Notes under the pieces: generated by a model
Told to the model about the DNA's origin: nothing
What the model saw: the letters and a program-made list of their open reading frames with translations, nothing else
Databases searched by the model: none
In this document: piece by piece, positions 1 through 64,000 of the stretch
Layout of the letters: every line of letters starts with the position of its first letter
Numbering within the stretch: position 1 is the stretch's first letter
NCBI GenBank assembly: GCA_963922205.1
Contig: CAWUHX010000029.1
Span: 310,001-374,000 of the forward strand
Length of the DNA: 64,000 nucleotides
Direction: 5' to 3'
From: Romanomermis culicivorax
Taxonomy: Eukaryota > Nematoda > Enoplea > Mermithida > Mermithidae
Translations under genes and position numbers: made by a program

Positions 1-1237
1 CTTGCACATTAGGCAGCGAAATCAACATAACCTATAATTCAAATAGTAGCTGAAGGTAAAACAACCCGAAAAATAATAGTCAAAAATCATCTGAAACGTG
101 TACCACGACGGGTGTTCAATAACTGCTGATAATCATATAAATCGCAAATAAACTGATTCGTGAGTGCTCTTGAGTGCTTGCAGGTCTAGTCAATGGCAGG
201 AATACGAATTGTAAGCCCAAAGAAATCGGAATCACACCCCTTTATAAGGCTCAAAGCATTGAAAGTTTGATAATTTACAATCTGCCACAAATTACTCTTA
301 TTGTCGATAATTTCTGTTCAGCAATTGACGCGATGCTCATCGCAAAGCAACGTGAACTAAATCAAATTGAATATTAGGTTTCATTTCTTCTTAGGTGCAT
401 GCACATAGCAATCATCAGTCGATTTTTTGTTTACTAATTCACCCGAAATAATCTTTATCTTGCTAATAAATGAAGAGACAATGACATAACCAGTTTATGA
501 ACTGTAACCAGTGTTTTTTGTACGAGACAAACAGTTTTGGCTCCGTGCAAATATTTTCTTGGGATGTTTGCACAAAGCTGTCGACATATCCTGTTCAAAA
601 AACGCTTTTTCAGGCTCTAAAATCAGAAAACATCGAAAAATTTTGGGTGCTTCGCGCCGACGGGATTATAAATTAATTCTTTGGATTAGTCCATCCACTG
701 TTTATCTCCAAATCATGCCTTTCGCGGGAAAAGTTTTCGGAGAAGGAAGAAGAATTTGGAGAGTTCAACCTGAAAAGGATGAATTTTGATGCATTTCAGA
801 ATGTTCTTCCAATTTTTTATAATCTAATTAAATTCAAAAGGCATCCTGGAAGTAATTTCCAGGAATTTCAACTTCTGACTTTGCAGTTTTCTAAACTTAT
901 GCAAGCGTGGGTATATTTTGTGAATTTCTAAAATGGTTATAATATATTTTTGACCAAAAAATTTAAACATCATTTTTCTCGAATAAGTTATCTGGAAATC
1001 GATTTTTTAACATTTTAGAATGTCAGAACTTACAAATTCAAGAAGGAACATAAGCTGCATTTTTCAATACTATATACTCTTGTGCTATGAAGGACACGAA
1101 CTAAAGTGCTATCTGGAGGATATTTTGTATCAAAATAATACGCAAAATCGTAATTTTCTAGTGTACAAAAAATTTTCTTCGTACAAAGATTTTTTGGCCG
1201 ATCTTTTTACACATGCACAAAGCATTCGTTTTTTCCT
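1..1237. other. No gene recognised (left edge)
   Basis: A 67-codon frame at 174-377 (+) and a 92-codon frame at 511-789 (+) have no recognisable similarity; the second overlaps a GGCGC-family fragment (near 650). Missing 3' exons of CCAR1 were searched for on the minus strand here and not recognised. Confidence 0.5.
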
Positions 1238-2330
1238 CGAAGATTTTTCCACATGAGAACCGGACCCAAAACTTTTTTCCTCATTTTCCAAAAATTTTTC
1301 ACATTTTTAAAAGGTTTATAATGTGGCTACGGATGCTTTTTTATGCATTTTAGGAGCATACCCAAGCATTTTGTTGTATTTGGAGTCAGAAACCTGCATA
1401 AATGAGGGGAAAATGAGAAAATTCTGGTTATGTTAGTCAAAATGAGCTCATGAAGGATATATTGGCGTTCGACAAGAGCGGATGAAGCATGTTAACGATA
1501 GGGTTCTCATGACTTTATCCGCTATTAACATTTCTGTGGTTCCGATTATAATCATCTAATTTTATTAAGTTCTTAATCCGGCGCGGGGCGACGGAAAATT
1601 TTTTGGATTTTCACCTTCTAAAACGCTGGAAAATAAACCTTCACAACGTTGAGAAATAAATTAAAAACAAACTGATAAGTGTAATTTGTTCCCCATTCCG
1701 ACGCCACTGGAAAAATTTTCGTGTTTTTATATTCTAAAACGCTGGAAAATGAACCTCTCCAACAGATATTCGTGAACAGAAGTTCTAAAATCGCAGTCTA
1801 GAATGATGTCTTCAATTTCCATCTTCAATAAACGCGAAAGTTGAGGCTGCAAACGTTTAAGAAAATTCCGAGTATCGAGAGAAAAAATGGAAAGAATTGA
1901 TGAAAAGTCTCTATTTTCGGCGACATAATTCTGTTAACGATTAGAAAATGAAACGAGCTAACTTGATTGATAGAAACTGTTGAGCATTAACTATTAAGTC
2001 GAAGTAGATATGCTAACAACCGCGCCTGATAGAAAATAGTTATTAATATACCCAGGCCTGTAGGCAGGGGAGATGCCCCCCCGAAATGTTTGAAGTGTTA
2101 AAAAAGGACAAAGGGACCTTTGGTTTTTCCCTCGTCAAGTCAGAAATGTCAATTTTATGGTAATTTGTGTGAAAAAAATGAGTGTCCCCTTCCGGAAAAA
2201 ATTTCTGGCAACAGGCTTGACTATACCCATGACCGGCGCGAGGCGCCTTTGAGATTTTGACCCTTTTCAGTCCACCAAAACGCATCTTTTTGGTTTTCAA
2301 TTCATAAAAATTTTTCCACAGTGAGAAGCA
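1238..2330. repeat. Dispersed GGCGC-palindrome family, left member of a long inverted pair
   Basis: 1238-2330 (minus the insertion at 2051-2213) is the reverse complement, with moderate divergence, of about 15215-16033. Shared landmarks are GAACCGGACCCAAAA, the GGAGCATACCCAAGCATTTTG stretch, GTCGAAGTAGATATGCTAAC and CCACCAAAACGCAT. The two copies are about 13 kb apart, on either side of the visible CCAR1 exons. Confidence 0.7.
2051..2213. mobile_element. Small MITE with AGGCCTGTAGGC-like ends
   Basis: It begins AGGCCTGTAGGCAGGGG and ends in ACAGGCTTGAC. TATACCC directly precedes it and follows it. The inverted sister segment near 15290-15305 runs straight through (TATACCCATGACCGG on the complement), which identifies this as an insertion. 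A related element with AAGCCTGTAGCC and GGCCTATAGGCCT ends occurs at about 7306-7485. Confidence 0.55.
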
Positions 2331-3131
2331 TACGTAAAATTTTTTTCCTCATTTCGAAATTTTTTTCCTCAAAAGACCCCATTTAAGGAAAAAAACGGTG
2401 GTACAAAGAGGCTCGTTCAAAAATCGCAGCCCTGTTCGCTATAATCAAAGGATTGAAGAAGCGGCATATACTCGGCAAAAAACGAAGAGTATTGGACTCA
2501 ACGAATTTATGCAAGAAGTGCAAAAAACGTCAAAATCATAAGTCTTGGCAACTTTTAATGTTGGTCAAATCGGGTTTGAAGAAATGAATTTTTATCAAGA
2601 AAAAAGGCCAGACCTTCATGAAACTCAAAACAACTATTCATACAAAGAATTATGGTTCTAATCCAACGTCATTTCACCTTACATTGATAAGGAATACATT
2701 TGAGGAAAGAAATTGATATCAAGGTTTTCACTTCCCACGCTCAAGTTCGGCCAACTAATTTTGTTCTCAATGATTTTCTAGAAGTCTGTTTACAGTGACG
2801 ATGTATACTCAGTTCGACGGCCTGTCTACTAAGAAATATTATTATATACATAGTAATTTATTAGGCACCCAAATTCGTGGATTATCTAGCAAAAAATAGA
2901 CATTTACAGTAATTAAATTGCCTTGATATTTTAAAGAGGGGACACTGTTGGCCTGACCTCGTAGCCATATGCAAGCTACTAAAACTCGGTTAGTTTGGTC
3001 TCACTATAATTTTACTTAGTAATGGTTAGCTACACACCAATTTGACCAGAAAAAAAACCACGGCAAAGAATGACTTTTTGACAACAAAAAAATAAAAACA
3101 TTTAAAATTGTATTTGATATTGAAAAAGAGT
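2331..3131. other. No gene recognised
   Basis: The stretch between the inverted-pair repeat and the foldback element has no convincing exon, tandem repeat or open frame on either strand. Confidence 0.5.
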
Positions 3132-3866
3132 GCAGCTCATAAGTGCGAACGGCCCATTAGCTCGAATGGGCTCATTTGCGCGAAAAACTCAAAAGCGCGA
3201 AAACCTAGAAGGGTTCATAAGTGCGAAACGCTTACAAGCGCGAAAGGCTCAATAGAGCGAAAATGTTATTTTTACGCTATCACATGACTTGATTGAAACC
3301 GCCTGAGAGAAAAGGCGCATAATACGCAAATGAAGCTTCGGCTTTTCGAGTTAAAAATAGAAACAGAACAACTATACGTTTAAAAAGGCTCTCAGCTTTT
3401 TATATGTTGATATTTGCAGATTTTGGTATGTTACATAAGATTTTGCAGATTTTCAATTTACATCTTTTTTTCGTTAACCCATGAGGAGAAACTGATACCA
3501 TAGGAAGGAAATCTCAATAGTGATTCTGAGCTAAAAAGGGTCGAATCCTAATTCTCATTCCACTTCTCTGTTTTATTTTTCTCTTCTCTTTTTCTTTTCT
3601 CCCTATGTTTCTTTCTTTATTATTTCCAAGAATCGGGCAGCTACAAATAAGTTATCGAAATAAAATAGTATAAATTAAATCGAAAACTAAAGAGTTTAAG
3701 CATTAGCATACATTAGGTTCCTTCAGATTTTATGAGCCTATCGCGCTTATGAGCCTTTCACAGTAGAAAAGACAAAACACACTTAAGTATATGCTGTTTT
3801 CGCGCTTATGTGCCGTTCGCTTTATTGGGCTCATTCGCCGTTTTGGGCCATTCGCGCTTTTGAACC
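3132..3866. mobile_element. Probable foldback element with GCGCGAAAGGCTCA-type arms
   Basis: The left arm (3136-3262) repeats GTGCGAA/GGCTCA words and the right arm (about 3731-3862) carries the inverted words (CGCGCTTATG, GGGCTCATTCGCC). The centre is AT-rich and without a gene. The ends are approximate and no clear TSD was found. The core word is close to that of the element at 22558-23116. Confidence 0.6.
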
Positions 3867-4180
3867 CCAACCACAGAAAAATACTTTATTTTCTGATAAG
3901 GTATTTCTAAATCTTGTTACGGAAATTCGTCTGATGTTTGCCATTATGCTCCACCAGCAAACGGAAATAAAATTCTGTGCCCAAACAGGTTTTCCGAAAA
4001 CATCTATTGAACGTCCTCCGTACATAATGTACTGTATAGCTGAGTGTATTTTCTAAATCGTTATTTGAAATATTTCATAAAATATTGGTGCCAAAAAAAT
4101 ACACACTGATTCTACGTTAGAAAAAATCGAAAAATGACATAATCAGTAATTAGTACACTATTGTGAATTATTTTTCTCAC

Positions 4181-7100
4181 TTTAGCGCTGTATTTAGAAT
4201 TAGCGTCAGGCGGATCGATGACAGCTTCCGGCGTCGGTTGAATGTCATCGACATCTTTATGCGTTATGTGGAAGGAAATTTGGCGTTCGAAAGAAAATCC
4301 CGATGCCTTACAAACGCTTTCCGGCCAATCAAATTTAACTTGGAAAAAATCCGAGGCTATGTGTAAATTATCGTATCGCTTTCTCATTTCGAATATGCTC
4401 AATTCGCTACTATAAAAAACGAATGTGATGTTTATAAAAACATTTCGAATTATTCAAAATGCAAATGGGCTAAAAACCTGGAGATTGGTCGTTTACGGGA
4501 CGCAAAATGTCCTAACGAAAGGCCAAGAAAAATATTTGAATAATAATCGATATCCTACGAGTACTTACACTCCGAGTAGAAATTTTGGAATATAAGGCGC
4601 ATAGCGTAAAGACGTACGAGCTTTTCGTCTTGGTGGGGAACGCGAACGGCTACGGCTTCTAGCCGTTGAACTGCGAGTCGGCGAAGATTTTCGCGGAGAA
4701 TATTCTCGTTCTCTTTTGAAGGAAGAGCTTGAGTAATGACCGACGCCTTTGTCGTACGACTTCGAAGACTAAACACTACATTTTGTACATGAAAAATTTG
4801 GTCCGGCATAACGGGAAAATGAGTTTTCTAGTTTTTTCAGACTAATTATTTCAGAAAATTTAAAATAAAGTCGAAAATTTCAAAAGGCACCTGCCACGGT
4901 CCGAATTATTTCAAGTCTGGAATAAATCAATAAATAGCGATTCTAGTATAAGGCTACATTTTTTTCACTCGAGTTTTTAATCATTTCAGAATGTTATCCG
5001 AAAGTTAGCACAATAGTAAGGAAAGATAAAAAAGAAAAACAAACCTGTGAATAATGAGATGATGTACCGGGCGGACGTACAGGCGACGGCGATCGACGTC
5101 GGGCGTAAGATGGCGGCGAACGGCGCGATGACTGAACGGTGTACGGGCTGGCACCGCGTCTGCCTGAACCGCTCAACGCTGGCGAATAACGGCGCGACGG
5201 CGGTGGAGGCGATGAACGTTCGACGCCGCGTCGTGAATAAGGCGAGTGTTGATGCTGCTGATAACTCGGTACATCGACATCCTGAGCGCCATCGTATCTG
5301 TCCGACCAACGATTACTTCGACTGCCGCTGACGAGGCTCGCACGTTGCTGCTTAAGACCGGCGGAAACATCCTATTAACAGAAAAACCGTTGAAATATTG
5401 TAATTTACTTCAAGAAAGAAGAGCAGAGAGAAGAATGCTAACAATGAAGAAGTTAGCAGATTAAAAATGGGATCATAGATGAAGGATGAGGTAGAAAAGA
5501 AATTTTTAAAGATACGTACGCTTTTTCCGGAACAGTATTTTTCGTATTTTTTGTGCACCACATGTGCACGGTGCAAAAATTGGCTCAAAATCTTTGTGCA
5601 CTGCGAGAGAAAAATCTATAGCTTAACATGATGCTGCATCACTGTCGCTGGCATTTGAGTGAGAGGCTGTGAGACTGGACACTGTTCTAACGTATGCAGC
5701 TTTAAAATCACTGATTTCTCTGCAACGTTTTCTTTTTTAGCTTAGTGCTAATAAAGTTGGCCCGGTGCTAATAAAAATTTTAGCCATGCTAAGAGAAAGT
5801 AATACAAATTAAGGAAAGCTAGCGGCAGTGCCAATGAGACTCGTGCTAAAAAAGAACCCTGTTTCGTTTCTTTGGGACATAAAACTGAGGCAAAAAATCC
5901 TAAATTGATTAGAAATCCCACTGGCGACATCTCTGTGAGCAGTCGAAGTAAAAAGCCATAGACTGCATTTAATTTATCCTTCCTTGCGCCAAAATGCTTT
6001 CAGGACTTAAGTTTAATTTTTAAGTCTAGAATGATGTTCAGACATGACCAATGATTTTTAAGTCTGGAATGATGTTCAGACTTGACCAATGAATTGATGT
6101 TTTCAATCAGCTAACCTGTTAGATGATCAGCTTGAGGTCACTGATGTTCCATACAACAGGGCGAAACAGCAAGAATGATAAAAAAATTTTAGCGCAGAGC
6201 GCCAAAAATTTCTATGGATTTTGATATTACAATGCTGAAAAATGAATTCTATCAGCAGTTATTTGCTGAATAAGCGGTCTAATTTACAGTCAATGAAACC
6301 ATTTTCCATACAACAACAGAATGTAAAAATCATACTGAAAGCATAAGTACAACTCAAAGTCAAAAATCAAACTAGCAACCAAAACTTTAGATTGCTCAAA
6401 TCTTGATTTTCGTCAAATACTAAGAAGAAGATCATAGATTAGAATATCAGAAGGCATAGACTAAACAGTAAGGTGAGACATTCCTGGTTGTGAAAGAATT
6501 GGCTAAAACAACAACATAAGAAGGTATTGAAAACCCGTATGTTATGAAAACTGAGTTGTGCACTGCGCACAAAACGCCCTAAAAGATTTGCGCTCGAGCT
6601 CCAAAAACTATGCTCAAAGCACAATAAAACCTGGTGAGAAGTCCGACCAGTTGGGGAGGATAAATCCCAAATTTTGGGGTGGGTGTACCAAAATTCCCAA
6701 AAATTCTGAAAAAGTCGAAAAACGAAAATTTCCCGAAAAAAAGAATTTTTTCCTAATTTTTCCGAAAGAGGGAGTCCCAGAATTTGGGTATAGGGTTCGA
6801 CCAAGTTGGAGGGCCCGCCCCAATCCTCCCCCAATTAAGGTTATGTCCGCAAAGAACGGCTTTTGGCCGCGCGGGAAATTTTTTGGACATTTTCCGCACA
6901 GAGAGCAAGCAAAAGAGTTATCGATATTTCGGGTGCATCTACTATCGTAATCTATTGAAAAGTGCATTTCCTGATGTTTTAGTCAGTCAAAATGCAAAAT
7001 GTTTTTCCTATTACAGTCACAGCCGTTTCGTTCATTTATCTCATTATAGGATTGCTGAATTTATAATACTGTGATTTACATACTTCTACATTCTTTGCCA

Positions 7101-10100
7101 TTTTTTCGTTCTTGAAATTACTCAGAGCCGTTACACGTATGGTACGAATCACTTAAATTCCAATAACTCGGCCAATTTCATATGCTCACGTAATGAAATG
7201 CACCAAAATTATGCCTTTTACAACATTTCCCAAAAAAATCATGATTTGGGAAAAACCACTGGATCGCCCAATTTAAAGATTCACGCATCAAAATATATCA
7301 AGCCTGTAGCCAAGAATTTTCTTCGGGGAGGGGGCACACATTTTTTTCCACTCAATTTCCTTTAAATTGATTTCTAACTTGACTTTTTCTTGAAGAAAAA
7401 ACTAAAAAACCTCTGTTTTTTTTAAACACTCGAAGCATTTGGGGGGCCATGGCCTTCCCAACCCCCCCCCCAGCCTATAGGCCTGAATGCAGTATGTACA
7501 CACTAAAAACTGTGCATACCCTAAACGTATTTTTCTCAAACTGACAATCCACTCTCAAAAAAGGTACCCGATAGCGATCCTTCTAATAGTACCCACTCAC
7601 TCATTTATGACACTTTCCAAAATATTGTAAGGATTTTTTCTCCCATTTGACTCGACCAGTTAGTCATTCATACCGGGTAGACCACTTCATATTTCTTCTC
7701 AGTTCAATAGTTATTATGATAATCATTGAAATGAGAAACAAAATGAAACAAAACTCAAAATCTTTAGACTGGGCCTTTTTTGCAAGCCTTTATCTGCACA
7801 GTGCAGAAACGACCAGGAAAGTTCGGCACTGAACAAGTTTTTCCTATTTCAAATAAATTCAAATTTATAATACTTCCGGTTTGGATTTTTAGTCGGAAAA
7901 TAATAGTATTAAATAAGTGAAGAAAAATCAATGAATTCATGCTTATACCAACCGGAAAGTTTCATTTTCACCATATTTTCATAGAAAGTGTTGAGTTTCA
8001 CCCGCTTTAATATAAGCGCAAGACATAGCAGATTCATGGAAGCAATCACGGATAAGTGAGGAATGAAACTACACTTCTTTTTGGCAGTGTTTCAACTTAA
8101 TTGTACTGAATATTATAGGTTATAGCGCGGGAAAATTTTTAGATTTTGACTTCCTAAATCGCACGACAATGCACCTCTTAATTAAAAATTTTTTCCCTCG
8201 GCTTAAAAAATGTACACCGTGCGGAAAAAAGTCTGGTCAAGCCCAGTATTCATACTCGATAGGGCTACAATCAGAAAAGTGAAGTAAATGACCGGATGTG
8301 TGACGGTAGAGATGCAAATTGTGTTACAATTATTAATCCAGCGTGTAGCACTTGAAAATTTAGCATTTTAGGCTACTAAAAAGCCGGAAAATGCACTTTT
8401 TCATTGATTCTCTCAGTAGAAGAAACACCGAAAATTTCGACACTTCTCAATCAAGAATTTCCGTCTTGGGCAGAAAATGCTCAGAAATGTTTCTGCACGA
8501 CCAAAAAACAGTGCACAGTGCATATAAATGCCTGCTTTGGACAATTATTTTATTCAGGAAATAAAATTATATCTGTTAAGTCCATAAGGAATAAAAACTT
8601 AAAGATGTAACATGTTTTTTAGAAACAGAACTAAGTTCACATTTACAGTCCTACCAGAAATCGGAGATACAGTTGAAATTAATATTCGTCAAGTGTAATT
8701 TGGCTCCTGTTGGTTCGTAAGTTTTGAAAAATGTAATTTAAATCCAAGTGAATGTAGTTCTCGTTATGACCGGACATACCCGTATCCAGGATTTTCAAAA
8801 AGGGGGGGGGGGGAAATTTCCCAAATTTTTTTCAGAATTTACTGAATGAAAAGAAAATCTTTCTTGCAGTAAAGACGACTTATTTTCAGTTAGTTTATGT
8901 GTGCTTGGGTTAGTGGCGAAATTCTATGTTTGACGAAAAGTATGTGAATATAATAATTTAATTTGGGAATTGTGATGTACAAGTAGAATGATATTGCTGA
9001 AAATTTTACTCTAAAAAAAATTAGAGCGGAACATACATGTAACGGAGTCCCGAGGTCTGGGGAGGGTCGGACGACTTTTTTTGGGCCGGGGGTCAGTAAT
9101 TCCAAAATTTTGGGAGGAGGGGTCTCTCAAGGAAAAAATCGATTTTTTTCATGAAAAAAGTCTGAAAAATAGTTCAAAAAATAGTAATTTTTTCCAAAAA
9201 TACCGAAAAAATGTATTCATGGCGCGAAGCGCACAGAAAATTCACGTTTTTGACTATTTTTTGTTCAAAAATTTTATCAAAAAATTAATATTTTTTAGTA
9301 TTTTTCGGACCAAAAGTATGGGGGTTCCTACGGCTACCATATGGTTAGCCATATGGTCGGCGATTTCTGGGGAGGGGGTTCCCATAGCACTTCCCCCTCA
9401 ATTACATGCATGGGGGGAGGAATTCCCCCCCTTCCCCCTCTAAATATGGGCCTGTGACCGGATCTCGATCTTCGACAGCGTCGAATTGTTAAACACTACA
9501 GATGCACTAAAAGAATGAAATGCTAATTGAATAATGATACCAGACTTCTGAACTGCCAGGGTAGAGCCGAACTTATATAAATAAATATAGTTAGGCTGGC
9601 GCCGAAAAGTTCAGATTTTTACCTTCTAAAACGCACTACAATGCACCTTTTTAGTCTTGACTGCTAAACTCTTTTAAAAACAACTAGGTAAATCATAAGA
9701 ATCCTAGGAAATGACTGTTCCAGGTCCGTTGCAAATCCTGGACCAATCTTGATTTTGGAAACAAAATGTTTGTTTAACCGCAAGAACAACAGGAATCGTA
9801 ACTTTTCTAGCATTCTACACGGAAATATTTTTTTCAATATATTTTGCCTTTTGTATGCCTTGTTAATGCCTTTTATACATTACTATAATAGACATGAATA
9901 TAAATGCAATAGAAAGATAAAGCACAATCAATTGTACTCAAGAAAAAAGGCTCCAAATCAAAAAATACAATGATAAGATGCGACGAAGCTTTTTTTATGT
10001 TGTGTGAAAATAAAAAGAACGAAAATTCAAGAAGCAATACCTATGAGCAAAAAATCAATTAATAAAAATAGAAAAAACACAAGAGGAATAGAAAATAAGA

Positions 10101-13100
10101 TATTAAAAATCAAACCTGCTGCTTCTGCTGACTCTGGTACACTGAACCCGATTGAACTTCTTGATTTGGCAATAGCTGTACTCGGAACGCGTTCCATTTG
10201 AAAGGCATAGAAGGATTATAAGCAGCCTCGACCATAACTTTCTCACCCACTCGAGGCATAGTCCCACGAATAACACTAAAATGAAATAAAAACAAAAACA
10301 TGAACACTTAAGAATCATCAAAAGACTTCATAAAGGAGCGAAGACCACAATCCGCATTTCAACTATGCAGATATATAAATTAGTTAGAATTCGTACAGTC
10401 TACACACGCAGGAGCGGAATAAGAGAATATTACATCCTCCGGTACCTAGGGAAAAATTACATCCTCCGGTACCTAGGGAAAAACCGAAGGACCACGTTTT
10501 TGAAAAAATGACGCGTAGAGTGAATGTTAAGGTGAACCATCAAACAGTTAAAGGTACTCAGTAGGACAGCAATGAAACATTCCATTACACATATAACTGA
10601 TCTTAAGCTATTGCCTTTTCCGAAGGCCGTGGAGGATTCCACAAGGGAATACTCACTTTCATAAAAAACTATCCGTTTTTTGAAGAGAGATTTCTTGCAT
10701 GAAATGTAGTTTTCTAGATAAGCGAGAAAAAATACAGTAATGTGTCACGTCAAATTTACTCTGTTTTGAAAAACACATCGTCGTCGACAAAGCCGTATTG
10801 TTCTTGTAGTTTGGTAACTGTACCGATGAACGCCCGTTGACCTTTCTGCTGTTGTTGAACTTGTTGCTGCTGTTGTTGCTGAGCGACTAGAGCCGCTGCG
10901 GCATTCTGCGCCGTTCGATTAAGCGACGAAAAATTAACCGCGTTGGCGAAAGCGGCTTGAGGTGTCGTGAACGCGGCGGCGTTGACCCCCGGGATGACAC
11001 CACCTCCCAAAGCTCCCACTGTTAAGCCGGCCTGAAAGAGCGGAATGCAATTTTTTGTAAAAGTTGACAGAGGAAACAAGCTATTTAGCAATGATGATAA
11101 GCAAAATGTACTGACACAATGCTAATGTTATTAGAAAGACATTCTTGACTTGAAAAGCTCAAAGTCATGAGTTATGTAACTGATAGTTCCTATCCGAACT
11201 CTTACGAGGCATTCATACTTCACGAAACGGCTACGGCAGAAGTGCCTAATCAAATTTCAATGCACGTGACATGCAACCGAACAATCATATTTAACGTCAA
11301 TTTTTTTAAGCGTAATCTAATTGGTCAAGATCGCCGTGGCCATGGCGTGAAGTACAAATGCGGATTTAGCCTACTCGCACAAAAAACATACTAAATTTAT
11401 ATTGTAGAATGAAAAATAAATGCGCATTTCTATAGATCTTACCCCAAGAGATTGCAGAGCGGCGGCTTGCGAAACGGCGAAAGCATTAACGCCGCTCAGT
11501 TGGCCGGTAAATAACTGCGGATTAATTTGCTGACCGCCTGAAATTTGTCCATCAATTTTCAGAAAGAGTGGGAAATTATTATTGAAAGATGTTTTGAATC
11601 AAAAGTCAGAAAAATGGTACAAAATGAAATTCTTTTAGGAATGAAAATCCATAAAAACTTGTATGTCGTGAAGCGTTAAAAATTTTCATCTTTCAACTAA
11701 AATTGGACATTTAGCCAAATAATTGGCAAACCTAGGTAAGTCGCCATATGTCTAACCATGTGGTTAATGATTACCGAAGGGGTTTCCTATGACATTCCTA
11801 CCAACCAAATGCATGCAATCAGTTGATTTCTGCACGTTCTGAGCAGTGGTTACAATGCACGGTTCCTGACGTCTTGTTGAGATCCAAAATCAAAAATTTA
11901 ACAACTAATCTCCAGTAGAATTCTGACCAGTAGTTGAGAACAAAGACAGAACTTTTCATTGGTTCAAAATTAATGTCCGAAAATAATATAATACGTTGAA
12001 GACGTCTGATCTAGCTGACTGGAGATATCAATACACTTGCACGTTGTAAGGGACCAGTCGCACCAACGATTATTTGAACTTTTCGGGTGGTTCGATGATT
12101 AATCAGCCGAAAATTTCGATTTCACGGGCCCGTAAAGTGTTTGATTTTTTCTACTCTAGTAGTTAAGCGGACTAAAAGAGTTGTCGAAAAATAAAATCGA
12201 AATGCTCCGGTTGCATCACAAAAATCTAGTTACTGTGAAATTTTCTAGTGGTAAAAAAGGGTTTTTGATAAAATCTGAATTCTGGACAAGCTTTTTTTCA
12301 TCAAAAAGTTATAGGCCAAATGGCTCCTAGACCTAAATTTTTAGGAGCCAAACAGACATTTTTAGGGGCCATAAATAATCAATGCACACTTTTGATAAAA
12401 ATTAATGCATTATATAATTCGTATAGTTTGATTGTATTTAATCCAAATTTACTTGTATCACAGATAGGGCAAATTTTTTGAATTCGCTTTTAAAACGGAA
12501 CTCATCAAAAAAGTATATTTTCAGTCAAAACACGACACGTTTATTCATTACGTTTCTTAGCAAAATCACCAGTTTTATATCGCGTTTCTTCAGCCCATAT
12601 TTTGTAAGCACTTTCGAAATCAAAATTATTACAATTGCTGTGGCATTTCTGCTAACGCATCAACACGTCCAAATGTTCAGCCTGATTTGATGATCGATGA
12701 AAAATCTAATTTTGCTATTTGATTTCTTGATCGAGTAAGACCTTACTGTTGTTCGCGAGTTTTCGTCTTTAATCTGTTCACTAGAGAAAAACAACTAAAA
12801 TTCGGTTAAACTTCAGCTGAATTTTTCGGAGCCAAATTGGCTCCTCGAAGTAAAATTTTAGGAGCCATTTTCGAACTTTTAGGAGCCCAGGCTCCTAAAA
12901 TGACTAAAAAAAGCCTGATTCTGAATAACATTTTTTCCAGAAAATTTTTAAATTTTATTCAAAAGACAGAATCTGTGAGGCATATATGATATCGTACGAA
13001 ATAACAGATAAATCCAACTATATTTTCGGAAATCCCCGAGGTCTGGGGGGGGTTGGACGACTTTTTTGGGGCCGGGGGTCAGTAATTCCCAAAATTTTGG

Positions 13101-14077
13101 GAGGAGGGGTCTCTCAAGGAAAAAAATCGATTTTTTTCACGAAAAAAGTCTAAAAAATAGTAATTTTTTTCTAAAAAGACCGAAAAAAATGTGTTCATGG
13201 CGCGAAGCGCCCTGAAAATTCACATTTTTGACCATTTTTTGTTCAAAAATTGACATTTTTCATCAAAAAATTGACATTTTTCCGACCAAAAGAATGGGGG
13301 TTCCAAGGGCTACCATATGGCTAGGCATAGGATTGGAAAATCCTGGGGGCGGTCGCCCAATGGCTAGCCATATGGTCGACAATTTCTGGGGGGGGGTTCC
13401 CATAGCACTTCACTCCCCCCCAATTACATGTATGAGCCTAAATATTATTCTATCTAAGGTTGGGAGGGACTACTGAACTAATAAATCACTATAAAAATTA
13501 CTGAACTACTAGAAACGCAAATCGCACCGCTGAACCACTAGAGAGAAGATTGCTAGTTCAGTAATTCAGTAGTGGTGCTACATTCTTCGGCTGAACCAGC
13601 AACTACTAGAACTTGCACCATTCTTGCAGATCGGCCGTCGTTCTTAGTGATTCAGTAATCGATTATTTTTTTCGATCCGACTACTAAATCTTTGAATCCA
13701 TAATTCAGCGAAGTTTTCGACTATTAAACACTGAACCTCCAGCGTAGTTCAATAGTCGCTATTGTTTGTATTATGAGCTTTCGAAATTATTAATGTCGAG
13801 GGGCAAAAGGGACGAAAATATCGAAGCGAACCGTGAAGAACCAGTATTTTGTACGAAAAATATCAGTTCAGGTTCGGGAATTTCATGTTATTCCATTACT
13901 GTTAAAGAATTTCAACGGCAAGTTTTTCTTCTTTTTCAAAAAGGAAAAAAAATTTCAAATATCGATTAACCGTTGCACTTCTACTAACTAATGATCAGTT
14001 GAACAATTTTACGAAGCACTCGTTTTAATAAATAAAAATTACTCACCCCAAGTATTTTTGCCACCAAATTGAGCCAT
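4181..14077 (-). CDS. CCAR1: CCAR1/CARP-1-like cell cycle and apoptosis regulator, 5' two-fifths (7 exons)
   Basis: Exons read on the minus strand: 14077-14047, 11537-11443, 11031-10760, 10275-10116, 5371-5045, 4768-4569, 4409-4181. All junctions have GT/AG signals and matching phases, giving 438 codons. The start MAQFGG is the CCAR1 N-terminus. A Q-rich stretch (about residues 95-106) precedes the S1-like domain (about 107-170; GTVTKLQEQYGFVDDDVFF, then YNPSMPFKWNA). An RS-rich linker (about 187-350, many SRS/RRSP words) ends in RYAPYIPKF. The last exon starts the conserved CCAR core (RKRYDNLHIASDFF, then IDPPDANSKYSAK). In other animals CCAR1 is a nuclear coactivator acting with Mediator, nuclear receptors and p53, and in splicing. 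The SAP, EF-hand and coiled-coil part is not found in 1-4180 and probably lies beyond the left edge. Introns of 2.5 and 4.7 kb hold repeats. An additional small exon in the 4.7-kb intron is not excluded. Confidence 0.93.
6017..6092. repeat. 38-bp tandem duplication in CCAR1 intron 4
   Basis: TTTTTAAGTCT-GAATGATGTTCAGAC-TGACCAATGA occurs twice in succession with a few base differences. Confidence 0.8.
6638..6840. repeat. Diverged copy of the GACCAGTTGGGG / ACCAAGTTGG family, in CCAR1 intron 4
   Basis: The sequence order GTCCGACCAGTTGGGG, AAATTTTGGGG, GACCAAGTTGGAGGG and CCCCAATTAAGG follows that of 18797-19032, but its G runs are shorter and interrupted. Overlapping frames on both strands here are repeat artefacts. 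Confidence 0.55.
7306..7485. repeat. MITE-like repeat with CAAGCCTGTAGCC / GGCCTATAGGCCTG ends, in CCAR1 intron 4
   Basis: Short inverted ends flank a G-rich left part (GGGGAGGGGGCAC) and a C-run right part. The layout is that of the MITE at 2051-2213. No TSD was recognised. Confidence 0.5.
8775..9454. mobile_element. Poly-G-rich element with TGACCGGA TSD, in CCAR1 intron 4
   Basis: It begins CATACCCGTATCCAGG and ends ATATGGGCCTG. The 8-bp direct repeat TGACCGGA (8767-8774, 9455-9462) flanks it. Its right two-thirds is highly similar to 13035-13440, with GGGGTTCC, CCATATGG and long G/C runs. No coding capacity is seen. Confidence 0.7.
10430..10483. repeat. 27-bp tandem duplication in CCAR1 intron 3
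   Basis: The unit TTACATCCTCCGGTACCTAG plus GGAAAAA occurs twice, head to tail, without differences. Confidence 0.85.
12250..12920. repeat. TTTTTAGGAGCC-word repeat in CCAR1 intron 1
   Basis: TAGGAGCC and GGCTCCTA words cluster at both ends (12318-12370 and 12825-12900), ending in AAAAAAAGCCTG. A short relative with CAGGCTCTAATTTTT and AAAAAAACCCTG ends lies at about 26690-26796 within element F. This is probably an old MITE with tandem subterminal words; the ends are approximate. Confidence 0.45.
13035..13440. repeat. Second copy of the poly-G-rich family, in CCAR1 intron 1
   Basis: It shares long near-identical stretches in the same orientation with about 9045-9430 (GAGGTCTGGGG, CAGTAATTCC, GGGGTCTCTCAAGG, then CCATATGG words). 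It lacks the part corresponding to the left end of the copy at 8775, so it is truncated or recombined. The ends are not defined. Confidence 0.65.
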
Positions 14078-14130
14078 GACGGTAAATCATACAGTTTTCA
14101 GTAATTCGAAATTTGTAATCGATAGGCTAA
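14078..14130 (-). promoter_or_regulatory. Probable CCAR1 5' UTR with upstream splice acceptor
   Basis: Reading the minus strand towards the ATG at 14077, a T-rich run ending in TTTTAG lies at about 14137-14131, 53 bases before the start codon, with no in-frame coding sequence between them. It could be the acceptor of a 5' UTR intron or a trans-splice site. No TATA box or initiator could be assigned. Confidence 0.35.
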
Positions 14131-14504
14131 CTAAAACGTAAGTATTTTAGAATGACCAAATCATATAAATTAAACTGAGATAACTGTAGAAAAGTTATTG
14201 CCTCGCTTCAAACGTTGTGGAGGGCGAGAACACGTTTTGAGTAGATATGACTGAATGCTATTGCACGGGAAAAAGCTTTAAAGTCACTTTAAACGTCACA
14301 CAGTCGCAAGGAGCACATAGACCTTAACTAACTAACATAAGATGCATGATTAAGCATATGTGGATGAGTCAAACAAACGCCCGGAGGGCGCAATGTGGGT
14401 TCGCGTTCTTCTAATAACCGTATGTATGTACGTGTACGTATATAATATGTTTAAGCGTGTATGTAGGTAATTAGGAACTACATTTCGCCAGTCTAACTAG
14501 TACC

Positions 14505-14645
14505 AGAGATGTACATCGGGTACCCGGACCCGAAATGAGACCTGAAATTACACGACCATTTTGTTTGACCCGGACCCGATATTCTCAAAATTTTGAACCC
14601 GGACCCGATATTCCTAAAATTCGGACCCGGACCCGATGAAATTGT
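14505..14645. repeat. Tandem CCCGGACCCGATATT repeat
   Basis: The words CCCGGACCCGAT and CGGGTACCCGGACCCGA are repeated about five times within 140 bases, beginning with an inverted GGGTACCCG. It lies upstream of the CCAR1 start. It resembles the subterminal arrays of the foldback elements here, but only one arm was recognised. Confidence 0.5.
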
Positions 14646-15214
14646 CACAATTCTGATTCGGCTGTATGAAATAGTCATTCAGCTGAAAGCAAATTACCCA
14701 TGTTAAAGAATATGATGACACATCAATTAACTAAAGAAATATGAAAATTAACAAATCAACACCTAGTTGTTTAAATCATCTTGAGACTGACTTAGATTTA
14801 AAACCTACAGCAACCAGGTTATATTTCATAAGAAGTTTTTCGGCCGTTTTCCTTGTAATCGTCGTCTTTTCAGTCTTGATTTTTATTATTATATTAATCT
14901 AAGGATCAAAAATTAAATTATAGAGATGCTTACTCGCTTACTCTGCCAAAAACTACGTTTTTTGGCCCCTGTCATTTTTTCCCCAAATAGTGCTTTTGGG
15001 GGGGGGAATTCGGAAAAGGGAAAAAAATTTCCATTTGGGGAAGAAAATTTTGAGCATCGGATACAGAAATGATGCATTTTCGTGCATTTTAGAAGGTCCA
15101 AATCTCAAAATTTTTCCCGCGCTTCGCGCCGATTATAACTAGAATAGTCAGTATCATGGCCATGCGCAAGGGGGGGCGGGGGGGGGCGGCCGCCCCCCCC
15201 CCATTGAGGCAGTA

Positions 15215-16033
15215 ACTCTAAACCGAAAACATGCGTTTTGGTGGACTTGAAAAGGTCAAAATCTCAAAATTTTCCGGCGCTTCGCGCCGGTCATGGGTAT
15301 AATTATAACTATATTCTACCGGGCGCGGCCGTTAGCATATCTACTTCGACTTACTAATTAATGATCAACAGTTTCTATCAATCAAGTTAGCTCGTTTCAT
15401 TTTCTAATCGTTTACAGTCAATTATGTCGCCGAAAATAGAGATTTTTCATCAAGTCTCTCAATTTTTTCTCTCGATGATTGGAATTTTTTAAACGTTTGC
15501 AATCCGAACTTTTGCGTTTATTGAAGGTGGAAATTGAAGACATTACTCTAGAACGCGATTTCAAAACATTTGTTCACGAATTATCGATGGAGAAATTTAT
15601 TTTTCAGCGTTTTAGAATACAAAAACCCGAAAATTTTTCCGGCGCTGCGCGCCGGAATGGGAGGCAAATTACGCTTCATCAGTCTGATTATAATTTTTTT
15701 CTCAACGTTATGAAAGTTCATTTTCCAGCGTTTTAGAAAGTGCAAAATCAAAAAATTTTTCCGGCGCTCGGCGCCGGACCATTCTATAGAACACCAATAT
15801 ATTCTTCATGAGCTCATTTTGACTAACATAACCAGAATTTTCTCAATTTTTTTCCTCATTTTTGCAGGTTTCTGACTACAAATACAACAAAATGCTTGGG
15901 TATGCTCCTAAAATGCATAAAAAAGGATCCGTAGCCACATTATAAGCGTTTTTAAAAATGTGGAAAATTTTTGGAAAATGGAGGAAAAAATTTTGGGTCC
16001 GGTTCTCATGTGGAAAAAATCTTAGAGGAAAAA
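15215..16033. repeat. Dispersed GGCGC-palindrome family, right member of the inverted pair
   Basis: This is the inverted counterpart of 1238-2330. It contains three GGCGC-nnn-GCGCC units (around 15278, 15640 and 15757). The nearby stretches 16130-16270 and 18285-18420 are direct copies of each other and of the adjoining part of the family (TCTACCTTCA, GTTTTCATCATCTT, GGTAATCTTCAATA). Confidence 0.65.
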
Positions 16034-18796
16034 AAACGGTGATGCACACAGTAATCCGCGTAAGATCAACATTTTCTGGGGCTATTCAGTGAAAAAATCT
16101 AGTCCGCCCCCCCCCATGAAAAAATCCAGCATGTCTACCTTCACTTATTATTTAATCTGTGATAGTTTTCATCATCTTAAGCGTGTTATCGCATGTTTTA
16201 ATCGGTAATCTTCAATATTTTATCTTGTAATTTCATGGAGATCCGCATTTCTCCATTCACACATTTTTCGAGGAAGATCAATACGTCAAGTCTCTAAGCT
16301 TTGTGAAGCAATTGACCGCTGGTCACTCGGCTGGTCTGGTCACTCGGATGACCCCTGGGCACCAATCTTGAGTGAAAATTAGATAACATTCAAATTGCCA
16401 GTTAATGGGCTGATTCTCGCTTGGCGCCGAAACAATAATTTAGCCTTTCATCTTGTTCATAAAATTTTGCTGATCATTTTTCAGCTATGCCCAGTCCGCG
16501 GAAACAACTCCTGATAGCAGTGGACACTGCCGCAAATTGGCCGATTTTGATAGAAGATATGCGCGTTTGGCGAAAATGTGATATTTAGCCGGAAGGTAAA
16601 CATGATAAAAGCCGCGGGTAAACTGCAGATGACGGTGGCGAATTTACCCTACCTTCAAAATTTTCCTTAGGCTTAGGCTTAGGGTACAGTGCTGTAGAGG
16701 CTCTCCCAAATGTTTCGGCGTGGCCGCGGCCAAATGGTTTGGCGTGGCCACCGCCAATTTCGGCGTGGCCACCGTCATCTGTAAAAACTCCAAAGCCGCG
16801 CCTGAGCTACTAAATAAATAATGATGATTATTAAAGTTTTCGCGCCAGAAAAATTTGAGATTTGGATTTTTACTCGATTCACTCGTAACATGATCAAAAA
16901 TATGCAAATTTGAAGAAAAAAATTGCCATAGGTATGACACCCTGTTTCCAGTCAAAATATTCGCTTTTAGGAAAAACCATGATTACTGTAGCTTATGTTG
17001 ATAGGTTAGGTTCTTTTACGGTAGCTTATCATTGGAAATGATCGGTGGAGTGATTTTGGGAGCAGAAGGAAATAATTTTCGTCAAAAATTGGAAAAAAAT
17101 TTGCATATTTTTCATTATTTAAAAATTTGAATAATTTTGCTTCAACTTGGTTTCCGCGCCTCCATTTGCTATCCATTGATCATTTCAGGTGATAAACTGC
17201 CGAAAAATATGTGTTTTGCTTATTTTTGGACTTCACGCCTAAAAAATACTCCGCCCCTGATTCTCCATCAAAAAATATGTTCGTTGACTTGGGTGACCAC
17301 TGGTCCCTCCGTTGACCACTGGTCATTCAGAGAACCACTGGTCTGAATCTCGATTTAACACAGCACAACATATAATTACTTTGTTCATTATTCTTCAAAA
17401 TATAACACAATCATTATACTCATAAAGTTAGCATTTACCTAGGTCACTCGGGTCAAAGGTTGACTAAATTTTGATCATCGCGTCCGAAACCGCGATGCGT
17501 AATCAAATAGCTGCTTTGAGTTTCGCGCGCAAACAACGCGATTCACAAGTACTTGCGTTTATTGTATGACGTCAACATGCTACTACGTTTACTGTAGGTA
17601 CCTTCTGCGTTACTAACGCTATAGGGTGGGTGTGAACCAGACGCAGTAATACCGAAAATGATTGATCTTTCCAAATCTACTCAGATCACCCAACAAAAAT
17701 TATTTTTGAAGACAATACAGCATGTCAAAGTGGGTATACCCCTTTTTGATCAAAGTCAACCCACTTCACCTTATAGATTAAGTGATAAATGAAAGTAGAC
17801 ATTATAAAAGCCGCGCCTGAGCTGCTTCATAAATAATGATGATTATTAAAGTTATAACCGGCGCGCAGCGCCGGAAAATTTTGAGATTTGGACCTCCTAA
17901 AATGCACCAAAATGCATCTTTTCAGTGTGGAAGCCCCAAATTTTTCTTCCACATTTGTGGAAAAACCTCAAAAATTTTTCCACATTCCAGATTTTTTCCG
18001 CATTATAGTGCAAATAATGGAAAAAAACAGTGGTAAGCCCTTGACCCACTGTTTTTTTCCCCAAATCGTGCTTTTTCGGGAAAAAAAATTGGAAAGGGGA
18101 AAAAAATTTTGGGCTCTTTCCCCATTTGGATAAGAAAATTTTGGGGATCGGATACAGAAAAGATGCATTTCGGTGCATTTTAGAATGTCATAATCTCACA
18201 ATTTTCCGGCGCTTCGCGCCGTTTATAACTTTAATAATCATTATTATGCATTACTTAGCTCAGGCGCGGCTTTTAGCACGTCTACCTTCATTTATCACAT
18301 AATCCATTAGTTTTCATCATCTTGAACGTATATTATCTCATGTTTTCATTGGTAATCTTCAATAGTTTAACATGATATTTAATGAAGATTCGCATTTTTT
18401 CCTTTTGAGAAAGATCAGTACGTCAAGTCTCTAAGCTTTTTGATGCGATTATTTCTTTTCTAACGTAAAATCAATTCAAACGCTTCATGGAAATATCTTT
18501 CGGAAATTTATACCCTACATCAGAGGCCCCCAAGGTCAGATGTTTCAGGTAGGGGTAAAATTGAGAATTTGCGGGGGTAGTGTAGCTAAATGTCCACTAA
18601 ACATGTAATTTTGTCTCAAAATTAGGCAGCCAGTGATCGATTTCAAGGACTTTAGGTAGGGGTAATACCCCCCTCATACCCCTCCCCATGGGGCACTCTG
18701 CCCTACATACTCATATATTTTCGACCAAGTATGAAAGTTTACAAATTAATTATACTGGTTTTAAAATTTTTCAAGTAAAATTCTAGAAATTACGAC
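16034..18796. other. Intergenic repeat mosaic upstream of CCAR1
   Basis: Besides the GGCGC family this holds GGCGTGGCCACCGCCAA units (16690-16780, tandem) and two clusters of GACCACTGGTC-like words in opposite orientations (16315-16370 and 17285-17345) that may be arms of another foldback element. No exon was recognised. Confidence 0.5.
17840..18250. repeat. GGCGC-palindrome family copy with two facing palindromes
   Basis: CCGGCGCGCAGCGCCGG near 17857 and CCGGCGCTTCGCGCCG near 18205 face each other. They are flanked by AATAATGATGATTATTAAAG and its near inverse, making a 400-bp imperfect foldback. GAAAAAAATT-type words dominate the centre. All frames here are repeat artefacts. The same palindrome recurs near 1580, 2232, 9597, 15118, 25383, 26604, 29676 and 30598. 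Confidence 0.6.
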
Positions 18797-19032
18797 TTTA
18801 AGACCTCCGACCAGTTGGGCGGGGGGTAAATCCGAAATTTTTGGGGGGGGGGGGGGGTAGGAAAAAGTCAAAATTTTTCCCAAAAAAGGCCAAAAACATA
18901 CACTTTTTTGAAAATTTTTTTAATTTTTTCCAAACTGGGGGGGGGGGTTGGGGGGGGGAATGATTTTGGGTACAGGGTTGGCCAAGTTGGGGGGGTCCCC
19001 CCCCAACTCCCCCCCCCCCCCAAGTACAGGTA
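18797..19032. repeat. Poly-G-rich element related to the insertion at 30231-30437 (opposite orientation)
   Basis: It starts TTTAAGACCTCCGACCAGTTGG and ends CCAAGTACAGGTAT, the reverse complement of the related insertion. Several G runs of 9-16 bases occur. No TSD was found. A more diverged relative (GTCCGACCAGTTGGGG to CCCCAATTAAGG) lies at about 6638-6840. Confidence 0.6.
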
Positions 19033-22000
19033 TGCTTTTGAACACAAAATTCAAATCTAATTCTTGAAACAAATGTTCGGAAAATTGATTTTCCAGCGTC
19101 GCAGAATATCAATACCCAAAAAATTTTTAAATTAACATCCATTTTAAAAAATTAACATCCATTTTGGGTTCTCACTTGTCATCATAGAGAACCTAACCAT
19201 CGATTTCTTATGTAATTCTCAAAGTCATTATGCTTTTGGATAGTTTGCTTGAAAATTTGTTCCAATGCTAGTAGATTAAACTTTGAACTCGAAAATTTCA
19301 ATTTTTTTCCTCAATTTTAATGAATTAACGGGTCTAAAAACACCAGCAGCAGGGTTGGCAAGGCTTTGGTTTTTGGTTTTTTTGGTTTTTTGAAAAAACA
19401 AAAAGATTGGAAAATCTCCGGTTTTTTCCCAAAATCATTGGGAAACTGTTTTTTCACATCAGTCGATCTTCTAGGCATGTATTGGTATCTATCTAAATCA
19501 ACAAAACAATTAATTTAGTTGAATCGACTTCACTACAAAGTAGAAAAAAGTCGTATTTTTATGATACATTTCGTACTCAAAAGATGCAATATAAATCAAT
19601 CGATATCTTTTGTATCCATCTTGCAATCACACATTTAGTACATGAGTCAACTTTGCTATAATTTTCTCACAAAAAAGTAGACACTAAACCTTTCGTGGAG
19701 TGTACTCCACCGCCGACCATACGAAGTGACATCCATTGATCCATATCATCATCAAAATGTTATAAAACAGAGTTTAATATACTGAATTTATTGTAACGGT
19801 AAGCTTTTTAATTTTCTTAGCTCGAAATTTCAGAATATAAATGAGACAGCAATAATAAAATTTTATACAGATCAGTTAAGCGTACTGTAGGTTAACAAAG
19901 AGAGGAGCTTTTTAGTGGTCCATTTTTATGGGACTTGACGTCGCTACTAAGTAGAAAAAATTGTGCAAAAATATGTATATCTAATCATGCAAGCGAGAAT
20001 AGTATATATATAATAAGACCCACTTGCTGTAGTTATAGCTCATGGACAGGCTTGAAAAGCAAAAATTTGGAAACATCTGAAATGTCTATGTGTGGCCTTC
20101 AACTGCAGTTTGTAATATTAATAACATCTTATCGGAAAAGATATACTTAAAAATTGTGTCATTTCAACTTGTCTGTGCATGTGATGCATTGATACAATTT
20201 TGTAGTTGATTTCTTTTGAGTTTTGATTACGTACATTGTGTATTGTATATTTCTCTTTATTTGTAATTTTTCTTCTTTTCATTGAATTTGCCCCTTACAT
20301 ATCGCATGCTCTGTCCCATTTTTACTTTTCTTATGTTCTTCACTCATGGTTTCTTTCTTATGCGCCCACTATTACTGTATTTCTATTGCTATAATTGGGA
20401 TTTCCCGTAGCATAAAATAATGACACTTCTGATAAGATTAATACTTCTAGCTGCCATTTTACGGCTCCCTAACTAGTCTTCAGGGTTGGCAAGGCTTTGG
20501 TTTTTTGGTTTTTGGTTTTTTTGGTTTTTTAAAAAAACCAAAAAATTGGAAAATCTTTGGTTTTTTGGTTTTTTTCCGAAATCATCGGGAAACTGTTTTT
20601 TCACATTAGTCGATCTTCTAGGCATGTATTGGTGTGTATCTAAATCAACAAAACAATTAATTTAGTTGAATTGACTTCATTACAAAGTAGAAAAAAGTCG
20701 TATTTTTATGATACATTTCGTACTCAAAAGATGTAATAAAAATCAATCGATATCCTTTGTATCCATCTTGCAACCACACATTTAGTATATGAGTCAACTT
20801 TGCTATAATTTGCTCACAAAAAAGTAGACACTAAATCTTTCGTGGAGTGTACTCCGACCATACGGGGTGACATCCATTGATCCATATCATCTTCAAAATG
20901 TTATAAAATATGATTGAGTTTAATATACTGAATTTATTGTTACGGTAAGCTTTTTAATTTTCTTAGCTCGAAATTTCAGAATATAAATGAGACAACAATA
21001 ATAAAATTTTATACAGATCAGTCAAGCATACTGTAGGTTAACAAAGAGAGGAGCTTTTGAGTGGTTCATTTTTATGGGACTTGACGTCGCTACTAAGTAG
21101 AAAAAATCATACAAAAATATGTATCTATCATGCAAGCGAGAATATTTAAAGACCCATTTGCTGTAGTTATAGCTCGCAGACAGGTTTGAAAAGCAAAAAT
21201 TTGGAAACATCTGTAATGTCTATGTGCAGGGTTGGCAAGGCTTTGGTTTTTTGGTTTTTGGTTTTTTTGGTTTTTTAAAAAAACCAAAAAATTGGAAAAT
21301 CTCTGGTTTTTTGGTTTTTTTGGTTTTTTCCAAAATCATTGGGAAACTGTTTTTTCACATTAGTCGATCTTCTAGGCATGTTTTGGTGTCTATCTAAATC
21401 AACAAAACAATTAATTTAGTTGAATTGACTTCACTACAAAGTAGAAAAAAGTCGTATTTTTATGCTACATTTTGTACTCAAAAGGTGTAATATAAATTAA
21501 TCGATATCCTTTGCATCCATCTTGCAAGCACACATTTAGTACATGAGTCAATTTTGCTATAATTTGCTCACAAAAAAGTAGATGCTAAATCTTTCGTGGA
21601 GTGTACTTCAACCATACGGGGTGACATCCATTGATCCATATCATCATCAAAATGTTATAAAACAGAGTTTAATATACTGAATTTATTGTAACGGTAAGCT
21701 TTTTAACTTTCTTAGCTCGAAATTTCAGAATATAAATGAGACAGCAATAATAAAATTTTATGCAGATCAGTTAAGCATACTGTAGGTTAACAAAGAGAGG
21801 AGCTTTTGAGTGGTTCATTTTTATGGGACTTGACGTCGCTACTAAGTAGAAAAAATCGTACAAAAATATGTATCTATCATGCAAGCGAGAATTGTATATA
21901 TATAATAAGACCCATTTGCTGTAGTTAAAGCTCGCAGACAGGTTTGAAAAGCAAAAATTTGGAAACATCTGAAATGTCTATGTGTGACCGTCAACTGCAG

Positions 22001-22373
22001 TTTGTAATATTAATAACATATGTAATAATCTATCAATTTAAAACCATCTTATCGAAAACGGTATACTTAAAAATTGTGTCATTTCAACTTTTCTGTGCAT
22101 ATGTATATATGTGATGCATTGATACAATTCTGTAGTTGATTTCTTTTGAGTTTTGATCATGTACATTGTGTATTGTATATTTCTCTTTATTTGTAATTTT
22201 TCTTCTTTTTCTTGAATTTACCCCTTACATATCGCATGCCCTGTTCCATTTTTACTTTTCTTATGTTCTTCACTCATGGTTCCTCTCTTATGTGCCCACT
22301 ATTACTGTATTTCTATTGCTATAATAGGGATTTCCTATAGCATAAAATAATGACACTTCCGATAAGATTAATA

Positions 22374-24531
22374 CAGTACGGGACAAATTCGTTGCAGCAC
22401 CAGTAATCTTTTGGTGAATGTCTTGGCGATATACTGGGTCTTTACTGGTAGAAATTTCGAGATGAAATAGCGGATTACTGGTGCTTTACTAGTTGATGAG
22501 TTTGGCGGCCATGACGCATTACTGGTGGATTACTGGTAACATACTTCAATAAAATACGATTGGGGGTCGTTCCCGCGAAAGGCCCGTTCCCGCGAAAGGC
22601 CCGTTCCCGCGAAAGGCTCGTTCCCGCGAAAATTGTATATGTTATACTGTTGTCGTATGTTTATACGTAGGGGGGTTCGTTGCCGCGAAAGGCTCAGTAT
22701 GTTATACCGTAAATTCAAAATTACCAACTTTTTCGTGATTTTTGAGCAAAAAAACATTTTTTGGATGTGTATGCCTATTTTTAGCTTTTGAAAGCTCATT
22801 TAATATGCGTCTTTTTAAAATCCGTATGTATGAGATAGGCACTCCCAGACCACCCACACCTGTAAGAGTTTCATTGCAGTAGTGCATAAATAAGCTCTTT
22901 AATTCTTTAATCTTTAATTTATCATTTTTAATTGTTTTATTTTTTATCTTAATTAAATCTTTTTTTTTTGTACGAAAAATGTTTTGCATATGCCTGTAAA
23001 ATTTTCGCGTTATCGAGCCTTTCGCGGTAACGGGCCTGCCCTTTCGCGGGATCGAGCCTTTCGCGGTATCGGGCCTGTTCGCGGTATCGGGCCTTTCGCG
23101 GTATCGGGCCATACCCATAAAATACACCCATACTATTTATAAGCAAGTAATCAATACAATGTCTGTAGTTTTGGCCTTCATTCTGCTTTGCGTTTTTCTC
23201 CTTAACAAAAATACGGACGTCTGCCATCCTCATGAATATTAATGAATCGAAAAGCATTTAGTTGTTTTCTCGCCTAAAAGTTGTGTGACGAAAAACGACC
23301 AGAAAGGAGGAATGGGCTTTTATTGTGACCGTTTCAGCCACTGAGCATTTCAGCTACTGAATACTTCTAGTTAAATATGAACTGATACTTGCTTTGTAGG
23401 TTTTAGTTTAGACGCGTTTCAAGATGCATATTATTATGTCATTAAAGCGGAAAGATTATGACCATCAATTTTCAGATAAAAGGAATTTGTGCAGTTTTTG
23501 TGTGACTTGTTTTCTTTTTAAATTTTTTTCGGTTTCCTACTTGGGAAAGATGAACATTGAGCAGGCTGTGTTCAGGCAAATGACAGTCCATGTGAAGAGT
23601 TTTTTTGACAAAATATCTTATAGTTCTTTTCCTTTTGAGAACCATAGCGAAAGCTATTTTTAGCTTTCATCAAAAAGACGATTATAGGTGTGCATTAAAG
23701 TTTGAAGCATACTGAGATGTGATCTATTTTTAAATATAGAAAAATCATAATTCTTTCTAGTTTTCAACCTGAATTTTCGCAATAAATATACTTAAAGGTT
23801 GATGTTCTATCATGTTCATGTGTATAAACAATAGTGGGTATTTAATTTCTGATGTGCGTCTCGATTTGGCAAGAAGCACATTTCATCAACTGAGACTGAT
23901 ACAGTCTTTGTTTATGGAAGTTTTCTGTAACTTCAGGCACCAATACTATTTTAGTTATTATTTTTCATGTAAAGTGTAAATAAATCAGTTCAAGTAATAT
24001 GGTAATAGTAGAATTAAAAATGTACATTTTGGTTGCTTTTGGAAAAGTTATCAATTCAAAATAAAAACGGATAAATACAAATAAATGAGTGGTGGATAAA
24101 TCAAGACATAGATGAAAACACTACATTGATGCATGCAGTGTCAGTTTAATTTCACTAAAATTGTACAGTAGCTATAATGCTAAGTGGCAGAACGCCCACA
24201 ATAAAATGCCATTTCTCTTTTTTGCTTCATTTATATTCATGAGGATGGCGGACGCCCATATTTTTGTGAAGGAGAAAAACGCAAAGCAGATAGAAGGCTA
24301 AAATCACGGACATTGTATTGATTACTTGCATATAAATAGTATGTGTACATATTTTATTGATGTATGTTACCAGTAATCCACCAGTAATGCGTCATGGCCG
24401 CCAAACTTATCAACTAGTAAAACACCAGTAATCCACTATTTCATCTCGAAATTTCTACCAGTAAAGACCCAGTAATCGCCAAGACATTCACCAGAAGATT
24501 ACTGGTGCTGCAACAAATTTGTCCCGTACTG
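22374..24531. mobile_element. Tc1/mariner-like non-autonomous element with ~300-bp inverted repeats, inserted in copy C
   Basis: The ends are CAGTACGGGACAAATT and its reverse complement. The flanking TA (22372-22373, 24532-24533) is duplicated: the uninterrupted sister copy reads GATTAATACTTCTAG (around 20450) with one TA. The right inverted repeat is continuous (about 24228-24531); the left one is split into 22374-22557 and about 23117-23250 by a later insertion. The 1-kb middle has no recognisable transposase; a 79-codon frame at 23424-23663 is unremarkable. Confidence 0.9.
22558..23116. mobile_element. Foldback element with minisatellite arms, inserted in the left inverted repeat of the Tc1/mariner-like element
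   Basis: It is flanked by the 9-bp direct repeat ATAAAATAC (22549-22557, 23117-23125). The opposite arm of the host element preserves the empty site (ATAAAATAT on the complementary strand near 24350). The left arm repeats CCGCGAAAGGCCCGTTC-like units (22573-22695); the right arm has the inverted form (about 23005-23110). The middle is AT-rich. A 9-bp TSD would suit a Mutator-like transposase, but no transposase is present. Confidence 0.8.
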
Positions 24532-25684
24532 TACTTCTAGCTGCCATTTTAAGGCTCCCTAACTAGTCTTAGATGATACAGGGAGCTTCCAGCAGTTTTT
24601 TCATAGTTATTTTGATGTACCAAACATTCTAAAGAATTAAACCAGAAAAAAACCACTAAAAAACCAAAAAAACCATAAAAAACCACTAAAAAACCAAAAA
24701 GTCAAAATTTCAAAAGTTTGGTTTTTGCCAACCCTGTCTATGTGTGACCTTCAACTGCAGTTTGTAATATTAATAACATATGTAATAATTTATCAATTTA
24801 AAACCCTCTTATCGAAAACGGTATATACCTAAAAATTGTGTCATTTCAACTTCTCTGTGCATATGTATATATGTGATGCATTGATACAATTCTGTAGTTG
24901 ATTTCTTTTGAGTTTTGATTACGTACATTGTGTATTGTATATTTCTCCTTATTTGTAATTTTTCATCTTTTCCTTGAATTTGCCTCTTACATATCGCATG
25001 CTCTGTTCCATTTTCACTTTTCTTGTGTTCTTCACTCATGGTTCCTTTTTTATGTGCCCACTATTACTGTATTTCTATTGCTAAATAGGGATTTTCTATA
25101 GCATAAAATGATGACACTTCTGATAAGATTAATACTTCTAGCTGCCATTTTACGGCTCCCTAACAGTTAGTAACTAGCAGGGTTCATACAAAGTTGGAGA
25201 AAAAAAATTCCGTGTTTTCCAGGTTTTCCAGGTTGACAAATGAAATTTTTCCAGGTTTTTATAATGATGAAATATTAAAATCCTGAAGAAAAATACTGAA
25301 TAATAGAAACATGTGTGAGCTAAAGTATCATCAAAAATAGAGTACTAAATCAAAAAATTTATTTCAAATTAGTGCGTAACCTAGCGCCGAAAAATTTTGA
25401 TTCTGAAGCCTCTAAAACGTCGGAAAATTAATTTTTCAGCACATTCTTATGCAGCTACCGATGATCAATCGTGATCTTTTCAGCATTTGATTGGTGGAAG
25501 CGTTAAAACATTTTTCTAACGTTTTCGTATACCAAGAGCCAGTAATTTACCAATCATAATTATTTATGATATATATAAACCAACGTATAAACCATAAAAA
25601 AGTGTGATAGACATTTTACTTCGGACTCGGATATCGGTAATTAACGCGGTGCAGAGCATCGGAAAAAATTCGGATCTTGATATT

Positions 25685-26176
25685 GGTACCGAGACATTAG
25701 AGCGCGGGACAATAGAGCGCAGAAATTAGAGCGCAGGGACATTAGAGCGCAGAGACATTAAAGCGCAGGACTATAGAGCCCGGGACAATAGAGCGCAAGG
25801 ATAATAGAGCGCCAGGACAATAGAGCGCAGGACAATAGAGCGCGGACGTTAGAGCGAGGATGCTCTATTATCCTGCGCTCTATTATCCTGCGGTGTATTG
25901 TCCTGCGCTCTACTGTCCACGCTCTAATGTCCGCGCTCTATTGTCCTGCGCTCTAATGTCTCTGTGCTCTATTGTCCTGCGCTCTAATCTTCCCGCGCTC
26001 TAGTGTCCCTGCGCTCTATTGTCCTGTGCTCTAATGTCCCTGCGCTCTATTGTCCTGCGCTTGCGTTCTAATGTGCCTGCACTCTATTGTCCTGCGCCCT
26101 ATCGCCCTGCGCTCTAATGTCTCTGCGCTCTAATGTGCGCACTCTAATGTTCCCGCGCTGTAATGTCCGGTCACGT
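25685..26176. mobile_element. Near-complete palindrome made of ~16-bp tandem repeats (element G)
   Basis: The left arm (to about 25860) repeats AGAGCGCAGGACAAT-like units and the right arm repeats the inverted form (GCTCTATTGTCCTGC) up to about 26170, with almost no spacer. The 8-bp direct repeat TTGATATT (25677-25684, 26177-26184) flanks it. The right arm is longer than the left (about 310 versus 175 bases), as expected if repeat number varies. It lies in element F. Confidence 0.8.
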
Positions 26177-28027
26177 TTGATATTCTATATCGTTGGAAAA
26201 TGACTATTTTTAATACCTATTTCCTGCCTGAAAAGTCTAATTTTTCAGTAAATTCAACATGTTTTCAGTCAGGCAAACTGAAATTCAAAAATTAGGCAAG
26301 CAGCAATGGATTGAATGACTTTTTCAGACAGAAGAACCTCTGCTATTGTCCCACGCTTAATCATTTTCCAAATGCAAAAAGTTATCTTCACGAAAGTCAA
26401 AAATTCTAAATAACCACAAAACGATTTTGTGGAAATAATCTAGAAAAATCGATGTTTTAGTCAAATATGTGAAAAAACAATACAAGGTCAAACATTCATC
26501 CATAACATGCTGATGTTTAAAAGCTATAAGACAGCGTAAGCTAGGCCGACATTTTCCAACCGCACAACAGAAATGATAACAAGAATCATAAGTGATTTGA
26601 AATCCGGCGCGAAGCGCCGGAAAATTTTCGATATGTTTTCTTAAAAACGCATAAGAATGCATCTAAGCTCACCCAATCAAAAGGGTCGTTCAGGCTCTAA
26701 TTTTTATAAGCCATGTTGGCTTGTGCCCCTAAATTTTTAGGAGTCAATCAGAATTTTTAGAAGCCATGGCTCCTAATTGACCTAAAAAAAACCCTGACCA
26801 GACTCGATTTTTTTCGCTCGCAAATATGAATGCTCTATAGCTGAAAACATTTTGTTGATTAGTCTCCAATTTTCTGGCATAAATGGGGAGTTTGAATGTT
26901 TTCTCGAATATTACCCTTACAATCCAATTGAAACGTTGACTTTGACATAATAATTCAAAGGCTAAATTAAAAGTTGAAGTTGAAAAACTAAAAAAACGAT
27001 CTCAAATACCCGATAATTTTAAGCAATTTCACTTTCAATGTGCATACAGGGTTGGCAAGGCTTTGGTTTTTTGGTTTTTGGTTTTTTTGGTTTTTTAAAA
27101 AAACCAAAAAATTGGAAAATCTCTGGTTTTTTGGTTTTTTTTGGTTTTTTTCCAAAATCATTAGGAAACTGTTTTTTCATATTGGTTGATCTTCTAGGCA
27201 TGTATTGGTGTCTATCTAAATTAAAATAACAATCAATTTAGTTGAATTGACTTCACTACAAAATAAAAAAAGTCGTATTTTTATGATACATTTCGCACAC
27301 AAAGGATCCTTTCCTTCGTACCCATCTTGCAAGCACACATTTAGTACATGAGTTTAGTTTGCTATAATTTGCTCACAAAAAAATTGGACGCTAAATCTTT
27401 CGTAGAGTGTACTCTGACCATACGAGGTGACATCCATTGATCCATATCATCAAAATTTTACAAAATATGATTGAGTATAATAATCCTGGATTCATTGTTA
27501 CGCTAAGCTTTTCAATTTTCTTAGCTCGAAATTTCAAAATATAAATGAGAAAACAATAATAAAATTGTATACAGATCAGTTAAGCATACTGTAGGTTAAC
27601 AAAGAGAAGAGCTTTTGAGTGGCTCATTTTTATGTGACTTGACGTCACTACTAGGTAGAAAAACATCTTACAAAAATACGTATCTATCATGCAAGCGAGG
27701 ATAGTATATATAATAAGACCGATTTGCTGTAGTTACAGACAGGTTTGAAAAGCCAAAATTTGGAAACATCTGAAATGTCTATGTGTGACTTTCAACTGCA
27801 GTTTGTAATATTAATAACATATGTAATAATCTATCAAGTTAAAACCCTCTTATCAAAAACGGTATACTTAAAAGTTGCGTCATTTCAGCTTTCCTGTGCA
27901 TACGTGATGCATTGGTACAATTCTGTGGTTGATTTTTTATGAGTTTTGATTACATTCATTGCGTATTGTATATTTCCCTTTATTTATAATTTTTCTTCTT
28001 TTCCTTGAATGCTCCTTACATATCACA

Positions 28028-29285
28028 CAGGGTTGGCAAGACCTGGGTTTTTGGGTTTTTCTGGGTGCATTTTCTTGACAAAATTTGGGTTTTTGGGTTT
28101 TTCTTAATTCTTTTAAATTTTCAGATAGTATTGTTTTCAGAAAAAGAATTTAGTTTTTAGTTTTTTTTAAATTTTAAACTTTTTTTATATTTTAAATTTT
28201 TTTTATGTTTCCTAAAATTTTTTGTTTTCGTTTTATTTTTTTCATTAAAAAAATTTTTTTTAAATTTCTTTTTATTTTTTCAAAATTAAAAAAAAATTTT
28301 CATAGGAAACACGAATGGGAAAAACACGGTTCCTGCGCTACGGAAGTCAAATCTTTGCCCGATGAATCGGCCTATTTTAATCGTGGATTGAAAATACACG
28401 ATTCCTATAATTTGATAAGGTAAAAAATGACGTCATCAATTTTTTTGATAAAAAAATTTGTTTATTCTTCAATGTTTCAAAGTTAATTTTAAAAAATCAA
28501 TATTTTGCATTATTTTCGGTATTTATCACTTGAATTTATAAATTTTAAAATGTTTTCAAAATTTTTAAATTTTTTTCTTATTTTGTTTCATTTTTTCGTT
28601 TTTTGCTGTTTGTTTTTTGTTTTTTGTTGTTTTCTGTATTGTATTTTTTTATGTTTTCATTTTTTCTTTCTTTTTTTGTTTCTGGTTCGTTGTTTTCTGT
28701 TTTTTTTAATTTTTTTCTGTTTATTTTTTGTTTGTGGTTCGTTAGTTTTTCTTTTTTTTGTTTTTTCCCTTTGGTTCTTTTTGTTTTCTGTATGGTATTG
28801 ATTTTTATGTTTTTTTTTTCTTTCCTTTTTTTTGTTTCTGGTTCGTTGTTTTTTCTTTTTTTTGATCTTTTTCTGTTTGTTTTTTGTTTTTCTTTTCTTT
28901 TTTTGTTTTTTGTTGTTTTCTGTATTGAATTTTTTATGTTTTCATTTTTTTGTTTCTTTTTTTGTTTCTGGTTCGCTGTTTTAATGAGCCAAATCGATAA
29001 AATCGTTGTGCAATGTGCAGTCGTGACTCGTGTAAATATGTTACAACCAAATGTATAGTCAGTCTTGAACACTGTTCAGCAATTTCATACACTTTATACA
29101 TTAAAAATAACATTCTCATATATATTTTAAGTAAAATGATCATTCATTAGTACAAAACTGGAACAAAAACCCTAGAAAAACCCACCGAAAACCCAGAAAA
29201 ACCCACCAAAAACCCAGAAAAACCCACCAAAAAACCCAAAAACCCAAAAATGAAGATTTCAAAAACTGGGTTTTTGCCAACCCTG
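28028..29285 (+). mobile_element. hAT-like element E carrying a captured RNase T2 exon, inserted in copy D
   Basis: The termini are CAGGGTTGGCAAGACC and TTTTTGCCAACCCTG with GGGTTTTT-type tandem words, so it is a relative of copies A-D but a distinct family. The flanking 8-bp TSD reads ATATCACA on the left (28020-28027) and ATATCGCA on the right (29286-29293). Sister copies have this region uninterrupted (ACATATCGCATGCTC). It contains an RNase T2 exon at 28306-28419 followed by a long T-rich, A-poor tract (28560-28980). Confidence 0.88.
28306..28419 (+). pseudogene. RNASET2: Captured RNase T2 exon (CAS II active-site block)
   Basis: The peptide KHEWEKHGSCATEV, followed by about 23 residues including AYFNRGLKI, matches the second conserved active-site block of RNase T2 enzymes (family consensus EWxKHGTC; here Ser replaces Thr). 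The exon has a T-rich acceptor (TTTTCATAG) and a donor (AAGGTAAAA). It begins with a lone G in the phase expected if the preceding codon is the family's Trp (TG/G), and ends in phase 2. No other RNase T2 exon (for example the CAS I block) was recognised in element E. It is therefore an isolated internal exon moved with flanking intron, not a working gene. RNase T2 proteins are secreted or lysosomal acid endoribonucleases. Confidence 0.82.
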
Positions 29286-30230
29286 ATATCGCATGCTCTG
29301 TTCCATTTTTACTTTTCTTATGTTCTTCACTCATCGTTTCTTTCTTGTGTGCCCGCTTATAATAGGGATTTCGTATAGCATAAAATAATGACACTTCGGG
29401 TAAGATTAATACTTCTAGCTGCCATTTTAAGGCTACCTGACTAGTCTTAGATGATACAGGGAGCTTCCAGCAGTATTTTACATAGTTATTTCGATGTACC
29501 AAACATTTTAAAGAATTAAACCAGAAAAAAACCACTAAAAACCATAGAAAAACCAAAAAAACCATTAAAAAACCATAAAAAAACCACTAAAAAACCAAAA
29601 AACCAAAATGTCGAAATTTCAAACGTTTGGTTTTTGCCAACCCTGTGTGCATAGTCGAATAAGGAAACTCGCCGCAGCGCGGCGAAAAAATTTGACGATT
29701 TTCCTGTAATTTTCAACACAAAATATTTATTTTTCCTTAAAATTCCCTATGTTTTCCAGGTTTTCCAGGTTTTCCAGACCTGAAAAAAAATTCCCTGTGT
29801 TTTCCAGGTTTTCCAGGTTGTGTATGAACCCTGACTAGTCTTAGATGATACAGGGAGCTTCCAGCACTTTTTTACATAGTTATTTTGATGTACCAAACAT
29901 TCTAAAGAATTAAACCTGAAAAAAACCACTAAAAAACCATAGAAAAACCAAAAAAAACCATTAAAAAACCATAAAAAACCACTAAAAAACCAAAAAACCA
30001 AAAAGTCGAAATTTCAAAAGTTTGGTTTTTGCCAACCCTGCTAGTCTTAGATAATACAGGGAGCTTTCAGCAGTTTTTTACATAGTTATTTTGATGTACC
30101 AAACATTCTAAAGAATTAAACCAGAAAAAACCATAGAAAAACCAAAAAAAGCCATTAAAAAACCATAAAAAATCACTAAAAACCAAAAAACCAAAAAGTC
30201 GAAATTTCAAAAGTTTGGTTTTTGCCAACC

Positions 30231-30437
30231 ATACCTGTAGTTGGGGGGGTTGGGGGGACCCCCCCCCCCCCAACTCGGCCAACCCTGTACCCAAAATCAT
30301 TTCCCTCCCCCCCCCCCCCAGTTTGGAAAAAATTTAAAAAATTTTCAAAAAAGTGTATGTTTTTTGGCCTTTTTTGGGAAAAATTTCGACTTTTTCCTAC
30401 CCCCCCCCCTTCCCCCCAACTGGTCGGAGGTCTTACG
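30231..30437. mobile_element. Poly-G/poly-C-rich insertion in the right terminus of copy A
   Basis: It begins ATACCTGTAGTTGGGGGGG and ends in CTTACG. It is flanked by the 9-bp direct repeat TTGCCAACC (30222-30230, 30438-30446), which is part of the terminal inverted repeat of copy A. A related copy in opposite orientation lies at about 18797-19032. Confidence 0.75.
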
Positions 30438-30890
30438 TTGCCAACCCTGACCAGCAGGAAGGCTCAAAAACACCTAAAAAGCGTCTGTGAGCATTTTTAA
30501 GCGAAAAAAACGACTTCGGAAAAATGGGGAAAAAAATTTTGATCCCTTTCCCCATTTGGGGAAAAGGCCCCCGGGGGGAAAAAAACAGTGCCTTTGACCG
30601 GCGCCAACCGCCGGAAAATTTTGAAATTTTAACTTTTTAAAGTCCACCAAAACGCATCTTTTCGATTTTTAATTCCACAAATTTTTTTCCACAATGAGAA
30701 CCATACCCAAAATTTTTTTCCTCATTTCCAAATTTTTTCCTCAAAACTACCCCATTTGAGGAAAAAAACGGTGGGGCGGAATTACGTGTTACGGCGGTTA
30801 TAATTATTCGCTATCGATCGACTGAATACAGTAAACAAATTTTTGAAGTATAGTACAAGCCTGCAGGCTCAACAGACAAACAAACCAAAA

Positions 30891-32126
30891 GCTTTCACCC
30901 CTATTCAGCGAAACTCACAACAGCGAAACTCAAAATAGCGAGACTCAATACAGCGATTCTAAAAACAGCGAGGTCTCAAAACAGTGATTCTCAATACAGC
31001 GAAGTCTCAATACAGCGATTCTCAAAACAGCGAATTTTCAAAACAGTGATTCTCAATACAGTGAAGTCTCAATACAGCGATTCTCAAAATAGCGAAGTCT
31101 CAGATCAGATTCTCAAAATTATGAATTTTCAAAAAAATTATATTCAGAATGGGAAAATGGAGATTGGTCGGGGTAGACATTTTGGCCTTTATTTGGCCCT
31201 ATTTGGTCCTCCATATCAATCTGGTGGATGTTGGTTGTCACACATTTTGGTACGAATTACCAGATTTCTGAAATTATGGCTCTATAGCATGTGTTTTCAC
31301 GACATTAAAGCTGTTTATTCTGGTTTGTTGATTATTAATATATCTATCTACATGCATGTTTTTTGTTTCTTTTTTCCCTTATTGACTTACTTCCCTTTAT
31401 ATTCTTCTCGTTTTGAGCCACTTTTTGTTTTTTTGTTTAATTTTTGCAGGTCGTGTACTTTTCTTTTGTTTTTTACCTACTTTTTACAACATTATTTTAC
31501 TTTTCGTTTCTTTATTATTTGTTTTTTGTTCTGCCTTTACTGCTTCATTATTTTATTCATTTGATTTGATTTTATTAATTTTGTTAATTTAATTTTTTTC
31601 GCAATTAAGCTCCATACAAAACAATTTTAATCGGAAATCCTTATGATAATTTTTTGATTTTGTTCTCGTTCAAACTTTTTGCAAAAATGTTTTTCTGGCA
31701 GATATTTTTTGTGATTTTGGAATGACCCTTTCATGCATACCTACCGCAACTGCAACACAAAGCATGTAAAACTTAGTTACATTGTAAAAAACAATGAAAC
31801 TAAAAATAAACTATCTCGCCAGCTAGAACGATTTTAATGTACTTAATTTGGATATTTATTATAAAATGATGTATGCGTTTACTCTAATGCATAAAACTTT
31901 TTACTATTCGCTGTATTGAGATTCGCTCTTTTGAGAATCGCTGTATCGAGATGTCGCTGCAATGAGAATCGCTTTTTGAGACTTCGCTGTTTTGGGAAAC
32001 GCTGTATTGAGACTTCGCTGTAATGAGAATAACTGTTTGGAGACTTCGCCGTTTTGAGAAACGCTGTTTTTAGTGTCGCTATTTTGAGTTTCGTTGTTAT
32101 GTGTTTCGCTGTATTGGGGACACGCC
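30891..32126. mobile_element. Foldback element with CAGCGAAACTCAAAA-type minisatellite arms (element H)
   Basis: The left arm (30905-31120) repeats CAGCGAxxCTCAAxA units of about 15-16 bases; the right arm (31910-32118) has the inverted form. The ends are GCTTTCACCCC and GGGGACACGCC. The 8-bp direct repeat AACCAAAA (30883-30890, 32127-32134) flanks it. The 780-bp centre is T-rich. A frame open at 31046-31564 reads from the repeat arm into this T-rich sequence and is probably not a gene. Confidence 0.82.
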
Positions 32127-32706
32127 AACCAAAATATGGAATCAAAGTCACTTAAATCACTCAGGAATGTATTTTAGACTCAAACGAACTTGAAATAGAT
32201 ATGTGTAATCAAACTATTTCAATTTCAGTCTGCATCAAAATCGACAACAAATTTTTGAATAAAATAATGTAGAAATTGGCATGATTGGGATATACTGTAG
32301 GCGGAAAATAACGTGTATCTTTGCAAAATGCGCAGTTATCAATGTGAAACTCTTTTTAGTTTCAAAAAAATTAAGAAATGCTTCGACTTACTGCAATGTA
32401 GAATCTTTAAAATCAATTATACGTAGTCTGTTTTTTCCAAATGAGCTTCAAAAACGAAAAAAATGTTTATGCAAATAATAAATCACCCGAGTGCGTTATC
32501 GTCTTTTTTCAAATTGACTGTATAATGTGTAAGACTGAATATAAAGTCTATATAGAATAATGTTTTCATTTTCAGCTGTTCTGTTTACCATTCTTGTACG
32601 TTAAATTTTCGTCATTCTTTACAGCACTTGTTCTGTTTGCCGCACATGGACGAAAAATTTTTCCATTGATTACAGTGTTGGGCTTACTATACTCCATTCA
32701 TTTTGA

Positions 32707-33791
32707 AACTAGTTTATTAGAAAATGCCCCGATGGGGCAGAAAAAAGGGGAATATACTTGCTTCGACAGTTGCCATGGTAGAAAAAGAAGTGGACTAGAT
32801 TTTTGAGAACTTGGGTCAAAGTTGGAAAAAATTCACTTTCTTTACATTGGATTTTCATTCTTTCTCAAAAAAATTGTCTATGTCTGTGAAAAAGTATATT
32901 CTGCAGCATCGTGCATTTTGTCCTTCAACTGGCATCAACTACAGTAAAATTTTTCTATATGAAAATTATATGCACCTGACTTCAAGTGTAAAGAAATGGT
33001 AAACCGATAGCATTCTAACTTCCGACCAATTCAAAACTCCTGCCTTTCACACTAGCTGAAAAATAGTGAGGGAGGCATATTATAGTCATTTTCAGAACGA
33101 TAAAGGAACCTGAGGTTCCTTTCACTAACCCAACATGAGGATAATCTCAACATCGGGATTAAATTGATGATCCTGAGTTTAAGCTATTCACAATGTCCAA
33201 ATTATTTTCTTCCAATGCACAAATCAAACTCACTTCAGGATTAACTAAAACTGAGGTTTAAGTTCGAGTTTGGGAATCACAAAAATTTTCATTCTGCTTT
33301 AGAGACAAGAAAATTATGCGAAAATGTCACTTGATTCCTTTTGTTGACACCAAATTCAGTGCAATGTTTAACACCATTGGAAGCAAACATGTGTGAGAGG
33401 AGACACGGGGGTACAAATTTCCACAACGGTTTTGAAACTGATGGAAAATTTGTTATGCAAAAAATTTTTTGGTCAACTTTTTTTGAATTTTTTGTCTCAC
33501 AAAATGCTAAAACACCAAGGTCCACGCCTGTACTCTCCTAAAAATTTCAGAGATGCACATGCTTGGTTGGAAAGTGTGTTGATGCACTCAGCTGCAGAAT
33601 ATACTTTTTCACAGACAAAGACAATTTTTTTGAGAAAGAATGAAAATCCAATATAAAGAAAGTGAATTTTTTCCAACTTTGACCCAAGTTCTCAAAAATC
33701 TAGTCCACTTCTTTTTCTACCATGGCAACTGTCGAAGCAAGTATATTCCCCTTTTTTCTGCCCCATCGGGGCATTTTCTAATAAACTAGTT
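32707..33791. mobile_element. 1.1-kb element with ~207-bp near-perfect terminal inverted repeats (element J)
   Basis: Left inverted repeat 32707-32914 and right 33585-33791 are almost identical in reverse complement. They start AACTAGTTTATTAG, contain the small palindrome GCCCCGATGGGGC, and end inward at GTATATTCTGCAGC. No convincing TSD and no transposase domain were found. Short frames inside (for example 33289-33525 minus) are not recognised. Confidence 0.75.
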
Positions 33792-33961
33792 CACCTCTTT
33801 TTAGTGGGCCTCAACCATGCACGAAAACTTTCACAGAACACATTGAAGTCTTAAAGTTGGTCATCTGCACTTCAAAAAAACAATAAAAAAAACTTCAAGC
33901 AACGAATTCTCACTTCCGACAAAAGTTTAGGATGTGTAAACCGCATAGTACTTAAAAAACG

Positions 33962-34805
33962 GTGTAAAGATACTGAAAGGTGACCATATCTATTGAATTC
34001 CTCATGGTTTAGAATCCTTCGACCCAAAAAATCGCAGAAATACTTTTGTTTACACAAATGACTTTTTTCGTGTGAACTGACTCCGTCCATTGAATTTCCC
34101 ATGGTCACAAACATCTTCCCTCAAAAATCGCAGAAATACATTTGTTTACACTCAGTATGAATTGAAGTGTAAAGTGATCACTTTCATTAAATTTCCAGTC
34201 GTCGAAAACCCCTCAGACAAAAAAACTAACGAAAACAGGCTAGGTTAAATCCGGAATAATTTTTGTGTGTAAAGTGACACATCCATTGAATTCCCCGTAG
34301 TCGAAAACCCCTTCCATAAAAATCACGAAAATACTCTTGTTTACACCCGCAATAGTTTTTTTTGTAAGATGATCACATTCATCAAATTCTCCGTGATCGA
34401 AAACCCCGCCCACCGGGAAATCACGAAAATACGTTTGTTTACAACCCGGATAAGTTTTTGTGTAAAGTGATCGCATTCATCAAATTCCCCGTGGTCGAAA
34501 ACTCCTCCCAGCAAAAAATCACGAAAATACGTTAGTTTACACACGGGATAATTTTCGGTGTAAAGTGATCACATGCATTGAATTCCTCGTGGTCGAAAAT
34601 CCCCTCCACAAGAAAATTACGGCAGTACGCTTGTTTACACTGTGGATAATTTTTTGTGTAAAGTGAGGACGTCTATTGAATTCCCCGCGGTCGAAAACTC
34701 CCTCCACTGAAAAATCACGGAAATACGCTTTACACCCGGGATAATTTTTCGTGTAAAGTGACCGTGTCCATCAAATTCCCAATAGTCGAAAACCCTCGCC
34801 GCCCA
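33962..34805. repeat. Satellite of ~97-bp units, about nine copies
   Basis: Units start near 33962, 34070, 34168, 34266, 34363, 34459, 34557, 34655 and 34747. Each has the order GTGTAAAGTGA, CATTGAATTCC, GTCGAAAACCCC, AATCACGAAAATACG, TTGTTTACAC, CGGGATAATTTTT. At the unit junction TTTACAC and GTGTAAA form a short hairpin with a loop of about 16 bases. Divergence between units is considerable. Frames on the minus strand here are repeat artefacts. Confidence 0.85.
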
Positions 34806-35286
34806 AAAATCCCAATAAGGCTACAGGTATATTTGAAACTGCAAAAAAATTGGTAGTGCATTATGCTGCAAAAAAATTTTTTTTGAACCCATAAGTATTA
34901 TATAACAAAATTGGGGAATTTGGCGTTTTCCGGGACTTTGGACAACCATAGAATTGAATTGAGGCTATATTTCAAAAAAAGAAAAATTCGCATTTGAGAT
35001 TACACCCCCAAAATGCTTAGGCCGAAGTATGGAGGTTGGATATGGCACACCGATTGCTGGGCATGGTGGAACTGGGGGGGGACCTTAAAAAGTGCGTTTT
35101 TTACCTGTTTTTGGGGCCCCACCGAGCACCACTTGCAGATAGAGGCGAAATGACAAAAGGCACCCCATAGTTTGCCCTTACGCCCGATATTATGCAAAAA
35201 ACCCGAAGGTTCTAGCTCTTACCGTTTTGGCTCTAGAGGGGTTTTGGGGGCCAAGTATATTATAGGTTGACGCTGTCGCGCCACCT
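34806..35286. other. No gene recognised between the satellite and the 196-codon frame
   Basis: There are short homopolymer runs and a moderately GC-rich segment (35000-35280). No repeat partner or exon was identified in the window. Confidence 0.5.
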
Positions 35287-35877
35287 ATGATGATCGCTGC
35301 AGTGGTCGGAGTTTCAATAAACGCAGCCCAGCTAGAGGTCAGTCTGTATCATGGGGCCAACTCGAATAGCCTGCTACAACCCAAGCATGAGGGAAAAGGC
35401 TCTTCCATCAGACCTTTATATCGATTATTGTGGCGCTCGTGGCGCATGCCGCGTTTGAATTTTTGTGACGCATGTAGCTTTGGAACATTTCTCCATGGCG
35501 AATGTGTTTTTCTACCCGTGAATATGCATTTAACACACATAACGTATACAGAAAAGACAAAATTAACATCGGTAAATAATGGAGACAATGTCAATAATAC
35601 AGAAAAATGCAGCTTAAATTTATCAGCTGGATATGCATGCAGGCTTTTCACGGGCTTGTTGTGCTTCACTCACTGCTTAAAAACAAAAAAATCGTGCATA
35701 GCTGCTGGCCAAGCCAAGTTACATGAATGCACATCATTAATATTCAATCAAAAAAAATTTGCTAAAAAAAGAATGATATTTCAAGTAGCAGAAAAACTCA
35801 ATTTAGTTTTGGGCCAACCCGTAAATCCTACTAGTGCATCTGAGAAAATGGTAGAACGTTCCAACCTATCATGGTAA
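35287..35877 (+). CDS. Unrecognised 196-codon open frame next to the GGGTGAACA array
   Basis: An ATG-initiated frame stays open for 196 codons in a region of near-average GC. The product has about nine cysteines, a hydrophobic start (MMIAAVVGVSINAAQ) and no family that I recognise. It ends a few bases before the minisatellite arm at 35879, so it may belong to that element. No splice context or regulatory signal supports it as a host gene. Confidence 0.25.
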   Translation: MMIAAVVGVSINAAQLEVSLYHGANSNSLLQPKHEGKGSSIRPLYRLLWRSWRMPRLNFCDACSFGTFLHGECVFLPVNMHLTHITYTEKTKLTSVNNGDNVNNTEKCSLNLSAGYACRLFTGLLCFTHCLKTKKSCIAAGQAKLHECTSLIFNQKKFAKKRMIFQVAEKLNLVLGQPVNPTSASEKMVERSNLSW

Positions 35878-35878
35878 G

Positions 35879-38612
35879 TGGGGTGAACAAGCCATACAGC
35901 GGGTGAACAGGGTGAACGACGAGTGAGTAGGGTGAATGACGGGTGAACAGGGTGAACGGGTGAACAGGGTGAACAGGGTGAACAGGGTGAACGGGTGAAC
36001 AGATTGTTTGGTTGAATGGGTGAACAGGGTGAACGCCCACTCGGGTGAACAGAGTGAATGGGTTAACAGGGTGAATAGGCGAACGGTTAAACAGATTGGG
36101 TGGGTGAAGAAAGAAAGAAAATGAAGAGATAAAGCAAAAAAATATGACACATGCCTAAATTAAATATAAATGTGAGACGAAACACAAAATAAAGGAAAAA
36201 CAGATTGAAACGGAAAACGAAATAAAACATAAAGTGAAAATAAAATAAAGTAAAGCAACAAAAACAAAAAAGAAAATCAAACAAAGGAAAAGAAACAACA
36301 CAACGAAGTTCCTCAATAAAGAATGAAATAGAGGATAAGTAAAACAGAAAGAAACGTAAGACGAAACAGTGAAAGAACAGGGTCAAACCAAAAATGATGT
36401 AAAGCAACAAATAGTGGAATGGAAATAAAAAAGACGCAAAAAATAAACAACAGAGCAAATGATTAAACAAAGAATTAAACATAAAAAGGAATAAAGCAAT
36501 AAGGCAACAAATAGAGAATAAAAAAAAGATAAACAAAGCAAGGAAATGAAGAAATAAATACCTCATGAAATCAATCAAAAATGACTGATAGAGAAACAAT
36601 TGAGCAGATGCTTGAAATAAACACTCTGAAATAAAAATGAAACGACGAAAAAAGAAGTCAAACATGGAATCATATGAAGCAATTATATCTTAAATGGAGA
36701 AATAAACAAAAAAGACAGTAAGAACATGACAAAGAAACCAACAATAAAATACAACAAAAAGTTAAACATAAAGGAATAAAGCAATAATTCACAGCAAAAG
36801 GTAAAAAACAAGAAAAAAGACAGGTAAACAGTAAACAAGCAAACAACAAAACAGAAAAAAAGAAGCAATAAGTCAAACAAAAATCATACGAGGCACTACA
36901 AATAGTAAAAGCAACGAACAATTAAGATACAAATAAATTAATTGTGAAATAAACGACGAAACAAAAATAAAGAAAATAGAAAAAAATATGATATAAAGAA
37001 GGAAAGGTTGAGGAACCAGAAAAGACCGCCAAAGTCAACAACAAAAAATCAAACAAAAATTGAAAAATAGAAAAAATGAAGAAAAACAAATAATCAAGAA
37101 ATACGATAGAAAAAATAATGAAAGAAAAAGTCAAACAAAGAAAAAACAGAAAAAGAAAGAATGAATATAAATAGTGCAATAAACAAAGATATAAACAGGG
37201 GAGTGCAGAACCAAATAAAAAACAGAAAGAAAGAAACGGACAAAAAAGAAGCAAAGAAAGAATGAAACAAGGAAAAAATGGAGTAATGAAGGAAGGGAAT
37301 AACGAAGAATGAAAATAAACCAATTAATTGAATCAAACAAAGAAATTAAGAAATAGGCAAAATAAAACCTATGTGCCCATAAACAAAAAAATTTATGTTT
37401 AATAATGAATTTTTTGGCATATCAGCTTGGTTTGTGTCAGAAGTTTAAAAACCCCGAATTTACGGCTTATAAAATTAAATACATTCACCAATCAATTGGA
37501 ATGCAAAATACGAACTGCTATAATAATATTGCATTAATATGTATTACTATTTTTAGCATGGTGGGGGAAGCAATACAGTGGGCCAATTGACACCGTAGCA
37601 CATTGGGTGATTGGTGTGTGAAACGATACACCTATTTATAATTCTGTGAGTCAAATGATACACAATCGAATCGACTTTTCAGAGGCCAGGGCTTCATGGG
37701 GAGGGTTTACCCCCTTACACCCCATGTGCATCTGTGACTTTGAGGCTTATTTCGAAATGAGTAGACTGTACTTATGTTATAAAACGTTCTGTTTTATACC
37801 GTCCTTACCTCGATTTTTAATTCAGCATGTAGTGAAATAACAATGCAAAATAATAACAAACAAAATAATAAAATAACAAAAAATAATAAAATAATAACAA
37901 ATAACTGCCGAAAATGCAGGTAAAAATGAGTTCTTGTCTTGATACGATTTCTATAGCATCTTTCAGGAAAAGTTCATGAATCAACGAAACATGAAACATG
38001 TGAAGCAAATACTTTGGGTTAATGGCATACACACACTGATAAACCATGCGCCGCGGCTATCTTTCTTGGTCTCAAAGTTGAGGCGAGGAAAAAATATATG
38101 TTAGAGCTTGAAGTCAAACAGCTGTGACTTTCAATATCTGAGGACGACTTCACATTTGCAGTACCATGGTAGTTTTTTCTTTTTGTGTGTCAGTCATTAT
38201 GAAAGGGTAAGAAAACAGAATGGTGTTCTCACAGTGACCTTTTACTGAACATATGAGCAGCAACTGCTCGAATCGGAATTTTACCTGTGAAATGACCTCA
38301 AGCAGTGAGAGATTTAGGGAACAACAGAAATTTCTTCAGAAAGACTTTCCTAGATTATTGTTTATCCAATCTCACAACATGTTTTTTGTACCTATATTTC
38401 ACCTCCATTTACGTAGTTCTCCTATTCCATGCATTCACTTATGGCCTCTACTGACCCATTCGCCCTGTTAATAACATTCACCCATTAGTCCTGTTCATCC
38501 GTGTTCACCCATTCACCCTGTTCATCCCGTACACCCGTTCACCCTGTTCACCCATCCACCCAATTCACCCTGTTCCCCAGTTTTCCCATTCGCCCTATTC
38601 GCTGTTCCATTA
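35879..38612. repeat. Inverted GGGTGAACA minisatellite arms around a strand-asymmetric region
   Basis: Tandem GGGTGAACA(GGGTGAAC) units on the + strand (35879-36105) face GTTCACCC units at 38450-38612. Between them 36106-37385 is strongly A-rich and T-poor on the + strand. Pyrimidine-rich, A-poor sequence of similar word composition lies beyond the right arm (38613-39200). Long frames read in these tracts are composition artefacts. No TSD was found, so the element boundary is unknown and the pyrimidine tract may belong to it. Confidence 0.55.
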
Positions 38613-39219
38613 CTTCCTATATTCTTACGTCTAGTACACTATGTCCTTTCTTTCTGTTCCATTACTTTATTTCTGTTTATTTCCTTGCATCTACGTTTCA
38701 TTTTTTTCCTGTTTTTTATTTTTAATTCTTGTCCAAGTTGAGGTTGAGAAACGCAACCGAATATTTACTGTTTTGTTCATACCAATATTACAGGTAACCG
38801 GAGAAATAGTTTAGGCGAGAGTCAAGGTGCGACTGTATTACAGGAACACACTTTTCTATTTTTTTTACAACCGTTTTTCGTCTTCTTCTTTCCTTTTGGT
38901 ACTGTTTTTTATCAATTTTTTGTTCCTGGTTTGCTTCTATTTTAATTTGTATAACATTTCTTTTCCGTTCCCGTTGGACTGTTTTTGTTTCCTTTTCTTT
39001 TCCATTTTTTCTTCAACGTTTTTCGTGGTACTATTCTCTGATCATCTTTTGTTGTTCCTTGTTTCCTCTTATTTTCAGTTGTATCTTTTCTTTAACTTGT
39101 ATCTTTCCCATTTTATTTCTTTTTTCTGTTTTTGTTTCCTCTTTTATCTTTCATTCTTTTATCTCTGTTCTACTGTGCTTCCTTGTTACAATACGGCCAC
39201 AAAATACATAATATATAGT

Positions 39220-39385
39220 CTGTTTTTTATGAAATGCTTCCAGATACAAAAGTGACACAAATCAGTATTGTCGTCGAAATTGTTTACATAAAGTTCTTAC
39301 TGTAAAATCTTTCACTGGAAAAATCGCTGAAGGTTAGGTCAGTACGCTCACAAATTTCCAGCCCTACATGATATTTTGTTTATCA
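39220..39385 (-). repeat. TATAGTCTGTTTTTT repeat family, copy 1
   Basis: This segment is the reverse complement of a family also at 50565-50745 and 63700-63905 (+). Shared landmarks are ACAGACTATA at the end, a run like AAAATTTTACAGT, and AAATTTTCAGCC-like words. One or more ends match the inverted word TAGTCTGTTTT, suggesting an old MITE. Confidence 0.55.
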
Positions 39386-39614
39386 GCTTTCCACTATCAT
39401 TATTTGGAAGCATTTCAAGAAAAATTGACTATAGATATGTCGCATGATGTTCAATGACGTTTTTTATTTAATTCTTTTGTTTTAATTTTAGTTCAGATTT
39501 TCTGTTCTTTTGTTTTCCAAATTTTTTTAATTTTCTCAATTTATTTTTTATTTAACAAAACGTTATGCTCATATTTTGTATTATTGCTGCTTTGTATTGA
39601 AATGTTACATATGT

Positions 39615-39905
39615 GCCATGAATATTGCATGTACCTCAAACGCCACATGCGCCCCAAACGCTTCATGCGCCATAAACGCCACATGCATCCTCAAACGCTT
39701 CATGCGCTGCAAACGCCATAAATGCCTCATGCGTTACAAACGCCTCATGCACCACATACGCCTCATGCGTCACAAACGCCTCATGCACCACATACGCCTC
39801 ATGCGTCACAAACGCCAGATGCACTGCAAATGCCTCATGCACCACAAACGCTTCATGCGCCACAAACGCATCAAGCGCAACAAACGCCTCATACGCCACA
39901 GATAT
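39615..39905. repeat. Minisatellite, ~18-bp unit (CACAAACGCCTCATGCAC)
   Basis: About sixteen tandem units alternate between CACAAACGCCTCATGCGC and CACATACGCCTCATGCAC forms. Because the unit length is a multiple of three, several frames stay open on both strands and give low-complexity peptides. No flanking gene context supports translation. Confidence 0.85.
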
Positions 39906-40590
39906 CCATAAATGCAAAACTAAGCAGTAGGCTAACAGAGTTGGGCCGTATCATAAACGTAAGCATCACAAAAATTTCGATAACGTTGAATTTTCGATAA
40001 GAATGATCATCAACGAGTCTGTATCATGAAGGAAAAATTTATTGAACAGGGTCAACAAGTCTTCCATAACTTTGGATAACAGTTTGGCCCCGACCTCGCT
40101 GCATCGATCATTTAAAATGAACAGACTATAGTACATTCCGTGTTGAACTGACTTTCATACTATAGCAGCATCGATCATTCCAAAATGAATAAACTTGAGA
40201 ATTCAGCTGATGCAGCAGCTACGCTTTTTGGGATGAATCATCAGTGTGGCCCTCCAAACAACATCGGGCAGAGCGGATATAGTGTGTTGGAAGCTATCAT
40301 CCTTCCAGAACTAAGCAAAAGCACTTCATACAAAATGAATTCCGAAACTCCGTTATAGATACTTCCTTAAAGGCTAAAGACATAAGTAATTTACTGTTCA
40401 GTGATTTTTGGTGGAATATGAAAATATAAGAAATACAGACGAAAATGCATACGTGACCATTATAAATATAAATATGCGCAAAGTGCACGGAAATTGCGAA
40501 AGAAGTCTCCTTTTCCACGAATTTCTCTTCCGTTAAATGAAAGAATTTCTGAGATCACCAATGATTCATTAAAGAAATTGAGCACAATCA

Positions 40591-40662
40591 TCAAGATGTG
40601 TTCTTGCTGCTCGTCGCCGCGTGTTGTTGAAATTCTTTGCTGGCCAAACTAGCAGTCGAAGA
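40591..40662 (-). CDS. Putative terminal exon of the IQSEC gene
   Basis: A TTTTTTAG acceptor is followed by 23 codons ([23 protein letters not shown]) and TGA. It is in phase with the donor at 41722, and its Ser/Gln/Thr-rich composition matches the preceding tail (SDGSLDSGM). The C-terminus lacks the PDZ-binding type end found in some vertebrate IQSEC isoforms. The intervening 1.06-kb intron holds a CG-rich repeat element. Support rests only on splice signals and phase. Confidence 0.45.
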   Translation of the reverse strand, partial: SSTASLASKEFQQHAATSSKNTS

Positions 40663-43600
40663 CTAAAAAATATAATCCATACGGTCGCCAAACAGAATAC
40701 AATCAGTTACGACTAAAATCTAAGGTGACCTGCTTCTTATAATTCATGATCATTTATTTCGAGAACCTGGAATTGGATAGCAATGCATGCTAGAATTTCA
40801 CACGCATAATCATAGAAAATTAATATGTAATTTCAAAAATCATGAGTTATAGGAAGTTTCAGAGAGAAAATAACACGACTTTAGACGACCATGATCAATA
40901 TTCAATTATGATAGATTTTCCAATTGGAATTTCGGGCGAAAATTAGGAAACGAATTCATAATCAGCCGTAGTTATGCCCGGAACCTTATATTTTCGCTTT
41001 TTTGAGACGATTTTATCGCCGCTAGTCACTGCTATACTTCGCCGGCCGGCGCCTGATGAAATATTTTTAAACCGGCGCCGGCTTCATCCGGTGCCGTCTG
41101 AGTAATAGTTTCAAACTGAATAATCTGTTTGTTTATTTTCTTCGATTTTTGTGACAGTGACTATTATTATTATTATTCAGATAAATATGGATTCAGATTC
41201 GGAACTTAAGTTATTTCACCTCTTCAGCTGAGATTTACATAGGATTAGATTTAAACTATTATCTGATGGAACATTTGTAAAATCTCTCCCAACCATTCAG
41301 ACAATGCACTAAGCCAGATGTGGACGAGGAGAGGTGAGATACCTACTGCAAACCTACGGCAAAATGATAAAACACCAAGATTCATTTTTTGCATCATAAT
41401 TCATATGTTATAACATAAGTGACGGCTAGCGCCGGTTCATAATTTTCGATTGAACCGAAATTGACAACCGGCGCCGGCCGTCATCGAAAGGACGAAGTAT
41501 AATAGCTCGAAACCGGCGCCGGCCGTCGCCGGTTACGAGCTGCTATACTTCTAACAGCGACGGTCGGCGGTGGCCGGCGCCGGCCGTCGAGGTATAGCAG
41601 GGCCTTTAGTGTATCCACAGTTATGTTTGTCAAAGCCATCAAATTTCAGGACTAAATACTCACAACACACAGAAGGAATGGATCACAACATTTGTCAACG
41701 GTTCATTTGTATGGCAACTCACCATGCCGCTGTCCAGTGATCCATCGCTAACCCGCCTTTGCCTATCTTGCTGATTTGTTTTATTCTGAGACGAACAACG
41801 GATCGAAGACGATGAAGCAGATGGTGGCGGCAACAATGGCACATTTTCCATGTCCCCTACTCCCGAATCCCGTTGCTGTAGATCGACTGACGGTCGACCC
41901 AAAGAATGCGATCGAAAGGCGGCAGATTTTTGGGTACTGTTGTTGCAGCAGCTGCTGTTCAAACATTGCTGTTGTTGTTTTTCTAGTTCAATTTCGATTC
42001 TCAAAGCTTCCATTTCATCGCTCTGATATTCACAAGAAAATTGTGATATTAAAATTGAAGACGAAATAGTGTGCAAAAAATATTGAAGTGTTAACGTCGC
42101 AGCTTCAAATAGGAAACCTTGAAATAAGTGGAACTTGATAAAAACAATCTTTAACATTTGGAAACATTACTGAAAATACGGAGCACGGTCGAGGAACGTA
42201 GTCTGAGTCACTATTTTTTTGAAATACATTCTAAAAAGCGATGTTGATGCTATAAACTTGATGTTTCACAAACTTACTTCGAAAATTGACTCTTTCAAAT
42301 CTTCGAAAAATCGACTACGGTCTTCTTCGTTCCTGGCGTTGAAGAACAAAACTTTGTTATCCAAGGTAAAGACGATTCTCAAACCGTGACCATAATCTAA
42401 AAATAGCAAAATACAAAATTATAAAAACAAAAAAAACGCAAGCACTTACATATATTGCAAAAAAGTTCGACCTGAACGCCGACGAGGCAATGGCTTTCGC
42501 GGAATGTGTATGTTGTGCTGTTTTTCTTTCGATTGCAAAGTTTGGTGACCTGAACGCAAACAAAGATGAAACAGCGAAACATTTTATCAAATCATTACCA
42601 TGAGCATATCGTTGAAAAGAAAAATTTCTCTCTGGTGGGCATTGAGCGACTGTTTTTTATTGGGGTCGACGACTTCGTACAAGCGACAATAGCATACCAA
42701 GCGGCGGTAATTTAAGGCCAAAGTCTGAAAAACGAAACGTTTGTGTGACACTTTACAGAATTTCATATTTTGACACACGTACACCGATGATGACTCACAG
42801 AAATTCAGAATTTGTGTGTTAAATTTCCACAATTTCATTCCCACAATAAACTGAATAGTGAAAAAATAACACTGACTTCAAATTCGTTTACACAGAGGTT
42901 TTATCAAAAAATTTTTTATTCAAAAAATTATTAATGCTTGGTTGAGTAGGCTCGGAAACTCCCAGTCTTGTACGACGTATAATTCAGCCAAATCGTAAAA
43001 CAACGAAGTAGTACTTGCATTCCATTACAGTTATATTATTTAGTAGATAGAAGCATCTCGAACCAAATAGACTATAACAATTCGGTGAAAAATTGATAGA
43101 AAGAGTAGTTTCAGGCTATTTTTCAGAATATTGAAAATCAAATCAACAAATGTAAAAAAATTAAAAAAATAGACTGAAAACTGGTCAAATTTGCAACGGT
43201 GAATTTGCTAATAGAAGTTATTTAGTGTTCAGTCTCTTTTACAGCAAACTTTCGAATGCCTCAAAAGGTGTAAATACAGAGTCATACATAGAAAGACTAT
43301 ATTACGCCAGTAATCAAATTTCTCTTATACAGATTCATAGGAGATTCTAAAATGTTAACTGTAACATGAATCGTAACCAACTACACAAATATCGTAATTA
43401 CCAATTTTTTGCCTTCTATGCTTCGTTCGACTTTCAAAACTTGACTAACATGATCAGCACCGGACTTCAGTTCTTGACTTTTTATACGGTTATAAAGATC
43501 AGTGAGGTATTTAGGATCGATATCATTGTTGCCGTCAACACCTAAAAATTATGGAGAATTCAACAAAATAAAACACAGTTTCGAGCTGAAGGGACGGATT

Positions 43601-46600
43601 CAGCTAAATTTTGCGAATGTTCTTCAAAAACAAGTTCAAACAGTTTTAGATTATTAGCGGTGCTGTATATTTAGAACCAGCAGAAGTAAGTGACTACAAC
43701 AGCGTAAAAATTTCTAAAAAATTACTGATTTCAAAACGACAGCATTCGAAAGACCAAGTTTGAATACCTCTCAAATTTCGAATAAAATCTTCCACTCTCA
43801 TCCTCTTTTCGGGCTTGATATTTGGCGAATGCAAATCAGTATTGAGCATAATTATGGCGAATGATAGAATAAATACAGTATCCATATGCCTGAATAACTT
43901 TTTTACGTGGTCTTGATTACAAGACCAGTATCTTCGAGCGAAAACCTAAATAAGAATACTTGTTCGTAGGATAAAAATTAAAATATTAAAATAATTAAAA
44001 TAGAAAACCCACCTCCATTATTCTTTCGATTTTTTGAGCCTCGCCAGGGAGTCGAAAAATTGATTGAAAATGCCTCAAAGCGGTGTCAATGTCCATATCA
44101 CGAAGATCGATTTCATTCGCCAAGTGACTATAAATAAATATTTTAAAAAGTCAAAATTAGAATATTTACAAAAAAAATTACTCCAAAACTGAAGCGGAGA
44201 AATGGTTTTGTAAGTTTCCCAAATATTCGCCGATCATTTGTTTGCTGAGACCTTTACGGGTCATCAGGAATTTGGCGACATTTAAAGGCGAAGATTCAAC
44301 GAAATTCCATTTGATGAGCAGGTGAATGCCACGTTCCGGTTTTCTAAAATATCGTAGAACTCACGTAATTTCACAGAAATCCCATATTTTGCACAAACAT
44401 TCAAAACTACATTTTTGTAGCCATTTTTGCATGGCTGAATAAGTAAAGGTCGCAAACCACTTTTGACACTGATTTCTATGACTTCTAAGTCACGTGACAA
44501 ATCGAAACATGATTTCAACCATTTACGTCTTCATTCGATTATGAGTCCAGATTACAGCGAAACATCCTCATTATCTCTAAAAGCTTTGAAACGTACATTA
44601 AAACAAATCATATGTGTTCAAGTGAAAACTTGAAAATAACATCAGCTTTAAGGACAGCGCAAGACAGGTCATTATATACATGAAGAATTTCTGCTTCTGA
44701 TCATGTTTGTATTGCTAAGTTTTAATCAAACTATTTCCTCACTTATTGAAAAAATTCAACGCAATTCGATACTGTCGTTTACGTTCGACATCAGTCGATC
44801 GGACCGACATCCTGATCAAACTTCGTCTTGGCCAACATTGTTGTTTTTTGATCGAAAAATCGTCTCCGCCAGCACAAACCAAACTGTTCATTTTTCCTTC
44901 ACTGCCGAAATTGACGTGTTTTTTGTTACTACTGCTGGTAGGTGTTTCTCGAAAATTCACTTCAATAGCGTTATTCGAGGACGTGGGATTCGGGTCGTGG
45001 CAACAGGATGTCTGAAGACAGCGACCCGGCTCATCCGTTTCTCGAGGTATCCATACCGGGTCGGTTGGTGATGAACAACTCACTCTAGGACAAATGAAAA
45101 TAGATCAGCAAGATTGTTATCTAAGAAAGTTTACTGTAACTACAGCGACTAATTGTTTAATGAGGAGTTTTTCAAATAATCAAAAGTTACTGTAGCTCCG
45201 ATAACACACTTCAACCAGAATAGAAATTCATGACACGTTGAATTGTTGCACGCACAACAACTTCGGAAACTTCTAAACTTTCGAACGATTTTCTGCACTT
45301 ACTTTTCGCTAGATTTCGAACTGGCTAACGATGTCACACCGCTGTCATCCGGCGACGGTGTTGCGCAAGCCAAATTTCCAGCTACAGAAATCGGCTTCGT
45401 ACGTGTACCTGACGATGCTGCAAGTTCCTGCCCCGTACTAGAGGACGGTTGTTGCTTGATTCTAATTACCGGGCAATTAAGGGCGTAATTAAGTTTGAAA
45501 GATGGGTCGTATTTGTTCAATAATTTTATTTTTTGGTCCACGATTGGCGATGAAAAATTTCTACATAACGGGAAATTTTGTTTAATCATGGTCGTTTTAG
45601 AAGTAGGTGATTCCAAAGATTTTAGAATTTCTTCTTGATTGGACAAAATTTTGTATTGGAAATAAGTTCTATTACAATTTTGGTCTAAAATTTCGTTGGA
45701 GGAACAATATTCGCGACATCGTTCAGGAATATTTTCGCTGCCGGAAAATCTATGTTCCGTTTCCAATTCTGTAATTTTCTTGTTTATCTCCACTTTCACG
45801 ACCGTATAATTCTTGTCGATCAAATTCGGATAAGGCCTCAACTTCAATTTTTCGCCGATTTTACCGTAATCGCTATTCTCGCCCGCCTCCGCCTCCTCAT
45901 TTGCATAAATTTCACGGAAATTTCGCCGCTTTTTATTGGACACTAATGTTTTGAATTTTTTCTGCAAATCGTAACGTCTGTAAGCCCTTTGAATTACCGA
46001 AGCAGCTCTATTGGCCCTGATTCGACCGCCGTAACGATTTTCTAAAATTTCGATCTGCTTTTGTTGAAAGTCGGACGAAAATTCGTACGACGGAACGGAC
46101 GCCGAAGAAGAATCGTCAGACGACGACGCCGTCGAGAAAAACGTTGTCGACGAAGAAGCTTCGCTGCTGCTGCTCGTATTTGCGTTAAAATTATGCAAAT
46201 TAATAGTGGCTAGATTACGACGCGGTTTTTTGGGCGAATTTACGGTCAAAATTAGCGTTTCTTTCGGCATTTTGACACCGTTACTATTTTCCTGGAATGA
46301 AGACAACGTTTTTGGTTCCAGTTTTTCGTTCAAAATTTTTGTCGATGATGGCGATGATGGGTAACATTGGCTATTGCTTTTAGTTTTCCAGGTATGTCCG
46401 TCTTCTAGGATTTTTCTATTTGAGTTATCTTCGTTCCGATTCGATAAACTAAAAATAGAAGTAAAGTGGCATAGTAGATAGACAGAAGCATGGAACACAA
46501 GACAACAAGCATGGAAAAACGTCAAGCAAGACGAACACGCAAAAAACGGTCCCAAAATTTTGCAACTTGGCATCAGTACGCAATTTAGACTCATGAAAAT

Positions 46601-49600
46601 TTGGAAGGGAAAACGGAAAATTTTCCACGGTTTCCGTTACGGATATTATGGAGAGATCTAGCTAAAGCTCGAAATTCTTAACAAAATATGAAGCCTTTGA
46701 AGATTCGAATCAAATCTCTATTAAACTGAACCGAAACTTTTTTTCAAACTTAGCTTAAACTAAAACCCAAAAATTGTATTGAATCAGGTGCAAAATTTCA
46801 AAAGAAGACATTGTTTTGAAATTTCATTTTCTCATTTTATGCAGTTTTCCTTGTAGAACTATGGCCTGTTTTGACACTCCTGTATGAAATATTTGAAGCC
46901 AAAAAAGCGAAATGGCAAAAATCAGCGATGTCTTCCAGAGCGATTACACTGACGTGAGCTTTTGCCGTTTTGCTCACAAAATTTTCATGGTTTATTTTAC
47001 TACTAAGCTCACAAATTACCAGTCGTGTTCAGCAGAAAGTCGTACCGAAAAATATCAAATGAAAAATTTAAACAATACTGACACTATAAACAGAAAAGTA
47101 CAAATTAAATTATTGAACAGCGTAATTTTTCACAAAAAAATTTCATGCGACCCAGTTTGGAGAAAATAGTCATATGCGTGACACCGTATCTTACTATGAT
47201 TCCCATTAATTCCGAAATTTGTCACTCAATCTTTCAGACTTACTACTAATGAAAAGTAGAATGTTTCAGCTTTTCGACTAGCGTTAGGTTAGCCAGTAAG
47301 ATAATATCAGATATAGTTGAAAATTCGTAATAGAAACTACTACTGTCATATTTTCGGGAGGAAAAATCCCACACTGCTACTCTGCATATTTTTAGGGTTG
47401 GCTGGTCGGTAACACGAGATAATTAAAGATAAATTTGACGAGATGGACACATCTATAAACATCCTCTTATTCACTATACACACATGCGTCTCCGGAGGCA
47501 CGATGGCGAGAGATGGAATGGAAACGTAAACTTTTTACGACTATGCACAATACCACCAAGTGAAACTTTTCATTGAGACATGTCGCCTGTCCGCCCCATG
47601 CTTTGATGAGAAAAATTTTTGCGGGAAGATACTAGTCTTGTGCCGAAGAAAAGCTGATCATGAATACAAGTAATGAACGAAGAAACACTTCGCGCAATTA
47701 TATGCACTTTCTAAAGCAAATATGAAAAATCCATCAATTTTTCCTTAACTTCCCCTTCTGCGCAGCCCACGTAAGTTTTCTACAAGCTCAACTTTTTAGG
47801 TGGAGGAAGAGAGGACGAGAAGACCTTCTGGCTTAAATCTAAAAAAGGTAAGAGTTGCAGAATTGATCGTGTACGGTAAACTGTGTGTCAGATCATGCAC
47901 ATATGCACACATATAAACCACGGTAAGGGCGTAGTCATAAAAATTGGAATGACTGTATATGGAAACGGTGATCTTTATGCTTCTTGAAGAAGAATCTTTA
48001 ATTAAACGATGTCACAGATAGTTACCCCCTGGAGATCGTTGAAAAAAATTAAAAAGTAATTAGCTCATAGCACGGTAATTAACTCTTATTGTAGAAAATG
48101 GCTGCAACGGCATTCATAAACGTTCTGGCGCTGATATTGATGATGATTCCTCGATATCTGAAGCACTCCCTCATTTGCAACAAGAAAAAAATCAACAAAA
48201 AGCATTCATTTAAGCATTTTACGTAATCGATCAACTTGGTAAAATTAACATAAAAAATGTGGAATTGTTGATATGCAAAACAATGCTCAAGACGATATAA
48301 TCTGCGAATGACTGACTGGAAATGAGAAAAACAGTGAGAATGGACATAAAAAATAGTATTCCTATGTAAATGTCCTGCTGTATGATTGATTTCCTGGTGC
48401 CCAGGTGTCCATACAACTTTGATTCTGTTTAAAATTGGGTATGAACAAAATTTTAAAATTTTTCCGAAAAGTATAACGCTGAATCGATGGTCTATACGCT
48501 TCACAGAGCTAATACGTCGAATACAACTGGTATTATGAAAAATCAGAAAATTCGACAGCAATAAGGGCCAAAAAAACATCAGTCGGAAATTGAACCATAA
48601 CGTGTTCTTTTGAAACTAGAAACAACTAAAAATTGTTCCCCAAAACAACAATTATCATGCAATCGCAGTACTATTACCCTAGTTTATTGGCATTCATTTT
48701 CGTGCTATTCATAAAGAAAAATATTTTTTGTGGTTCTCAATCTTTACCCTCGGGCTGAGTTACAGAAAGATGGTCAATTTTTTTGGATTTTTTTACAGTT
48801 TTACCACCACGACGTGTTTGAAATATTTGATATACATATCAGTCGTGTCTAAGGCAGGCTTAATGTTTATGATGGAAAATTAATAAAATGTGGTAATTGT
48901 GGAAAAAGACAAATTTCTCCATGAAACATTATAATTTTCTCGTTTTGAGAGCTGTTGCACGTGCAATATGCGATGCATAGTAAAATTCTCTGTGAGGGAA
49001 CGTGCAACTTGTCTGCTCTCTTGACAGAAAAGGTCGATAAATTCTCATCAAGTTATAGCCGAAAAAAGGCACGCAATCAGAAATGGTCATTTATGCGAAT
49101 TTCCGGATCTCTTCACGTTTGCAGCGGAAGCAAATTTTGCACAGGATGGTGTACATTCCTTTGTTCGTCCAAGGTAGTAAACTTAACAACATATGTTTCT
49201 CTATGCTAGCATTGACCGCGTCACTGTATAGGTGAGTCGATTCTCATGGGCATTGACTACCAAGTTTCACCCGGTAGAAAGCGGCTGCAGGAAGATGCCA
49301 AGTCAGTTCTTGAATAATTTGGATCTGAAAGCGAACTAGACTGATCAATAACATTTTTCTGATTTTTGAAAAAGGCTTTTCAGCGGAGAGGTCAATTCAG
49401 ACACTGATCTTGATGGCCTGCAAGATGCTTATGAAAAATAAAATTGTGAACATCATGTCTCCAAATCATGTCAAATAACATACGTAATTCTAGGGGGTCA
49501 AAAACTATCCGCATAACCACTGAATAGGGCTCATCCAAAAGATGAATCAGAAGAGAATTCCGTCTTACCTCAAGCGAGTACTGCTACTTGGGGCTTAGAT

Positions 49601-52600
49601 TTCAGTATAGGGGACGACAAAAATCCAATATGATATTTTTCAAGAATAAGGCTCTTCTTACTGACGTCACATCTACTCAATGGTAACTGATCCCACTCTT
49701 GATGGTCGTTTTGGAGTGCGACCTTTCAGTTCCTCTGACAGAAAAGCAGGAGCTATAATACAAATGAAATCGTCGCCTATGATACTTTCCCCTTCTCTGA
49801 ACTTGATAAAATTGAAAAAGAACGGCAAAACTGACACGAGAAGCCATGGAAAAAAAGAGACAAAAACAGGACAAAAGAAAAAGCCCCAGAGGAAAAGAAA
49901 TTCACAAGTGAAACATAGATACCTATTGGTCTTGCTTTTACACGTCAAAATAAAAATGCTTTAATAATTAGAGACACATACATATAGCCCTATATACATG
50001 TAGATGAGATAGATAGAATCGATTCTAAATCCGGCTGCTTTTCGAGACAGTAAGACACACGTAGATAATGCTTCCAGGAATGGAAAAAGGAAAGACAGTG
50101 AAAGATCTACAGAACAGAAATGGACGTTTGGGCTCATTCGACCGCCAGCCAGCTTTTGTTACATTCACTTTCACACACCCGAATCAGGTAGGTAGACAGA
50201 TTAATGGAACAGTGGTGGCTAAAATTTTATGCATAGTTAATGAGTTGACGAAGAAAAATCCCTAGTATGTACAGAGCAAAGCTTAATTTCATGCTCCACT
50301 GACATTATGGCGCCACGTGCCGCTCAATGGGTTACTTAAAATGAATCTTGAAGGTCAGATTCTGCTTCAAGATGCATCCGACAAATAATTATTTTCATGG
50401 TTTCAGGGCTTAAGAGGTTATGCAAGAAAAGTTAAATTTATTATTGGTAACCGGTTAATTTCAAATAGCTTCAGAAATTTAAAATCAAAAATTCGATCGA
50501 AACATTTCTGAATTGAAATGATGGTTTGAGGGCATGTCTACATTTCTATAATCTCTCTTTCTTGAAACGTTTCCAAGATTTTCAGCTAAACTGTAAATTA
50601 CACGGGGCTGAAAACTTACTCGACTAACCTGTGACAATTGTTTGAATAAAAAATTTTACAGTCAAAAGTTTATGTAAGCGATTTCAAAGACAGTCTAATT
50701 TTTGTCAATTTCAACTTAACAAGCATTTAATAAAAAACAGACTATAAACAATTTATGCTGATTCTTTTTGTTTGCTGAAGAATCATGTTCAAAAAAGTTC
50801 AGACCAATGTGCAACATTTTCATACTTTTTTCGTAGTAAAACTTTGGTTTCTGCCAGTTTTTATACAATTCATGGAAAGTTGTTAACTAAATTCGTCAAA
50901 ATTCTTTGATGATGCTTTCAAAATAATAAAACTTATGTCAGGTAAAGATAAAGCTTGCACTCATCTTATAGGGCCGGTTATTCCTCTTATCAACACTATC
51001 TTATGGGCAAAGTTAACAGACCTGATAATTTTCGACTTTGTATTATCGAGGATAGCATGAAATTCGAATCATAGTCAGCTAATAGTCAAATCATTCCATT
51101 ATAAATTATTGACCTATTTAACAATTTGGTAACTCATCTTTTCTGAATTGTTCCAACATTTTAGAAGTACGCCAAAAGAGAGATGCTGAAAATAGAGAAA
51201 AAGTTGTAACTATAACTTTGGACCTTCTATAGCCGTAGGCATACTTGACCGGTTTTTTTGCGGCCGCAAATTTTGCGGCCCGCAATCGCGGGTCGGTTGC
51301 GGCTTTCACAATGGCATACTTTTATGCGGTTCCGCAAAAATGCGGAACCGGAAAACCGCAATTGTAAGCATAGTTAACCGCAATTTCGAACCGGAAATTA
51401 CTAATGAGATGCAAGGTTGTTCATTTAAGTTAAAATACGGAGAATGAAACATTCACTGTACATATTGAAAATCTATAATTATTCGATTTTTTAATTTGTT
51501 AAATGAATTTTAATTTTTTAATCGTGCGTGCTCATGAGGGAGCACTTTTTCCATGAAGTTTTTTCAACATTGAAAAATATGAATTCTTCAAACAGAAAGA
51601 ATTTCGTCCATTTTCTAGGCTCAATATGTTTATTTTCCAAATACAAAAAGCTATGTTTACGACGCAACAAATTCAATTTTTTTTTCACAATCAGATTTTG
51701 GCAAAATAAAGGTGGAAAATCCTGCGTTTCATCATATTCGTCGAAAAACAATTCAAGATCAACATTTTTCCATGGGTCTTTCAGGACAAGTAGGAGTCGG
51801 TGGACAGAGCAAATTCTGGAAAAAATTGAGTTTTCTAGTTGATAAAGATCAGGTATTCAGTGTTATTCAGCGCAAAACGGCATATACTGTATCAAGTGCG
51901 GCTACCAGAACCGCAAAAAGTACTTCACTCGAGAACTCTTTGCCGGTCCATAAACCGCACTAAACCGCAATGCGGTTGCGGGTTGCCACCCGCAAAATTT
52001 TTTTCTGGTTGTTGGTGACTTGCGGGCCGCACACCTTTTCGCCCGTTGCGGCTAAGTATGCCTACGGCTTTTATCAGTTTATGAAGACCATACATGCACG
52101 TGGGGGGGGGTTTGGGGGGGTTTTGACCCCCAGCAGATTTTTATTGACCCCCAGCAGATTTGACTCCCCTAGCAATGATTGAGAAGTTGACGAAGGAAAA
52201 TGATCAAGAGAGAAGAGAAAGTCGTCATAAAAATGGAAATGATCCTTTAGTTTAACAATTTTTCTAAACAAAGCATACTTGATTCCAAAAGAGTAACATT
52301 TGTAAAAAGTGTTGTCTAGGCAAATTATTCAATATACCTGACTAATATAGTTGTGAGAATATGCTGTTTGGACGTTATAAAACCTTTCTAAGACCTTTCT
52401 TTTCATTATCAAGAATGAAAAAAAAATTGTATTCCACCCCCCCCCCGTCCTAGCTGACCCCCAGTAGAATTTCTATGCTGTGCATGTAAGATGAAGACCG
52501 GAAACAGATAGAATTATGGAAAATTACAATTTTTACATTGAATACAATAATAACATTTTTTTGCAGTGAAATTTCCAGAAAAATATTCTACCTACTCTTG

Positions 52601-54384
52601 TTTTAAGTTACAAGTTTTAATTCCGTGGGGTGGAACATAAGATACATCATTGGACTTGAAGTTTAAGATAGAACAGCTTCATCAACCAAAGTAGGAAAAA
52701 AAGCTGCAACTTAATTTTATTTTGGAGTAGCAAGATACTGCATATATTTTATTTCAGTATTCCTAGCATCCAATTTTTACAGTTTTCCCTTATTTTTAAA
52801 GACCTTTCGGAAATCGTTGGGATTTTATTCAGCCACAAAAATGACATCTGAAATTTCATCCTCTCAAATGGTAAACACCATTTCTTGAATTAATCTTTTC
52901 AGAAACCCCATCAATTCTACATAAGGTATGGTCATCAATCTCGGTGGTTGGTGACACCATCTGCTGGTCAAACACAATCACATACACAAATTTCCAAAGT
53001 AACCATGCACAGAATAATTTGCGTAAAAGCCTCCCGGACTGATGTTTGGATGAAAATTGCTACATTTTGGAGCGTGCATTAACGAAATGATAAGTTGAAT
53101 AAAGACGCCTATTATTGGAGCTGAGCACGGAAACAAGATGGGACAACAAAGAAAAATTTGTATAAAGTGAGGAAAGATCACAAAATTCTATTTCGGTCGG
53201 CGTATTTTTCTTGTGTGTTTACGGCTAATTAAGGATTTAGTCTAATTATTCGCTGCCGTATTGAACAAAGGTCTAAAGATCGTATGAATCAAAAGGGAGA
53301 ACCGAAAATGATTGATTAAAGTCACTTACGCACAATGCCATTATTCACTACTACAAGGGAAAATGAGAGTGCATGATCTTCGTGGAGCCAGAAAAGAATG
53401 AGAACTTTTAATGTCACCATGAGAAAATCGTAGACGGATTGAGAGTGAAGGTTCAAAAGTAAAACTGAAATATCGGTAACTAGGCAACAAATTAACGGTC
53501 AATTTGTAAAAATTTGATCGTCGCTTGAAGAAGTTTCTTACGGTAGAAAAATGAAGCGTGATGAAACAAGAAGAGAAGTTCCCGAAACTCTACGGAGAAA
53601 AACATATTGCGTAGGATTTAGTATGCTTTGAAAACAAATACTGACACATCTTTTGAAGAAATGTTTCTAGAAAGCTCCTGGACCCGATTCTTGCATGACA
53701 GTGTTCTACAATATTAAAAGAAGAACTGGTTCAGGTGCAAAAACTTCTCGATTCTGAGATGATCAATTACAAAGCCTTAACGCGCGTTCTATAAAAGCTC
53801 GACTTAGGACTGTAAGAAACCAAGGATAATTTCAACATATAGTTAGTAGATCGTATAAATTACCGGCCTATTTTAACCAATTTAACCATACATGGAACTG
53901 CGTGTTCGAAGCCAAATCTTCGTAAAAGAAAGCAGCTCTCGTGGCACATAGTATCAAAATTTCCAAGCATAAATTCATCACAAGGCTGGACAAAGAACAT
54001 ACTTTGCGTAAAATTTATGCTGTTCTGTTTGGAAATTTTTTCATAATATTTATGTTTTTGAGTGCATTTCTTTTCTTCCAGGCATATCCCAAAAAGTGAT
54101 GCTAACTCTTACCTAAAAGATGCCTGCTCTTGTTTAGTGTTGAATCCTTCTTCTTCCGGCGCTGTTGGTAATTTTTTCATCTTTTTCTCCTCGTCGGAGG
54201 ATCGACCTCGTAAAGAAAAATTTTTTTTAAATGGAAATCTGGCCATTGAGGAAGCATAATCGTTCCAATCATATTCTTGCTGATTTCGAAGCTGCTGGTC
54301 ATCCTTGACTTTAAAAATCGACTTTGTTTCCGATTTTCTCTTGCTTTGATAATTCACGTTAGTTTTTGTAAAAAATAGCACCAT
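40591..54384 (-). CDS. IQSEC: IQSEC/BRAG-family Arf GEF (IQ motif, Sec7, PH), 12 exons
   Basis: Minus-strand exons: 54384-54113, 46448-45303, 45084-44743, 44343-44182, 44127-44013, 43945-43768, 43541-43402, 42724-42599, 42549-42450, 42396-42278, 42022-41723, 40662-40591. Phases agree throughout, giving 1023 residues, close to vertebrate IQSEC proteins. The block [21 protein letters not shown] followed by an IQ motif ([11 protein letters not shown], near residue 243) is diagnostic of IQSEC. The Sec7 domain starts at [14 protein letters not shown] (about 573) and carries the catalytic glutamate in FRLPGEAQK (about residue 670), then [13 protein letters not shown]. The PH domain (about 780-895) includes [18 protein letters not shown] and [11 protein letters not shown]. 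The family loads GTP on Arf6/Arf1 at endosomes and synapses; the IQ motif binds calmodulin. The Sec7-PH core is certain; the first and last exons are less so. Confidence 0.93.
41027..41602. mobile_element. CG-rich foldback element in the last IQSEC intron
   Basis: The ends CTGCTATACTTCG and CGAGGTATAGCAG are inverted. CCGGCGCCGGC-type palindromes occur repeatedly near both ends (41040-41095, 41500-41585). The middle is AT-rich. The flanks (CGCTAGT / CCTTTAGT) resemble each other, but no exact TSD is present. Confidence 0.55.
48079..48579 (-). other. Unrecognised 166-codon open frame in IQSEC intron 1
   Basis: A frame open for 166 codons on the minus strand contains [17 protein letters not shown], loosely reminiscent of the C-terminal RNase H block of retroelements (WxPGHxGIxGNExAD), but the key GNExAD part is absent. 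Strongly hydrophobic flanks suggest non-coding or decayed sequence. It could be a retroelement remnant or chance. Confidence 0.2.
50565..50745 (+). repeat. TATAGTCTGTTTTTT repeat family, copy 2 (IQSEC intron 1)
   Basis: It ends AAAAAACAGACTATA and shares AAAAAATTTTACAGT, TTTATGTAAGCG and AACAAGCAT words in the same order as the copy at 63700-63905. Confidence 0.55.
51231..52069. mobile_element. Foldback element with GCCGTAGGCATACTT ends and GCGG-rich arms (element L), in IQSEC intron 1
   Basis: The ends AGCCGTAGGCATACTT and AAGTATGCCTACGGCT are inverted. The subterminal regions are rich in GCGGTT/AACCGC words (51260-51400 and 51900-52050). No clean TSD was found. The middle holds a possible exon on the + strand (51695-51852) described separately. 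Confidence 0.65.
51695..51852 (+). other. Possible captured exon inside element L (unrecognised)
   Basis: After a T-rich acceptor (TTTTTCACAATCAG) one frame stays open for 52 codons up to CAGGTATTC, a plausible donor. It reads [18 protein letters not shown], then [20 protein letters not shown]. The composition is protein-like, but no family is recognised. The same region is also open in another frame (51528-51842), so chance is possible. Confidence 0.25.
52090..52490. mobile_element. Poly-G/poly-C-rich MITE with 9-bp TSD, in IQSEC intron 1
   Basis: The ends ATACATGCACGTGGGG and GTGCATGTAAG form a short inverted repeat. The 9-bp direct repeat ATGAAGACC (52081-52089, 52491-52499) flanks it. 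The word GACCCCCAGCAGATTT is repeated near the left end. It resembles the insertion at 30231-30437 in its ATAC start and G-run. Confidence 0.75.
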
Positions 54385-54392
54385 TTTGCAAG
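54113..54392 (-). CDS. Putative first coding exon of the IQSEC gene
   Basis: An exon begins after an acceptor (TTTTTTATAG) with a TACTAAC branch-point-like word just upstream. The ATG (54384) follows eight bases later. It encodes about 90 hydrophilic residues (including [19 protein letters not shown]) and ends in phase 2 at a consensus GTAAGA donor (54112). The next IQSEC exon at 46448 needs exactly one base to complete the codon, so they can join, across a 7.7-kb intron. The N-terminus of IQSEC proteins is poorly conserved, so homology cannot confirm it. The acceptor so close to the ATG would suit a spliced leader or a short 5' UTR intron. It could instead be an exon of another minus-strand gene. 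Confidence 0.55.
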
Positions 54393-56740
54393 CTATAAAA
54401 AATGTTAGTAAGCCAAATATGACTGGCAATATGCCATATGTGAGGCAGCTTAGTGAAGTCAATAACGATAGCCTATAGATGACAAAAAAGCACTCAAAGG
54501 GAGACATGAAATTACACTCTATGATCACATTCCCAAAACATCTTGATACATTCAGGGGAATAGTTATGAACGTGTGTCACAATAACGTAATTCTATTGAG
54601 GTTCTTCGCGAATTTTCCTAATTTTACTCTCTACATGCAAAATGAATGCGAATATTTTTATCGACTATGAGTCCAAATTTATGATGACTCACTCAAAGGT
54701 CATGTTGTGAAACCAAAAAATGACATAAATCATTTTCTGATATCGCCAAGATACATGGCATATCATGAGATAAGAATAATGCTATGCTTCCTGTAGGTCA
54801 ATTGCTACATATATGTACATAACTAGTTTATTTGACGTCAGGGCCACTGTTTCCACCGTTACGCCTCTTAATCATAAAAAATGAAGCAACAGAGCAAAAG
54901 ATAAAGCACTCATGAGCATAAAATAAACATGATTTTAAAACAGTTCAAAGCTGTTTGGAGAGTTGATCATATATAAAGACTGTAAATTTCACGTAAAATG
55001 TTGAAAATTATCAGGCAAGCAGGTAAAAAGGTTAATTTTTTGTTGGAACCGGAAGGACACGCTGAATAAGATCTAAAAACGAAGGTAGGTTTAGGGTATT
55101 CTGATTGATTTTGACTGCTTTCTGAGCACTTTTTGAAAAAGAATTTGAGTCTGACTCCTCAACTTTCTATGATGTACATGTACGCGCTTGAGTATAACAA
55201 ATAGACGCAATAAAACCTAAGCTATCTATGAAATCCGCAGATCGTTACAAAGAATCTAATTTAATGAAATTTGTTTCTGAGGTGTTAAATAAAGGAATTA
55301 TCCGAATATCACAGAGCTGTCTCTCTCAAAACAACCAGTAAATTCTCCAAATTTTAAGAAATATAAACGGATGAATGGATTTCCAAGAAAACGGCGCATG
55401 GATGCAAATACGAGCATTGAAAAAGTCACTTTCTCCTCCTGACCGTCCTTAATCCTTTCCTGTGTTCCATAAAATATCCATAACGAAGAGCCATGATTCC
55501 GCGAGACTGATGATAGAAAAATGACAGGTGGTCTTCATAGTGGTACCACCGAATAAAATATAAATGCGACTACTTTGATAGAATGTGTGCATACTGTAAG
55601 TCCTACTGTCAATAAATGAGGGCCATCTGGCAACCTAGGAAAAAAATGAACGATAATCTGAGCAAATATGCACACATTTTGGAGACTGAAAATGCGAAAT
55701 AATAAGAGTGCCTTCACCTGTCTCGAAATACAAGACTGCTGTCCAACAAAAAGTGTCCAGCAATAAATGTCCATGAAAAGGTCAATGGCTTTCGTGTCTG
55801 CCTCTAACGTTAACATTCTTCTGCTAACAAACTGATGGCTCATGAATTTATATTGGTGACGTCCTAGTCTGCACGCGTTCTCGTGGAGGATGATAGCGGT
55901 ACTAATCCGAATCCATGTATGGTCCTGCGTCAAAAAATTTCCTTACTTGTGAAGTCACTCTGATGAAAGTCGTATGCAGGGTCTTACATGATCCTTATAT
56001 TGAAGAAACGTTTCCAAGTTACACTACTAGCGTTTAATCCCTAGGTCTTCTTTACACAAAAATTTGCATAAATCATTTTTTTCGATATCTGATGCAAGGA
56101 GCCACGAGAGTTGTAAACATGTAAATATGCTCCTTTCATTCTGAAATGGTCGATGCAGCGCCCCTATCAAAGTAGGTTCTTTACGGAAAACTAGTAGGCT
56201 TTTTACTGTAATCAACGAAGTAAAATTTTTTCATCCATGAGCGGCATACAGAACAACTGAAAATTTCCTTCAATAAGCCGGATAAATAATCAAATTTCAC
56301 GAATAGAGGCACTCAAGTGTCGACACAGTTCTATCCAAGTCGGATGTGGATATGCATGATGTCGTTTTTATGACTCCATTATCAAAACGAAATTCAGCGT
56401 TTTTCTACAGTATAAAATATTTTATTACGGTAAAATGTATGCTGAATTGAGCCTACTTTTTTTGGCTACCGCGGAGTCTATCATTTCAGCGTAAATGAAC
56501 TATATAGCCCATTGGACAGAATCAGCTAATATCAAAAAAGTACCTCCCGAAATTCTGAACTGCGTATTTCACAAAATATCAGGACCCAGTTGCACAAACA
56601 TCCACCTCAAGAAGGGGATCACATCAGCCATCGTCAGACAAGAGTAACTCATGAGCCTAGAGCCGGTCATTAGATTTTGTCGCATGGTGTTAGTGTCGTG
56701 CGTGAGAAATTAGATGATAGTAGATGACGACGCAAAGCTG
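54393..56740. other. No gene recognised between the IQSEC 5' exon and the gypsy LTR
   Basis: A 132-codon minus-strand frame (55535-55933) has no recognisable family. A promoter or non-coding first exon of IQSEC would be expected here or further right, but no signal could be assigned. Confidence 0.45.
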
Positions 56741-57287
56741 TGTAGCTCGACGATTTATCGCGCGTTTTAGAAGAGACGTACGGAACGTAGAAGAGCGTGC
56801 GGAACGCTGTAGACAAAACACTCGGAGTGTTTTACGGAATTAACGCAACGATAGTCGAACGCAGGAGATTGACGGGCTCGTAGAGAGCGCTGTGTCAATT
56901 ATCCAGGGATCTTCGCTCAGGTCGCCAAAGGTTTTCGGATGCCGAAACTCGCTATACACTTACGACCGATACTGGACTAGTCTTACTACTACTTTAGTAT
57001 TGAGCGATGAGAGGATTATATATTTTACTAAACAAAAACTTACTACTGCGAATCGCCCCTTCACAATATTCAAAATGAGTCGCGATGAACAGCAAGAGAT
57101 ACGACCGCTCAAGACCACCACAAAAACGAGAACTGAATTTTATCACAAACCTTCTGCGAGTGTAATGTTCGATGTTGTGAACCATCGAACAACTTTGAGC
57201 AACTCTGAGCTCCGAAACGATGCGTTCTTGTGAATCACTTTGTAAAACCGACGAGTTTACACTGTAGTCAATCGGCGCTCCACAACA
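56741..57287 (-). repeat. 3' LTR of the gypsy element (far end approximate)
   Basis: On the minus strand the purine run AAGGGGGAGGAG (57288-57299) is followed directly by TGTTGTGGAGCG, the expected polypurine tract/LTR start. A TATA-like word (AAATATATAATCC) lies around 57015-57027. The other end is placed at about 56741 because the minus strand ends there in CTACA, but no second LTR is available for comparison, so this boundary is uncertain. Confidence 0.6.
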
Positions 57288-58409
57288 CTCCTCCCCCTTC
57301 GACGCAAATCGCCTCAAGCGATTCGAATTTTCTCTCTTCGGGAATGAGTCGTTTTTAACATCGCTTTTTTCCATCAATCGTAGAGTCTACAATTGATCAA
57401 GCAGCATACAATTTTCGGTAGAGCTTTCAGACGTGTAAACAGTCAGTGTAGTAGGGTAGTTTAACCCGTTTTAGCATCGTTTCTTTTCTTCCTTTCAGAC
57501 AGAGACGATTTTTCTTTCTCGGTGGACCTTTTCATTTGACTTTGGCGGCAATCAGATACTCACAACAAAATTTACAAAACATTTGAGCAATACGAAAAAA
57601 GCAAACAATTCTAACAATTTTTCAACAACAGGGCGATTCGCAACATAATATTAGTTGAATTTTGACCAAAATATATTAGAATTTGAGTGAAAGATATATA
57701 TAATTTTTGGAAAGTTGGAGAGTGGTAGTGCGAGATGCACGTTTTTCCAAGACCAAAGGTACACGGACCTTTTCGAGCCTTCGAGCTTTCAGAATGGCAA
57801 TCACAATGTTTCACAAAGCCTGGGGTAGGCGTCCTATGTGAAACATCGGCGGCGCTTTTCGTATACGGAAAGAAATATTTCTACGGAACATATCGCCAAG
57901 GGTAAATTTCGAACGGAATGACCGGAGTCTTTATTCTGATGACCGGAGTCTTTAGCCGCGGAGGCGTCAGTGTTTTAGAATGGAATCTTTAGCCACGGAG
58001 GCGTCAGATCGGAAAGTTTGCAGCGGATGCAAGCTTTAAGTTTCGTAGAGAAACGTATATAAAGCTTCTGGCGAAGTCTTTGAAACTCGAAATTCGAAAG
58101 GTATTGAGCGGATCAATACCAAACTGTAGAAGAAATCTCGGTGATACGGATGAGACGTAGAAAAATTTGAAATGTTTACGATGTCGTGGTTTCTTTGCCA
58201 CCCAGTAGATTACGCGAAAGCATGTTTCGAAACGGAGTTTTTATCGCAGCTCGCAAATCGGCCATACGCTACCTTTAGTCTGTGGAAGACTGTTATAGGT
58301 TAGTTCAAAACGATCAAAATGGTGAAGACGAAAGGGAAAACGGAATATAAAAAACGAATCGATTTCGAAGTAGAAAATAAATATTTTACGAACAATACAA
58401 AATTCGGTC

Positions 58410-60432
58410 TCAATGCAGTAGCGCGTGACTAGTCAGTTGTGGAGGACCACTGACTTGCGCGTTAAAAATTTCGAATGCCGTTCGAGGCAAATACGGCTTT
58501 ACGCGAGAAAGTGAGACTTTCTGAGATTGTCCGGGACAATCTAGACTATCGATCGTTATGACGTTTTTCGAAATTTCGGAGTTTTCGACCACTACGAAGG
58601 GTTGATATAGTCTTTGTCGATTTTAGTTGCTTTTTTGTTGTTAAGCAACAGTATGAGATCGTTTAGATCGTATTTCTGCTCTTTCGCTTTTTTATCGAAG
58701 TATCGTTTATGTGATTCGGACGCGTTTTTTAAGTTTTCGAAAACTTTGTTATATAGCGTTAGTTGCGCTTGCCTGAAGATATACTGATACGCATCGTAGT
58801 TTAGCGGTAACGTTAGACTTTTAGCGCAGTCGAAATCTATAGCGATTCTGGGTTCATACCCTCGCAGAAGTCGAAACGGAGAAAAGTGAGTAGCTGTGTG
58901 AGGAACAGTGTTATAGGCGAATGTCGCGAAAGGTAGATACCGTTCCCAATTATCGGGATCTTCAGCGGTGAATTTTTTGAGTTGCGAAATCAACGTTTGA
59001 TTGAATCTTTCGACCATTCCGTTACATTGAGGGTGATACGCAGTGGTATTGATTTTCTGAACTTTTAGGAGTTTCGCGATGTCTTTCATCAAGTTTGAAG
59101 TGAATCCTGAACCCTGATCTGATAAAAGATGTTTCGGGCTGCCATGAACCAAAACTACATTGTTTACGAAACTTTCGACTATAGTGGCTGCTTTTTGATC
59201 CGGAATCAAATGAGCGCTTACCCATTTAGTGAAGTAGTCTTGAAATACGATGACGTATGATCTTTTCTCACCCAGAGGGGATATGTTTACTATGTCGGTC
59301 GCGACGATTTCAAATGGATATTTTGGTTGGATCGGCATCAAAGGAGGAGGTTTCGGCAACTGAGAAGTCGTTTGTTGACATGTTTTACATGTTTTGATCC
59401 ACTTTATTATCGATTCTTCCATTTTCGGCCACCAGAAATGCTGACGAATCATTGCTGTAGTGCGTCTGTGACCTTGATGGCTCAAAATCTTTGCTCCATG
59501 GAATTGATACAAAACACTTTCAATCAGAGTAGTTGGAACTACTATCGCGGAAGCTGTGTTAGCTTGTTTCGATGTTCGGTACACTATTTCGTTTTCGGTA
59601 TGGAAGGCAGATGAAATCGTAGAGATTTGCTTTTGTTCTAGGACTTTTATCAACTTCGCGATGTACGGGTCTTTTCTTTGAGCTTCTTTGATTTCTTCCG
59701 GTGATTCTATAGTTACTAGCCGTTTCTCAGGCTGTTGGAAATCTTCTTCGAACTTCGGCACTTTATTTCTTTCTTCTTTTTTCGTCATTGACCTTGTTAT
59801 TGCCGCTGCAACAGTCTTTTTTGTTTCGCGAAATGTCGGTCTGAATATTTCATTTGTTACTTCTTCACTAGTCTTTGACGTCACTTTAGCGCGAGGTTCA
59901 TTTCGTGATAGAAAATCAGCACAAGCATTTTCTTTGCCTTTCACATATTCAACACGATAGTCGTAATCTTGCAGCTTTATTGCGAAGTTCTGAAGTCGCG
60001 AGTTTCGATGTTTTTCTTCTTTGATCCATTGTAAAGGCTTATGATCAGTTCTGACCGTTACTTTTTGACCATAGACATAGTGTCTGTACCACCGAAATGC
60101 TTCTACAATTGCTAGACATTCGCGCTCAGTAGTACTGTAGCAGGTTTCTACGTCAGACAGAACTCTACTATTATACGCGATGACCCATTGATCAGTTTCG
60201 TTTTCTTGATACAAAATCGCACCAATAGCAGTTGTGCTAGCATCAGTTTGGATGATGAATTTCGATTTTTCGTCGTTATAGACAGGATATCGCAAGAAAG
60301 GAGTTGAGGTTAGAGATGTTTTAATCTCGTTAAACGCTGTATGATGTTCTTCGCTTATCTCATATTTCGCGTTTTTTCGTAGAAGTTGATAGAGAGGTCG
60401 CGAAAGAGTGGCAAGATTCGGTATGAATCGTC
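58410..60432 (-). pseudogene. pol: gypsy pol, RNase H and integrase segment
   Basis: After the nonsense codon the same frame continues to a stop at 58592-58594. RNase H is recognisable by [42 protein letters not shown] and CADFLSR. The integrase follows, with an HHCC-type region (HQGHRRT, then CKTCQQ), and all three catalytic acidic residues visible in [15 protein letters not shown] and NGMVERFNQ. The C-terminal piece (SLSRVKPYLPR) lies in a different frame at 58410-58592, so an indel separates it from the integrase core. The integrase core itself looks intact. Confidence 0.92.
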
Positions 60433-60436
60433 TACA

Positions 60437-62299
60437 TCATTGGACAAGGCCCAAAAAACTTTGAAGATCTTTGACCGTTTTTGGCATTTCATAGTTTACG
60501 ATCGCGGAGACCTGTTCGGGATCAGGTGAAATTCCATTTTCGCTTAGCAGATGACCAAGAAACTTTACTTGTTTCGGTACAAAATCGCATTTATCTGGTC
60601 TTAGCGTTAGATTCGCGTCACGGAGAGCATCAAAGATCAGTTGAATATGTGCTAGATGATCGTTATACGTTTGCGAAAAGACTATGATATCGTTGATATA
60701 GACCAAACAGATTTTCCAGATATATGGATGCAGGATCCGTTCCATTAGTCTTTGAAATTCAGCGGGAGCGTTTTTCAAACCAAAAGGTAGAACTTTGAAA
60801 CGAAACAAGCCTTCTTGACTGACGAAAGTAGTTTTATCGCGTGAAGCGATGTCTAAAGGGATTTGCCAGTACCCTGCTTTCAAGTCTAGAGTTGAGAAAA
60901 ATCGTGCATTGCCTAGAGCATCTAGATAGTCATCGATTCTCAGGATTGGAAACTTTTCGCTAGGAGTAACTTCATTTATACCTCTATAGTCGACTACGGG
61001 TCGCCAACTTCCATCTTTTTTGGTTACCAGAAACATAGGCGCTGCCCACGGTGATCGGGAAGGTTCAATGAGGCCTTTTTCTAGCATTTCTTGGATTTTC
61101 TGACGAACCATTGGTCTTTGCTCAATCGGCGCACGATAGTAGTGTTTCGCGACTGGTTTTGCATCACCGGTGTCTATAGAGACCGTTAACTCGTGAGTGA
61201 GAGTAGGTTGATCTCCAGGGAGACTGAAAACATCGCGATATTGCTTGAAGACTTCGATAGCGATTTTTCTATCTTCAACGTCGATATTCGACTTTTCGGT
61301 CATTTTTTCGAGAGCGAGTTGAAGTTTTTCTTCTTCCGACATAGTTGACTGGTCTTTAACCAACGTTGCTGGTTCATAGTCTTCTTCATGATCGCTTAGC
61401 GACGCGACGGTCATGTTCGATTCTTCAAGTTTGAATTTAACCTCAGCGATGAGCTGGTTAGGTTCTAGATGGATGCTGTTCGCACTATTATTGACGAATA
61501 ATAGTGGACATTTGCCCTCAGTTATGTTGATTATCGCAAGTTCGATCGGATATTCGCAGTTTTCTTTTCCGAAGTTCACGGGTTGAACTATGACGCTTTT
61601 GAAACTTTCGTTTGTGAAAGGGAAGACTTTCCCGTTTACCCAGGTTTGACAATTCGGTTCTACATAGCATGACGAGATATTCAAAATCGGTAGCGATCTG
61701 TCGATTTTCACGATTTGCGTTTGACTTTGTCCCGTAGAAGTATTTGAAAATACTTCGTCATAGGGCGCTTTTTCGATCGGTTTCAAAACTAGGTTTAATT
61801 CTTGCTGAACATCTCCGATTCTGATGAAATTTTCGCGAAAGTTTATTACGGCTCGAACGCTCGGATGCACTAGGAAATCGGTTCCTAGGAGGCATTGCTC
61901 TCCTGTAGTAGGCAGAATCCAGCATCGTACTAGATGCGTTCCGAAAGATGAACTGATTTTGAAGATTATCGGACCTCTGGCATCGACGATAGCACCGTCG
62001 GCTACTTTTATCTGCGCGGATGTTTCCAAAGTATCATAGTCAATCCCCAAAGAGCGTTGAGCTAGACATGAGGAAATGACTGAACACTGAGCACGGGTAT
62101 CGATTAACGCTTTCGTTTTGGTTTTTCCGATTTCAGCATCGATATGAAAAGCACGTGTAGGAGCGTATAAGCTCAGCAGTTTGATATCTTTTTGCGAACA
62201 TTCTTCGATTCGACACACGCTAGATCTCACGATCCACGGTTCAGTAGGTTTTTCGATTGTGAAATCTGTGATTCCGGGAGCGACGAAGAAGTTTGTTTA
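60437..62299 (-). pseudogene. pol: gypsy pol, protease and reverse transcriptase segment
   Basis: The frame is open from a stop at 62297-62299 to a TGA at 60433-60435. A retropepsin-like domain lies near the start; its active-site triplet reads DTR where the family has DTG. The RT domain starts around [16 protein letters not shown], with [13 protein letters not shown] (first catalytic aspartate present) and [13 protein letters not shown]. The polymerase motif reads [10 protein letters not shown], so the first aspartate of the usual YxDD box is asparagine. The frame ends at a nonsense codon just after SFLGL, inside the RT/connection region, and downstream sequence continues in the same frame. 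These changes predict a dead protease and polymerase. Confidence 0.92.
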
Positions 62300-62491
62300 G
62301 GAGGCTTTGCGTTTTCGACGTAGATTTTCAGAGGAATGGTACGAGTATAATAGATTCATTTATGTGATATTGCGACCCACAATCTACTAACACACAATTT
62401 CGTTGTAGTACGACACCTTAAAATGATTAGGATTTGAATGCATCTAAAATAAATAATGATAATATGTACATATCTCTAAAATCGTTGAAAC

Positions 62492-63500
62492 GGGTCGGTG
62501 CGAGATCCGCTACCTACTGCACATCCACTCCCTAGTGCACAACCGCTACCTAGTGCACATCCGCTACCGTAGTCAGATCCGCTACCTTGACGTATAAGTA
62601 ACATCTTACATTTACTTTTTGCATCCAATGACCTAGGCAGGATTCTATTATAGAATAATATACAGTATGTATCTACAAATTATTAGGCTCATTTAATTTT
62701 TTGTCAATTAGATGACGCATGTATCGTGAAAATGAAAAATTTTATTCTCTAAAAATTGGAAAATAAGCGGTTGCAACCGATGCGCAACAAAATTTTTAAT
62801 TCGCAAAGTATTTTCTGGAGTAAATGCAAGAAATTGTGTTCTGCCAAACGCATGTCACGAACCCCAGTGAGATGCAGTGATTTGTTGTTCTTGACCCAGG
62901 GTTATCCAAATAATTTTAGATAGAAATGAGATAATTGTCATGGATCCACGTTTGCTGAAAATAATCGGTCCTTGGTCTGCTTGGGAGGTATATTCAATAA
63001 TAGTTTGTTTTTAATTTTGAACTCAAAGTGATCAAATATTTGAAAATAATCGAAAAGTTTTTGAAAAAATTAAAAAAAAAACGAAAACGATATTTGCATC
63101 ACCAGGATTGGTACAGGTAAAGAAAGACAAACGTCCGTCTAGACTGATTGTTCTGTCACTCGAGATGCTTGTTTAGTCACTTTAGAAATTTTTCACTCAT
63201 TAGAATGTGGTTGCGGGGTCATTTTGATGATTTTATTACTTATCTTGACTTATTAGTGACTTACCTTTCGATAGACTCTCTGCAGTATTACGTTTTTATC
63301 CATTCTTGCGGTTCCATAAAAGTAGCAAACAAAATATTTTTCACCACGCAGAACCCCTCCGTATTCCATTTTCTTTTATTCTTTTGTCTTCGGAAATCCT
63401 TATGAAAATAATAGCAAAACCTTTTTCACCTTTTTTGCTGTCTAGTAGCGGATGTGCACTAGGTAGCGGATGAAAAGTAGGTAGCGGATCTGCAACCTAT
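62492..63500. mobile_element. Foldback element with ATCCGCTACCTAGTGCAC-type arms (element M)
   Basis: The left arm (62503-62590) repeats ATCCGCTACCTAGTGCAC-like units; the right arm (about 63440-63490) has the inverse (GTGCACTAGGTAGCGGAT). The 8-bp direct repeat GTTGAAAC (62484-62491, 63501-63508) flanks it. No transposase is visible in the 850-bp centre. It lies just upstream of the gypsy pol. Confidence 0.8.
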
Positions 63501-63654
63501 GTTGAAACAATGCCTTTCTGTAGAATTGTTTCGTTCGAAAAATTTTGAACTTTAGTCGAGCTATCTCACGAGTTTGCAGCCTCACAAGTGCAACATCTTA
63601 TAAAAATAAGAAATACTTACTCCGTAAGTGCTTCAAAGCATTTTAACAAAAATT

Positions 63655-63905
63655 AAGTATAGTCTGTTTTTGTTAAAATGTATGTCAATAAGAAGTGGAA
63701 AGCAAGTAATTTTTTCATATTTTTGCTATTTCCTGCTAGACCATACACCGCACAGGACTGAAAATTTGTGAGCCTAATAAACTAACTCTCATCTTTTTTT
63801 GCGTAAAAAATTTTACAGTAAAAGCTTTGTGTAAACGACATCGAGAGCGGTACTTATTTTGTGTCATTTTTCAGTTTACAAGCATGTTATAAAAGACAGA
63901 CTACT
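63655..63905 (+). repeat. TATAGTCTGTTTTTT repeat family, copy 3, possibly complete
   Basis: TATAGTCTGTTTTTGTTA at 63657 faces TATAAAAGACAGACTAC at 63889, giving inverted ends about 250 bases apart. The interior matches copies 1 and 2. The last 95 bases of the window after it hold nothing recognisable. Confidence 0.5.
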
Positions 63906-64000
63906 CGGATCCCCGTTGCAACATTGGATCGGATCTCCGTTGTAGCAGACTATGTGTGATACGGGATGGTATGTTTTGGTTGAGCGTTTGAGCAGCGCGA

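Follow-up and report, generated by a model that had tools for sequence, protein, structure and literature searches.

Pack-MULEs are plant elements of the Mutator superfamily with 9-bp duplications. According to Tan et al. 2021 (PMC8277862), those of rice have terminal repeats around a gene piece and many of them are multicopy, features that recur in the element described here. For animals, that paper counts 370 Pack-TIRs in 100 reference genomes, among which hAT elements make up 208 and just four cases are multicopy; most of the elements it presents exist as single copies, others in three or four. They include Pack-hAT-N8_XT of the western clawed frog, where a 5' UTR piece is present three times, the fly family Ssk-FB4, which numbers four copies, and a human Pack-TIR in which a coding exon of ERP44 is accompanied by parts of the introns (Tan et al. 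2021, PMC8277862).

Our data come from the nematode Romanomermis culicivorax and concern element E, which we consider very probably (roughly 0.94) to be a Pack-type non-autonomous hAT transposon that contains a contiguous genomic piece of an RNase T2 gene and was mobilised after the capture. Like the animal hAT Pack-TIRs, it has non-autonomous hAT ends around a piece of a host gene whose parent lies elsewhere, and as in the multicopy example its duplications differ between copies, here with few exceptions. Set against the frog example and the other multicopy cases in Tan et al. 2021 (PMC8277862), E is present in about 50 copies, carries a complete coding exon including the splice sites on both sides, and has exon-less and partly deleted siblings that survive beside it. 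E is an exceptionally amplified addition to the known animal hAT Pack-type elements. A previous sequence-only reading of this locus held that an animal hAT example with a preserved catalytic exon would be unusual; given the 208 animal hAT Pack-TIRs counted there, such elements are not rare, and it is the copy number that stands out.

Two other systems are close to this one. The hAT transposon with histone H3 of Pseudocercospora fijiensis, which has hundreds of copies, is likewise a host gene captured by a hAT transposon and amplified to high copy number, but as described by Dhillon et al. 2019 (PMC6710886) it is fungal, its capture is transcript- or retrocopy-like without introns and it has been mutated by RIP, whereas E took genomic DNA with introns and its copies differ little. 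Turmoil-1 of C. elegans is a DNA element with pieces of protein-coding host genes, and according to Sela et al. 2008 (PMC2572040) these pieces lie in the inverted terminal repeats, whereas in E the captured DNA is an interior segment between short hAT ends. Searches of an open-access library listed no title or abstract on a hAT element with an exon of RNase T2, which does not in itself prove absence.

The first capture of gene pieces by animal DNA transposons is debated, the two proposals being gap filling in place and template switching followed by transposition. Here the parental gene, siblings lacking the exon, a partly deleted form with its junction, about 50 dispersed carriers of the exon and a nested second movement all occur in a single genome; as all these stages are found together, the order of events and the fate of the captured exon are directly testable, as is any splicing of such a ready-made symmetric exon into new genes.

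Structure of element E

The window, by which we mean the whole stretch of 64,000 nucleotides analysed, is C29:310001-374000 in the genome that was searched (359,112,060 bp in 595 contigs). Element E occupies 28028-29285 on the plus strand (1258 bp), starts with CAGGGTTGGCAAG, ends with GCCAACCCTG and has the terminal inverted repeat CAGGGTTGGCAA at both ends. It is flanked by an 8-bp target-site duplication, ATATCACA at 28020-28027 and ATATCGCA at 29286-29293, in which 7 of 8 bases are equal. The host of E is element D (27047-29645, plus strand), which in turn lies between two copies of TGTGCATA (27039-27046 and 29646-29653). The site of E is also covered by three further D-type copies of the window, whose starts are at 19350, 20481 and 21227, and ATATCGCA is uninterrupted in all three (20299-20306, 22229-22236 and 24991-24998). 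As these copies have no insertion at ATATCGCA, the entire 1258 bp is extra sequence in D, and the earlier proposal that E is bounded by family termini and a near-perfect 8-bp duplication inside D holds. E has the features of a MITE in being short, non-autonomous and present in about 50 carriers, and by eye its list of reading frames contains nothing transposase-like. The surrounding stretch (19350-30230) is a dense nest of D-family copies, one inserted in another; copy B (21227-24736) sits inside the D-family copy that starts at 20481, with the duplication TCTATGTG (by eye).

The captured RNase T2 exon, which encodes the CAS II block, lies at 28306-28419 (plus strand, 114 nt) between the acceptor CATAG and the donor AAG/GTAAAA. 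Its open frame is the one in which the preceding exon supplies TG (Trp split TG/G), and it ends in phase 2 as well. The translation scores 37.8 bits against Pfam PF00445 (Ribonuclease_T2; E 2.7e-9, cut-off 26) and matches human RNase T2 in the PDB (3t0o) with E 1e-6. Chance likeness to RNase T2 is ruled out by the Pfam score and by identity to the parental exon described below. The intact acceptor and donor and the Trp TG/G phase that the sequence-only reading had assigned to this CAS II exon were thus all seen, and its statement that E contains no other recognisable RNase T2 exon agrees with scans of the whole window by motif and BLAST, which short or divergent exons would escape. No HGLWP-type CAS I motif is present in the six frames of the window; a human RNASET2 query gave, after the exon, a next best match in the window at E 0.98 with phmmer and 0.58 with tblastn; and the organism's own next RNase T2 exon found nothing better there than E 1.1.

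Elements of the hAT superfamily have short terminal inverted repeats of the CAGGG type, and a BED zinc finger at the N-terminus of the transposase is common, though not universal, among them. An exon-less sibling of E, e0, lies inside the carrier L046; it is 1072 bp long, has the ends of E and the duplication GTTTTCTG on both sides, and its 119 encoded residues match Dimer_Tnp_hAT (PF05699) with 39.9 bits (cut-off 21.4). A second exon-less copy of 1072 bp, L056, is 97% identical to e0 and has a perfect duplication, and the exon-less L059, also with the ends of E, encodes an N-terminal transposase piece whose BED finger (PF02892) at 20.9 bits is barely above the cut-off of 20.6. L057 and L058 are further siblings without the exon. 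The PF05699 domain in e0 and the BED finger in L059, between the same ends as in E, identify the family as hAT. With an 8-bp duplication and, in its family, a hAT transposase, E is not a Pack-MULE. A genome search with the e0 transposase fragment gave 1033 first-look candidates; the 150 that were scored are mostly frames of about 119 residues, and one is a frame of 259 residues. For hAT dimerisation domains at large there were 1837 candidates in the genome, of which 150 were scored. The transposase that moved E would have acted in trans from other members of the hAT family.

Origin of the captured DNA

The parental gene, which the sequence-only reading had proposed to look for in the same genome, was found on C369 together with a collinear, in-phase next exon. 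The parental exon (C369:113724-113837, minus strand) is identical to the exon in the window at 114 of 114 bases, and is also identical to the majority sequence of the carriers. The next RNase T2 exon, with the peptide ILSSVDIYPSDENLYPSKLIFDHLKSILNNSFSLHCLKSQ, follows about 3.1 kb downstream in collinear order and has the phase expected from AG/A, as seen in the contiguous 13.0 kb read around the parental exon. In the 6.1 kb of the parental locus (L033) no terminal repeats of E were found at up to 1 mismatch. As in a Pack-TIR, then, host gene sequence lies within the element's own ends and its parent lies elsewhere, with no flanking transposon.

BLASTN aligns positions 124-929 of E with the parental locus at 85.9% over 809 columns, intron sequence as well as exon. 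Because the introns on either side of the exon match the parent, the captured DNA is genomic and not derived from a transcript; a retrocopy origin of the exon is rejected for the same reason. Between the hAT ends of E there is one contiguous parental piece, which consists of the end of one intron, the 114-nt CAS II exon and the start of the next intron. Read along the plus strand, E begins with a hAT-derived left end of 100 bp (28028-28127) that ends in AAATTTTCAGATA and shares 98 of 100 bases with the exon-less L059, followed by a 26-bp filler (28128-28153, boundary by eye) and by the captured 3' part of the upstream intron (28154-28305), assigned from the BLASTN match to the parental locus. 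Downstream of the exon, the captured intron with its T-rich repeats (28420-28977) is collinear with the parent to about position 929 of E (28956), and the hAT-derived right end of 308 bp (28978-29285) is common to the exon-less e0 and L056.

In the parental gene, no CAS I exon could be located within the 6.6 kb read upstream. A candidate for it on C235 had E 1.95 genome-wide and reached 1.9e-5 only against four short loci, and it was dropped, its 43 residues having no Pfam match and the adjoining frame resembling, by eye, the end of a LINE-type element. On C369, part of the RNase T2 gene is also duplicated in tandem, at 128400-135500 (L049, L054; about 4.7 kb, 81% identical); in this duplicate the next exon is protein-identical, and no CAS II exon is present in the 7.1 kb read. 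Its copy of the next exon (C369:129900-130061), taken alone, reaches 20.1 bits with PF00445 (E 7.7e-4), short of the cut-off of 26.

Mobility after capture

A search of the genome with the PF00445 profile returned 51 matches when E values up to 10 were allowed and 48 with a limit of 0.001; of the 51, 50 cover the CAS II exon. The 51 comprise the parent, the duplicated next exon and 49 other copies (window included). We read 42 of these 49 carriers, namely the window and L009-L048 without L033 (40 together), plus L051 and L052; the others are on C310, C28, C180, C81, C128, C76 and C199, and in four of them (C310, C180, C76 and C199) the right end of E lies about 0.6 kb beyond the exon. An 8-bp target-site duplication, scored as the best pairing among candidate ends, is present in 38 of the 42 carriers, with all 8 bases equal in 33 and 7 of 8 in 5, and no convincing one was found in the remaining four (L014, L019, L043 and L048). 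These 38 duplications comprise 37 different strings. The window and L024 represent a single insertion event of E, and L042 and L047 have a common G-rich string. Of the carriers with a duplication, 29 are 0.95-1.32 kb long and the other 9 are 1.5-3.2 kb. A further carrier, L060, was found via the right end of E; its exon is frame-shifted and absent from the profile matches, so that the carrier counts are lower bounds.

The nearly all-different duplications indicate that E transposed after the capture. The sequence-only reading had suggested looking for other copies of E with the exon, and the roughly 50 carriers, 38 of the 42 read having a duplication, are what that search produced. Its central claim, that a non-autonomous hAT element captured a gene fragment, is confirmed by the parent, the carriers and the hAT transposase pieces in the siblings. 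One could instead read the window as a broken resident RNase T2 gene hit by several transposon insertions, as the intact splice sites and frame of the exon might suggest, but this is extremely improbable: the site of E is empty in three D paralogues, no other RNase T2 exon is recognised in the window while the gene itself is on another contig, and the exon recurs, mostly between duplications, at some 50 places.

A second composite of D and E was found in L024, with E at the same position of D as in the window and the D+E block 98.6% identical between the two over 2616 columns. The outer duplication of D is ATCATTCT in L024 and TGTGCATA in the window, and since the two differ, D moved with E inside. 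The E copy of the window therefore entered D, and D with E inside it later moved again.

The junctions of the captured block bear on how it was acquired. The 26-bp filler was not found at up to 4 mismatches in the 13.0 kb parental region or in the 7.1 kb around the partial duplicate, nor at up to 3 mismatches in the exon-less siblings L056 and L059, but it is present within 3 substitutions in 39 of the 41 other carriers, which points to one founding capture. A transposition-independent route, in which an empty E in D received the exon there by gap filling and the chimera never moved, is what Tan et al. 2021 (PMC8277862) argue for most single-copy animal Pack-TIRs. For E this is very improbable, both because of the shared filler and because the chimera lies at dozens of sites with different duplications. 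Gap filling may nevertheless explain the first capture. The partly deleted L058 keeps the left end, the intron and the T-rich repeat and has no exon; its captured block runs into AAATTTTCAGATA, beyond which comes the C-terminus of the transposase, and these 13 bases recur at the left junction. In the capture, the parental piece would have taken the place of a hAT copy's interior, through break repair or through replication with template switching, and both the 13-bp repeat at the two block edges in L058 and the 26-bp filler would fit either process, whether gap filling or fork switching. More of the right interior of the hAT element is left in L009 than in other carriers; when the 42 carriers were typed by their right junction, the main type accounted for 30, a second type for 3 and the L009-like type for 1, with 8 unclassified. 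After one capture, the copies probably diversified by internal deletion and nested insertion, the direction of these changes being the presumed one.

Two carriers, at C33:1079111 and C8:2140789, were at one point considered as divergent RNase T2 genes and rejected as such, both being E carriers. L060 (C32) and L051 (C33) have the duplication ATTATTTA in common, either as a site in a repeated host element or by coincidence. In L010 (C8:2261200-2267300) the 3' part of the carrier holds other sequence with TTAGGC arrays. Genome-wide, such arrays give 20,286 overlapping exact 42-mer matches compared to 3 for the reversed control, and on C1-C4 some of them are far from contig ends.

Fate of the captured exon

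Of the 42 carriers, 41 retain the acceptor AG and 40 the donor GT, and in 41 no stop interrupts the 37 codons, although among these last 41 the final codons of L042 are out of frame and an insertion of 3 bp is present in L032. Together with the symmetric phase of the exon (2-2), this is what would be seen if the exon were used, either as a mobile cassette exon kept by selection or by giving rise to small RNAs directed at the parental RNase T2 gene. We regard such use as unlikely. The copies were found via a protein profile, which favours intact frames and which the frame-shifted L060 escaped, and exon-less siblings (L057 and L058) exist. Divergence from the majority sequence is 38/4560 in the exon compared to 36/4159 in the adjacent non-repetitive intron (Fisher p 0.91; 40 carriers, L051 and L052 left out). 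Only the non-repetitive flank (0.87% differences) was used against the exon, the T-rich flanks differing by 2.7-2.8% through alignment noise. As the exon diverges at the level of its flanking intron, it looks like a young passenger, and it would most likely ride as a neutral one.

Nonsynonymous and synonymous changes number 22:13 in 40 carriers (one of the 22 a stop), somewhat lower than the neutral expectation of about 82:24 (p 0.07), or 17:10 with each change counted once (p 0.10); the neutral spectrum comes from the flank and includes T-rich columns. These ratios may reflect weak constraint on the exon. Judging from splice sites and frame, which they keep, the exons of most carriers could be spliced into host transcripts. 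The suggestion of a mobile exon-trap cassette thus stands as far as mobility and, in most copies, splice sites are concerned; exon trapping itself may occur, with no significant sign of selection on the exon. Quite unlikely is the more specific proposal that E, lying in sense in a phase-2 intron, is spliced in and so adds an in-frame 38-residue CAS II module to several host genes, or that its copies make small RNAs which regulate the parental RNase T2.

Additional features of the window

Outside the nest of D-family copies, two exons of host genes were recognised on the minus strand, one at 10759-11121 with an S1-like domain (PF14444, 38.6 bits) and a glutamine-rich stretch, and an exon region at 45302-46636 with IQ-motif matches below the cut-off. 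At 25691-26168, a tandem array of the 15-16-bp unit GACAATAGAGCGCAG is followed by its reverse complement, the two forming inverted arms. Arrays of a 31-bp unit at 30906-31118 and 31906-32116 are mutually inverted and about 0.8 kb apart, and are possibly the ends of another element. The inverted repeat at 32707-33791, with arms of 210 nt that are 98% complementary and 665 nt apart, also resembles another inverted-repeat element. Finally, two long adjacent frames at 58595-62296 on the minus strand are, by eye from their translation, similar to the pol of a Ty3/gypsy-type retroelement.
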